DNA from: Candidatus Poseidoniaceae archaeon
GTDB taxonomy: Archaea > Thermoplasmatota > Poseidoniia > Poseidoniales > Poseidoniaceae
Direction of reading: 5' to 3'
Length of the DNA stretch: 46,217 bases
Assembly: GCA_028821785.1 (NCBI GenBank)
Contig: JAPKFC010000005.1
Location: forward strand, 1 to 46,217
Shown here: positions 1 to 46,217 of the stretch, one piece after another
How the letters are laid out: each line of letters starts with the position of its first letter
Numbering within the stretch: the first letter of the stretch is position 1
Program-made: the position numbers and the translations under genes
The notes under the pieces: generated by a model
Told to the model about the DNA's origin: nothing
The model's input: the letters and a program-made list of their open reading frames with translations, nothing else
The model's database searches: none

Positions 1-2
1 GA

Positions 3-479
3 TTATTCACTGTTTACTTGGGCGCAATCGATGACCAAGGAAATGACAATAATATCTCTATTACTGTAAGAATTGAAAAACAAATTATCTGGAGTGACCA
101 AAGTACTGATGATCCACGAGAAATGAATATTGATACCCAACCAGATTGTGAATGTCAACCTCCTGAGTTCATCCAAATTGAATCAACTATTACTAATCCT
201 GATAATGGGGTTGGTCCTTTTGGAGGAGGTGCACAGGATACTGTTTCTTGGCACTTGAATGACCCAGATGAAGTGGAACAAGGCACTCATAGCGAAATCA
301 TTGGTGAAGGACAAGATGCTTCATGGAATTATGACCAATACAATGTGATGAAAGGTATTTGGATTCTATCGGTTGTAATCGACCAAGGAACTGACAATAT
401 TGATGTTGACCACGATGTGACTATCAAATATCTTGCCGAAGAGAGTGAACCTAATCCTTTCCCTGCTGGCGAAGAGTGA
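3..479 (+). CDS. C-terminal end of a secreted/surface protein (partial)
   Basis: The reading frame is open from the first bases of the window to the TGA at 477-479, so this is the 3' end of a longer gene whose start lies outside. About 158 residues are visible. They are acidic, rich in Asn, Asp, Thr and Ser and almost free of Lys and Arg, as in exported proteins of marine archaea. A short Cys pair (CEC) lies near the middle. There is no transmembrane helix at the C-terminus, which ends in an acidic, Pro-containing tail. The alternation of Trp and aromatic residues with beta-prone stretches suggests a beta-sandwich repeat, but no family is recognised. A TTG at 18 could be read as a start, but the upstream codons are open and fit the same composition, so I treat it as internal. 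Confidence 0.75.
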   Translation, partial: LFTVYLGAIDDQGNDNNISITVRIEKQIIWSDQSTDDPREMNIDTQPDCECQPPEFIQIESTITNPDNGVGPFGGGAQDTVSWHLNDPDEVEQGTHSEIIGEGQDASWNYDQYNVMKGIWILSVVIDQGTDNIDVDHDVTIKYLAEESEPNPFPAGEE

Positions 480-691
480 TTTACTGTTCCTTTAGAGTGA
501 ATAATTACTCAAAACGAAAATGATTGATTTCAGTTTCAGTTTGGGTGAATCTGAAGTGAAAGTGAAAATATAGTTCTTAGTGATGCCTTTAGCGGCTCAA
601 TTTCTTCGCTCATAATGGTGATTTAATTTAATGCCCCGTTTCGTTTCTTCATATACCATTGGTGCTACAGAGTAGTTTGGAAGTGAACGAA
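480..691. other. Intergenic region upstream of radA
   Basis: This 212-base AT-rich gap lies between the end of the partial surface protein gene and radA. AT-rich blocks around 618-632 and 645-656 are possible archaeal TATA elements for radA. A Shine-Dalgarno-like GGAAGTGA sits at 679-686, five bases before the chosen ATG. No RNA gene or convincing extra coding frame was seen. Confidence 0.4.
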
Positions 692-1726
692 ATGGCGACC
701 AAAGCGAAGAAAAATACGAAAATTGAAATAGAAAAGAATGAAGAGGTGCTGGATGAACCAATCCCATTAATGGCACTAGATGAAGAGGGGGAGGCGAAGA
801 TAGACGAGCTTCCTGGCGTAGGTCCTGCGACCGCAGAAAAATTGCGAGAAGCTGGATTTGACAACCTCCTATCACTGGCTGTAATGGCACCTGGTGACTT
901 AGCAGAACAAGCAGAATTAGGCGAAGCAGTTGCTGCCAAAATAATATCTGCAGCAAAGAGAATGGCTAATATCGGCGGATTTATTTCTGGTGAAGCACTA
1001 TTGGAGCGAAGACGCCAAGTACAGAAATTACGCAGTAGGGTCCAATCTATTGACGACCTATTAGGCGGCGGTTTTGAAACTCAGGCACTTGTTGAAGTAT
1101 ACGGAGAATTTGGTTCAGGTAAGACCCAAATCGGACATCAACTTGCAGTAAATTGCACCCTTCCTGTCGAAGAAGGTGGTCTTGACGGAGATGTTTTCTA
1201 TATTGATACTGAAGATACTTTTCGCCCAGAGCGAATTACTCAAATGGCCCGTGGCTATGGATTAGACCCGGATAAAGTTCTTGCACGAATCCATGTAGCA
1301 AGAGCATACAATTCCGATCACCAAATGCTTCTCGCTGAGGAGATCAAGAGAATGAGTAAGGGATTAAATGTCAAAATGATTATTGTTGATTCTTTAACAA
1401 GTCATTTCAGAGCCGAATATATTGGTCGAGGAATGCTGGCAAATAGGCAACAAAAGCTCAACCGCCACCTGAAGGACTTGAAACAATTAGCAACTGTCAA
1501 TAATGCACTAATTCTAGTTACTAACCAAGTTCACTCAAAACCAGATGCAATGTGGGGAGATCCTACAAAACCGATTGGTGGGCACATTCTTGCTCACGCA
1601 TCAACATTCAGATTGTACTTGCGTAAAGCAAAGGCTGGAAGAAGAATTGCACGCTTAGTGGACTCTCCTAACTTACCTGATGGCGAATGTGTTTATCAGG
1701 TGACTCAAGAAGGACTTCGTGACTGA
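692..1726 (+). CDS. radA: DNA repair and recombination protein RadA
   Basis: RadA is the archaeal RecA/Rad51-family recombinase, which forms filaments on single-stranded DNA and drives ATP-dependent strand exchange. After a short Lys/Glu-rich leader, the N-terminus has a helix-hairpin-helix region ([18 protein letters not shown]), the DNA-binding domain typical of RadA and Rad51. The Walker A motif GEFGSGKTQ lies near residues 137-145 and Walker B ([12 protein letters not shown]) near 229-240. The C-terminal part keeps the NQV and [10 protein letters not shown] motifs of the family. Length (344 residues) is normal. The ATG at 692 is chosen because GGAAGTGA precedes it by five bases; a TTG at 659 would add 11 unlikely residues. 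ftsZ follows 89 bases downstream on the same strand. The assignment is secure. Confidence 0.97.
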
Positions 1727-1815
1727 TTCCGAAAATTGCAAAAGCTATCAAAACTCCATTGTGAGGGTATATTTGAAGCGGTATCTTCAAGGGCACTTGA
1801 GAGAGCATAACGTAT

Positions 1816-2946
1816 ATGCGTCATCTTATTGAACGTGTTCTCGAACTTTCCGACGAAGAACAGACCAAGCCATCAGCAAATATTCCACCGATTGGAACTG
1901 GTGATGAAGCCGAATTGAAAGCCTTGTTAGAATCACTACAACCAAGAATAAGAGTTTACGGTGTTGGTGGAGCAGGATGCAACGCAATCAACCGTTTATT
2001 TGAAGAAGATTTGTTTGAATCAGAATATGTTACTGGCTATGCGATCAACACAGATGCACAAGCATTGTTGATGTCGCCAATCAAGAATAAAGTTCTGATC
2101 GGACGAACTGCAAGGGGTAGAGGTGCTGGCGGTGACCCAACCAAAGGTGAAGCTGCAGCATTAGAGTCGGAAATCTCATTGCGTAAAATTACAAACGATA
2201 CTCAACTTGCCATTATTACAGCAGGAATGGGTGGTGGCTCTGGAACCGGAGCAGCAGGACATATCGCTCGATTAGCAAAGAAGCAAGGAGCGATGACAAT
2301 TGCAGTAGTAACTTATCCATTCAAGTCAGAGGGATCTCTTAGGAAGCAAAATGCAGAGTGGGGATTAGAACGTCTACGCGAGCATTGCGATACCATCCTG
2401 GTTATTCCTAATGAAAGGCTATTGGAAATTGAAGGTGTAAAGAATCTACCAATTGCCAGCGCTTTTAGAGTCGGAGATGAATTACTGGTTCGTTCAATCA
2501 CTGGTGTAACTGAATTGTTGACTACTGATGGAATGGTAAACCTCGACTTTGAAGATTTGCGCGCAGTAATCAATTCGGGTAGCGGTGTTGCTATGATTGG
2601 TTTGGGTGCTGCTTCTGGCAAAAACAGGGCTGAAGAGGCTACTTTGGAGGCTTTGAACTCACCATTACTGGAAATTGATACTACCGATGCAAGAGGTGCA
2701 CTGATCAATGTCGTTGGTGGAAGTTCACTAACGCTCGGTGAAGCGGAACGCTGCGCACAAATAATTCAAGAAAAAGTCAGTCCACATGCCAAGATAATTT
2801 GGGGTGCTGCTGTTGATGAATCACTTGGTGAAGATATACGGGTAATGCTAGTATTGACTGGAGTAAAGAGTGACCAGATACATGGTGCCAGTGAAAACCG
2901 CCAACTTAGAGCGCTACGAAATCGACAAATTGAATTCGTAAACTGA
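1816..2946 (+). CDS. ftsZ: Cell division protein FtsZ (FtsZ1 type)
   Basis: FtsZ is the tubulin-like GTPase that polymerises at mid-cell during division. The glycine-rich start of the nucleotide fold, GVGGAGCNAINR, is near residue 49. The tubulin signature GGGSGTGAAG is near residue 139, and the T7-loop region (NLDFEDLRAVI) is present. The about 40-residue N-terminal extension and the C-terminal segment ending in LVLTGVKSDQI resemble the archaeal FtsZ1 subgroup as I remember the Methanocaldococcus protein. The short basic C-terminus (ENRQLRALRNRQIEFVN) is the likely tail for binding division partners. Start is the ATG at 1816; no strong Shine-Dalgarno is seen, though GAGAG lies about 10 bases upstream. 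Its stop lies two bases from the convergent next gene. Confidence 0.96.
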   Translation: MRHLIERVLELSDEEQTKPSANIPPIGTGDEAELKALLESLQPRIRVYGVGGAGCNAINRLFEEDLFESEYVTGYAINTDAQALLMSPIKNKVLIGRTARGRGAGGDPTKGEAAALESEISLRKITNDTQLAIITAGMGGGSGTGAAGHIARLAKKQGAMTIAVVTYPFKSEGSLRKQNAEWGLERLREHCDTILVIPNERLLEIEGVKNLPIASAFRVGDELLVRSITGVTELLTTDGMVNLDFEDLRAVINSGSGVAMIGLGAASGKNRAEEATLEALNSPLLEIDTTDARGALINVVGGSSLTLGEAERCAQIIQEKVSPHAKIIWGAAVDESLGEDIRVMLVLTGVKSDQIHGASENRQLRALRNRQIEFVN

Positions 2947-2948
2947 GT

Positions 2949-3593
2949 TCATTTAGTTGAATAATAAAATAACCCAACTAGGGAAATTACTGCGAATAAT
3001 AGTAGTGCGATTTCGCTATTTTGAATCTCATCCGAATAGTTAGGAGATTCTCCAATGACTCCTGTATATCCTTCACCTGCTACTGCAGTTGAGTAATAAT
3101 TCCAAGCATCTCCTGTTGATTGTTCATTGGAATTTACTGCATTACCATGCACTACAAAATTGACTACCGAATCATTAGAACTAGGCGCGGTCCAAGAGAA
3201 ATTCCACTGCCTATACTGATTTCCTGAAGATGTATGAGTATAGCCCTCGTTGATTACTTGTGCACTATCATTATCTGCAAAGATAACTGTTCCCTCATTT
3301 ACTGTTAATCTAAATCCGCCTATTCGCGCATTTTCTTCGTCCGAGATTTCAATTGAACTATTGATAATTATAGACATCTCGTAACTATTGTTTGCCGCCC
3401 ATTCCTGTGGAATGCCGTCAATTATTACTGAAGTTGATTGTGATTTTGCGCCATGACATAGACAACCATCATCGCCGATGTCTCCGACTCCCGATGGAAC
3501 GCTATGTGCCAACGGTGATGAAAATAATAGAATAAAAAATAGTAATGAAACCAATAATTTATTTCTATTGGCTCTCATTATTATCAAGCGCAT
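2949..3593 (-). CDS. Membrane-anchored reeler-like protein with one CxxCH heme motif
   Basis: This 214-residue protein begins with a signal peptide or TM segment (residues about 11-31, LVSLLFFILLFSSPLAHS) and ends with a second hydrophobic helix (ALLLFAVISLVGLFYYS), so it is exported and held by the C-terminus. Just after the signal peptide comes GDDGCLCHG, a CxxCH motif that in c-type cytochromes covalently binds heme. The rest matches by eye the pattern of the reeler-like 'choice-of-anchor V' domain: GGFRLTVNEGT, then YTHTSSG, then a W-rich FSWTAP segment, then VVHGNAVNSNEQSTGD. The role may be electron transfer or metal handling at the surface, but this is inference. GGAGAG a few bases before the ATG at 3593 sets the start. 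It lies downstream of the osmC-like gene on the same strand, 60 bases away. Confidence 0.8.
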   Translation of the reverse strand: MRLIIMRANRNKLLVSLLFFILLFSSPLAHSVPSGVGDIGDDGCLCHGAKSQSTSVIIDGIPQEWAANNSYEMSIIINSSIEISDEENARIGGFRLTVNEGTVIFADNDSAQVINEGYTHTSSGNQYRQWNFSWTAPSSNDSVVNFVVHGNAVNSNEQSTGDAWNYYSTAVAGEGYTGVIGESPNYSDEIQNSEIALLLFAVISLVGLFYYSTK

Positions 3594-3653
3594 TTCACTC
3601 TCTCCAAATATGAACTTATTTTGTAATATTCAATTCGTATGCAAACAGGTAAC

Positions 3654-4037
3654 TCAATTATGAATCTCTACTCTCCAAGTAATTTCTACAGATCGGTTGA
3701 ACATATTTGAGACACTACAATATTTTTCATGGCTCTTTGCTACGACTCGTTCTACAAGTTTCTGCGGAACATCTCCTGTGACATGGTATACCATTTCTAT
3801 TGATGTGAAAACCCGTGGGGAGTTTTCTGCTCTCTCGCTATCCAATTCGACCCAAACTTTGGAAAATTGTCGCTCCTTCAAGCCGATTACGACGTCGACC
3901 AAAGAGCACGCACCAATCATTTGCAGCGTTACTTGCATAGGACTGGGCCCTTCTTCCCAATCCAAATCGAGACTCTGTCCATTGGAATTAGTACATTTCA
4001 ACCCATGTTGGCCAAACCATTCAACCTTGCTCTGCAT
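3654..4037 (-). CDS. OsmC/Ohr-family peroxiredoxin-like protein
   Basis: The 127-residue product has the layout of the OsmC family, small thiol peroxidases or hydroperoxide reductases acting in the cytoplasm. A first cysteine lies in the central helix (MIGACSLVDVV, where family members have a GGCxxxDVV-like motif). A second lies in the C-terminal helix (SHEKYCSVSNM, matching the KYCSV motif). The spacing of these two cysteines fits the catalytic pair. It is closer to the shorter YhfA-like members than to Ohr, which have different flanking residues. The start is the ATG at 4037; GGTAGTG just upstream is a weak Shine-Dalgarno candidate. The gene is divergent from icd and co-directional with the CxxCH protein. 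Confidence 0.88.
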   Translation of the reverse strand: MQSKVEWFGQHGLKCTNSNGQSLDLDWEEGPSPMQVTLQMIGACSLVDVVIGLKERQFSKVWVELDSERAENSPRVFTSIEMVYHVTGDVPQKLVERVVAKSHEKYCSVSNMFNRSVEITWRVEIHN

Positions 4038-4129
4038 GACACTACCATGCCGCCACAGGTTTTGAAATGCTTGTACACATTATCACCAATCGGGCGGTTG
4101 ATTCTTGAAGGGGATGCCGGTGGCTCAGC

Positions 4130-5365
4130 ATGAGTGCTATGTCTGGAACTGCAATAACTATGGAAAATGGACTTCTTAATGTACCGAATAATCCAGTTAT
4201 CCATTATATCGAAGGCGACGGTATCGGAATTGACATCACCCCAGTAATGATGAAAGTAGTCAATGCTTCAATTGAAAAAGCATATTCTGGTCAAAAGCAA
4301 ATAGTTTGGTCAGAAGTATTGGCTGGTGAAAAAGCGTTCAAGGCAACCGGTGAATGGTTACCTGAGGAAACTCTTGATGCAATGCGCACTGGATTAGTAT
4401 CAATAAAAGGACCACTCACTACACCAGTTGGCGGTGGAATTCGTTCTCTCAATGTTGCGCTTAGGCAAAAATTGGATCTGTATGCTTGTGTTAGGCCAGT
4501 ACGCTGGTATGAAGGAACTCCATCTCCAGTGAAGTCTCCAGAAAATGTTGATATGATTATTTTCCGTGAAAATTCAGAAGATGTATATGCGGGAATTGAA
4601 TGGGAAGCAGGTTCTCCTGAAGTCAAGAAGGTCATCGATTTCTTACAAAATGAAATGGGAGTTGACAAAATACGTTTCCCTAATACTTCAGGAATTGGAA
4701 TAAAGCCTGTTAGTCAAGAAGGGACTGCTCGTATAGTAAGAGCTGCAATCAAATATGCAGTTGATAACGACAAAGAAAGCGTCACTTTAGTTCACAAGGG
4801 TAACATTATGAAATTCACAGAGGGTGGATTCCGTGACTGGGGATACCAATTAGCAAAGGATGAATTTGGTGCGAGTGAACTTGATGGAGGGCCATGGTGC
4901 ACTCTTACAAATCCCAAAACTGGTAATACCATCATAATCAAGGATGTTATTGCAGATGCAATGCTTCAGCAAATCATTCTAAGGCCTTCAGAATATGGCG
5001 TCTTAACAACTATGAATCTCAATGGAGATTACATCTCTGATGCATTGGCTGCACAAGTTGGTGGAATCGGAATTGCCCCTGGTGCCAATATCAATTACGA
5101 CAATGGCATTGCAATATTTGAGGCGACTCATGGAACTGCTCCAAAGTATACTGGAATGAACAAAGTCAACCCTGGCTCACTCATCCTATCTGCTGAAATG
5201 ATGCTTCGGCACATGGAATGGCATGAGGCTGCTGACCTGATTGTGAAGGGAATGGAAGGAGCAATCTCTGCTGCTACAGTCACATACGACTTCGAGCGTT
5301 TGATGGATGGTGCTACTCTATTGTCATGTAGTGATTTCGGAGATGCTATGATCGCCCATATGTAA
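4130..5365 (+). CDS. icd: NADP-dependent isocitrate dehydrogenase
   Basis: This enzyme converts isocitrate to 2-oxoglutarate and CO2 in the citric acid cycle. The 411-residue sequence closely follows the Escherichia coli type. Visible blocks include the N-terminal [16 protein letters not shown], the phospho-switch serine region [32 protein letters not shown], and [17 protein letters not shown]. The segment [16 protein letters not shown] keeps the Lys-Tyr pair, and the later [11 protein letters not shown] keeps the Tyr and Arg, that give NADP rather than NAD preference in E. coli. Three nearby ATG codons (4130, 4139, 4160) are possible starts; 4130 is kept because a GGTGG lies seven bases upstream. 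The gene is convergent with the next one. Confidence 0.97.
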
Positions 5366-5406
5366 TCATAATATTCACAATCGTAGAATTATGAGCGGTT
5401 ATTTCA

Positions 5407-5420
5407 CTTAACCTGTTAAG
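5407..5420. terminator. Short inverted repeat between convergent genes, possible terminator
   Basis: CTTAAC and GTTAAG form a 6-base inverted repeat with a 2-base centre in the 65-base gap between the convergent icd and PIN-protein genes. The location suits a bidirectional transcript end. No strong T-run follows, so the call is tentative. Confidence 0.25.
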
Positions 5421-5430
5421 GATAAATCAT

Positions 5431-8400
5431 TCATGTGCGAATCCATAGATTTAGAGTTCTGCTATTCTTAGCAACTCCGAATCCAAATCGTTCTTCGAAT
5501 GCTCTTGCGACCATAGTAAAGTCTCCATCACGGGTAGCGATTAAAACTGTACCAATTCCACGTAATGGTTGGTCTGCTAAGTGCGTTGCAATTTTGATAA
5601 TATCAATATCTGGTGCTTCTGGATAGATGTCTCTATCCTCAATTATTGTTCGCAACGGTTTTCCCCTTGTACGCTTCATAGCGGTCAATTCTTCGTATAT
5701 GTCAGTATACTCTAAGAGGAATTTGTTTACTGCTTCGGTGTTTTCTGGATTATTGGAATCGACTTCTGCATGTAAATCAAGAGGCTTCCATGTGCTGAAA
5801 TCTGATATTACACTTTCAACCAATTCAGAAACTACTTCTTTTGTTAGAACTGATTCTAATATTTGTGGCGAAACTAATGAATCTGAAAATCGACTTTTTA
5901 GTCTATCAATCCCCTTAGCCAAAGATCTCAGCTCAGATTGAACTATCTTGGGTAGCCACAATTTGACTCTATCGTCCTTAGCCCGATTTAGAAGAACATT
6001 ATGGAAATTTCCAACCCCTGTGATGTCCAGGCTGGCATCAGCACTCAATTCAAGACGAATGGCTAATCTTTGGACCAATGAATCAATCAGAATATTTGTA
6101 TCAACAATTACCAATGGAGTCAATTTTAAATGTCGCAGATATCGTCTCTTGGAAGTAGTTATTTGGTTCTTATATTGGGTGAATAAGGTACGTTCAGAGT
6201 CAGCCAATAAGCCCAATTCAGTAGGAGTGAATTTACCTGAGCTTTGTGCTCTTTCTAAGAACATTAATCCATCGATTGCTTTCTCTTCAGCAGTATTATG
6301 TGCTAAAGTGTAGACTTCTTGCGGTGTTGGATTACCTTGCATCAGTTGAATGAATAGGGTGTCTGAAGAGTTTCTTTGTCTACGACGATTCTTTTGTAAT
6401 GAATTAAATGCTGCTGTAACCCTTCCTGCGAACGGCTCACGCGGTAAAGGACGCGGGTGTTCAAGATGATATGATCTTAGCAAATCCAATTCGTCATCTG
6501 CAAAATATTTACGTTGGTGTTGCTCCATTTCACCTTCGGCGTTTTCTTCACTAACCATTTTTGTCCTTTGTACAAATTCTTTGAGTATTTTTGTTGCTTC
6601 GTCGGTTTTTTGATAAGTTGCGGTAAAAGATACTCGAAGATAAAGTTGGAAGCGGCGCGTTAATGCTGTTTTTAAGGCTGGTTGAGCCTCTAATAGTTCA
6701 ATTGCTTCTTTCCATTGTGAAGCGAATGCTAGATGAATCAAAGCCTTGCGATATAGCATGATAGAATGTTCATAATCAAAATCTTCATGATCTCCTGCCT
6801 TTCTATAATCTCTTGCAGAATTCAATTCATCCCCTTTAGATGCTGAAACCGCCGCTCTTGTTAGAGTGTGCCAAGGAGATAATGGATTATTAATTTGGTA
6901 CCATGCTACAAGTGATGGTAATCCAATATCATGCTCCAAAACAAGATGGCGTACAGTGTGAATTAGGCCAGTGGAGATATTATTTGCCTCTAGAATTGAG
7001 TCGAGTGTAGTTATGGCTTCGGCATCTTGATTTCCATTTTGTAACATTAAACCAACGCGGTTCAATCTCAAAGTTGAAATTACTGAATTGAACAAGTTTT
7101 GTTCCATCAAACTTAGACTCACTGCTTCCACGCAAGTACTCAAATCATCAAGGCTTTTTGAGGAGGCTATCCCATCACCGCCATCTTTGAGTGCTTGGCG
7201 GATTTCGCCAAATGCTTTCAAGCCGCCTTTGTCTAATAACGAAGTGAGACGTTCATCGTCGATGGTGGAGCCTTCCAATAACATCAAGAGCGCTTGTGAT
7301 GTGCTAGAAAATGTGTCTGGAGCAATAGTATTATGAATATGAGTTAATGCTATTTTTCTTGATTCTCTAACACTCTCCCATAGTTCATTCTCCTTACCAG
7401 CGGCAAGAATATGGGCGACGAAAAGTGTTTCATATGGATGAGCAATAGCCAGTAACTCGTCATTTGTGATTATTTTGGCCAACCTTCGCAATTCCATTGT
7501 TTGTGTGAATAGTGGAATTGCTACAACAATTACTTGTTCCCACGCTTCACCATCAAAATCCTGCAATATCTTCACTGCCAAGTTTCTAGAATTAACATCA
7601 ATAGATTGGGAAGAAGAAATTTGGATAAGTGCCATTTCATCTAGGTGAGGTATCTGTTGATTCAACCATTCAATCGCTGAATCTCCTGGTAAATCTGCAA
7701 GTAGAGGTAGCAGGGTAGTAAGATCCGCACCAGATTCTAATTGTAATGAAATCAATACCTCAACAGCATCTTGGCCCTTTCCTTCTCTATGTAATGCGGA
7801 TAGTCTCCACCATTGTAACTCTTCAATTTGAGATTGTTTTGAGTCTCCTTGACGTAGGATTTCAAGACCGTTATTCAATTCGTCACTTGATAAATCTCCT
7901 GCACTTGCAGGAGGGTTTCGCCAAGCAAATAATCGGCGGGCTTGGGATAATGAATCATCTCCAGTAATACTGCGGCTTTGTTGCCAATCGTTGACTACGC
8001 CGCTCTTTAATTGTGAATAATCTGATAATTCGGCTGCTAATTCAGAGTCTGACTTAGCCAATTCTTTCAATGACTCACTCGCATCCGAACCACTTGCCAA
8101 CTGTAATAGAACACTGATAATCGAAGAAGGTCCAGTTAAATTCAACAGTTCAGGGTCAACCTTCAAGTTTCTTTGATTCTTTAACTGACTAGCGACTTTT
8201 TGATATGCGACATGGATTGTTGCATCGTTTGAAGAGCTGGTTAATGTGCTCAAAACCGTTGCTAATTCTTTACTATTTTCAACATCAATTCTTCCGAGCG
8301 AAGTTTTTATTTTAGCACTGGTTTGCTTCTTGACCTTTGCCTTAGGGAAACCTGCAAATATTCCTAGAACTCCAGTTTTTTCACCGATGGAAACCCATAC

Positions 8401-8832
8401 TGGATGTACTCCTTTTTCTAAACATGAATCGCGGAGGGATGCTTCGGTTGAATTCCAATCGTCATCCCAGTCATCACTTTTGAGGAGTTTATGCACCAGT
8501 AAAGTTGCAAGACGGTATGAGTCACTTCCTGAATCTGCCAGCAAGGCCTCCTGTGGAGAAGGTATCCAATCTAGTGGATCTGATGATGATGTACCGCGTC
8601 CTCCGCGACGGCGATTGCGGCGGCCTACAGACTTCTTACGGGACGGGGTGTTTTCGTCTTCATCTACTGCAGGTACTTCCATTTCATCTATCGCTAGATA
8701 GACAAATGTTCTGAACGGCTTATCAAGCATTTTCCATTCAGCAAGCTTTGAAATTATAATTTGCCGTTTGTTTTTCGGCACATTGGTCTGGAATGCTTTG
8801 TCGAGGCAGATTTTCATGAGGTTTTCCGGCAT
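5431..8832 (-). CDS. Giant helical protein with C-terminal PIN-like nuclease domain
   Basis: The 1133-residue product has no signal peptide or TM helix and should be cytoplasmic. Near residues 60-75 is a very basic stretch (RKKSVGRRNRRRGGRG) suited to RNA or DNA binding. Residues about 100-880 are a long, Leu-rich, mostly helical region with recurring helix pairs, resembling a TPR/HEAT-like solenoid although no clear unit is seen. From about residue 905 comes a PIN-like domain: VIVDTNILID (first Asp), QSELRSLAKG (Glu), PDIDIIKIATHLA (Asp), IATRDGDF (Asp), which together give the acidic metal site of PIN ribonucleases. ATG at 8832 is chosen because GGGGTGAG lies about five bases upstream; a start at 8865 would add 11 residues. 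No named family is recognised. RNA processing or surveillance is an inference. Confidence 0.85.
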   Translation of the reverse strand: MPENLMKICLDKAFQTNVPKNKRQIIISKLAEWKMLDKPFRTFVYLAIDEMEVPAVDEDENTPSRKKSVGRRNRRRGGRGTSSSDPLDWIPSPQEALLADSGSDSYRLATLLVHKLLKSDDWDDDWNSTEASLRDSCLEKGVHPVWVSIGEKTGVLGIFAGFPKAKVKKQTSAKIKTSLGRIDVENSKELATVLSTLTSSSNDATIHVAYQKVASQLKNQRNLKVDPELLNLTGPSSIISVLLQLASGSDASESLKELAKSDSELAAELSDYSQLKSGVVNDWQQSRSITGDDSLSQARRLFAWRNPPASAGDLSSDELNNGLEILRQGDSKQSQIEELQWWRLSALHREGKGQDAVEVLISLQLESGADLTTLLPLLADLPGDSAIEWLNQQIPHLDEMALIQISSSQSIDVNSRNLAVKILQDFDGEAWEQVIVVAIPLFTQTMELRRLAKIITNDELLAIAHPYETLFVAHILAAGKENELWESVRESRKIALTHIHNTIAPDTFSSTSQALLMLLEGSTIDDERLTSLLDKGGLKAFGEIRQALKDGGDGIASSKSLDDLSTCVEAVSLSLMEQNLFNSVISTLRLNRVGLMLQNGNQDAEAITTLDSILEANNISTGLIHTVRHLVLEHDIGLPSLVAWYQINNPLSPWHTLTRAAVSASKGDELNSARDYRKAGDHEDFDYEHSIMLYRKALIHLAFASQWKEAIELLEAQPALKTALTRRFQLYLRVSFTATYQKTDEATKILKEFVQRTKMVSEENAEGEMEQHQRKYFADDELDLLRSYHLEHPRPLPREPFAGRVTAAFNSLQKNRRRQRNSSDTLFIQLMQGNPTPQEVYTLAHNTAEEKAIDGLMFLERAQSSGKFTPTELGLLADSERTLFTQYKNQITTSKRRYLRHLKLTPLVIVDTNILIDSLVQRLAIRLELSADASLDITGVGNFHNVLLNRAKDDRVKLWLPKIVQSELRSLAKGIDRLKSRFSDSLVSPQILESVLTKEVVSELVESVISDFSTWKPLDLHAEVDSNNPENTEAVNKFLLEYTDIYEELTAMKRTRGKPLRTIIEDRDIYPEAPDIDIIKIATHLADQPLRGIGTVLIATRDGDFTMVARAFEERFGFGVAKNSRTLNLWIRT

Positions 8833-8837
8833 TATCT

Positions 8838-8852
8838 CACCCCTACGGGGTG
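8838..8852 (-). promoter_or_regulatory. Palindrome overlapping the ribosome binding site of the PIN protein
   Basis: CACCCC-TAC-GGGGTG forms a perfect 6+6 base inverted repeat with a 3-base centre. On the coding (minus) strand its 3' arm, GGGGTG, runs directly into the Shine-Dalgarno sequence before the ATG at 8832. It could be a protein operator or an RNA hairpin that hides the ribosome site. Confidence 0.4.
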
Positions 8853-8957
8853 GTCGCTGTGCCACCTGTCTTTCAATGCACCGCCGGATATTCGTAGATG
8901 GTTATGACAAAATCAAACTATGAGGTTCGCCACAGCATAACATAACGGGGTAGTAGT

Positions 8958-9425
8958 TTGGACATTGTTAGACTCATTGCATTACTTCTGCACCCCCTTT
9001 TGGCATCTAGCCTTGTGGCTTGGATTTGGTGGCAATACTCTTGGAAAAAGACGTCTCGTGAACTGAAGGGTGAAGAACGCGCCGAGCACCTTAGAATGCA
9101 CGAACAGAGGGGAGAAAAACTGCTATGGGCTGCGATAATAGTGGCGTTGGTAGCAGTTGCTGGAAGAGCGATTGCTGGCTGGAGAACTCATGGCGATTTC
9201 ACAGCAGAAATTTGGCCAACCAGCATCCATGGAATTACCGGCCCCATTGGAATTGTAATTCTTTGGCAACTTTCTAGAATGGGTAAAAAGGCAAAAATTG
9301 CTCGTGAACAGGGTAATTCTTTTTCACATTTAAAACTGAAACACGGAAGAATGGCAGATATAGTTGTTGCATTAGTATTCATTCATGCTTTTCTTGGTTT
9401 TCTCTATATCTTTGCAGTTCTTTGA
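8958..9425 (+). CDS. Small polytopic membrane protein with conserved-looking histidines
   Basis: The 155-residue protein has about four hydrophobic helices (roughly residues 4-25, 55-73, 90-107 and 135-154). Histidines sit near helix ends: LLHPLLA, HGITGPIG, KLKHGRM and FIHAFLG. This layout recalls DUF4079 and cytochrome-b561-like four-helix membrane proteins that hold heme between His pairs, but the match is by eye only. The start is the TTG at 8958, with GGGG about eight bases upstream; no closer ATG exists before residue about 47. It is followed 59 bases later by the MMPL transporter on the same strand and may share its transcript. Confidence 0.75.
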   Translation: MDIVRLIALLLHPLLASSLVAWIWWQYSWKKTSRELKGEERAEHLRMHEQRGEKLLWAAIIVALVAVAGRAIAGWRTHGDFTAEIWPTSIHGITGPIGIVILWQLSRMGKKAKIAREQGNSFSHLKLKHGRMADIVVALVFIHAFLGFLYIFAVL

Positions 9426-9484
9426 TGAATTTGTTTAACCAACAACACACTTCGTTGATATAGATAATCAATCGGAGAGCAAAT

Positions 9485-11812
9485 GTGGAAAGTACTACTG
9501 ACCCGAGTATGCTCGAAGATCGAGTCTTTTTCAAATTGGGATTATTTATTCATGACCATAATAAATTAGTTCTCGTTTTGGGCATAATCTCTTGCATACT
9601 TATGACCAGCCTCATGGGTTTAGGTGCTAATTGGTCTGAAGCATTTGGCGAAGATGATGTAGAATCACTCCAAGCCAGCAGTTTGCTATCTAACTCATTC
9701 AAACAGGAGAATAAGAGTACAGGGCACAGTTTCAATCTACTCGTCTATCATCCAACACTAACAGATAATGATTCTGAATGGCGTCAATCAATCATGTTGG
9801 CATTAGAGGATTTTTCGAAAAGAGATGATGTCAGTATTTTGTATTCCTGGCAAGTTGATGAGGTGGAACATTTAGATTATGTTGCATATACTGAACGCGG
9901 TTTCATTGCTCAGAATATTATTACCATCGAAGGTGATAAGACTCATGGCAAAACTGTTTTTGATGAAAATCAAGAGTCTGTTAGTTTTGATGGAGAATTT
10001 GTTTCTTGGAAGACTGGAAGCATTGCTGTTGAGTGGACCTTTGATAATAGAATTTCAGAAGACTTAGTCAAAGCAGAGATTGTTTCCGGGCCCCTAACAT
10101 TAATCATTCTCGCCTTAGTATTCGGCTCAATTGTTGCTGCCTTCTTGCCGATAGGAGTCGGCATTGCGACCGTTGCTGCTGCAATGGGTATGACCATTTG
10201 GTTGAGTAATGTTACAGATGTGACTCAATATTCAACCAATATCATTACATTGATTGGAATTGGAGTTTCAATAGATTATTCACTGTTTTTAGTAAATCGG
10301 TTTAGAGAAGAATTAGCTAACGGCAGAGATGTTAGAACTGCGGTTGCGATGAGTACAGCAACCGCCGGTAAAGCGGTATTTTTCTCGGGAATAACCGTTG
10401 CAATCGGTTTGATGGGGATGCTATTCTTCAAGAACACAAGCCTTCCAAGTTTAGGAATCGGTGGCACTGTTGCAGTTTCCATTGCAATGGTATATTCGAC
10501 CATTGTCCTCCCTGCAGTAATGTCAATTCTCGGCAAGCGAGTCGATAAAGGAAAAGTTCCATTCGCTTTCAATTTGGAGGCAAGAGAAGATGGGTTGTGG
10601 GCGAATATCGCAAATAAGGTGATGGATCATCCTTGGAAAGTTCTGATACCTGTCCTCATTCTTTTGGTTGGAGCTGGCGCTCCATTCCTATATGCTGAAT
10701 TCTCTCTATCGTCATGGTCTGCATTGCCACCCGATGATGAATCTCGCCTAGGTAAAGAGATCGTTGGTGAGGTTTGGCCAGAGCAATCATCAAATCAAAT
10801 ATTTTTGGTAATTGAATTGGATGGGGCAGATGTTTTCGAAGAAGATAATTTACGAGCCCAATACCAATACATTAAATCCCAAATAAGTGATGATAGAGTC
10901 CTAAGTGCAAATGGCATTGGACTCCCTGATAGTTCCATGAATGAATCGCAAGTGGTCTCTTTCTGGCAGACTCCAGAGGAATATTTGAACGAAACTGAAA
11001 TTGCTCTTCGTAATATTATTAGAGATAATTTTGCAAGCGATGACGTGACATTTATTATACTAAATTTGGCAGGTGAACAGACCAGTGTTGCATCAAGAAA
11101 TGTTGTTGAAGAAATTCGTGATGAAAGACATATATTGACCGACCAATTATCAGGGGAAAACGACTATCTGGCTGTTGCTGGGTTTGCCGCGTATAATGCT
11201 GATACCCTCAACTCAATTTCAGAAAACCTGCCAACTGCTCTAGCGTTTATTTTTGTTGCCACCTCTGTATTGATTTTCATTCAAGTTCGTAGTGTAATAA
11301 TACCAATCAAAGCAATAGTAATGAATATTCTTTCAATTTCTGCATCCTTTGGAATGCTTGTATGGGTCTTCCAATGGGGCTATGGTGATGTATTGCTGAA
11401 TTTTACTGCCCAGCCTATTGATTCTGGCAATCCAGTGATAATGTTCTGTATAGTGTTTGGACTATCAATGGATTACGAAGTCTTGATGCTTTCAAGAATC
11501 CATGAAGAATGGGAAAAGACTGGTGACAATACATTAGCAGTTGCCAATGGACTTCAGAAAACTGGTGGATTAATCACTGGTGCGGCTGCGGTCATGGTTG
11601 TCGTTTTTGGCTCGTTCGGACTTTCATCGGTTATTATCCTCAAGCAAATTGGGCTTGGACTTGCATTAGCAATCCTAATCGATGCGACATTGGTACGTGC
11701 CTTAGTAGTTCCAGCAACAATGCGACTGATGGGTAAATGGAATTGGTGGACACCATCATTCCTGATGCCAAGAAAAAAGAACAAAGAAGTCGATGATATT
11801 GAATCCGAATGA
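9485..11812 (+). CDS. MMPL/RND-family membrane transporter
   Basis: The 775-residue product has the two-fold RND layout. Each half has an N-terminal TM helix, a large extracytoplasmic domain of about 150-200 residues, and a bundle of five TM helices. Each bundle keeps an Asp-Tyr signature of MMPL proteins in its fourth helix region: GVSIDYSLFLVNRFREE near residue 262 and LSMDYEVLMLSRIHEEW near 660. These acidic residues are thought to carry protons for transport. MMPL proteins export lipids or hydrophobic compounds; the substrate here is unknown. Start is the GTG at 9485 because GGAGAG lies six bases upstream. The C-terminus is cytosolic and charged. The gene ends three bases from the convergent neighbour. 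Confidence 0.92.
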   Translation: MESTTDPSMLEDRVFFKLGLFIHDHNKLVLVLGIISCILMTSLMGLGANWSEAFGEDDVESLQASSLLSNSFKQENKSTGHSFNLLVYHPTLTDNDSEWRQSIMLALEDFSKRDDVSILYSWQVDEVEHLDYVAYTERGFIAQNIITIEGDKTHGKTVFDENQESVSFDGEFVSWKTGSIAVEWTFDNRISEDLVKAEIVSGPLTLIILALVFGSIVAAFLPIGVGIATVAAAMGMTIWLSNVTDVTQYSTNIITLIGIGVSIDYSLFLVNRFREELANGRDVRTAVAMSTATAGKAVFFSGITVAIGLMGMLFFKNTSLPSLGIGGTVAVSIAMVYSTIVLPAVMSILGKRVDKGKVPFAFNLEAREDGLWANIANKVMDHPWKVLIPVLILLVGAGAPFLYAEFSLSSWSALPPDDESRLGKEIVGEVWPEQSSNQIFLVIELDGADVFEEDNLRAQYQYIKSQISDDRVLSANGIGLPDSSMNESQVVSFWQTPEEYLNETEIALRNIIRDNFASDDVTFIILNLAGEQTSVASRNVVEEIRDERHILTDQLSGENDYLAVAGFAAYNADTLNSISENLPTALAFIFVATSVLIFIQVRSVIIPIKAIVMNILSISASFGMLVWVFQWGYGDVLLNFTAQPIDSGNPVIMFCIVFGLSMDYEVLMLSRIHEEWEKTGDNTLAVANGLQKTGGLITGAAAVMVVVFGSFGLSSVIILKQIGLGLALAILIDATLVRALVVPATMRLMGKWNWWTPSFLMPRKKNKEVDDIESE

Positions 11813-11815
11813 ATC

Positions 11816-12646
11816 TCATTCGCTTTCCATAAGTATTGAATCAAAGTCTTTTTCGTCTTTGCTTTGACCCGCCGCTAGGAAAAACCACATCAATGGTAAA
11901 ATGAATAATGAATTAATATTCTTGCCCGTAGATGCAGAAAAGACTGATTCGAATTTAATGAAAGACTGTGCATCCTTTGAACCGGGTTCAGGTGGACTTT
12001 CTATGACCGCACTATGGTTTTCAGCAGCGACTAACCCCAAGTCATAACCACTGTATTCCAGTTCAACTGAAATTCCCAATGAATACAAACTCATATCGGA
12101 TTTTGTACTAGAGTGAAGGTATGAAATTTCATCGTTATTAGAATAGTAATTCTGATCCCCATCTCCTAAATCAGCAATAAATGCAATCGGTATTACCAAT
12201 ACAAAACACAGCAATGTAATAGCCCAAACCGATGCTCTTATTTGCATAGCAAAACGTACATGTAATGCTAATAAAATTTCACTCAAAACGAGTAATACTA
12301 AGAAAAGAAGTGTCAATGATTTACTATTTTCTAAATAATTAGTTTCTTCATTAGATGCTGTAGTTTCTTGGTTTGTAGTTTCCTCTGTACCATCTACTGA
12401 AGAGTTTCTAGTGTAGGTATAGAGAAGAAAGGCTGTTGCTTTCTCAATATCAACGTCGATTAGCGTTTGATCCTTATCCATAGCAATAAGGGCATGGAAT
12501 TCGGTTGGCGCTGGTCGGCCTTCTGTATACGCTCCATCAAACTCCACAACAAGCCATGCTGATTGAGCGATATGCAAAGCTATGAATGCTGCAACAAAGA
12601 CTCTAATCCAACTGCTTAGATTGGAAGGGGGTTGTCGTAATGACAT
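11816..12646 (-). CDS. Predicted four-TM membrane protein, function unknown
   Basis: The 276-residue protein has hydrophobic helices near residues 13-32, 108-128, 137-157 and 248-265. The first loop (about 75 residues) ends in a Thr/Asn/Glu-rich stretch, and the last loop (about 90 residues) is acidic and looks extracytoplasmic. No family is recognised. GGAAGGGG sits a few bases before the ATG at 12646, fixing the start. It lies 44 bases downstream of the 927-residue surface protein on the same strand, so the two may act together at the cell envelope. Confidence 0.8.
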   Translation of the reverse strand: MSLRQPPSNLSSWIRVFVAAFIALHIAQSAWLVVEFDGAYTEGRPAPTEFHALIAMDKDQTLIDVDIEKATAFLLYTYTRNSSVDGTEETTNQETTASNEETNYLENSKSLTLLFLVLLVLSEILLALHVRFAMQIRASVWAITLLCFVLVIPIAFIADLGDGDQNYYSNNDEISYLHSSTKSDMSLYSLGISVELEYSGYDLGLVAAENHSAVIESPPEPGSKDAQSFIKFESVFSASTGKNINSLFILPLMWFFLAAGQSKDEKDFDSILMESE

Positions 12647-12690
12647 ATTCCCCTTCCTACCTAATTAGCAAAATCAACAATTCGTTGGAA

Positions 12691-15474
12691 TTATTCCTCT
12701 TCACGGTTGCGAACCGCTGCAATCAATCCTGCTAGGATTGTTACAGTCAAGAGCGCTGCTGGTGAAACGAATGGCAGTAATCCGCCTTCGTCAACTAGTT
12801 CTTCCGCTGTTGGCGGTGTAGTAGATTGTCCTGGCCCTTCATTCCCAAGTCCTAGATCTGCTGGGTCAATTCCAGCATCGATTAGTTCCTGTTCTAAATC
12901 AGCAGTGTCGTGAGTGCTTACATCAACAATCTCTGCAAGAGTAGATTGTCCTGACGCAGTCGTTGAAGCATCTGCAGCGGCTTGTCCGGTGATGTAATTG
13001 ATGCTTACAGGTATTGTAGGAGGGTTGTCCATTCCAGCAGTTGTAGGTCCAAACATTGTTTGCCACTCATTTGCAGTTTCATCGTGAACATATAGCCCCA
13101 TTCCTACAACTGTAGCATGATTATTGCTCCACAGGAATACTCCTTTGCCGTCATCATAAGGGAAGGTTTCAGATGGTTCTAAGTCCTCTAAAACTTGCTC
13201 CATATTTTGACCAAACGATTCCAAAACACTTTCAAAGTTAGAATTGCCAAATGCATCTGCAATATCCATCAATTTCTGACTTGGTTGCGGTTCGTCTTCT
13301 ACGGAAATTTCATCTGATGTTTCTGAAGAATATAGAGTTCCAGTGTCATCATAAACGTCTACTACAACTACATAATCTCCTTCTGATGTAACTGCTAAAT
13401 TGTCTTCGAAATATGCATCATAATCATTACCATCAATCGCGTGAATGGCGGAATCTGTTGCAGTGGTAGAACCTACTTCCATTGCTGAAATCTCAACAGT
13501 GTATCCTGTAGTTCCATAAGTACCTGCAAACCATACGTTACTATCAATGGTCAAGCCATCTGAATCCCAAGCATCAATGTTACTAGCATACATTCCAAGA
13601 GGGTCACAATAATTGTATGTGTATTCTGTATTACCGTATGAATCTTCAAGTGTGACGTCCGCGCAAACTTCTGATGCAGAAGAAAGTCCTGCAGGATTAT
13701 ATACAGAATAAACAGAGCTATCTGAATAAGTCACATCTTCGAGCAAACTAGTGATAATGTTTCCATTATTATCTGTAATAATTATTTCAGCAGAATAAGT
13801 TATTCCTTCATCATCACCATCGTAACAATCACTAGTGCCATCATTTACTTGATGTATCCAAGGTTCGGATCCATCTTGGCAATCAAACCAATTTACTTCT
13901 GAACCAACACAAGATGCCCCTGTGTCCCAAACTTGACAATCGTCAGAGTAGTCAGCAGGTGTGCCCATGTCCAGCCATTGCTCATCTGCACCATCGGCAC
14001 AATCAGCCCAATCATCATTTACCCATTCAAAATCAATAGTTGTGCCATCTCCACAAATGAAGGTTGGGGCTTGCATTAAATTATAGAAGTTAGCTGAAAT
14101 TTCTAATTCATCTGAACCGCTATCATACCACATTGAAGAAGAACCCATAACAACGCCTTCATCAGAATTATCTCCACAATCATCCCAGCCATCATTTACT
14201 GTCCATTCTTCAACTTGGTAGCCATTGTCACAAAGATACATGTAGTCTATTTCTTCTCCACTGGATTCGGCTAATCCCCATGGATTTAGTTCTCCTAATT
14301 CCATGTCTATTTCATCTGTAATATCTTCGCCGAATGTTTCTACGGTCTCTGTCATTGAGGCTTGTATTACATGCCCCATCATCCAGGACATCAAAGGGTT
14401 AATTGGGCCACAACTGTTACAAAATCTAACATTGGTTGAACCACCATCCCCTAACTCAACTGAAAGTGAATCGGTCATCTCAAAGTACATACCAGTATCT
14501 GCTAAATCTGATTCAGTAATCTCAAAAACACCTGAATTTGAGAGGGTGTCTGAAAGACTGAAATCAAATTCACCTGCACCCATACCGAACTCTTCAGTTG
14601 GGATACCAGTCAAATCAAAAGCATAATTCATTGAAGCGGAATAAGATCCATCCATCTCTCCACACTCGTCGTTGACATCAGCCCACAAATCTGTAGAGCC
14701 TGTTTCAATACAGTTCCATTCTGTATCATCTTCAGTTGAAACAATGGTATATAACTCACTAGCTTCATTTAATCTCCATTCTGTGTGAGATGAATCTAAT
14801 CCAATATCTCCGCTTGCGCTAATTCCAAAGTCAATATCAAGAACTTCTCCACCGCCTTCAATTTGAGCGATGACTGTGAATTCAGCACCCATTCCAGCAT
14901 TAATCGCTAAGTCTAGATCAGCACCAACCAATTCGCCGGTAGTGACATCAAAATATTCCACATATAGTGCATCGGTTGTAAATGTGTTATCAACATCATA
15001 ACTTGCTTGTATATCAAATCCTGTAGAGTCTGGAGAGCCAAAGGTTGTCTCATCCCATTGTGTATACAATGCTGAATCTGCTAACATTCCATGTCTGATT
15101 GTCAAATCTGTTGTTCTTGACCAAACATCACTACTGATTCCGTTAACGGTTTGTGCGGTATGATCCTCTTCCGATAACACATACATATTTGATGCACCAG
15201 TTGTGATTTCTGCAACAATTAGTTCAAATCCTGCTGTCGTTGCAGCATCCATTACATCGCCAAGAATGTCGTTAAAATCTAGTTCAGTAAAACCTTCAAT
15301 GTCACCATCTAGGTTGGACCAATCATATTCGATTCCATATGATACTACGTTTGTCGGGGTTGAAGCCATGGCCCCTTGCGGGACGATGGATAGGGCTAAT
15401 ATTGTCGCTAAAAGAACGACGGAAACTGTTCGCTGAGACTGCTTCATGGATTGATTGAGTCGGGAGTACCTCAT
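12691..15474 (-). CDS. Surface protein with archaeal LDL-receptor-A-like repeats
   Basis: This 927-residue exported protein has an N-terminal signal peptide (about residues 16-38, ending AMAS). It has a single C-terminal TM helix (SPAALLTVTILAGLIAAV) followed by a short basic/acidic tail, so nearly all of it lies outside the cell. A Pro/Thr/Gly/Glu spacer precedes the anchor. Between about residues 410 and 560 three segments have the pattern C-x-DG/NG-x..W-x-ND-x-DC-x-DG-x-DE (for example WVNDDWADCADGADEQ). This is the calcium-binding half of LDL-receptor class A modules, but with fewer cysteines; a weaker copy is near 250-275. The rest is Asp/Ser/Thr-rich and beta-prone. No Shine-Dalgarno is seen at the ATG, but an ATTTTAA element about 24 bases upstream suits a leaderless start. 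It lies 31 bases after the DHH gene. Confidence 0.85.
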   Translation of the reverse strand: MRYSRLNQSMKQSQRTVSVVLLATILALSIVPQGAMASTPTNVVSYGIEYDWSNLDGDIEGFTELDFNDILGDVMDAATTAGFELIVAEITTGASNMYVLSEEDHTAQTVNGISSDVWSRTTDLTIRHGMLADSALYTQWDETTFGSPDSTGFDIQASYDVDNTFTTDALYVEYFDVTTGELVGADLDLAINAGMGAEFTVIAQIEGGGEVLDIDFGISASGDIGLDSSHTEWRLNEASELYTIVSTEDDTEWNCIETGSTDLWADVNDECGEMDGSYSASMNYAFDLTGIPTEEFGMGAGEFDFSLSDTLSNSGVFEITESDLADTGMYFEMTDSLSVELGDGGSTNVRFCNSCGPINPLMSWMMGHVIQASMTETVETFGEDITDEIDMELGELNPWGLAESSGEEIDYMYLCDNGYQVEEWTVNDGWDDCGDNSDEGVVMGSSSMWYDSGSDELEISANFYNLMQAPTFICGDGTTIDFEWVNDDWADCADGADEQWLDMGTPADYSDDCQVWDTGASCVGSEVNWFDCQDGSEPWIHQVNDGTSDCYDGDDEGITYSAEIIITDNNGNIITSLLEDVTYSDSSVYSVYNPAGLSSASEVCADVTLEDSYGNTEYTYNYCDPLGMYASNIDAWDSDGLTIDSNVWFAGTYGTTGYTVEISAMEVGSTTATDSAIHAIDGNDYDAYFEDNLAVTSEGDYVVVVDVYDDTGTLYSSETSDEISVEDEPQPSQKLMDIADAFGNSNFESVLESFGQNMEQVLEDLEPSETFPYDDGKGVFLWSNNHATVVGMGLYVHDETANEWQTMFGPTTAGMDNPPTIPVSINYITGQAAADASTTASGQSTLAEIVDVSTHDTADLEQELIDAGIDPADLGLGNEGPGQSTTPPTAEELVDEGGLLPFVSPAALLTVTILAGLIAAVRNREEE

Positions 15475-15505
15475 AAAAGTTAGGGTGCTTGTTAAAATTC
15501 AAAAA

Positions 15506-16504
15506 TTACCTTAGCAAAGATTCTCTCTTGTCCCAGATGCCAAGCCAATGTTGTAGGTCCGAGTCTATGCCTGCTGCTGAAACACGGCAACCGCAAGCAT
15601 TAGCATGCCCACCACCTGTTGGGTCAAGTGATGTTGCTAAACGAGATAAATCATAACGGTCTTGTCCGTTTTCAATAAAGGAGTTAGCATAGAAACTAGC
15701 TGATAGTGCTGGCCTATCCGGAGTCTCTATTGCACCGTCTGAGTAACCATGAATTATGCAACAAGCATCAGCATTCTCTCCAGCCCAAGCTGTTACCAAA
15801 TATCCATTAGAACGGACTCCTTTTTCATCCATGCGACAAATAGCCAATCGATCTACAATCGTAGTGTTCTCTTCCACAACCTTCTGCGCCAAAACCCTGT
15901 CAGATTTGGCTCTATCAACGTGTTGTGAGATTTTTTCATCTTGTAATATCTCCTTCAATGATAATCCACTTGACAATAAATTGAGTACATTTTGAAGGTG
16001 CTCGGGGTGTTGTAAAGAGAGTGAGCGCGATAATTGTAGTACTTTGCCGTCAGCCAAAAAATCCTCCTTTGAAATCCCACCCGAATCTAATGCATCCACG
16101 ATAGGCATTATTTCATTGAGATGATTCAAATCAAGGACCGGAGAAAGCAAATCATATGCCAATCTTGCTGCACTTGGAGTTGCCTCCCAATGGCAAACAC
16201 CGCCTCTAGCAATGAATTCCTCCTCTTGTTTTGGAGAAGGGCGATTTGTTTGGTGATGGTCGAGATACCACCCGCAATTTTCATGGAAAGGTAAATCTAC
16301 AATTGCGGTGTTTTCATCTATGTATGAATCCATTGCTCCAGAGCGAACCAATGCTGCATGAGCAAAAACAACTTGCGCGTTTGGGTTGGCTGCCTTGAGT
16401 ACTGCTGCTGCGCATAACCCATCTAAATCGGAATCTGCAACAATACGCTTGAAATTCGGCAAACCTGCCAGCTCCAAGACCTCTGCGCCACCCACCATAA
16501 CCAT
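15506..16504 (-). CDS. DHH-family phosphoesterase
   Basis: DHH proteins are Mn-dependent phosphoesterases that include RecJ nucleases, exopolyphosphatases and cyclic-dinucleotide hydrolases. The 332-residue protein keeps the first metal motif (VADSDLDGLCAAAVL), the family's Asp-His-His motif (WYLDHHQTNRP), and a C-terminal DHHA1 domain with the glycine-rich GGGHANACGCRVS that binds substrate phosphate. Its size suits single-core archaeal members rather than the larger RecJ-like GAN nuclease, so the substrate is open. The start is the ATG at 16504 (a second ATG is two codons on). A TATA-like AACATATT lies 19-26 bases upstream, which suggests a leaderless transcript. The Nudix gene is divergent. 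Confidence 0.9.
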   Translation of the reverse strand: MVMVGGAEVLELAGLPNFKRIVADSDLDGLCAAAVLKAANPNAQVVFAHAALVRSGAMDSYIDENTAIVDLPFHENCGWYLDHHQTNRPSPKQEEEFIARGGVCHWEATPSAARLAYDLLSPVLDLNHLNEIMPIVDALDSGGISKEDFLADGKVLQLSRSLSLQHPEHLQNVLNLLSSGLSLKEILQDEKISQHVDRAKSDRVLAQKVVEENTTIVDRLAICRMDEKGVRSNGYLVTAWAGENADACCIIHGYSDGAIETPDRPALSASFYANSFIENGQDRYDLSRLATSLDPTGGGHANACGCRVSAAGIDSDLQHWLGIWDKRESLLR

Positions 16505-16522
16505 GCGTAAGCACGGGTCAAG

Positions 16523-16530
16523 AATATGTT
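16523..16530 (-). promoter_or_regulatory. TATA-like element for the DHH phosphoesterase gene
   Basis: On the minus strand this reads AACATATT and sits 19-26 bases before the DHH start codon, near the usual archaeal TATA spacing for a leaderless transcript. It overlaps the alternative plus-strand ATG at 16526, which argues that the Nudix gene starts further downstream. Confidence 0.35.
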
Positions 16531-16582
16531 TTCCTTATCTAAAGCCAAAAGTGACTTCAATAAAGCCCCCTTACCGTTACAC

Positions 16583-16993
16583 ATGGAGACCTCATGCGGA
16601 GTTGTTCTTGTAAACCTAGGAACGGTATTACTACTCCAATACCCGCAAGGACATTGGGATTTTCCGAAAGGCCATGTTGAAGATTCTGATGCTGACCATT
16701 TTGAAACCACCAGAAGAGAATTATTAGAAGAAACTGGAATTAAAGATATCCATTTCGTAGAGGATTTTGTTGAAAGAAGTGAATACACCTATCGGCATAG
16801 AGGTAAAATGAATACCAAACAAGTATACTGGTATCTAGCAGAAACTGAAAGAATCACCGTCACATTATCACATGAACATCGCGGCCATATGTGGCTTGAT
16901 TGGGATCAAGCTGAGGAACAATTGACCCATGCAGAAACAACAAAAATATTGCAAAATGCACGTGTTCATATGCGCTCACTTGGCAAGGAATGA
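16583..16993 (+). CDS. Nudix hydrolase, Ap4A-hydrolase-like
   Basis: Nudix enzymes cleave nucleoside diphosphates linked to another group. The 136-residue product has the Nudix box spanning FPKGHVEDSDAD and RRELLEETGI, with the REL-x-EET-G core intact and a one-residue longer spacing before it than the textbook box. The lead-in YPQGHWDFPKGHVE is typical of diadenosine tetraphosphate hydrolases of the MutT/NUDT2 type, which clear alarmone-like dinucleotides. The ATG at 16583 puts the family's usual N-terminus (METSCGVVLVN) at the start and leaves 78 bases for two divergent promoters. An ATG at 16526 would add 19 residues and remains possible. It ends three bases from the convergent adenosyltransferase gene. 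Confidence 0.88.
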   Translation: METSCGVVLVNLGTVLLLQYPQGHWDFPKGHVEDSDADHFETTRRELLEETGIKDIHFVEDFVERSEYTYRHRGKMNTKQVYWYLAETERITVTLSHEHRGHMWLDWDQAEEQLTHAETTKILQNARVHMRSLGKE

Positions 16994-16996
16994 GTG

Positions 16997-17692
16997 TTAA
17001 ATATCATCGTATTGAGAATCGTTTTGTCTCATTTTTTGCAACATATCTGCAACTCCAGATTCCGCTCCTCGTTTTCCTAATGGTTGCCATAATGTTTCTT
17101 CACCAACTAACATTTTTGAGATCCAGCGACTCATGATAAATAGCCAATCGGAAAATCGATTGATATAGATGAGCGCGATTTTGCTAACTGCGTTTTCTCC
17201 CTCTAAATCATTCAGCCTAACCATCTCTCTTTCCAATCTTCTTGTAACCGTTCTAGCGAGATGTAAAGCGGCAACTGGGCCATCTCCAGTTGGTAAAATA
17301 AAACTAGACAAGGGTTCTAAATCTAATAGCCAAGCATCCATTTCTTCAAGCAATACATCAGATTGTTGTTGACCGATTAATACCATGTATTGGGGGATTT
17401 TTTCCGGGTCGCAAGCTAACTCTCCTCCAAGATCAAACAACTCATTTTGAATCCGCTTCAGTGCTGAAGATATTACTAACTGAACTCGTTCAATTGTTTT
17501 ACTACCGCCACCATCTTCATGCGCTGGTAAACGATTAATTTCCATTGCTACAATTCCGAGAACTGCGTTTAATTCATCACAGCAACCTACGACCTCAAAT
17601 CTCTGGTCAGATTTACTTCTACGTGAACCATCAACTAATGACGAACTACCGTCATCGCCTCCACCGGTGTAGACTCTTGTGATACGAACCAT
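16997..17692 (-). CDS. pduO: PduO-type ATP:cob(I)alamin adenosyltransferase
   Basis: This enzyme transfers the adenosyl group of ATP to cob(I)alamin, making adenosylcobalamin for mutases, ribonucleotide reductase and others. The 231-residue protein shows the PduO signature set: TGGGDDGSSSL near residue 9 (ATP phosphate loop), SKSDQRFEVVGCCDELNA (with the conserved Lys, Asp, Arg and DELNA), FDLGGELA, FILPTGDGPVAALHLARTVTRRLER, and the C-terminal INRFSDWLFIMSR. It is slightly longer than usual, with an extra stretch after INRLPAHEDGG. The start is ATG 17692, preceded by GGGGGCGAG. It lies 24 bases downstream of the DUF2203 gene on the same strand, and the two are probably co-transcribed. Confidence 0.93.
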   Translation of the reverse strand: MVRITRVYTGGGDDGSSSLVDGSRRSKSDQRFEVVGCCDELNAVLGIVAMEINRLPAHEDGGGSKTIERVQLVISSALKRIQNELFDLGGELACDPEKIPQYMVLIGQQQSDVLLEEMDAWLLDLEPLSSFILPTGDGPVAALHLARTVTRRLEREMVRLNDLEGENAVSKIALIYINRFSDWLFIMSRWISKMLVGEETLWQPLGKRGAESGVADMLQKMRQNDSQYDDI

Positions 17693-17716
17693 GGTCTCGC
17701 CCCCAACCCGACGAGG

Positions 17717-18202
17717 TCATGCCTCTATGAGTGGTTTGCGGGCGTTGAACCCCGCATCTACGGCATGATACCATTCGATATCTTCTTCACCCAAGGCCCA
17801 AGAAAATAGCGCGAGATTGCCATCTATCACTCCATACCATTCTAAACGGCCTGGTTCCAAACAAGCTACTCTTGTACCTGTGGCTTCCAGATTTTTCGCT
17901 GTTTGCTGCCATTGAGAGACAAGTTTAGCCAAATATTCTGCAATCTCTGAGACATGTTCGTGATTTGGATTTAGTGTTTCTAGCAATACTTCAAGTTCTT
18001 CACATAGATCGTGGGCTTCATCATTCATTACCTGTAAATCAATTAACAATTTTGATGCGAGTGGTAAAGATTCTCTAGCACCTTCAATGGTGAGGATAAC
18101 CGCATCACTTGGGAGATGTGCGAGCATGGGGTCGGTGTCTGACAGAGAGGTTATCTCCATTGGACGACCTGAAAACTTTGAAGCATCTATAATTTCAGTC
18201 AC
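17717..18202 (-). CDS. DUF2203-family protein
   Basis: The 161-residue product ends with the motif set of the DUF2203 family: LEPGRLEWYGVIDGN, then FSWALGEEDIEWYHAVDAGF, then NARKPL. In the family the acidic and His residues in this block are well kept, but the function is unknown. The N-terminal half is helical with a long amphipathic stretch (residues about 70-105). Start is a GTG at 18202 with AAGGA seven bases upstream. It is the upstream partner of the cobalamin adenosyltransferase gene, 24 bases away, which hints at but does not prove a link to corrinoid metabolism. Confidence 0.85.
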   Translation of the reverse strand: MTEIIDASKFSGRPMEITSLSDTDPMLAHLPSDAVILTIEGARESLPLASKLLIDLQVMNDEAHDLCEELEVLLETLNPNHEHVSEIAEYLAKLVSQWQQTAKNLEATGTRVACLEPGRLEWYGVIDGNLALFSWALGEEDIEWYHAVDAGFNARKPLIEA

Positions 18203-18366
18203 AGTAGTTCCTTGCTATGGCACTCCTTCAAGTCATCGGCTAATTTCAATGAGAAAATGATGGTTTTCAAGATGATTAATCCGGTCAATAAAGGCCTATT
18301 GTAAATCAATTAGCCCAATTATAACCTGTTTTCTGCTTTTCCGAATATCGAAAAGTTGTGCAAATC

Positions 18367-18645
18367 TCATTTTCCGAGACTTGGAACAATGTTAACTGGT
18401 TTTAGTTTCAATTTACGAACCATTTTAGTCACTGATAATCCTGCAAGTAGGACCCACATAGTCATTTCAATTATGACCAGGCCGATATATGCTGGACCAA
18501 TGCCTCCAAGCAAATCAATCGCATCGTATGGGGTGCCATAAAATCCAATGAAAAGCGCTTGAGAAAGTATGCTAGATGAAAACCAAATCAATACAACATA
18601 CCAAAGTATTCCCCCTATACGGTTTTGTTGTGCATTCCTAAACAT
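18367..18645 (-). CDS. Small two-TM membrane protein, unknown
   Basis: The 92-residue product has two or three hydrophobic stretches: about residues 12-34 (GGILWYVVLIWFSSSILSQA) and 48-73 (GGIGPAYIGLVIIEMTMWVL), ending in a basic tail (MVRKLKLK). ATG 18645 is preferred because GAGG lies nine bases upstream; a TTG at 18675 with its own GAGG would add ten residues. No family is recognised. The spacing to neighbours (141 bases to the next minus-strand gene upstream, 164 bases to DUF2203 downstream) suggests a separate transcript. Confidence 0.6.
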   Translation of the reverse strand: MFRNAQQNRIGGILWYVVLIWFSSSILSQALFIGFYGTPYDAIDLLGGIGPAYIGLVIIEMTMWVLLAGLSVTKMVRKLKLKPVNIVPSLGK

Positions 18646-18785
18646 CTCAATCCTCAATATATAATTAGTCGTCAATCCTCTTAAGTCCTCCGCCTAATTG
18701 TGTAAGGACGTGCGCAATATTGGCTGATTTATACATAAAGCGGAAATAAAATGCCGATTAATGTAGTTTTTCGGCAAGAGCTTTA

Positions 18786-19589
18786 TTATTCCTCTTCGCT
18801 TAATATTGGAAGGTTTTGTGCAGCGATTGGGTCAATTAATTTCAAATATTGATGAATTGCTTTTATCCATTCTTTTGCTACTGCTTTCTCCCCTCCAACA
18901 TCGACAAGAGAGTCTAGCCATTTGTCTGCTTCTTCCACATCTTGCATGAATAGATAGATTCTGTGAAGTGCCAAATATGCCATCGGGTTAAGATGTTCTT
19001 CATCTGCATCCCACCCCTTTTCGAAACATGATATTGCTCCATGTGATCCTGATAATTGGCCACGCTGTAAGGCGACCATGCCCGCTTGCGACCATGCCAG
19101 TGGTAGACGTCCGATCAACAACCCTCTGAAAACAAGCCAAGTCTGAATCCCTGCTAGAACGACTAGAGAAAAGAATCCTGCCCATTGTTCACTTAAAGAC
19201 AAATCTGGCCATGTCTGAATAATTAAGCCCGTCATGCCAACGCAGAACATGAATCCGGACATTGGAGCGATGAGAACTTCTCTGCGAGTAACCATCATGT
19301 GATGTACACCTGCAATTATTCCAAAAGCACCTAGGAAAGCAAGGGTCGCTAAATGCCCTGAAACTGCTATTGGATGTGGTGCAGATTGGCCAATAAAAAA
19401 TCCAAAGGTGATCAGCAATGTTAGTGTTCCAAAACGCTTACTGGGTGTGGGGAATGGTTGCCTTCTACTACCTAAGACGAGTATGATTCCAATTACTGCC
19501 TCGAATGCAATCAGCAGCCAACGCATATCCGATTCGTTAGCGAATATCATCTTCTGCCCCAACTCAACCAAATGGCCTGTGTTTTTCAC
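18786..19589 (-). CDS. Polytopic membrane protein with TPR-like C-terminal domain
   Basis: The 267-residue protein has about six TM helices between residues 22 and 165, then a soluble helical tail of about 95 residues. The tail (AGMVALQRGQLSGSHGAISCFEKGWDAD, then a second helix pair with YLFMQDVEEADKWLDSLV) has the spacing and Ala/Gly pattern of tetratricopeptide repeats, suggesting protein binding on the cytoplasmic side. The start is a GTG at 19589, one base after the TAG stop of rlmH, so translation is likely coupled. An ATG at codon 14 is an alternative. Function is unknown. Confidence 0.7.
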   Translation of the reverse strand: MKNTGHLVELGQKMIFANESDMRWLLIAFEAVIGIILVLGSRRQPFPTPSKRFGTLTLLITFGFFIGQSAPHPIAVSGHLATLAFLGAFGIIAGVHHMMVTRREVLIAPMSGFMFCVGMTGLIIQTWPDLSLSEQWAGFFSLVVLAGIQTWLVFRGLLIGRLPLAWSQAGMVALQRGQLSGSHGAISCFEKGWDADEEHLNPMAYLALHRIYLFMQDVEEADKWLDSLVDVGGEKAVAKEWIKAIHQYLKLIDPIAAQNLPILSEEE

Positions 19590-19590
19590 C

Positions 19591-20064
19591 CTATGCTTTG
19601 TGATATCCGCTACCGCGATTTATCTCTGTGGCACGATATAATTGTTCAAGCAATAGTACTGATGCCAATTCATGTGGGAATGTCATCAAGGATAGTGATA
19701 TTCTAGCGATTGCCTGTGAGTTTCCGCTCTTTGGCCATCCATCAAATGGTCCGATTGCCAGATGCGTGTCCTCTCCTTGTAATGCCCACTCTTTGCATAA
19801 TGTTGCCAATTCTTCGGAAGTATATTGATCGCCTCCTTCGTCTAATAAAATCAATATTCCTTGCTTTGATTGTAATTGTTCCAAATAATCATCAACGCTT
19901 AATTTTTCACTATGCACCTCGATTTTTATTCCTCGTGGCAATATCCTCTCACTATAACTTTGGATTGAGGAAGACATGGATTTGTCTTTTGATTTACCGT
20001 GGAAGTGAACTACAATCCTGCCCATAGATATGCCAATGTGTTTGAGCACATGGCTTAATCGCAT
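19591..20064 (-). CDS. rlmH: RlmH-like 23S rRNA pseudouridine-1915 N3-methyltransferase
   Basis: RlmH is a SPOUT-fold methyltransferase that methylates pseudouridine 1915 in helix 69 of the large ribosomal RNA, using S-adenosylmethionine. The family signs seen are ILLDEGGDQYTSEELA (usual LDxxGxxxSSEExA), the glycine loop in variant form (GPFDGWPKS instead of IGGxxG), FPHELASVLLLEQLYRA, and the end NRGSGYHK. The knot-forming C-terminus is intact. If translation starts at the ATG at 20064, 13 residues precede the point where bacterial members usually begin (MGRIVVHFHG, ATG at 20025). A CATATC element about 24 bases before 20064 supports the longer, leaderless form. It is followed by the TPR-like membrane gene with a 1-base gap. 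Confidence 0.85.
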   Translation of the reverse strand: MRLSHVLKHIGISMGRIVVHFHGKSKDKSMSSSIQSYSERILPRGIKIEVHSEKLSVDDYLEQLQSKQGILILLDEGGDQYTSEELATLCKEWALQGEDTHLAIGPFDGWPKSGNSQAIARISLSLMTFPHELASVLLLEQLYRATEINRGSGYHKA

Positions 20065-20144
20065 GATTTGGTTGAATTGTTGATATGAGGTTGATTGTTA
20101 GGTTTTTACACAAGCCTCAAGTTTAGGAGAGGAGAGGGTAAGAT

Positions 20145-20480
20145 ATGGGATGGTGGCCGTTCGCAAAGAAATCAGCAAAGCGCGTCGTCAATGACCCGCT
20201 ATTGAAAGATAATCGCACCTGGATTAGCGAATTGCGGGACCTTTGTGAAATGAATTTTGATTCACCTGAAGAGGCCCGCCGGCAAATCCGCCATAGACAA
20301 GTTGAATGGCGTAATAGTTGCAGTGAAGGTATCTTGACAAAAGCAAATTTGGAAGGGTTGGAAAGCCGTGCTTTTCACCTTCTAACGTGTGATGATTCGG
20401 AATGGATGCGCTGGTTGGATGACTTGGATTTCTGGAAGCCCGGGTGGAAACCTGTAACAGATGATACAAACGAGGCTTGA
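20145..20480 (+). CDS. Small hypothetical cytoplasmic protein
   Basis: The 111-residue product is soluble, charged and Trp-rich (nine or so Trp), with a helical middle (PEEARRQIRHRQVEWRN). No family is recognised. A strong Shine-Dalgarno (GGAGAGGAGAGGG) lies upstream of the ATG at 20145. It is the first gene of a tight plus-strand set: its stop is 26 bases before, or overlapping, the start of the GST-like gene. Confidence 0.75.
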   Translation: MGWWPFAKKSAKRVVNDPLLKDNRTWISELRDLCEMNFDSPEEARRQIRHRQVEWRNSCSEGILTKANLEGLESRAFHLLTCDDSEWMRWLDDLDFWKPGWKPVTDDTNEA

Positions 20481-20506
20481 AGAAGGAGAGCCATAGCCCC
20501 AAACAC

Positions 20507-21193
20507 ATGGGTAAGCCGACTGTGCACTTACTGTATACTTGTCCATTTAGTTGGAAAATACGTGGCTTAATCGATTATATTGGGCTTGATGTTGATTATA
20601 TTGGCATTAATGGGCTAAGAGCAAAAAAGGAACTCGCCTTTGTCGAAGATTGGAATAAAGTCCCAGTCTTGACCGACTCCGATGGCTCAATCCATTACGA
20701 TTCCACTCCGATGATGTTCTATCTTGATGAGAAATACAACTCCTCTAAATTAACGACAATGGGTGATGTTGCGCGACGCGATGAATGGTTGCAATGGGTT
20801 GATTCAAAAATGTCTAAGGCAACGATTCCAATATTGTATGGTGGATTGTTTTCAGCCCTCCAAACTACTGTTCGGGTTTCAAAACTAGAAAAGTTTGGCT
20901 TCTTTTCTAAACGCCTATATGCATGGGCTGGATTCCCAATAATGTGGGGATTTATCGCTCGTTCAAGAGTGAAGAAAGATGGACGCACCCCTAAGCAATT
21001 ATGGCATGACCTTCTTAGTGAATTCACATCATCTCATAACGGAGATTTCTTTTCAGGAGATTCCCCCGACCTCGTCGATTTCGCTGCATTTGGCTATATG
21101 CGTTCGATCTCACCCTTCCCTCAATTTTCAAAATTGGAAGATCATGAAGCTGGAATGGCTTGGTATAATCGCATGATGGCGACTATTCAATGA
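20507..21193 (+). CDS. Glutathione S-transferase-like protein of the prostaglandin E synthase 2 type
   Basis: The product has a thioredoxin-fold N-terminal domain (LLYTCPFSWKIRGLIDYIGLD, then KVPVLTDSDG and YDSTPMMFYLDE, where the cis-Pro and Ser/Asp bind the thiol ligand). A helical C-terminal domain ends with DLVDFAAFGYMRSI and WYNRMM. The order and the long middle helix segment resemble membrane-associated prostaglandin E synthase 2 and its bacterial relatives rather than classic GSTs. The active site is CPFS, with one cysteine instead of CPFC, so it is a monothiol type. The ATG at 20507 matches the family's N-terminus; a TTG at 20477 that overlaps the previous stop would add ten residues. 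The next gene starts after ten bases. Substrate unknown. Confidence 0.82.
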   Translation: MGKPTVHLLYTCPFSWKIRGLIDYIGLDVDYIGINGLRAKKELAFVEDWNKVPVLTDSDGSIHYDSTPMMFYLDEKYNSSKLTTMGDVARRDEWLQWVDSKMSKATIPILYGGLFSALQTTVRVSKLEKFGFFSKRLYAWAGFPIMWGFIARSRVKKDGRTPKQLWHDLLSEFTSSHNGDFFSGDSPDLVDFAAFGYMRSISPFPQFSKLEDHEAGMAWYNRMMATIQ

Positions 21194-21202
21194 GGTGGAA
21201 AA

Positions 21203-22048
21203 TTGCCAATAGTTGACCTACTCGGACTAGAGTTTGAGACGGTTGAAGCGGACAGTATCTTTGTTGGTACTGACAAAGGTGGTTGGGTATATTCTGGTCA
21301 GAGACCAAGGCATGAGGTGGAATGTCCTAAATTTTATATTCTCAAAGAACCAATTTCAAGAAGACAAATTGCAACCATACTAAACGGTCCAGAACCTGAT
21401 GAAAGACCTGATGACTTGATGGAAGGCATTGATGGATCTGCATTGAAGGAAATTCTTTCACATGCAAATAGTAGTTTGCAAAAATTGGGTAATTCCACTT
21501 TGAATGATAATTATGAATGGGAAGTTCGTTGCCCAAGTGAAGGGGAATGGCGAATTGCACATCAACAAATCATTTTGAATTACCCTGCCAAAAAGGTGGA
21601 GATACTCGCTGATTCACCAGCATCTAATTACCGCGGTGCAATGATGGATGGAAGTCCTAGAAAATTACCTGGAATCGGGCCTACTGCAAACCACAGGGCG
21701 GCGATTGAATCGCACCCAACTAAGAATTTAGTTGCACTTTCTTCAATCCCAATGGACAGAAGTTTGGACGATGTTATAGCTAGATTAGTAATTACTCCTA
21801 TTAGAAAAGGGCCGCGGTTAATGGTTCCCGATAATGCTGATTTTGCAAATAATCTTAGGGGAGAATTGTTTTGGATGACAATTCTTGGAATCGTCCCTTC
21901 GTTTGCTATCCCAATTTTAAGAGGGATGTCTGATTATGCAGTAAATGGTTGGCCAAATTTATTATTTGGCGGATTGTGTATTGGCTTTGCTAGTGGTGCA
22001 TTTTGGAGGCCTCGCAGACCGAGTATCACAATACAAGATGTGAAGTGA
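21203..22048 (+). CDS. Membrane-anchored protein with a truncated formylglycine-generating-enzyme-like domain
   Basis: The 281-residue product begins like SUMF1/FGE-sulfatase domains: an F-x-G segment (IFVGTDKGG), a RPRHEVECPKFYILKEPISRRQ block (usual xPxHxVxLxxFxIxxxPVT), and VRCPSEGEWRIAH, the counterpart of the RLPTEAEWEYA motif. The second half of the FGE fold (GNVWEW, RGGSW, GFR) and the catalytic cysteines are not seen. Instead the sequence ends with two TM helices (residues about 223-241 and 250-268) and a short basic tail. It may be a degenerate, ligand-binding relative. A TTG start at 21203 is supported by GAGGTGG four bases upstream. It follows the GST-like gene closely and ends next to the convergent maeB stop. 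Confidence 0.7.
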   Translation: MPIVDLLGLEFETVEADSIFVGTDKGGWVYSGQRPRHEVECPKFYILKEPISRRQIATILNGPEPDERPDDLMEGIDGSALKEILSHANSSLQKLGNSTLNDNYEWEVRCPSEGEWRIAHQQIILNYPAKKVEILADSPASNYRGAMMDGSPRKLPGIGPTANHRAAIESHPTKNLVALSSIPMDRSLDDVIARLVITPIRKGPRLMVPDNADFANNLRGELFWMTILGIVPSFAIPILRGMSDYAVNGWPNLLFGGLCIGFASGAFWRPRRPSITIQDVK

Positions 22049-24373
22049 TTATTCTTCCTCAACATACGGCGTAACCAATGATTCCCAGTATGAATCTTGG
22101 CGGATAGAGTCTGCCGCACAAATTGCAGCCATGTTGACTATGTGGCGCACACCATCTTGTCTCGCAACTAGTTGAACTGGTTTATCCATCCCTTCTAGAA
22201 TTGGCCCTGTCATCTCTGCGTCTCCCAGTTCCTCAAGTAATTTGTAAGCGATGTTTGCTGCCGCAAGATTAGGCAAAACAAGTACATTAGCTGGCCCGTC
22301 AAAGGACATGAATTCGTATTCACCTTGTACTGCTCCATTGAGTGCTGTATCTCCTTGCATTGGCCCATCTATTGTCAAGGATGGGTCGAGTTCTCTAGCA
22401 AATTCAATCGCTTCTTCAATCCTCTCAGAACGTTGTGCTCTACTGCTACCGAAATTAGAGAATGATAACATTGCAACCTTAGGGTCAACACCAAAACGAC
22501 GAGCAACCTTTGCGGTTTGAACTGCTATTTCCGCTAATGTTCTACTATCTGGATATACATTAACAGTAGCATCTGCCAAGAAAACCGTTCTACCTTTGAC
22601 ATTCATCATATAGCATCCAATAATGCAATGTGCGTCATCTGCTGAACCGATCAATTCGATAGTTGGCCTAAGCACGTCACCATAATTTCTTGAAACTCCT
22701 CCAACGAATCCATCAGCATGACCGCTCTTTACCATTTGACTTGCGAAATATGGGCGGCTCTTCAGTAACCTTGCAGCATCGAGATGAGTCATGCCTTTCC
22801 GTTTCCTATGATCAAACACAGCCTTTGCGTATTCACCCTTACGGCGTTTATCACGGCGCGGGTCATATGACTCATAATCGAAATGTAAGCCCAATTCTTC
22901 AACCATTGAATCTATTCTCTTCTTTGGACCGAGTAATATCGGAATGCAGATTTTCTGTTCTACTAATTGTGCAGCAGCCTTGATAACTTTCTCATTATCT
23001 CCTTCAGGGAAAACAATTCTCTTGCCTCTTCTACGGACTTGATTGATAACATGGCGCATTACTGAATAAGATAATCCAAAGCGACCTTCTAGTTGCTCTT
23101 TGTATTTTTCAATGTCGAAATCTTCGGCCTTAACACCTGTTATTCCTTCATCTACAGCCGCTTGTGCAACCGCACTAGCCTCCCAAATTAATACGCGTCT
23201 GTCGAACGGTTTTGGAATAATATATTCCGGCCCATATTGCATCGTCGCACCATCATAAGCAGCTGAAATATAATCTGGGACTGGTTCTTTGGCCAATGCC
23301 GCAAGCGAATAGGTTGCGGCCATTTTCATCCCTTGTGTAATATCACGCGCTCTGACATCTAATGCTCCGCGGAAAATATATGGAAACCCTAATACATTGT
23401 TCACTTGATTTGGGTAATCTGATCTTCCAGTAGCAATAATTGCATCATTCCTTACTTCAAGGATATCCTCTGGATCTATTTCTGGAGTCGGGTTAGCAAG
23501 TGCAAAAATTATCGGTTTGGCAGCCATTGTTGCCACCATTTCTTTAGAAACTAATCCACCTTTAGACAATCCTAGCATCATATCAGCTCCTTTCAATGCA
23601 TCTGCTAAATCTCCACCTTTGATATCGTGTGCAAATGTTGCTTTGAATTCATTTAGTTCTCCGGCATCTAAACGCTTCTTTGTCACAATACCTTGGCTAT
23701 CTACCATCAAGATGTTTTTATTTTTCACACCGACTGCAACATAGTGGTTGGCACAAGCAATTGCACTTGCACCAGCACCGATAACAACAACTTTGATTTT
23801 TGATACTTCTTTACCTTGTAATTCAACTGCATTCAACATTGCTGCTGCAGAAATAATTGCGGTTCCGTGTTGATCGTCATGCATAACTGGAATATCTGTT
23901 GCTTCTGCGATTCGCCGTTCAATTTCAAAACATTCTGGCGCCTTGATATCTTCAAGATTAATACCACCGAACGTTTTTGCAATATTACAAACTGTACTGA
24001 TGAATTCTTCAGGGTCTTCTGTATCAACTTCAATATCAAAGACATCGATGTCTGCGAAGGTTTTCAATAACAATCCTTTTCCTTCCATGACTGGTTTACT
24101 GGCTAATGCACCAATATTTCCAAGTCCTAATACTGCTGTACCGTTTGAAATTACTGCAACTAAATTGCCTTTAGAAGTATATTTATACGCATCTTCGGGA
24201 TTCTTTTCAATCTCCAGACACGGGTAGGCCACACCTGGTGAGTAAGCCAAACTCAATTCATATGCGGTTGAATGGGGCTTAGTAGGTACAACCTTGATTT
24301 TTCCACGTGGTTCCAGTTCGTGATATTCTAACGCTTCTTTGCGCAACCTGCGCTCCTTTTTCTCGCGTACCAT
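22049..24373 (-). CDS. maeB: NADP-dependent malic enzyme with phosphotransacetylase-like domain (MaeB type)
   Basis: MaeB converts malate to pyruvate and CO2 with reduction of NADP, feeding NADPH and acetyl-CoA supply. In the 774-residue protein residues about 1-430 are the malic enzyme part: SLAYSPGVAYPCLEI, GNLVAVISNGTAVLGLGNIG, PVMHDDQHGTAI, and the dinucleotide loop VVIGAGASAIACA. Residues about 440-774 match the phosphotransacetylase fold (FPEGDNEKVIKAA, DATVNVYPDSRTLAEIA, SFSNFGSSR). In bacterial MaeB this domain binds acetyl-CoA and regulates the enzyme and lacks transferase activity. Length and order match the bacterial family. GGAAGGGG six bases before the ATG at 24373 sets the start. 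Confidence 0.95.
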   Translation of the reverse strand: MVREKKERRLRKEALEYHELEPRGKIKVVPTKPHSTAYELSLAYSPGVAYPCLEIEKNPEDAYKYTSKGNLVAVISNGTAVLGLGNIGALASKPVMEGKGLLLKTFADIDVFDIEVDTEDPEEFISTVCNIAKTFGGINLEDIKAPECFEIERRIAEATDIPVMHDDQHGTAIISAAAMLNAVELQGKEVSKIKVVVIGAGASAIACANHYVAVGVKNKNILMVDSQGIVTKKRLDAGELNEFKATFAHDIKGGDLADALKGADMMLGLSKGGLVSKEMVATMAAKPIIFALANPTPEIDPEDILEVRNDAIIATGRSDYPNQVNNVLGFPYIFRGALDVRARDITQGMKMAATYSLAALAKEPVPDYISAAYDGATMQYGPEYIIPKPFDRRVLIWEASAVAQAAVDEGITGVKAEDFDIEKYKEQLEGRFGLSYSVMRHVINQVRRRGKRIVFPEGDNEKVIKAAAQLVEQKICIPILLGPKKRIDSMVEELGLHFDYESYDPRRDKRRKGEYAKAVFDHRKRKGMTHLDAARLLKSRPYFASQMVKSGHADGFVGGVSRNYGDVLRPTIELIGSADDAHCIIGCYMMNVKGRTVFLADATVNVYPDSRTLAEIAVQTAKVARRFGVDPKVAMLSFSNFGSSRAQRSERIEEAIEFARELDPSLTIDGPMQGDTALNGAVQGEYEFMSFDGPANVLVLPNLAAANIAYKLLEELGDAEMTGPILEGMDKPVQLVARQDGVRHIVNMAAICAADSIRQDSYWESLVTPYVEEE

Positions 24374-24567
24374 TTGGTTCCCCTTCCTGTTGGGAGTGGG
24401 TCTGTGGTTTGAGTGTTGTGTGTTTTTATTACAAATTATTCAAGTTTTTTCAACAAAAAAATCTAACCGGATTATGGCTGAAGGCAATAATAACGGTGAA
24501 ATCGGTTGATTATTAGTTTCACATCTAAGGGCCGCTTTCAAATACTGTAAAACCCGCCTCGCATACT
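24374..24567. other. Divergent intergenic region between maeB and the giant surface protein gene
   Basis: These 194 bases must hold both promoters. On the minus strand an AT-rich block around 24425-24450 is a candidate for maeB. On the plus strand TTGATTATTA near 24505 and AAATACTGTAAAA near 24539 are candidates for the giant gene, which has no Shine-Dalgarno before its ATG and may be leaderless. No RNA gene is seen. Confidence 0.35.
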
Positions 24568-27500
24568 ATGACCCATTATTCCAAGGCGAGCAAGGCGTCT
24601 CGCAGTGCCAGCCAAGCAATCTCGCTTGTACTGATAATGTTGCTTTCTAGCCTTGCTCCTATACTGGCATCTCCTGTTGTTTCTGCACATGGATTGAATG
24701 ATAGTGCGATATGGCCAAAGGAAGGGCATAACGATACTGGTTGGGTTCAACTCAACACCGTTGGTGCAGGAGTGACCCCTGGCGCACAAGGCATGACTGA
24801 ATGGCAATTAGAGTTCGCTCCTGGCGCTGATTTGTCAAATGTTTCCTTGGAATTAAGAGTAAATGGTAGCGATGGTTTACTAATTGAGGAACCGATTCTT
24901 ACCGCTTCTGACATCGGAATTAACTTGTTTGATTGGAGGGGGCTTGGGATGTTTGGTTCAAACGATTTCTTTGATGCTTCTAACCCTCATTCCAGCCGAT
25001 TGGCCCCAAATAGCGACACTGGCGCAGGCTGGACTCTGCCAAGTGATGCTGAAATTACAGAATTGATATTTGAGGCCTTAGCACCTGCTGACCCCGCTGT
25101 ATCTTTTGAACCAATAAATCTCGACATTAGAGCCAATGCAATTCATCCTGACGATGGTAGAATGATGGTTGGTGTTACAAATTCAGTTGTGGTATTGGAT
25201 GCAAATAATGACCCACAAATAATCGACATCATAACATTTGAAAATGCTACTTCCATTCTTGATATAGCCGTGGATGAAGTTAATCGCTACCTGATCGTCC
25301 TAACCGATACAGATGGGATACATTTCTTGAACCTAGATGACAGTTCTTTAGCGATGGTAGTTCCTGCTCCTCTCGTTATCGATTCATATCAAACAAAATT
25401 ACTAACGCTAAATGGAATGGTCTATTTGGCAGGTTATGGCGGATTATTTCAATATGATGCTGCTGTAAATTCTTGGCTAAACTTAGCAGATTCTACTGAT
25501 ACTAATTGGAATAGTGGATTCTCAATTGACATGATTGAAAACAATGGAATCATCTATGTTAGTTCCTGGGAGAATGGTATCAACCGATGGGATATCTCCT
25601 CTGCTACTTCCCTTTCTGCTTGGACTACTGCCAATGTTTTACATTCAGATTATATTTGGACTATTACAGTCGCCAATAATCAAATTTTATTCGGTTCATA
25701 TGATAACGGAGTTGCCCGCTTTGATTGGAATTCTAATTTCTGGTTAAGCACTTGGAATTCTGCGAATTGGTTAGTCAATGATGATATTTGGGGCGTTGAA
25801 TCAATCGGTGATCAATTGCTAATATTGAACGGTGCAAATGTCCATTATTACAATACTACAAGTGGAGTTTTCGGAACCACTGATACATTGTCAAGTTACG
25901 GCATCTATGCAGGTAGATCGATGTTTACTTGGCCTTCAAGTGGCTCTCGCGCACCAATGACTGATACAATTCTACTAACAGACTATACTGGGAAAATTGT
26001 CAAATTAACACCTACTGAATCCACTCGCTACGATGGTCAAATCCCGATATCAAGTTCACCAAGTTCAGGTGATATGACAAATATTGTTGAGTTGGATAAT
26101 ATTCTATTTATCACCAATCCATATGTTTTGGACAGATATAATATCGGGCAATCCAAATGGCTAAGTCCAGTAATCCATGGCATGACTGCTACCTCAATAC
26201 ATACTGATGGCAATAGTATATTCATGGGCACTGAAGCACATGGAATCATCAATTATGCCAAGAATGGTAGCGTAATTAACTCTTATTCCAATGCAAATGG
26301 AATGTATAGTAATTCAATCACAAATTTTGCAATCGATAATGGAATCATAGTCTCTACTCACCAAAGTGGCGGAATAAGTATTATCAATCTCTCATCGTCT
26401 TCGATTTTGAATTATGATTCATCTGATGGAATGGATTCGGATTTCCTAAATGATGTTGCTATTCATCAAGATATAGCATTTATTGGAAGCGAAGATTCAG
26501 GGATTATTCGATATGATATTAGCAATGATACATTTCTTTCATCTTGGGTCTCAACTGGCGTCAATGGAGTAGATTATGCCCCTGTAGCAGTTGTTGGTGA
26601 TATACTATACTTCGGACTTTCAGGCTATGGTGTTGCTCGCAAAGACCTAGCTACTGGAGAGATATTAACGCCTTTGACTGCACGTGGGGGCGTCTTGCCA
26701 AGTTCTAACATCTATGCTTTGGAAAGTGATGGTTCTGATCTCTACATCGGAACCCAGGGTGGAGCAATACGCTGGGACGGTAACCAAGCAGATAATTTTG
26801 TTAGTGGTAGCCAATGGCAAACAAGGCCAACTCAATTCTTTGACTTCTCTATTGATGGAGGAGATTTGTATGCTGGAACAAACATTGGGGTTTGTAAATA
26901 TGTATTGTCAACCATAACTATTGATGATTGTCAGAATGTCCAAGATGGAATGCCAAATTGGGCTGTATATGCTGTCCACTATGATTCAGATTTCGTATAT
27001 GGTGGAACTCTTTCCGGTGTTGGATTAGTTAATATTACAAATTTTGAACATGATTCAAATTGGGGCGAAGGTGCTCAAAGTGATACTGCGCCGGTTGAAG
27101 TAATCGGCACTACGGCCTATATCGGGCTTGATGGAATTGGTGTATTGAGATATGATATCACCAACAATACATGGCTTCCTACTTGGACTGTTAACGGAGT
27201 ATTAGACACAAACGGAATTACCAGTTTGGTGGCTGACATTAGACCTAATCAAATCTGGATTGGTGGCGATGACGGTTTCCAATTGATTGACATTGTCAAT
27301 GAAACCGAAGAATATGATATTGAAAAAACCAATGCTATGTATTCTGGAAATGGCGATCCGTATCAGTTAATGATTCATGGAGACATATTATATTTCCATC
27401 AATCTACTCAAAGCGATAGTATCCATAGAATAAACATCTTGAACTTCACTTCGATGACCTCACTCGATATTGGAAGTCAATTATCGGAAAATAATGGTGA

Positions 27501-30500
27501 TGTTTACGGAATGAATTTCATCGGTGACATCTTGATGGCCGGATTGGCTTCCGGCCAATGGTGGAATGCAGATGGGTCTGGTGGTATTGCTCAATGGAAT
27601 ACCAGCAATAATTCTTGGGGGCCAAATGTTGAACCTATTGGAGAAATTAACCGAGTAACATCTTACATTTCATCTGCTGGCAATCATTGGATTGCATGGG
27701 GTGAAACTAAAATGGATCTTTACAATAATGGTTCTTTGGTTAATTCTTGGGATGATTCTGTATTTGACTTCCCAATAAGAGGAATTGTTGAATTTGATGG
27801 TGCGACATTGTTCGCTACTGAAGATGGCGTGGCAAGATATAACGAATCTTCTAATTCTTGGCTAACAACTTGGACTGAGGGTAGTGGATTACCAAATAAT
27901 GCAGGAGAGAGATTCTATGACATCTGGACAGATGGTACTGAGTTGGTAGTCGGTGGCGCTGACTTCTCCAATTGGGGACAATTTAGAACTGGTACGGTTT
28001 CTCACTTAGATAGTTCAGGCTCTTGGTCTACATTTACTGGTGGCCAGAGTGGAATGCCAAATGGATACCCTATGTCTATGGCAATGTGTGGTGGAGTTCT
28101 CAATGTTGCTATGTACAATAATTTCAATGGTGGAATTGCAGTAATCGATTTACAAAATGCTACTGCTGGTACTCATATTTCTGGAACTTCTTTGGATGAT
28201 GATACTCCTTCAGCAGTGGCTTGTGATGGAGTTGATACACTTTACATCGGATATTATGCTGACGATATGCCTGTTTCAAAGTATAGTTATCAAACCAGCA
28301 CTTGGTTGAATGACTTAACTTCTCGAAATCACAATCTTCCTTCAGACAGAGTGTGGTGGGATGCAATAAATTATCACGCTGGTAAACTAATTCTAGGACA
28401 TGGATTGGGTACTTCTGGCAATAATATCATTGGAGGAGGATATTCTGTTATCACTACATCCGGGAATACTGCGGCTTCTGCAACGGTAATCACTCAAGGC
28501 TCATCAGTCACATCTTTCCAACCGTATGGACAAGGTTGGATTATTGGACAAGCAGGTGGAACTTCTGGGTATAGCCACGTAGACATAGTGTCTTCACAAG
28601 GGCAAACTCCTATGATTAAACTGCCTGGCCTTGTCAGTGGACAAATAACCAGTATCGCAGGTAGTGCAACAACTATTTGGGTTACAACCTTTGGACAATC
28701 TCAAGGGTTTGGAATTGCTGGAGGAGCTGGCATTCTTCAAGGTAATCGTAATGCTGATGGCTCTATTGAATGGGATTATGGATGGTCTCTATCCGCACAA
28801 TCTCGTGGCAATGATGTTGAATTGATTGGAAATGATCTCTATGTTACTACATCTCCCGCAGGATTGTACAAATTAGATGTTCAAACTCAACAACTTACCA
28901 CCTATACTGGAGCATTGCACGACAGCCACTATGGAATGGTGAAAACAGGAAATGATTTGGTTATCGGATTATCCGGACAAGGTAATTCAATACCAGGTGT
29001 GCAAGTTTTCAATATTAATTCTCAGACCTTTACTCAAGGGAAGTTAATCGCAGGATTACCGTCTCCTGTTATCAATGGATTTGGCAGTACTAGTGATGTC
29101 ATGTACATCGCTACAAATGGTGGAATCGGTAGATGGAATTATACTACAAGCGATTGGATGAATCCAATTACCATACTTGAAGGATTACCTTCAAACATTG
29201 TTGAGGACATATTGGTAGATGGCAATGATATTTGGTTGACCACTCCAAGTGGACTTGCAAAGTACAGCCCTATGACTGGGGCTATCACAACTATGACATC
29301 ACAAAATGGATTGTTTGGAACCTCAACTTGGGGTTTAACCTTAGTCGGCCCAACCGTCACTACAACTCCAAATGGCACCAGTATCAGTTCAACACTCTAT
29401 ATCAGTCACGATGGTAAAAGTACGGAAAGGCCTGGTGTTTCCAGTTTTGAGACTAGTACACCTACATCGATTGATACTCATCGCTTTGACCAAATTCCTT
29501 CCAATACTGTTTCCGCATTGGCTGCTGATTGGTGGGGATTACATATCGCCACTAATATCGGTCCAATGACACACTGGAATGGACAAGTCGGTGAATTTGA
29601 AGACGGAATGGCCTCTTGGCAAATTAGCGGGTGGCCTATTACGAGTATGCAAAGTGATGGTGATGATATTTTGGTTATTACCGAGCAAGGTGCTGCAATA
29701 ATCAAAGCACGGACTGCTACACACGCAATAACAAAATCCTGGTTTAAAACCAATGCTTCAGATGGAATATTAACTGCCAACAATGTTTGGCTAACCACTG
29801 AAAGTGATGGGCTATGGGGTTATGAAAGAACTGCATCTTGGACTGAATTAGATCGATTTGAAATGCGTCGGGCAATGCCACTGAATGCTGGATTTAATAT
29901 GAAAAATTCTAACATCAGTGAGTGGACACATCCTGGCGCTCAAATCCAATTGGTTGATGTTGACGACCCTGTTAAATTAGATTCCACCGCTGGTATTGCT
30001 GGCGCTCATGGTTTGCTATTCCAAAATGTACCTCTTACCTTTACCTCAACAGTTGCTGGCGCTGCTACTTGGTCTCGTTCCGTGTCACTGAAGTATAATG
30101 CTACAGTCAACTTAACCAGTGACCCTGGACTTGAAAACACCATACAGAATGCTGTTGATAACGGTGTGATCATAAATGGAACTCGTTATGTCACACTAAC
30201 ACTACGTTCACCAAGCAATGGCTCCCTACAAGCAAGATTAGTTTATGATTATATCAAGTTGGAGACTCCTGTTGAAATGACTAATTTGATCGACAGACCT
30301 GATGATGGCGGGGGAGCGTTGATGGCTGATTGGACACTCGTTCATGATGAAGACTTTGCTCGTTACCTCGTATATGTTAACGACGGCCCATTCATTACTA
30401 CTGGTGGCTCACCATTAACTGCAGCGAACCTCGCTGGAAGAACGGTTGACAAAGCAATCTCATTACATAGTCGCTTGTCGAGTGAAGTTACTACTGCAAA

Positions 30501-32880
30501 TGGACTACCGCTTGTTGATGGAACTGAATATTATGCTGCAATAGTCGTTGAATATAATGACGGCAGATGGGGCTTAATCTCACTACCAATGGGACCTGCA
30601 ACTCCTACAGATGAAGTACCTAATTCACCGCTTTGGGCTACTGCTGGACCATATGATGGTGGCCAAGATGGTGATTTAGAAGTTGAATGGGCGCGTTGTA
30701 CTGCTCTCGATTTAGCAAGTACTCGCATTTACACATCAACATCGCAAATGACTGATATTTTGGGACTTAGCGTAACTGCTGACCTTCCACCAAGTGAAGG
30801 AAATACTACTGTATTATCGCTTGATGCTGGCAAACCATACTGGTTGGGTCTAACTTGTGTAGATGAAGCTGGACAAGAAGATTGGCAGAATGCCACAATT
30901 ATTGGCCCAGTTGTACCGACTGGTGGACTAAATGATAACACAGCACCTGCTAAATTAGAAAATGTCTCTGCAATAGATACTCCAGATGATGATGGTGGAC
31001 GAATTACTATCTCATGGGATATCAGTGCTGATGAGGATTGTACTTTCTATGCCGTCTTTATGATGATGGTGGAAGATGATGGGATTGATGAAGAGGCTCT
31101 GTTGCCGAACAATGTTAATTCCTTCTCGCAAACTGCTATCATAAATGACTGTGCTGAAAATTCAACTATTATTTCCAGTATGGATGGAGTTGATCTGCAA
31201 GATGGTCAACTTTACTGGGTTGGCGTTGTTGCTTACGATGATTGGCTCAATGCTAACTTGGATGATGTCGATGTTGTCGGTGTTACACCGTTTAGAAACA
31301 CGATTGGCTCAGGCTCAGCACCGAGTCGAATTGGCGTAATCAATGCCTTTGATCATGCTGATGATGATGGAACTGCAATAGATGTTATTTGGTCTATTTC
31401 TGATGCTGATGATTTCTCCCACTACATCGTATGGGTTGCGGATAAACCTGTTACAGACCTGTCAATACTTTGGGCTGCAAGAGGTGACGATTCAGCAAAC
31501 TGTGCCTGTTTGAAGGTGAACAAGCAATGGATTGATGAAGATAAGAACCCGATTGAAATTACTTTGAGTACTGCTCTATATGGAGGAGACTCGTTATTAG
31601 AAACAACGCCTAAATCAATTATGCCTGATGTTGAATTATATGTCACCGTCACTGTTCATGATAACAAAGGAAATGTATTCCTCACCGATTTAGTTCAAGC
31701 AACTGTGACTCCAATCGATAATTTGAATGATGTTATTGCACCAGATAGATTACAAGACTTGCAATTAATTGACAAGCCTGCTGATGATGGAACTGCACTA
31801 TTACTGGACTTTAATTTGTCTAATGATGGCGATGTGAAGTCATATGCAGTCTATGCAGCGACTTGGGAATTCACTTCTGTTAGCACTGGAGGAGATGGCC
31901 CAATCGCTCCAATCGCAACTTTATCAAGAAATCCAGAATTGCCTCTATCTATCAAATTGACTGCGGGCGATACTCCTGTGGTTCCTGGCCAGATGGTTTG
32001 GGTCGCAGTAGTCGTAATAGACTCTTCTGGAAACTCCTTTGAAGATAATTTAGTTGTAGTGAGTGCTGCATCTGTTGACGATGGCATTAGTGATATGGGA
32101 TCTCATTTACCCGATATTATTGGAATCAGTTTAGCATGGAATGAAGAAGTAAATATTCTAGTTCAATGGCAACATTCCTCATCTTCTTCAGTTAGAGGAT
32201 ATCAAATTTATATCTCCGCTGAAGAATATTCAATGACCGAAGATGCCATGCTAGTTGGCGAAGTAAAAGCCAGCAATACATTCCTAATCACTCAAAATGG
32301 ATTTGAGAATCTTGTGAATAATACCGCATGGTATGTATCGGTAAGTGCAATCGATGAAGAATACCACAAAGAAAGTGTCAAGCCGATTAAATTGGACGCC
32401 TTTGAAGCCGGTAATATTGGCGGCGGAACTGGCGAAACTGGAGCGGAGGATGAAAGCAAGCAATTGGGTTCATACTTGACAACTCCAAATCTCTTAGCCA
32501 TGGGATTAGCCATTGTCGCTCTATTCCTAGTGCTAGCAATTTTCAAGAGTCGGGGAAGTAACCACCGCCGTAGTAAAGATTGGGAATTACAAGAAGCTAC
32601 ATGGGGGTTGCAAAACCAAAATGATGCTGGATGGGATAATGTGCCGAAGGGAACACCTGCTCCGCCACCTGCAGCCACCGTTACTCAAACTCAATCAAGT
32701 GACATATATGCTGCCGCAAACAGAGTTCAATCTGATAGTTATGGCCGACCTGCATATCAAAGCCAACAACCGGTGTTACAGCCTGTTAGAAACGACACAC
32801 TGCTTGATGATTTAATCGAAAAGCCGGCACAGCAATCTCAACAGAACATTGACACATCATTCCTTGATGACCTGTTGTGA
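24568..32880 (+). CDS. Giant surface protein: beta-propeller blades, FN3-like domains, C-terminal anchor and LDDL tail
   Basis: This 2770-residue protein starts with a signal peptide (about residues 14-40, ending VVSAHG). Residues about 190-1780 hold many propeller-like blades of the two-component-regulator type, with recurring units such as GVARYD, WxTTW, NGLPSN and YIGTxGG, suggesting several beta-propellers. From about residue 1900 come five or six domains of FN3-like layout, four of them starting with a D-x-PxDDG signature (near 1909, 2136, 2262, 2402). A TM helix (LLAMGLAIVALFLVLAIF, near 2642-2660) is followed by a cytoplasmic tail of about 110 residues rich in Gln and Pro, with two LDDL motifs at its end. 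Most of the protein is thus outside the cell, probably for adhesion or polymer binding. Its TGA overlaps the next start by one base. Confidence 0.88.
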   Translation: MTHYSKASKASRSASQAISLVLIMLLSSLAPILASPVVSAHGLNDSAIWPKEGHNDTGWVQLNTVGAGVTPGAQGMTEWQLEFAPGADLSNVSLELRVNGSDGLLIEEPILTASDIGINLFDWRGLGMFGSNDFFDASNPHSSRLAPNSDTGAGWTLPSDAEITELIFEALAPADPAVSFEPINLDIRANAIHPDDGRMMVGVTNSVVVLDANNDPQIIDIITFENATSILDIAVDEVNRYLIVLTDTDGIHFLNLDDSSLAMVVPAPLVIDSYQTKLLTLNGMVYLAGYGGLFQYDAAVNSWLNLADSTDTNWNSGFSIDMIENNGIIYVSSWENGINRWDISSATSLSAWTTANVLHSDYIWTITVANNQILFGSYDNGVARFDWNSNFWLSTWNSANWLVNDDIWGVESIGDQLLILNGANVHYYNTTSGVFGTTDTLSSYGIYAGRSMFTWPSSGSRAPMTDTILLTDYTGKIVKLTPTESTRYDGQIPISSSPSSGDMTNIVELDNILFITNPYVLDRYNIGQSKWLSPVIHGMTATSIHTDGNSIFMGTEAHGIINYAKNGSVINSYSNANGMYSNSITNFAIDNGIIVSTHQSGGISIINLSSSSILNYDSSDGMDSDFLNDVAIHQDIAFIGSEDSGIIRYDISNDTFLSSWVSTGVNGVDYAPVAVVGDILYFGLSGYGVARKDLATGEILTPLTARGGVLPSSNIYALESDGSDLYIGTQGGAIRWDGNQADNFVSGSQWQTRPTQFFDFSIDGGDLYAGTNIGVCKYVLSTITIDDCQNVQDGMPNWAVYAVHYDSDFVYGGTLSGVGLVNITNFEHDSNWGEGAQSDTAPVEVIGTTAYIGLDGIGVLRYDITNNTWLPTWTVNGVLDTNGITSLVADIRPNQIWIGGDDGFQLIDIVNETEEYDIEKTNAMYSGNGDPYQLMIHGDILYFHQSTQSDSIHRINILNFTSMTSLDIGSQLSENNGDVYGMNFIGDILMAGLASGQWWNADGSGGIAQWNTSNNSWGPNVEPIGEINRVTSYISSAGNHWIAWGETKMDLYNNGSLVNSWDDSVFDFPIRGIVEFDGATLFATEDGVARYNESSNSWLTTWTEGSGLPNNAGERFYDIWTDGTELVVGGADFSNWGQFRTGTVSHLDSSGSWSTFTGGQSGMPNGYPMSMAMCGGVLNVAMYNNFNGGIAVIDLQNATAGTHISGTSLDDDTPSAVACDGVDTLYIGYYADDMPVSKYSYQTSTWLNDLTSRNHNLPSDRVWWDAINYHAGKLILGHGLGTSGNNIIGGGYSVITTSGNTAASATVITQGSSVTSFQPYGQGWIIGQAGGTSGYSHVDIVSSQGQTPMIKLPGLVSGQITSIAGSATTIWVTTFGQSQGFGIAGGAGILQGNRNADGSIEWDYGWSLSAQSRGNDVELIGNDLYVTTSPAGLYKLDVQTQQLTTYTGALHDSHYGMVKTGNDLVIGLSGQGNSIPGVQVFNINSQTFTQGKLIAGLPSPVINGFGSTSDVMYIATNGGIGRWNYTTSDWMNPITILEGLPSNIVEDILVDGNDIWLTTPSGLAKYSPMTGAITTMTSQNGLFGTSTWGLTLVGPTVTTTPNGTSISSTLYISHDGKSTERPGVSSFETSTPTSIDTHRFDQIPSNTVSALAADWWGLHIATNIGPMTHWNGQVGEFEDGMASWQISGWPITSMQSDGDDILVITEQGAAIIKARTATHAITKSWFKTNASDGILTANNVWLTTESDGLWGYERTASWTELDRFEMRRAMPLNAGFNMKNSNISEWTHPGAQIQLVDVDDPVKLDSTAGIAGAHGLLFQNVPLTFTSTVAGAATWSRSVSLKYNATVNLTSDPGLENTIQNAVDNGVIINGTRYVTLTLRSPSNGSLQARLVYDYIKLETPVEMTNLIDRPDDGGGALMADWTLVHDEDFARYLVYVNDGPFITTGGSPLTAANLAGRTVDKAISLHSRLSSEVTTANGLPLVDGTEYYAAIVVEYNDGRWGLISLPMGPATPTDEVPNSPLWATAGPYDGGQDGDLEVEWARCTALDLASTRIYTSTSQMTDILGLSVTADLPPSEGNTTVLSLDAGKPYWLGLTCVDEAGQEDWQNATIIGPVVPTGGLNDNTAPAKLENVSAIDTPDDDGGRITISWDISADEDCTFYAVFMMMVEDDGIDEEALLPNNVNSFSQTAIINDCAENSTIISSMDGVDLQDGQLYWVGVVAYDDWLNANLDDVDVVGVTPFRNTIGSGSAPSRIGVINAFDHADDDGTAIDVIWSISDADDFSHYIVWVADKPVTDLSILWAARGDDSANCACLKVNKQWIDEDKNPIEITLSTALYGGDSLLETTPKSIMPDVELYVTVTVHDNKGNVFLTDLVQATVTPIDNLNDVIAPDRLQDLQLIDKPADDGTALLLDFNLSNDGDVKSYAVYAATWEFTSVSTGGDGPIAPIATLSRNPELPLSIKLTAGDTPVVPGQMVWVAVVVIDSSGNSFEDNLVVVSAASVDDGISDMGSHLPDIIGISLAWNEEVNILVQWQHSSSSSVRGYQIYISAEEYSMTEDAMLVGEVKASNTFLITQNGFENLVNNTAWYVSVSAIDEEYHKESVKPIKLDAFEAGNIGGGTGETGAEDESKQLGSYLTTPNLLAMGLAIVALFLVLAIFKSRGSNHRRSKDWELQEATWGLQNQNDAGWDNVPKGTPAPPPAATVTQTQSSDIYAAANRVQSDSYGRPAYQSQQPVLQPVRNDTLLDDLIEKPAQQSQQNIDTSFLDDLL

Positions 32881-33674
32881 TGGGACAGGACGAGGCGGCG
32901 CAATCACGTCCGCGTGATTCGGTATTCACCACAGTTACGTGGGATGGGTTGCATCATGTCGCTGATTTCCAAATTCACTTGAATCGCTTGTCAAATCATG
33001 CTGAGCGATTGAGAATGCCCCTGCCGGAAAATCTCCAATCGGAAATAAAAAAAGCATTTATCGATATCGTTTCCCTGAAAAACGGAGAATTAAAACAACC
33101 GATTGGTCTTGTTAAAATCGTTATTGATTGTACTGGTCAATCATCTGTGAGGTTGGTGGAGAGGGCAATCACTTTGCGGAATGAAGAAATTGAAGCGATC
33201 ACCGTACCTGCCCCGCGCTGGAATAGAAAAGTTACTGGAACGAAACACGGTGATTGGGCTCCTTATCATCGGGCGAGATTAAAGGCTGATAGTGAAGGTT
33301 CTGACCTTGCATTACTAGTGCATGAATTCTCAATTATTGATGGCGATAGAGCATCACCAATACTCCTTGATGAAGATGGAGTTGTATGGTATTCCAATAG
33401 TGAACAGGGTGGCGTTGAAAGCATCACTAGAAGCATTATATTATCTGGACTTGAACAACATGGTTTTCCATTTCAAAGTGGTAACTTAACTGAAAGAATC
33501 GTTGCACGTGCACACGAGATGGTTGCGTTAGGAAGCGGAATGGGTGCTTGCAGAATTATTACTATTGATGGCGAAGACATTGGCGGCTCTGCTGATTTAT
33601 TGACTCAGGCCTGCCGCCAAATATTATCGCAACACTATGCAGATTCTAACAATTGGACAAAGATGGTGAATTGA
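32880..33674 (+). CDS. pabC: Class-IV aminotransferase-like protein, probable aminodeoxychorismate lyase (PabC)
   Basis: PabC splits 4-amino-4-deoxychorismate into p-aminobenzoate and pyruvate with pyridoxal phosphate. The 264-residue protein has the fold-type-IV layout: an early FTTVTWDGLHHVADFQIHL block (usual GxFETxRxxxGxxxxxxxHLxRL) and a Lys in TGTKHGDWAPYHRAR that fits the PLP lysine. ILLDEDGVVWYSN and GGVESITRSIIL stand where relatives have G-x-V-x-E-x-x-x-x-N and G-I-T-R. The substitutions make the family call weaker than the neighbourhood. The ATG at 32880 overlaps the TGA of the giant gene by one base; a GTG at 32877 is also possible. Its stop abuts the ATG of the PabB-PabA fusion, so the pair forms a coupled operon. 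Confidence 0.72.
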   Translation: MGQDEAAQSRPRDSVFTTVTWDGLHHVADFQIHLNRLSNHAERLRMPLPENLQSEIKKAFIDIVSLKNGELKQPIGLVKIVIDCTGQSSVRLVERAITLRNEEIEAITVPAPRWNRKVTGTKHGDWAPYHRARLKADSEGSDLALLVHEFSIIDGDRASPILLDEDGVVWYSNSEQGGVESITRSIILSGLEQHGFPFQSGNLTERIVARAHEMVALGSGMGACRIITIDGEDIGGSADLLTQACRQILSQHYADSNNWTKMVN

Positions 33675-35963
33675 ATGAGTTGCCCTATTCTCAACTTACG
33701 AAATAGCCTAAACAAGGCTGGTTTGCTTGGTAGAAATGCAGTTAATTACGGGTCTCCTGATTCTCTTATCCTGCTCTCTGGAGGACCCGAAAGTCATCTT
33801 GCACAACATTCATTCCTTTGCGGTCCGAGTTCTACAAGAGTTGTTATCAAACAACCAAATAGGCAAAAAATAGCGCCACAAGAAACTGCAGATGCATTGA
33901 ATGGTGAATTCAGCCTCTTACTTAAAAAACCACAATTTGTTGCTGAAATTGAGCAATGGCGGCATGGCTGCTGGTATCATGCAGATTCAATATTTTCTGA
34001 TGGATTAGACGATTTATTCGTAAAATTAAGACTGCATAGCAACAAAGACAGTTTTGTTTCAAATTCTATTATTTCTGACCAAAAACTACCGCAACGACCA
34101 TTTTGGAGCGGAGGATTGGCATATGATATGTTGCAATGGACACAACCAATCGCTCTACAAAACCCTCCTAAAGAAGATGCCCTACTAGCAGTTCTTTGGT
34201 TGATCGACAAAGTGGTTATTCATGATAAGAACACAGAGGAGATAGATGTATTTTCAGTTGCAGGTGATGATTGGTCCAATAAGGTCAACAAAGTGCTATC
34301 TAAATTTGAAAATAAACCTTTTTTACCAGCTGAATTACCTAATGGAGTAATTGAAGAAATTAGTAGCCATAGTGATCAAGAGCATGAAAGTGTAGTAAAT
34401 CGGATTCAAGATTCTATTCGTTCAGGTCAAGTATACCAAGTTAATTTTGGACGAAGATGGAGTGGAGAATTACTATGCCATCCAAGCGATGTGTTTGACC
34501 GATTGTCAATTGAAAACCCTGCGCCATTTTCTGCATATCTTGAAGCGGAGGACCTTGGATTTGCCTTAGCCTCCAGTTCCCCTGAAACTCTACTGAGATG
34601 TGATGATGGAGTAATCAATACTGCACCGATAAAGGGTACATGTCCAAGAGGAGAGAGTAGCGAAGAGGAAGAATTGTTACGGATAGAAATGTTAGTTGAT
34701 GAAAAAGAAAGAAGCGAACATAGAATGTTAGTTGATTTGATGCGTAATGATCTATCAAAAGTTTGTTCAGTCGATTCGGTAAAGGTAGAACGTTTTGATG
34801 TTGAAGTATATGCAAATGTACAGCATTTAGTAAGTCATATCAAAGGTTCAATATTGCCTAATATGAGTGGTATTGATGCTATTCAAAGCATCTTTCCAGG
34901 TGGCAGTATTACCGGATGTCCAAAAACTGCAGTTTGTGCAGTAATCGACCAACTGGAAGGGCAATCACGTTCCTTTTGGACTGGTTCAGTAGGTTGGATA
35001 GATGTATTCAGCGGTTCAAGTTCTTGGAATATTTTGATTCGCACTTTAGAAGCCCACAGAACAGGTAAACTCTGGAGTGGTGCGATTGTTGCAGGTGGTG
35101 GTATTACCATAGCAAGTAATCCCGCAGCGGAAGTATCTGAAGCAAAATGGAAAGCTGAGGCTTTGCGGAAGGCGTGTGGATGGATTCCAACTAGTCAACA
35201 AATAGGCCAATCTGCCCAATTGAGTATTCATCCGCAAATTGCAGAAAATAGCGATACCACTGGAAATGGAAAACTTGGCAAGGTTTTCCAATTTGAAGAA
35301 ATGCGTAATTTACTACATGATGATTCTTCAATAACCTCATGTGGAGTCTTATTGATTGACAATTTGGATTCATTCACCTACAATATTGCCCACAATATCG
35401 CAATCCTTGGACACGATGTGACGGTTCTTCGTGGACGCGGTGCAATCGCAGATGCATTTTCCGACCCAACTACATTATTCGATTTGTTAGGATTGTTAAA
35501 TCCAACTCATCTGATACTAGGGCCTGGGCCTGGTAATCCATCTGATTCGGAATTGACTATGGCATTATCGAGGCATGCTCTTGCTGGGCAATTGAATGTG
35601 CCACTATTGGGGGTTTGTCTTGGACATCAAGCACTCGCTGAGGCTGATGGTATCAATGTAATTCGCGCACCGCTTGGGCCTGTTCATGGTACGCCGAGGC
35701 CATGCCATCATAATTCAAGTGGAATTTTTGCTGGAATAGATTCACCTACTAATTTTACTCGCTATCATTCACTGGTTGTTGAGAGCGAAAAACCTAACTC
35801 ACAATTAGTGATTTCTGCTACTGATCAAAGCAAATCTATCATCATGGCACTTCAACATACTACACTACCTATTTGTTCTGTTCAATTCCATCCAGAATCT
35901 GTTGGTTCTGAACATGGAAACATTTTGTTGACTAATTTCTTGAGAATGTATGCGGATGCTTGA
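33675..35963 (+). CDS. pabB: Aminodeoxychorismate synthase, PabB-PabA fusion
   Basis: The enzyme makes 4-amino-4-deoxychorismate from chorismate and glutamine, the first step to p-aminobenzoate. Residues 1 to about 500 are the chorismate-binding synthase; it carries NTAPIKGTCPRG near residue 317. The Lys in PIKGT is the hallmark of PabB; anthranilate synthase TrpE has PIAGT. The later SIFPGGSITGCPK and the GGGIT segment complete the active site. From about residue 556 a class-I glutamine amidotransferase follows (LLIDNLDSFTYN, LGPGPGNP, GVCLGHQALAE with the nucleophile Cys near 646, and FHPES with His and Glu). The synthase-first order is the reverse of plant and yeast fusions. The gene starts directly after the pabC-like stop. 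Confidence 0.93.
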   Translation: MSCPILNLRNSLNKAGLLGRNAVNYGSPDSLILLSGGPESHLAQHSFLCGPSSTRVVIKQPNRQKIAPQETADALNGEFSLLLKKPQFVAEIEQWRHGCWYHADSIFSDGLDDLFVKLRLHSNKDSFVSNSIISDQKLPQRPFWSGGLAYDMLQWTQPIALQNPPKEDALLAVLWLIDKVVIHDKNTEEIDVFSVAGDDWSNKVNKVLSKFENKPFLPAELPNGVIEEISSHSDQEHESVVNRIQDSIRSGQVYQVNFGRRWSGELLCHPSDVFDRLSIENPAPFSAYLEAEDLGFALASSSPETLLRCDDGVINTAPIKGTCPRGESSEEEELLRIEMLVDEKERSEHRMLVDLMRNDLSKVCSVDSVKVERFDVEVYANVQHLVSHIKGSILPNMSGIDAIQSIFPGGSITGCPKTAVCAVIDQLEGQSRSFWTGSVGWIDVFSGSSSWNILIRTLEAHRTGKLWSGAIVAGGGITIASNPAAEVSEAKWKAEALRKACGWIPTSQQIGQSAQLSIHPQIAENSDTTGNGKLGKVFQFEEMRNLLHDDSSITSCGVLLIDNLDSFTYNIAHNIAILGHDVTVLRGRGAIADAFSDPTTLFDLLGLLNPTHLILGPGPGNPSDSELTMALSRHALAGQLNVPLLGVCLGHQALAEADGINVIRAPLGPVHGTPRPCHHNSSGIFAGIDSPTNFTRYHSLVVESEKPNSQLVISATDQSKSIIMALQHTTLPICSVQFHPESVGSEHGNILLTNFLRMYADA

Positions 35964-36000
35964 AGAATCTAAAGCGACTCGGGTTGTTTGAGGGAACACT

Positions 36001-36387
36001 ATGCCGACCTGCCGTCACTGCTTCAGCACCTACCCACGTAACTATTTCATTCATGGAGTTGGACCTCGAGCGCAAGTGTGTGTTCGTTGCGGAGTTGAGA
36101 AAGGTTTGGTGACAGAAGAAGAGGCTCCTACTCTATTCAACAATTCACAAAAGAATGCTAGATTTGGTATTGTTGCGCGAAGATACAGTTTCTTTCTCTA
36201 TCTGCCAATATTGTGGATTTTCTGGTCTGTTTCTCTGTCCGAAGTAAATCCATGGGGAATGTATTTTCTCATTGCTCTAATCTTGTTAACACTATTGACG
36301 CCTCTTTGGTTCATCTATCGTGCTTCCCAGTTCTCGGGAGACATGGCTCGTTTAACGCCAGCCTATGATCGCCCTGAAGGACATTGA
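36001..36387 (+). CDS. Zinc-ribbon membrane protein, unknown
   Basis: The 128-residue product starts with a zinc-ribbon: CRHC at residues 4-7 and CVRC at 27-30. Two TM helices follow (about 59-77 and 83-105) and then a hydrophilic tail. Such small ribbon-plus-TM proteins are common in archaea, and the ribbon likely faces the cytoplasm. The start at ATG 36001 is preceded by GAGGG at suitable distance. It is 37 bases after the PabB-PabA fusion on the same strand, and may be read through from it. No function can be assigned. Confidence 0.75.
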   Translation: MPTCRHCFSTYPRNYFIHGVGPRAQVCVRCGVEKGLVTEEEAPTLFNNSQKNARFGIVARRYSFFLYLPILWIFWSVSLSEVNPWGMYFLIALILLTLLTPLWFIYRASQFSGDMARLTPAYDRPEGH

Positions 36388-36395
36388 TACAAGAT

Positions 36396-37004
36396 TCAGT
36401 ACTGAATCAATTTGTATAGTTCCCATGCAATCCACCCAGGTACTACACCTGCCACTACATCGACAACATAATGCTGCTTTGTCCACAAAGCGCTTAATGC
36501 AATAATCACTGGGAATAAGAAGGGCCAATTACCAACTTCTGCAACATTATTAGCAACATGGAAAGCAACTAAAGTCGCTACAGAAACGTGCATGCTTGGA
36601 AAGCAGTTGGTATTATCATCATATTTTTGTACAAGTTGCATAAAACGTACACTGCGAGTCTGTTTAATATCGCTAAAGTCTCTCCAATCCGCAGGTGTTT
36701 CTACTGGATAATAGCGGAAAAAGGCCATTTGAATAAATAGTAAGAAGACGAATGACATAAATGAATAATTATATTGTCTCATATTATCAATTGTTAAAAC
36801 CGTTGCAATTATCATTGGGTAATACAAGCCGGAATATAGCCAAACCCAATAGCCTTTGAATTTGAAAAGTTTGTCAACTTTCATATCAAATTGCCTTGCA
36901 GGTTTTATCATATGATTCTGAGTTAAAAAATAAAATTGATAAACTCCAACTATTAAGAAAACCGTCATTACGATTGCAACAACTAGATCTTGTAATGGCA
37001 TCAT
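36396..37004 (-). CDS. PAP2/Aur1-like membrane phosphatase
   Basis: PAP2-superfamily proteins remove or exchange phosphate-linked head groups on lipids. The 202-residue protein has about five TM helices and two of the three catalytic motifs: CFPSMHVSVATLV (PSxH) and KQHYVVDVVAGVVPGW (HxxxD). The first motif (K-x6-RP) is not clear. The phrase CFPSMHVS resembles the inositolphosphotransferase (Aur1) branch, which swaps head groups on lipids. The start is the first of two adjacent ATG codons at 37004. A membrane role in archaeal phospholipid or glycolipid metabolism is plausible, but the substrate is unknown. Confidence 0.85.
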   Translation of the reverse strand: MMPLQDLVVAIVMTVFLIVGVYQFYFLTQNHMIKPARQFDMKVDKLFKFKGYWVWLYSGLYYPMIIATVLTIDNMRQYNYSFMSFVFLLFIQMAFFRYYPVETPADWRDFSDIKQTRSVRFMQLVQKYDDNTNCFPSMHVSVATLVAFHVANNVAEVGNWPFLFPVIIALSALWTKQHYVVDVVAGVVPGWIAWELYKLIQY

Positions 37005-37047
37005 TAGATGCTTGCCTATTATTTTTGAACTTCAAGGTTGTTACTAC

Positions 37048-37057
37048 AAATATAGAA
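37048..37057 (-). promoter_or_regulatory. Candidate TATA box for the PAP2 gene and end region of the YchF transcript
   Basis: On the minus strand TCTATATTTG lies about 45 bases before the PAP2 start. It sits inside a weak inverted repeat (ACTACA at 37043-37048 and TGTAGT at 37061-37066), with a short T-run in the loop that could also help end the ychF transcript. Confidence 0.28.
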
Positions 37058-37093
37058 AAATGTAGTTTTTAAGACTCGGAAATTTTACCGGTA

Positions 37094-38377
37094 TCAAGAT
37101 TTTGCATGGATTTTAAGAACGTCTCCATCACTTAATTCGTGCTCTGCACCGACCACTCTTCTTGTTCTTCCATCCACTCCTTTGATAAATCCGTCTCCTA
37201 AGTCAGAATGTACTTTGTAAGCAAGAGGTTTCGCCTGAATAGCATTTGGAACGACGAAGGCATCTGGCAAAACTTTGCCATCACCATCAGTCCAGTGTAA
37301 TTCATCTTGTACTGGATATACTACAATGTGGTCTAATTCATCAAAGAGAACCTTGTCGATAATTGTTGCAACACCTGTTCCACCGTTAGAACTCAAACGT
37401 TCTTGCATATGTGAGAGTGCTTTGATTTGTGCCTCGTTCAACCCTTTGTCTTCCTCTATTGTGAACGAGTCTTGTCCTGTGGTGTAATTGATCAAGCCTG
37501 CTGATTGTGCCCTGCGTAGAGCCAATTCAACATCTGCCATACAAGCAACTATTGTTCCGTTCGCTGTAATTTCCTTTAGAACTCCTTTAGGGGCGATATC
37601 GCATTTATTTGCTGCAATATGAATTGGGAATAAGTAAATACGAACATTCACTGCCAGTTTCGCAATTATATCGTCTTGCCAATTCCAAGGTTGTCCACAA
37701 TCGCCAACTTCATTTTTGAAATCATCAAATGCGTTAGCAACCAAATTTAGAGTAGCCCCTAATCCAGTCAATCTTTCATGAATAAATGAAATTAAGCCCT
37801 TCTCACCTTCGGCTTGGACTCTTCTAACACCTCTTTGCCAACCATCCTTTAGTAAACCAGTGATCCAAGCATCTAATTCATCTGCAAGAAACTCAATCTC
37901 TTGATTTATTCTCAACTGAGCATCTTCTTTTGTTTGACCAGGTCCGAGCGGATTTCCTTCAATATCTGTTGAACCTGCTGCATCGACTACCTGAATTAGC
38001 GCATCGCTATTTGCTAAATCAGCTAAGAACGCGTTACCTCTTCCTTTACCTTCACTGGCACCAGGAACTAAACCTGCTACATCGACTAAGAAACATGGAA
38101 CTAATCTGCGGAATCCGATACAACTCCCTGTTCTTGGCTGACATATACTGCCTTGACGTGGGTCGTCTTCAGCGCTTGATGGTAAGCGCCCTTCGGACTC
38201 CAGCCGTTGTCTAATATCCTTACACGGGCACGGTTTACGCGCTTCGATAAAAGCCACGCCTACATTTGGTTCTATAGTACAAAATGGATAGTTTGCAATG
38301 TCAACCTTTGCAAGTGTTGCAGCGCTGAAAAATGTTGATTTACCAACATTTGGTTTTCCTACAAGACCGATTCGCAT
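37094..38377 (-). CDS. ychF: YchF-like GTP-binding protein (Obg superfamily, archaeal branch)
   Basis: The 427-residue P-loop NTPase has GLVGKPNVGKST (G1), DVAGLVPGASEGKGRGN (G3) and ANKCD (G4), and ends in a TGS domain (SDLGDGFIKGVDGRTRR and HELSDGDVLKIH). The NKCD motif predicts GTP, unlike bacterial and eukaryotic YchF, where the altered motif allows ATP. Between G1 and G3 there are four cysteines (CPC, then CQPRTGSC) that are typical of the archaeal branch as I remember it, plus an extra acidic loop. These proteins bind ribosomes and act in translation or stress response. It lies 16 bases downstream of the oxidase-like gene, and a 13-base palindrome just before its ATG at 38377 contains the Shine-Dalgarno-like GGGGAA. 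Confidence 0.92.
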   Translation of the reverse strand: MRIGLVGKPNVGKSTFFSAATLAKVDIANYPFCTIEPNVGVAFIEARKPCPCKDIRQRLESEGRLPSSAEDDPRQGSICQPRTGSCIGFRRLVPCFLVDVAGLVPGASEGKGRGNAFLADLANSDALIQVVDAAGSTDIEGNPLGPGQTKEDAQLRINQEIEFLADELDAWITGLLKDGWQRGVRRVQAEGEKGLISFIHERLTGLGATLNLVANAFDDFKNEVGDCGQPWNWQDDIIAKLAVNVRIYLFPIHIAANKCDIAPKGVLKEITANGTIVACMADVELALRRAQSAGLINYTTGQDSFTIEEDKGLNEAQIKALSHMQERLSSNGGTGVATIIDKVLFDELDHIVVYPVQDELHWTDGDGKVLPDAFVVPNAIQAKPLAYKVHSDLGDGFIKGVDGRTRRVVGAEHELSDGDVLKIHAKS

Positions 38378-38378
38378 T

Positions 38379-38391
38379 GGGGAATTTCCCC
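38379..38391 (-). promoter_or_regulatory. Palindrome directly before the ychF start codon
   Basis: GGGGAA-T-TTCCCC is a perfect inverted repeat that fills most of the 16-base gap between the oxidase-like stop and the ychF start. On the coding strand it contains the purine-rich GGGGAAA that could pair with the ribosome, so a hairpin there would affect initiation. Confidence 0.35.
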
Positions 38392-38393
38392 CT

Positions 38394-40529
38394 TCAGGCC
38401 TCGGTGATAAGGCTGACTAAATCTTTCTTTGTTCCTGATGTATCTAGACCTAAAGAAGTTGCAAGTTCAACCAATTCAGCCTTCTTCATCTTGTTGAGTT
38501 GGGCTTTAGAAGGGACTTCAACTTCCGGAGTTGATTGTTTAGCAGCATTCGCTTTGCGAATCTTTGCAATTGCAATCGAAAGTTCTGGTAAGTTGATTTG
38601 TCCATCTCCATCAATGTCGATAGCAGCAATAAGGGAATCCATTTCCCACGGCGGCAGGTTTGCAACCTTTGAATTCTTCAATGCCATTTGGAACTCGTAA
38701 GCATCTACCATGCCAGAATTATCTAAATCAATGGACTCGAAAAACTGGAAGATGGTTTGTCCTGAATCTACTAAATAATCTACAAGCATTGTTAATTCAT
38801 TACCGGTCGATTCGGATTGTTCTTCTTCAACCACTTCTTCTTCTGGGAATTCGGTGACTTCATCATCGTGAAGTGCAGCGGAAACTGCGATTACAGTGCT
38901 TCCACCCTCGTCTTCTTCCATTTCCCCTACTACCAATGTGGTATCGACTCCAACTCCTCGTCCTAGCAGTGTGCGAATTGATGTTGTTCCGTCTCCTAGG
39001 TTGTAGGTATTAATATCCGAAACAGATGTTTGGGAATGGCTTGATGTGAGTTTTGAAGCACTTGTTCTTATGACGACCAATGTGGCCACTATTGCACCGA
39101 TTGCAGTGAAATAGAATAATGCTGCTCCGACTAAATAGAATCCTTCTGTTTGAGCAACTGCATCTTCAACACCTGAATTTGCAACCGCTTGGATTGTGAA
39201 GTCTCCAATTAGATTTGTAATGGTGGATGCAAAGCCTCCGAATAGAACAAACCAAACTGTTAGGTTTGCTTTACTTGGTTCGGAAAGTTCTTTGTTACAG
39301 GCCAATGGATGAGAAATGTAGGCACCTGATAGGATCATCAAACCACCAACAGTCCATAGGAATCCCATGTCAAGAGTTGTTGCCATATCTCCAAGTTGTC
39401 CTGTTCCGAGGAAGACATCCATTCCAGTAAAGAATGCTCCAATTGCATAGAGTGGTAGCAATACCATTGCAAGTGTTGCCGCAAGAGCTCCTGGGCTCTT
39501 GACGATTGCAGATGTATTGCCACTGGCCGTGAATAGTAAGTTGACGCTACCTGCGATTATTGGCAGTAGGCCAAGTGTCATTACGATTGCACCAAGGTTG
39601 AGTAATGTTGTAGAGGCACTCGCTGAAGCGATAAAGAATGGTGGAAGGGTAATGAATAGCAAGAATAGATTCGCTTGGCGCATTGAGGCAGACCAAATTG
39701 GTATACCTGATGTCATCGGGATAATGTGGTATGCTGCAGAGAATATTAGGGACAAGATTACCCAAGAACTTCCCATTTGACCCGCAAGCCAAACTATTTG
39801 GGTAGAGCCGGCAAGTTCGCCAAAGAATCCTAAGAACATTGACAAGATAAATGTCAATAGAGCGAATATCAGGAACCAAGCACTTGTTGATACTTCTTCA
39901 TCGCCTCTATTTGCAACTGTTAGTAAGACGTTTACAAATAATCCAGCAACTATCATTGCAACTGCCAATTTGGAGACTGCATCGATTAATACAATATTTA
40001 TTGCACTGTCTATGTCTTGCCCTAGCAGTCCTAATAGCGATGGTAATAATGCAGCAAAGATTGTTGTTAAGGTAAACAAAAATGCTGAAAGTGATGCGCT
40101 TGCTTCACTTGCCATTTTCCCATTACTACTACGTGAAATTGAAACAAGTCCTGCGCCAACTAGAGTTGAGAATACTGCAACTCCGAGGAATTTGGTAGTG
40201 GTTGCTGTTAATGCATCACCATTATCGTATGACCATCCAATGCTTGCTAGAGAATCTAGTGCTGTTGGATCGTAGTGGTGCCACAGTCCGAGGAATCCAC
40301 AAATTGAAGAGAATACGAACCAAAGCATGCCGAAATTAATCCATGTTCTAGCACCGCTACCTGGCTTGTCCTCGAATAAGTCAACCAAACCTGCTGGGGC
40401 TTTGTTGAGGAAGAATAGTGAAAATTGGCGCGTTGCCTCTGACATGCTGCCTATTCCTTTTTCTGTGTAATTCGCAGTGAACCACATTGCGAACACTGTT
40501 ATTGCAATTCCAAAAAATACTGATTCCAT
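38394..40529 (-). CDS. Heme-copper-oxidase-like membrane protein lacking metal ligands, fused to EF-hands and a SAP domain
   Basis: Residues 1 to about 490 form about 12 TM helices that follow the pattern of cbb3/NorB-type oxidase subunit I. By eye, DNGDALTATTTKFLG (100s) fits helix II, WLAGQMGSSWVILSLIFSAAYHIIP (246-271) fits helix VI onward, and GQLGDMATTLDMGFLW (377-392) fits the helix with the HxH ligands. All six expected heme and copper histidines are absent: Thr in helix II, Gly/Gln in helix VI, IASASAS for the His pair, and TTLD in the last. After an acidic linker come two intact EF-hand loops (DLDNSGMVDAYE near 600; DIDGDGQINLPE near 638) and a C-terminal SAP-like domain (KKAELVELATSLGL, near 680). 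The TTG/ATG question does not arise: ATG 40529. The gene lies 13 bases after a small two-TM gene. Function unknown. Confidence 0.78.
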   Translation of the reverse strand: MESVFFGIAITVFAMWFTANYTEKGIGSMSEATRQFSLFFLNKAPAGLVDLFEDKPGSGARTWINFGMLWFVFSSICGFLGLWHHYDPTALDSLASIGWSYDNGDALTATTTKFLGVAVFSTLVGAGLVSISRSSNGKMASEASASLSAFLFTLTTIFAALLPSLLGLLGQDIDSAINIVLIDAVSKLAVAMIVAGLFVNVLLTVANRGDEEVSTSAWFLIFALLTFILSMFLGFFGELAGSTQIVWLAGQMGSSWVILSLIFSAAYHIIPMTSGIPIWSASMRQANLFLLFITLPPFFIASASASTTLLNLGAIVMTLGLLPIIAGSVNLLFTASGNTSAIVKSPGALAATLAMVLLPLYAIGAFFTGMDVFLGTGQLGDMATTLDMGFLWTVGGLMILSGAYISHPLACNKELSEPSKANLTVWFVLFGGFASTITNLIGDFTIQAVANSGVEDAVAQTEGFYLVGAALFYFTAIGAIVATLVVIRTSASKLTSSHSQTSVSDINTYNLGDGTTSIRTLLGRGVGVDTTLVVGEMEEDEGGSTVIAVSAALHDDEVTEFPEEEVVEEEQSESTGNELTMLVDYLVDSGQTIFQFFESIDLDNSGMVDAYEFQMALKNSKVANLPPWEMDSLIAAIDIDGDGQINLPELSIAIAKIRKANAAKQSTPEVEVPSKAQLNKMKKAELVELATSLGLDTSGTKKDLVSLITEA

Positions 40530-40542
40530 ACATCACACCTCC

Positions 40543-40815
40543 TCAATCCAATAGGACCTCTCCCAATAAGTTGGAAACTATCACAGCAACTCCTGCGAGT
40601 AATCCAATCAAGTAATACCAAATTCCTGAACCACCCAAGTTATCAATCAATGGTATTAGGTCGCTGAGCAATGGAAGGGAATCCCATCCAAATACATTAG
40701 AAAATAGTGCTAATAGGCCAATTACGCCCACTAAAAACAAAGTCAATAGTACGCGGCTGGTTGATGGTTCTCCGTTTCCGGTGGTCACATCTGGTAGTGT
40801 CGTAGTGTTCGTCAT
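40543..40815 (-). CDS. Small two-TM membrane protein upstream of the oxidase-like gene
   Basis: The product of about 90 residues has a short Thr-rich leader and two TM helices (roughly residues 21-41 and 66-84). ATG 40815 is preferred because GAGACGAGGACG stands directly before it. The longer form starting at a GTG at 40860 would place a 17-base palindrome inside the coding region. The stop is 13 bases before the oxidase-like start, so the two are very likely co-transcribed and probably form a complex, as small subunits do in oxidases. No family is recognised. Confidence 0.7.
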   Translation of the reverse strand: MTNTTTLPDVTTGNGEPSTSRVLLTLFLVGVIGLLALFSNVFGWDSLPLLSDLIPLIDNLGGSGIWYYLIGLLAGVAVIVSNLLGEVLLD

Positions 40816-40832
40816 CGTCCTCGTCTCCAATT

Positions 40833-40849
40833 TGACCCCATAGGGGTCA
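40833..40849 (-). promoter_or_regulatory. Palindrome upstream of the small subunit and oxidase-like gene pair
   Basis: TGACCCC-ATA-GGGGTCA is a perfect 7+7 base inverted repeat with a 3-base centre, 17 bases before the chosen start codon at 40815. It shares its ACCCC-nnn-GGGGT core with the one at 8838-8852. It is a candidate operator or leader hairpin. Confidence 0.4.
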
Positions 40850-40927
40850 TTCTGTTCCACTTGGGGAGCGGTAATAAGTATTGACTAGCAACATCGTCGC
40901 TAGACTGGGCATTGGATGGAATATTTC

Positions 40928-42094
40928 TCACAATGAACGCAAATTCGCTAGAACGTTGCCTCGGCGACTTTTTGAAATCCCTAAAGGGGCAGGTAATGTC
41001 TCTTCTAAGGAGATTTCAGTTGCCCAAATTGTTTGGCATTGGCATTCTAGTCCAACGAATTCTCGTAAATCTCCTGAAACTGCATAACGTTCGATGGCGG
41101 CAACGACATGCGAATCACATTCACCGCAGTTATGGGCTCCACGAACTTTTCCTCCAGCGGTTGGGTGAACGATGAGACGGGAAATTTGATCTGCATCACC
41201 ATTGAATCCACCATCGGGATGGATAGAAGGGTGAGCTCGCTTGATCATCTCGACCAGCGACCATAACCATGGAGGGCGATACTCGTTATTGCGGTGTAAT
41301 CTATCAATGATTGTACCTCTTTGGATATTCATTGGATTAACAGAGATTTCATCGCTCTTTTCTGCGATTGCTTCAATCCACTTTACACTATGATTTAATG
41401 CATCAGCTTCAGACATAAATGGTGGTTTAAACATTAGATATGTCTTTATTCTGATATTGAATTTTTGCATATTAACAACTGCTCGCTCCCAAGATTTTGT
41501 TGTAAACCCTTTGTTGACATGGAATCTTAATACTTCATCATCATAGGCTTCTAAGCCAATTGCTACTGCGAAATTTTGATTGATTTTAGTTGCCCATGCT
41601 AATTTTTCTTCAGTCATTTGTTCACAGCGACTCTCGACTATCAATTCCTTACCGAGACGTTGACAATCTGCTAATACGGTCTCTTGGAATTCTACAGGAA
41701 TTTCCCTATCTTCTAACAGGCTACCTGAAGTGTAAACCTTAACCATCTGGTGGTCTTCGAAATCATTGAACTTCTGTTTTGCATATTGCCACTGTGAATG
41801 TAGGTTTTCGTTGGTCACATCATCACGTGTGTCATTGAAATAACCACAAAAAGTACAACCTGAACTCCACCACCAATGGCATCCTTTGGTTCTAAGAATC
41901 ACAGTAACTGCGCTGCATGGTGTACCATCTGCTGTTGTTTCTGGAGTGTAATATACGGTTGCTGGTTCATCTGCATCCCATGATTGTTGGCGTTCTTTTG
42001 CCCAAGGGGTATTAGCTGGAGCTTTAATCAAATCATGAATGCGGACACCTTTGTTACTCTCGCCGAGCAAAGTAAGTGAAACGGGCTTGTTCAT
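40928..42094 (-). CDS. Archaeosine-pathway radical SAM protein RaSEA
   Basis: RaSEA works with archaeosine synthase ArcS to turn a lysine-linked preQ0 into archaeosine (G+) at position 15 of archaeal tRNA. The 388-residue protein has a radical SAM site of the form C-x7-C-x2-C in KGCHWWWSSGCTFCGYFND, where the three Cys bind the 4Fe-4S cluster. It also shows the family's VKVYTSGSLLEDREIP, VESRCEQ and GLEAYDDEVLRFHVNKGF blocks. The C-terminal HNCGECD is a further Cys cluster. These fit the family now assigned to RaSEA and not the shorter YhcC/Elp3 groups. GGAGGAAGAGAC stands before the ATG at 42094. The gene is 112 bases upstream of the oxidase-like operon and 70 bases from the decarboxylase gene. 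Confidence 0.87.
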   Translation of the reverse strand: MNKPVSLTLLGESNKGVRIHDLIKAPANTPWAKERQQSWDADEPATVYYTPETTADGTPCSAVTVILRTKGCHWWWSSGCTFCGYFNDTRDDVTNENLHSQWQYAKQKFNDFEDHQMVKVYTSGSLLEDREIPVEFQETVLADCQRLGKELIVESRCEQMTEEKLAWATKINQNFAVAIGLEAYDDEVLRFHVNKGFTTKSWERAVVNMQKFNIRIKTYLMFKPPFMSEADALNHSVKWIEAIAEKSDEISVNPMNIQRGTIIDRLHRNNEYRPPWLWSLVEMIKRAHPSIHPDGGFNGDADQISRLIVHPTAGGKVRGAHNCGECDSHVVAAIERYAVSGDLREFVGLECQCQTIWATEISLEETLPAPLGISKSRRGNVLANLRSL

Positions 42095-42164
42095 GTCTCT
42101 TCCTCCAGTTGCTGGGTCAACCCTTTAGCCTTCAATGCACCGATTATGGAAATGTGTGCCTTAC

Positions 42165-43028
42165 CTACTCCACAGGTGTGTAAAGAATCGTAGAACCCGC
42201 CATCACGAATTGGCCCTTAGGATGCTCCGAATCACCGTCTTCTGCTGATATCACACCGACATTGAATTTTGATGCTTGAACTCTAACATCAACTCTGGAA
42301 CCTAGGCGTATCATCCCGAATCTTTGGCCTCGGCGCAATGTTGCACCCTGACTTACCCATGGAACAATCGTTCTTGCCAATGCCCCTGAAATTTGCATGA
42401 CTTCGGCTATTGTTCCGTCATCGCTTTGGAATACTGAGCGAACTCTTTCATTGTATTGACTTTCCTTTTTGAATGCTGCAGCAAAGGGTCCACGGCGCAT
42501 ACCCTTGCCAGTTCTGTGTTCCATTGCCGTGATAGTGCTAGCCATTGGAGCGCGATTGACGTGGACATCAAGTGGTGACATGAATACTGCTATTCTCCAA
42601 ACATCTGTATTAGATTCTTGACCTTTTGGAACTGCTTCAAATTGCTGCTCGGTTGTGAATGATAATGGTTCATCCAATGGTTCTGGGTACCAGTCTCCTG
42701 TCTGTTTGTCATTTGTACATTTACCAGATTCTAATTCTTTCTTACTTGGCCGGCGTCCAATCGCCCTTTCCCTTTTTGCAAACATTACATGGCCATCGGC
42801 AGGCGAAGTAATGATTCCTGGCTGAGAAGGAATCTTACGGTCTGGGTCTCGCCAAAAATTGGCAAAGAATGCGGATAACATCAAGCAAAATATTCCGAAA
42901 AGTGGAACGAGTCCACTAAGTGGATCAATTATTGCTCCTATGACTACAGCGCTAACGCCCATCATCATTGGAATGATGACCGGCCCGTGCCCACCGTGGG
43001 CTAAACCACCCACCGATACACACCTCAA
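42165..43028 (-). CDS. asd: Phosphatidylserine/archaetidylserine decarboxylase
   Basis: The enzyme decarboxylates the serine head group of a phospholipid to the ethanolamine form; in archaea the lipid is archaetidylserine. The 287-residue protein has two N-terminal TM helices, then FWRDPDRKIPSQPGIITSPADGHV (typical PADG), MSPLDVHVNRAPMAS (the FLSPxDVHxNRxP motif), and FGMIRLGSRVDV. In the last motif the Gly-Ser bond is where the proenzyme cuts itself to form the pyruvoyl cofactor. An extra segment of about 35 residues (GRRPSKKELESGKCTNDK) sits after PADG. The TTG at 43028 overlaps the stop of the coiled-coil gene (TTGA), so translation is likely coupled; a GTG five codons on, with GAGGTG upstream, is an alternative. 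Confidence 0.9.
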   Translation of the reverse strand: MRCVSVGGLAHGGHGPVIIPMMMGVSAVVIGAIIDPLSGLVPLFGIFCLMLSAFFANFWRDPDRKIPSQPGIITSPADGHVMFAKRERAIGRRPSKKELESGKCTNDKQTGDWYPEPLDEPLSFTTEQQFEAVPKGQESNTDVWRIAVFMSPLDVHVNRAPMASTITAMEHRTGKGMRRGPFAAAFKKESQYNERVRSVFQSDDGTIAEVMQISGALARTIVPWVSQGATLRRGQRFGMIRLGSRVDVRVQASKFNVGVISAEDGDSEHPKGQFVMAGSTILYTPVE

Positions 43029-43729
43029 TTGTCAGACTCTGCGTCTGCTTCTTCATCAGCGTCTGCTTCTGTGTCTTCTTCGGCTTCTGCTTCTTCGATG
43101 ACTTCAATCGGTGAAGTTTCTTCGGCAACTGCTTCTGCTTCTGCCTCTTCTTCTGACATTTCAGAAGCCCTGACTTCAACCATTTCATCGATGCGTTCGT
43201 TGAATGCGCGAGTCATGTGTTCACTTTGGCGTTCTGTTTCAACAGCACGTTCGATCATTGTATATCTTTCCTTAATGGCCTTATTCAGGTCCTCGAATAA
43301 TGACATATGAGCGACATACCAATCGTCACGGGCTTTCATTTCAGTAACTGCTAAACGCAAATCTCCATCAAGTTCCTCTGCAATGTTGAATACTTTGCCA
43401 AGGCGATCTTTTTCACGGGAATACTTTTCTTCCATTTTTGCTAAAGCTGGTTCTAAATGCTCAACTTGCTTTCCGCCTCTTACTGCTCTAAGTTCGAGTT
43501 CTCTGATTCTAACTTCCTTTTCGGAAAGTAGTGCTTCATTGGCTTCGTTGGTTATCTCACGCTCGATGATTTCCTTCTCAAGAACTTCGATTTCAGCCTT
43601 TGCTGTTCGCAAATCTTCAACCTGTGACTCGTGTGCTGCGAATAACTTCAACAAACGATCAGTTTGAGTATCCAATTCTTCTTGAAGTTGTTTAATTCTA
43701 ATTTCCGGAGTGATAGTTCCTTCAGACAT
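43025..43729 (-). CDS. Coiled-coil protein with a strongly acidic tail
   Basis: The 234-residue product is soluble. Residues about 8-105 and 150-190 have heptad patterns rich in Glu, Lys, Leu and Arg (for example EEKYSREKDRLGKVFNIAEEL), predicting long coiled coils. The last 45 residues are a low-complexity Glu/Ala/Asp tract. No family is recognised; it could be a scaffold or chaperone-like protein. AAGGTGAG lies seven bases before the ATG at 43729, and a 13-base palindrome precedes that. Its stop overlaps the decarboxylase start by four bases. Confidence 0.8.
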   Translation of the reverse strand: MSEGTITPEIRIKQLQEELDTQTDRLLKLFAAHESQVEDLRTAKAEIEVLEKEIIEREITNEANEALLSEKEVRIRELELRAVRGGKQVEHLEPALAKMEEKYSREKDRLGKVFNIAEELDGDLRLAVTEMKARDDWYVAHMSLFEDLNKAIKERYTMIERAVETERQSEHMTRAFNERIDEMVEVRASEMSEEEAEAEAVAEETSPIEVIEEAEAEEDTEADADEEADAESDN

Positions 43730-43739
43730 ATTCTCACCT

Positions 43740-43752
43740 TAGGCATAGCCTA
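43740..43752 (-). promoter_or_regulatory. Palindrome upstream of the coiled-coil/decarboxylase operon
   Basis: TAGGC-ATA-GCCTA is a 5+5 base inverted repeat with a 3-base centre, placed directly before the Shine-Dalgarno AAGGTGAG of the coiled-coil gene. It has the same geometry as the repeats at 8838-8852 and 40833-40849, with a different arm sequence. Confidence 0.35.
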
Positions 43753-43845
43753 TGTCTTGAGCCACATGCCACCTCCCTAAGAAACCGACGCATAAAGGGC
43801 GGTAAAGTATACACATCTTGGAAGCAATAGAATTTCACGAGGTTT

Positions 43846-45270
43846 TCACAATTTTTGTGCTGCGTGGGCTGCAATTACTTCTGCGACGCAACCTGTTACT
43901 GCTTTACTGGCAGGTATGTGGGTGAATTCGTTAGGTCCATGGGCATTAGATTCGGGTCCTAAAATTCCTGTGATCATAAATTCTGCTTGTGGAAATTGTT
44001 GCTGTAACATAGGCATGAATGGAATTGTTCCTCCTTCACCCATAAACTGAACTGGATTTCCATAGTGGTTATTACTTGCTTCAGTTAATGCTGAATGGAG
44101 CCAGTCTGCTAGTGGTTTAGCGTGGAAACCATCTGCTGGATGTTCTGTTTCCCATGTGATGTGCGCGCCTTGTGGTGGGTTTTCAGTCAGGGTCTTGGCA
44201 ATCAATTCTGTTGCCGATTCACTATTGACTCCAGCAGGAATGCGGATTGATAATTTCAGTTTGGTATTGGTTCGTAGTACATTGCCACCTGCTGCACAGG
44301 TTGGCATCCCATCGGCTCCAGTAATTTCCAATGCTGGCCTCCAAGTCCGATTCAAGATTAATTCACTTAAGTCGCTATCATTCGCTGATACTCCTTCTAA
44401 GAAAGGGAACTTTGAATATACTTCATCGCCAAGAATTTTTGCCGCTATTTCTGCTTGCTCTATTCTAGACTGTGGAATGTCAACCCATAATTCAGGGACT
44501 ATTACCTTACCAGTTGCAGAATCAGAAATTCTGTCTAAGAGATTACGAGCGATTCTAAATGAAGATGGAATAATTCCTCCAGCATCTCCTGAATGTACTC
44601 CCGCACTTGAGACTTCAACATTTAGAGTTCCAACTATTACACCTCTAAGAGAGGTCGTAAGCCAAAGATGATCCCAGTCACCCGCACCTGAATCCAAGCA
44701 TACCACCATTGCGGGTGTGCCGATTCTGTCTGCAAGTGCCTCGAGGTGAGCGGGTAGGTCGGGTGAGCCTGATTCTTCACTGGCCTCAACTATCAATTTC
44801 AAATTAGCATGAGGAATTCCTTGTTGTTGTAAACATCGTATTGCGGTAAGGCTTGCATATGCTCCGTAACCATCATCGGCTCCACCACGCCCATACAATT
44901 TGTCACCACGGCGAACCGGAATCCATGGGCCAAGTCCTTCATGCCAACCAACAAATTCTGGTTGCTTGTCTGCATGTTGATAGAGTAATACTGTTTCATC
45001 CAACGTTCCTGGAACTTCCATGTAAATCAGCGGAGTCTTACCTTCAAGCCGACGGATTTCTACTGTGAGACCTTCTATGTCCTGTATTTTACACCAATCT
45101 GCAATGTGTTGAATCGCTTTTTCAATGTGGCCGTTCTCGTACCAGTTTGGGTCAAATGCTGGAGATAAAGCAGGAATACGAATATATTCAGACAAGGATG
45201 GAATGATGTCATTTTCCCAAGTTTCTTCGATGAGATTTTTCATTTTCACTAGGTCAATGTCTACGCCCAT
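43846..45270 (-). CDS. M20-family metallopeptidase (dipeptidase/aminoacylase type)
   Basis: M20 enzymes are cytoplasmic di-zinc peptidases. The 474-residue product keeps the metal site: YQHADKQPE near residue 95 (His and Asp), YGRGGADDGYG near 125 (bridging Asp), VEASEESGSPDL near 162 (catalytic Glu and metal Glu), and a late His in NEFTHIPAS near 452. The dimerisation domain (SAGVHSGDAGG onward) is in place, as in carnosinase-like CNDP dipeptidases. The ATG at 45270 starts the protein (MGVDIDLVKMKN) close to the family's usual N-terminus. The frame is open to 45393, but that extension would overlap the divergent methyltransferase gene and has a composition unlike the rest. Confidence 0.9.
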   Translation of the reverse strand: MGVDIDLVKMKNLIEETWENDIIPSLSEYIRIPALSPAFDPNWYENGHIEKAIQHIADWCKIQDIEGLTVEIRRLEGKTPLIYMEVPGTLDETVLLYQHADKQPEFVGWHEGLGPWIPVRRGDKLYGRGGADDGYGAYASLTAIRCLQQQGIPHANLKLIVEASEESGSPDLPAHLEALADRIGTPAMVVCLDSGAGDWDHLWLTTSLRGVIVGTLNVEVSSAGVHSGDAGGIIPSSFRIARNLLDRISDSATGKVIVPELWVDIPQSRIEQAEIAAKILGDEVYSKFPFLEGVSANDSDLSELILNRTWRPALEITGADGMPTCAAGGNVLRTNTKLKLSIRIPAGVNSESATELIAKTLTENPPQGAHITWETEHPADGFHAKPLADWLHSALTEASNNHYGNPVQFMGEGGTIPFMPMLQQQFPQAEFMITGILGPESNAHGPNEFTHIPASKAVTGCVAEVIAAHAAQKL

Positions 45271-45321
45271 GTAAACTGCTGTGAGGCATCGGTTCATAGG
45301 CCATTTGCTTGAGCATTGTGC

Positions 45322-45942
45322 ATGCGCGATGCTACAGATGTGTTCAGTGAATGGGCAGGTAAAGGCAAAGATGAAGGGATGGAAAGAGGTCATGCAGCCT
45401 CTGTTAATGAAATGTTAAACTTGGCATTAGCAACAAATAATCTATCTCAGAGGCCATTTACAGCGATCGATATAGGTTGTGGTAATGGTTGGGTCGTTCG
45501 TAAAATGCAGTGTCTAGAAAATTGCCTTTCTGCCGAAGGGGTCGATGGCGCGACTTCTATGATTGAAAAGGCAATACAGATTGACCCTAAAGGAAAATAT
45601 TCTGTTGCCATGCTACCGCAGTGGCGACCTAATAATCCAGTAGATCTAATTCACAGCATGGAATTCCTTTACTACCTCATAGACCCGGTGTCAATGATAA
45701 AAATAATTCATGATGAATGGCTGAATAGTGGTGGTGTTTTTGTTGCTGGCGTTGACCATTACTTTGAAAATAAAGACTCATTGGAATGGCCAACTGCTCT
45801 AGATGTGCACATGACTACACTCACTCAACAACAATGGCACGAGGCCATGCTAAGTGCGGGATTTACCGATGTAAAAATAATTAAAACTGGTGTCAAGGAT
45901 AATTTTATTGGAACCTTGACAATGCTGGGAATTAAGAAATAA
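45322..45942 (+). CDS. SAM-dependent methyltransferase, class I
   Basis: The 206-residue protein has a Rossmann-type methyltransferase fold: motif I is AIDIGCGNGWVVRKM (about residues 45-60), motif II is AEGVDGATSMIEKA, and motif IV lies at NPVDLIHSMEFLYYL. The C-terminal half has the beta-strand pair ending GFTDVKIIKTG that is common in ubiE/TylF-like small-molecule methyltransferases. The substrate is unknown. The ATG at 45322 is chosen over a TTG two codons earlier. It is divergent from the M20 peptidase, with about 50 bases between the starts. Confidence 0.88.
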   Translation: MRDATDVFSEWAGKGKDEGMERGHAASVNEMLNLALATNNLSQRPFTAIDIGCGNGWVVRKMQCLENCLSAEGVDGATSMIEKAIQIDPKGKYSVAMLPQWRPNNPVDLIHSMEFLYYLIDPVSMIKIIHDEWLNSGGVFVAGVDHYFENKDSLEWPTALDVHMTTLTQQQWHEAMLSAGFTDVKIIKTGVKDNFIGTLTMLGIKK

Positions 45943-45966
45943 GCAATTGATTTAGAAGATAACTCT

Positions 45967-46137
45967 TTAATTAATTTTAATCTTTTTAGCAGTACTTTGT
46001 GCACATTCTGTGTCTACAGCTGGAATAACTCCATGTATAATGCAACGGATTGAACCAATGAAAAATATTGCTGCCATTTTCCACGCACCGATCAGGTGGG
46101 AAAGGTATCCTTTCTCTACGTCTGCTAAATGACCCAT
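45967..46137 (-). CDS. Small DUF6356-like protein (56 residues)
   Basis: The short minus-strand frame runs from the ATG at 46137 to the TAA at 45967-45969; a TGA five codons upstream of the ATG fixes the start. The product (MGHLADVEKGYLSHLIGAWK, then a hydrophobic IRCIIHGVIPAV block and a Lys-rich end) fits the pattern of DUF6356. That family consists of small one-TM proteins with a V-x-E-x-Y-x-x-H segment, then a Cys and His-Gly, then a Pro. The family function is unknown. It is convergent with the methyltransferase gene (24 bases). Confidence 0.65.
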   Translation of the reverse strand: MGHLADVEKGYLSHLIGAWKMAAIFFIGSIRCIIHGVIPAVDTECAQSTAKKIKIN

Positions 46138-46167
46138 ATTAGAAGCGGCTCATCAGTTGTTGTTAAC

Positions 46168-46217
46168 ATGGCCGGTGTTGGTGCCAACGGGGCCGCACAG
46201 GCGTATCTTTCCATTGT
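46168..46217 (+). CDS. Possible 5' end of a plus-strand gene cut by the window end
   Basis: From the ATG at 46168 the frame (MAGVGANGAAQAYLSI) is open to the last base; another ATG in frame lies at 46129. The stretch is richer in G and C than its surroundings, and the Gly/Ala pattern looks protein-like. However, only about 16 residues are visible, and the minus strand is open here too, so this is tentative. Confidence 0.3.
   Translation, partial: MAGVGANGAAQAYLSI

Follow-up and report, generated by a model that had tools for sequence, protein, structure and literature searches.

A heme-copper-oxidase-like membrane protein family without ligand histidines in Poseidoniales archaea

Catalytic heme-copper oxidases need six metal-binding histidines, and these oxidases are defined by their metal centres. 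The locus described here raises the question of what a protein resembling subunit I of such enzymes, and devoid of these histidines, may be and do. Its gene is located in a stretch of 46,217 nt (hereafter the window; contig JAPKFC010000005.1, positions 1 to 46,217) from a Candidatus Poseidoniaceae genome of Marine Group II, presented in the abstract of PMC6336850 as globally abundant marine archaea without cultured isolates.

Layout of the protein and kinship to heme-copper oxidases

The initial annotation had read the ORF at 38394-40529 on the reverse strand as an oxidase-like protein with EF-hands and a SAP-like domain, and the ORF list and Pfam searches gave the same layout, as follows:

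38394..40529, (-), stop codon included: heme-copper-oxidase-like protein of 711 aa without ligand histidines, with an EF-hand/SAP tail
39042..40529, (-): membrane part, residues 1-496, one N-terminal transmembrane helix (TM) plus 12 TMs aligning with cbb3 subunit I (hhalign, residues 60-496 of the window protein, and hydropathy)
38772..39041, (-): linker, residues 497-586, with the juxtamembrane motif TSIRxLLxxGxGxDT (alignments)
38580..38750, (-): EF-hand pair, residues 594-650 (Pfam; block pLDDT 79-84 in the tail model)
38400..38498, (-): SAP domain, residues 678-710 (Pfam, 9e-8; three helices, block pLDDT 80-82)

In the Pfam scan the window protein matched EF-hand_1 (6.8e-9), EF-hand_7 (1.1e-8) and SAP (9e-8), each above the cut-off, and both EF loops look canonical by eye (residues 601-612, DLDNSGMVDAYE, and 638-649, DIDGDGQINLPE). 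This pair, which resembles the canonical loop pair of calmodulin-type EF-hand proteins and is here fused to a 13-TM membrane part, would be expected to bind Ca2+. The linker motif is recognisable by eye in alignments of both archaeal families compared in this work, i.e., the family of the window (Poseidoniaceae, family 1) and its sister family (family 2, presumably Thalassarchaeaceae). The average hydropathy of the protein family contains 13 hydrophobic peaks, with two split ones joined, of which one precedes the oxidase-aligned region and 12 lie within it; the count of 12 TM helices in the core is thus one of hydropathy peaks and not of structure. Structure prediction, which had been proposed along with the initial annotation, was informative for the tail, in which AlphaFold placed the EF-hand and SAP helices (mean pLDDT 65), and failed for the membrane part, as the model of residues 1-535 built with eight close sequences reached a pLDDT of 33.5 and was unusable. 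The best Foldseek match of the tail model was calmodulin (0.0013), with nothing below 0.001.

Taken alone, the window protein reveals no oxidase: COX1 is absent from its Pfam matches at E ≤ 10, and the matches listed for it in Pfam, NCBIfam and PDB comprise EF-hand and SAP proteins with weak others, the PDB matches listed (60 of 313) being of calmodulin type. The earlier claim of likeness to cbb3/NorB-type subunit I was borne out through the profile of the protein family, for which significant similarity over subunit I was found. Profile A5, built from both archaeal families together (25 sequences) and searched against 177,635 PDB sequences, retrieved five sequences at E ≤ 10, all of them heme-copper oxidases: two named cytochrome-c oxidase (9g6b, 6.4e-12; 9g83, 1.1e-8), two named cbb3-type subunit I/N (3mk7, 1.7e-11; 6xkw, 2.9e-10), and the NorB 4xyd (0.029). 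No PDB match was obtained with the narrower profiles A2 (family 1) and A7 (five g17/g22 members).

The HMM-HMM comparison suggested at the outset pointed the same way. In hhalign, 52 members matched five cbb3 rows at 99.3% (3e-20, 449 columns), beside yardsticks of 98.9% for aa3 against cbb3 and 99.2% for cbb3 against NOR; against all sets containing cbb3 the values were 98.9-99.5% over 365-449 columns, and family 1 alone gave 97.0-98.5% with sets holding cbb3. Controls run against the protein family (MFS, complex-I-type, and reversed profiles) did not exceed 1.5%, and among the control comparisons not involving the family the highest, MFS against cbb3 plus NOR, reached 5.9%. Row L183 of reference set C, which grouped with aa3 in trees, is excluded from the figures of 99.3% and 98.9%; with this row kept, the aa3-cbb3 yardstick rises to 100%, and the family match stays at 99.3%. 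Reference set A was reduced to 19 of its 25 rows, as six had no ORF bearing the expected motif. Since the match falls to 69% for NOR alone and to 6% for aa3 alone (i.e., no direct match to aa3-type COX1), the family is, by profile comparison, most similar to the cbb3 type among heme-copper oxidases.

Further traces of this kinship were found in single members. Among the six scanned, one (L099) matched Pfam COX1 at 1.5e-6 with 27.8 bits, below the cut-off of 34.8, and in tblastn it matched plasmid genes annotated as "cbb3-type cytochrome c oxidase subunit I" at 2e-8; COX1 matches below the cut-off (5e-7 to 5e-4) also overlap the family gene in four genomes of the sister family (G182, G183, G192, and G198). 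In a tree of 49 rows the protein family forms one side of a branch with support 100/100 and a long stem, which attaches close to where cbb3 parts from aa3 plus NOR and is not placed inside the cbb3 branch. Descent of the family from heme-copper oxidases can be regarded as nearly certain.

Comparison with the known enzymes indicates both what was kept and what differs. With the C-type (cbb3) subunit I, CcoN/FixN (PDB 3mk7), the family is alignable over about 420-450 columns and has P323, W426, and G431 in common, but its ligand histidines are replaced, no ccoO or ccoP lies beside it, an N-terminal TM is added, its small partner is a different one, and the window protein bears the EF-hand/SAP tail. 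NorB belongs to the same superfamily, yet the match to it is much weaker than to cbb3, and the family lacks its ligands. COX1 of the A-type (aa3), which is the genome's true oxidase, belongs to the same superfamily by way of cbb3 rather than by a direct match.

Ligand positions

The six ligand histidines of CcoN align to T110, Q251, F298, F299, L386, and M388 of the window protein, encoded at:

40200..40202, (-): T110, at the place of the low-spin heme histidine of TM2 (five of five profile alignments)
39777..39779, (-): Q251, at the place of the CuB histidine of TM6 (profile alignments)
39633..39638, (-): F298-F299, at the place of the two CuB histidines of TM7 (three of the five profile comparisons align them; the other two have a gap here)
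39366..39374, (-): L386 to M388, at the place of the heme histidines of TM10 (with a register doubt of about two residues)

The TM6 histidine falls on Q251 in four of the five profile alignments and on G250 in one, while one further alignment shifts it to 254, and the TM10 pair falls on L386/M388 or M388/F390 where aligned; the register doubt at the TM6, TM7, and TM10 positions amounts to one to three residues. No histidine occurs at, or adjoining, any of the six positions in the window protein, so that the absence of ligands claimed by the initial annotation was upheld, as was its placing of them in TM2 and TM6; the TM7 and TM10 positions are close to those it gave (298-299 beside 300-306, and 386/388 or 388/390 beside 384-387). 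The two low-spin heme histidines, the high-spin heme histidine, and the three CuB/FeB histidines of an oxidase enzyme are all missing.

Much the same is seen in the relatives. Among the 52 members, 32 have no histidine at the six ligand columns and 20 have a single one, so the loss is common to both archaeal families; by column, histidine was counted at T110 in 0, Q251 in 11, F298 in 0, F299 in 0, L386 in 0, and M388 in 9 members. We also looked for conserved histidines at shifted positions. The commonest histidine column (27/52, V129 of the window protein) is not a ligand column, and no histidine or cysteine column reaches 60% among the 52 members. A methionine column in TM2 is occupied in 36/52 members and could provide a ligand in them; the window protein has Ser121 there. 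In the genera g17 and g22 a TM2 histidine is kept in all five members seen, within one residue of the heme position, and one BLAST alignment of L242 pairs it with an oxidase histidine; it may be a relic.

Of the columns that are at least 80% conserved among 18 reference oxidase rows, the family kept P323 (48/52), W426 (45), and G431 (49) and lost the histidine columns together with several others. Within the family itself 46 columns are at least 80% conserved in the 52 members, and 23 of them hold W, G, P, N, or S. Those that are charged, K43, D50, E142, and E455, are all in loops; the only membrane columns charged in at least half of the rows, 387 and 443, are both near helix ends, and no conserved charged residue was found in mid-membrane among the 52 members. 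It is very likely that the protein is non-redox.

Partner gene, tail, and distribution

The core gene does not stand alone. Its neighbours in the window are:

40928..42094, (-): radical SAM-like protein (Pfam 20.7 bits, below cut-off); conserved neighbour in 63/63
40543..40860, (-): partner, 13 nt upstream of the core; a small protein of 105 aa if read from GTG (about 90 aa judging by homologues), with two hydrophobic peaks
37094..38377, (-): YGR210-type (Obg-like) GTPase; conserved neighbour in 55/55

A partner homologue was found upstream, on the same strand, in all of the 103 distinct core genes that have 300 nt or more of upstream sequence, and it lies within 17 nt of the core (overlaps included) in all but one, a split gene. 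In this exception (L132:3675-5971, (+)) the core gene is divided over two frames by an assembly error or a lesion, and the longer piece has its partner 203 nt upstream. The order radical SAM-like gene, partner, core, GTPase was counted where enough sequence was present. The sister family shares the ligand loss, the upstream partner and, where sequence suffices, this gene order, and since the order spans both families, their core genes look orthologous. The constant pairing suggests that core and partner form a complex. Six partner proteins scanned against Pfam gave nothing above the cut-off; below it, one matched FixP_N (E 0.024) and another DUF3021 (0.005), and profile comparison of the partner with CcoQ, CcoP, CcoO, cbb3-like subunit II, and subunit I did not exceed 0.6%. 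Neither ccoO nor ccoP adjoins the core, the neighbours being those named above, and no pathway link was found from the gene neighbourhoods.

The tail was surveyed in 104 distinct core proteins, 100 of them including the stop codon, EF-hands being identified by pattern and SAP by a profile of eight seeds. Among proteins with complete C-termini, the EF-hand pair is present in 74/74 from family 1 and 0/26 from family 2, and SAP in 32/74 and 4/26, respectively. Two of the four cut proteins (L051 and L122) show the EF-hand pair, and the other two (L015 and L124) end before the EF region. Two EF-hand pairs were seen in L014, and this protein and L043 represent one lineage whose tail ends in four EF-hands and lacks SAP there. 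As to whether the tail is conserved along with the ligand loss, a question left by the initial annotation, the EF-hand pair is so within Poseidoniaceae and not in the sister family, and SAP is not. Judging from these sequences, ligand loss is common to the order, the EF-hand pair marks Poseidoniaceae, and SAP is patchy; the pair being confined to one family and the ligand loss found in both argues that the loss is older than the calcium tail. The pair was either gained in Poseidoniaceae or lost in the sister family.

The summed counts of lysine and arginine in the predicted loops (14 in the inner and one in the outer ones) are as expected if the oxidase topology is retained, and this bias makes a cytoplasmic tail most likely; of the two locations left open earlier, cytoplasmic or external, the former is favoured and the latter disfavoured.

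The family is almost ubiquitous in the order. Some match at E 0.001 was obtained in 169/170 genomes of Poseidoniaceae, a few being weak and probably due to tail domains alone, and the membrane profile matched 149/154 genomes of Poseidoniales; one of the five without a match (G089) is 90% complete. The class search gave matches in 95/118 genomes and no family match in the 18 listed genomes of a third group (presumably MGIII), and the phylum search in 82/292, of which 80 were Poseidoniales. The two remaining phylum matches (6e-4 and 0.004) cover only about 60 positions and were taken as chance. No relatives were found on viral contigs among 88 pattern matches examined. The ratio dN/dS was about 0.07-0.17 in six of seven pairs (dS was saturated in the seventh), which indicates purifying selection: the gene is in use, and pseudogene decay is ruled out by values of about 0.1.

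The source genome has one true COX1, on another contig (C68, 479 bits), and the window protein is therefore not its working oxidase. Low-affinity cytochrome c oxidases in Marine Group II are reported in the excerpted text of PMC6336850, which makes no mention of a ligand-less oxidase-like protein.

Several other observations were made along the way. The true COX1 (L001:808-3102, (+)) is extended at its N-terminus by about 230 aa that include a CTCHGG motif and precede the oxidase domain, its COX1 match spanning 232-685. A second divergent heme-copper oxidase of 558 aa (COX1 125 bits, His-rich motifs by eye) is encoded on contig 12 of a sister-family genome, G179 (L098:397-2070, (-)). Contig C85 of the source genome carries an ORF (L003:1264-2961, (+)) whose product has hydrophobic stretches and two EF-hand pairs and weakly matches a zinc ribbon. 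In the window itself, 24568-32880 (+) is an ORF of 2770 aa that matches nothing in Pfam at E 0.01, 22049-24373 (-) is a single ORF with domains of malic enzyme and of phosphate acetyltransferase, and 12691-15474 (-) is a 927-aa ORF with a sub-threshold match to LDL-receptor class A (1.6e-4).

Possible roles of the ligand-free fold

The homology, the ligand loss, the conservation, the gene pairing, and the EF-hand/SAP distribution were established by computation, and on this ground a role may be proposed. The family would have branched deeply from subunit I of the heme-copper oxidases, with cbb3 as the most similar type. It would have retained its core of 12 helices and given up the ligands for heme and copper no later than the ancestor of Poseidoniales. 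Core and constant two-TM partner would most likely form a non-redox membrane complex, perhaps acting as a scaffold or regulatory platform; through the cytoplasmic C-terminal tail, the EF-hand pair of Poseidoniaceae could let it respond to cytosolic Ca2+, and the SAP domain of some lineages may bind nucleic acid or protein. Structural kinds make up half of the best-conserved residues, and no charged column lies in mid-membrane; this favours a complex of this sort over a redox enzyme or a proton-coupled transporter. We give about even odds to a non-redox, two-subunit scaffold or regulatory complex with a cytoplasmic tail, and the preference for a scaffold or regulator over a channel is just as evenly poised. 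The fuller account, in which the fold was emptied of its cofactors by the Poseidoniales ancestor and kept as the core of a two-subunit signalling complex, Ca2+-controlled in Poseidoniaceae and perhaps contacting nucleic acid via SAP, is more tentative and falls somewhat short of even.

A Ca2+-gated ion channel or transporter, with ions or a small solute passing through the heme-free pores of the oxidase fold and, in Poseidoniaceae, gating by the EF-hands, appears unlikely. The oxidase relatives of the twelve-helix core have pores, and the EF-hand pair is invariant in the complete family 1 proteins. However, the sister family does without EF-hands, the 52 members have no conserved charge in mid-membrane, and the adjoining genes are not transporters, although in seven genera of the sister family the opposite strand carries an MFS-like ORF (by eye) about 3.3 kb upstream.

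Somewhat less probable still is a role as a non-catalytic subunit, accessory to the true aa3-type oxidase of the cell or needed for its assembly. COX1 matches above the cut-off in 57/60 genomes of the order and common descent of the fold speak for it, but COX1 sits on another contig in the source genome, direct likeness to aa3 is missing, and three genomes of the presumed MGIII group match COX1, yet the 18 listed there are without the family.

That the protein is a cryptic redox protein binding heme or metal via other ligands is improbable. The single ligand-column histidine of 20 members, the TM2 histidine of g17 and g22, near the heme position and paired with an oxidase histidine in L242, and the TM2 methionine column would fit this reading; against it, the commonest histidine column is off the ligand positions, none is widely enough shared to reach 60%, and the window protein has neither the methionine nor a ligand histidine. 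An unrelated polytopic family resembling oxidases by chance, suggested by the failure of the window protein alone and of the narrower profiles to match any oxidase, can hardly be maintained given that the PDB search with the full family points to heme-copper oxidases alone, as do Pfam, tblastn, and hhalign, and that the controls fail.

The scaffold or regulatory complex remains our preferred reading. The excerpted part of PMC9258230 describes a halobacterial family, fam02696, with distant HMM-HMM homology to oxidase subunit I and often beside cbb3 or NorB genes; compared by description only, both families are lineage-specific, archaeal, and distant from oxidase subunit I, but fam02696 belongs to Halobacteria. 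The same excerpt reports Poseidoniales-specific protein modules, some with calcium-binding domains. In the open-licence literature no description was found of an oxidase with EF-hands, of a pseudoenzyme or missing-ligand form, or of such a Marine Group II protein, in agreement with the initial remark that no described protein with this combination was known.

A ligand-free family under selection suggests that the bare oxidase fold can be useful; if the proposed role is true, this would be the first non-redox use of the heme-copper oxidase fold. The natural variants with and without EF-hands and SAP offer a test case for domain addition to an old membrane core. As the family is near-universal in the sampled Poseidoniales genomes, its role bears on how such cells work, and an old enzyme shape seems to have gained a new job in them.
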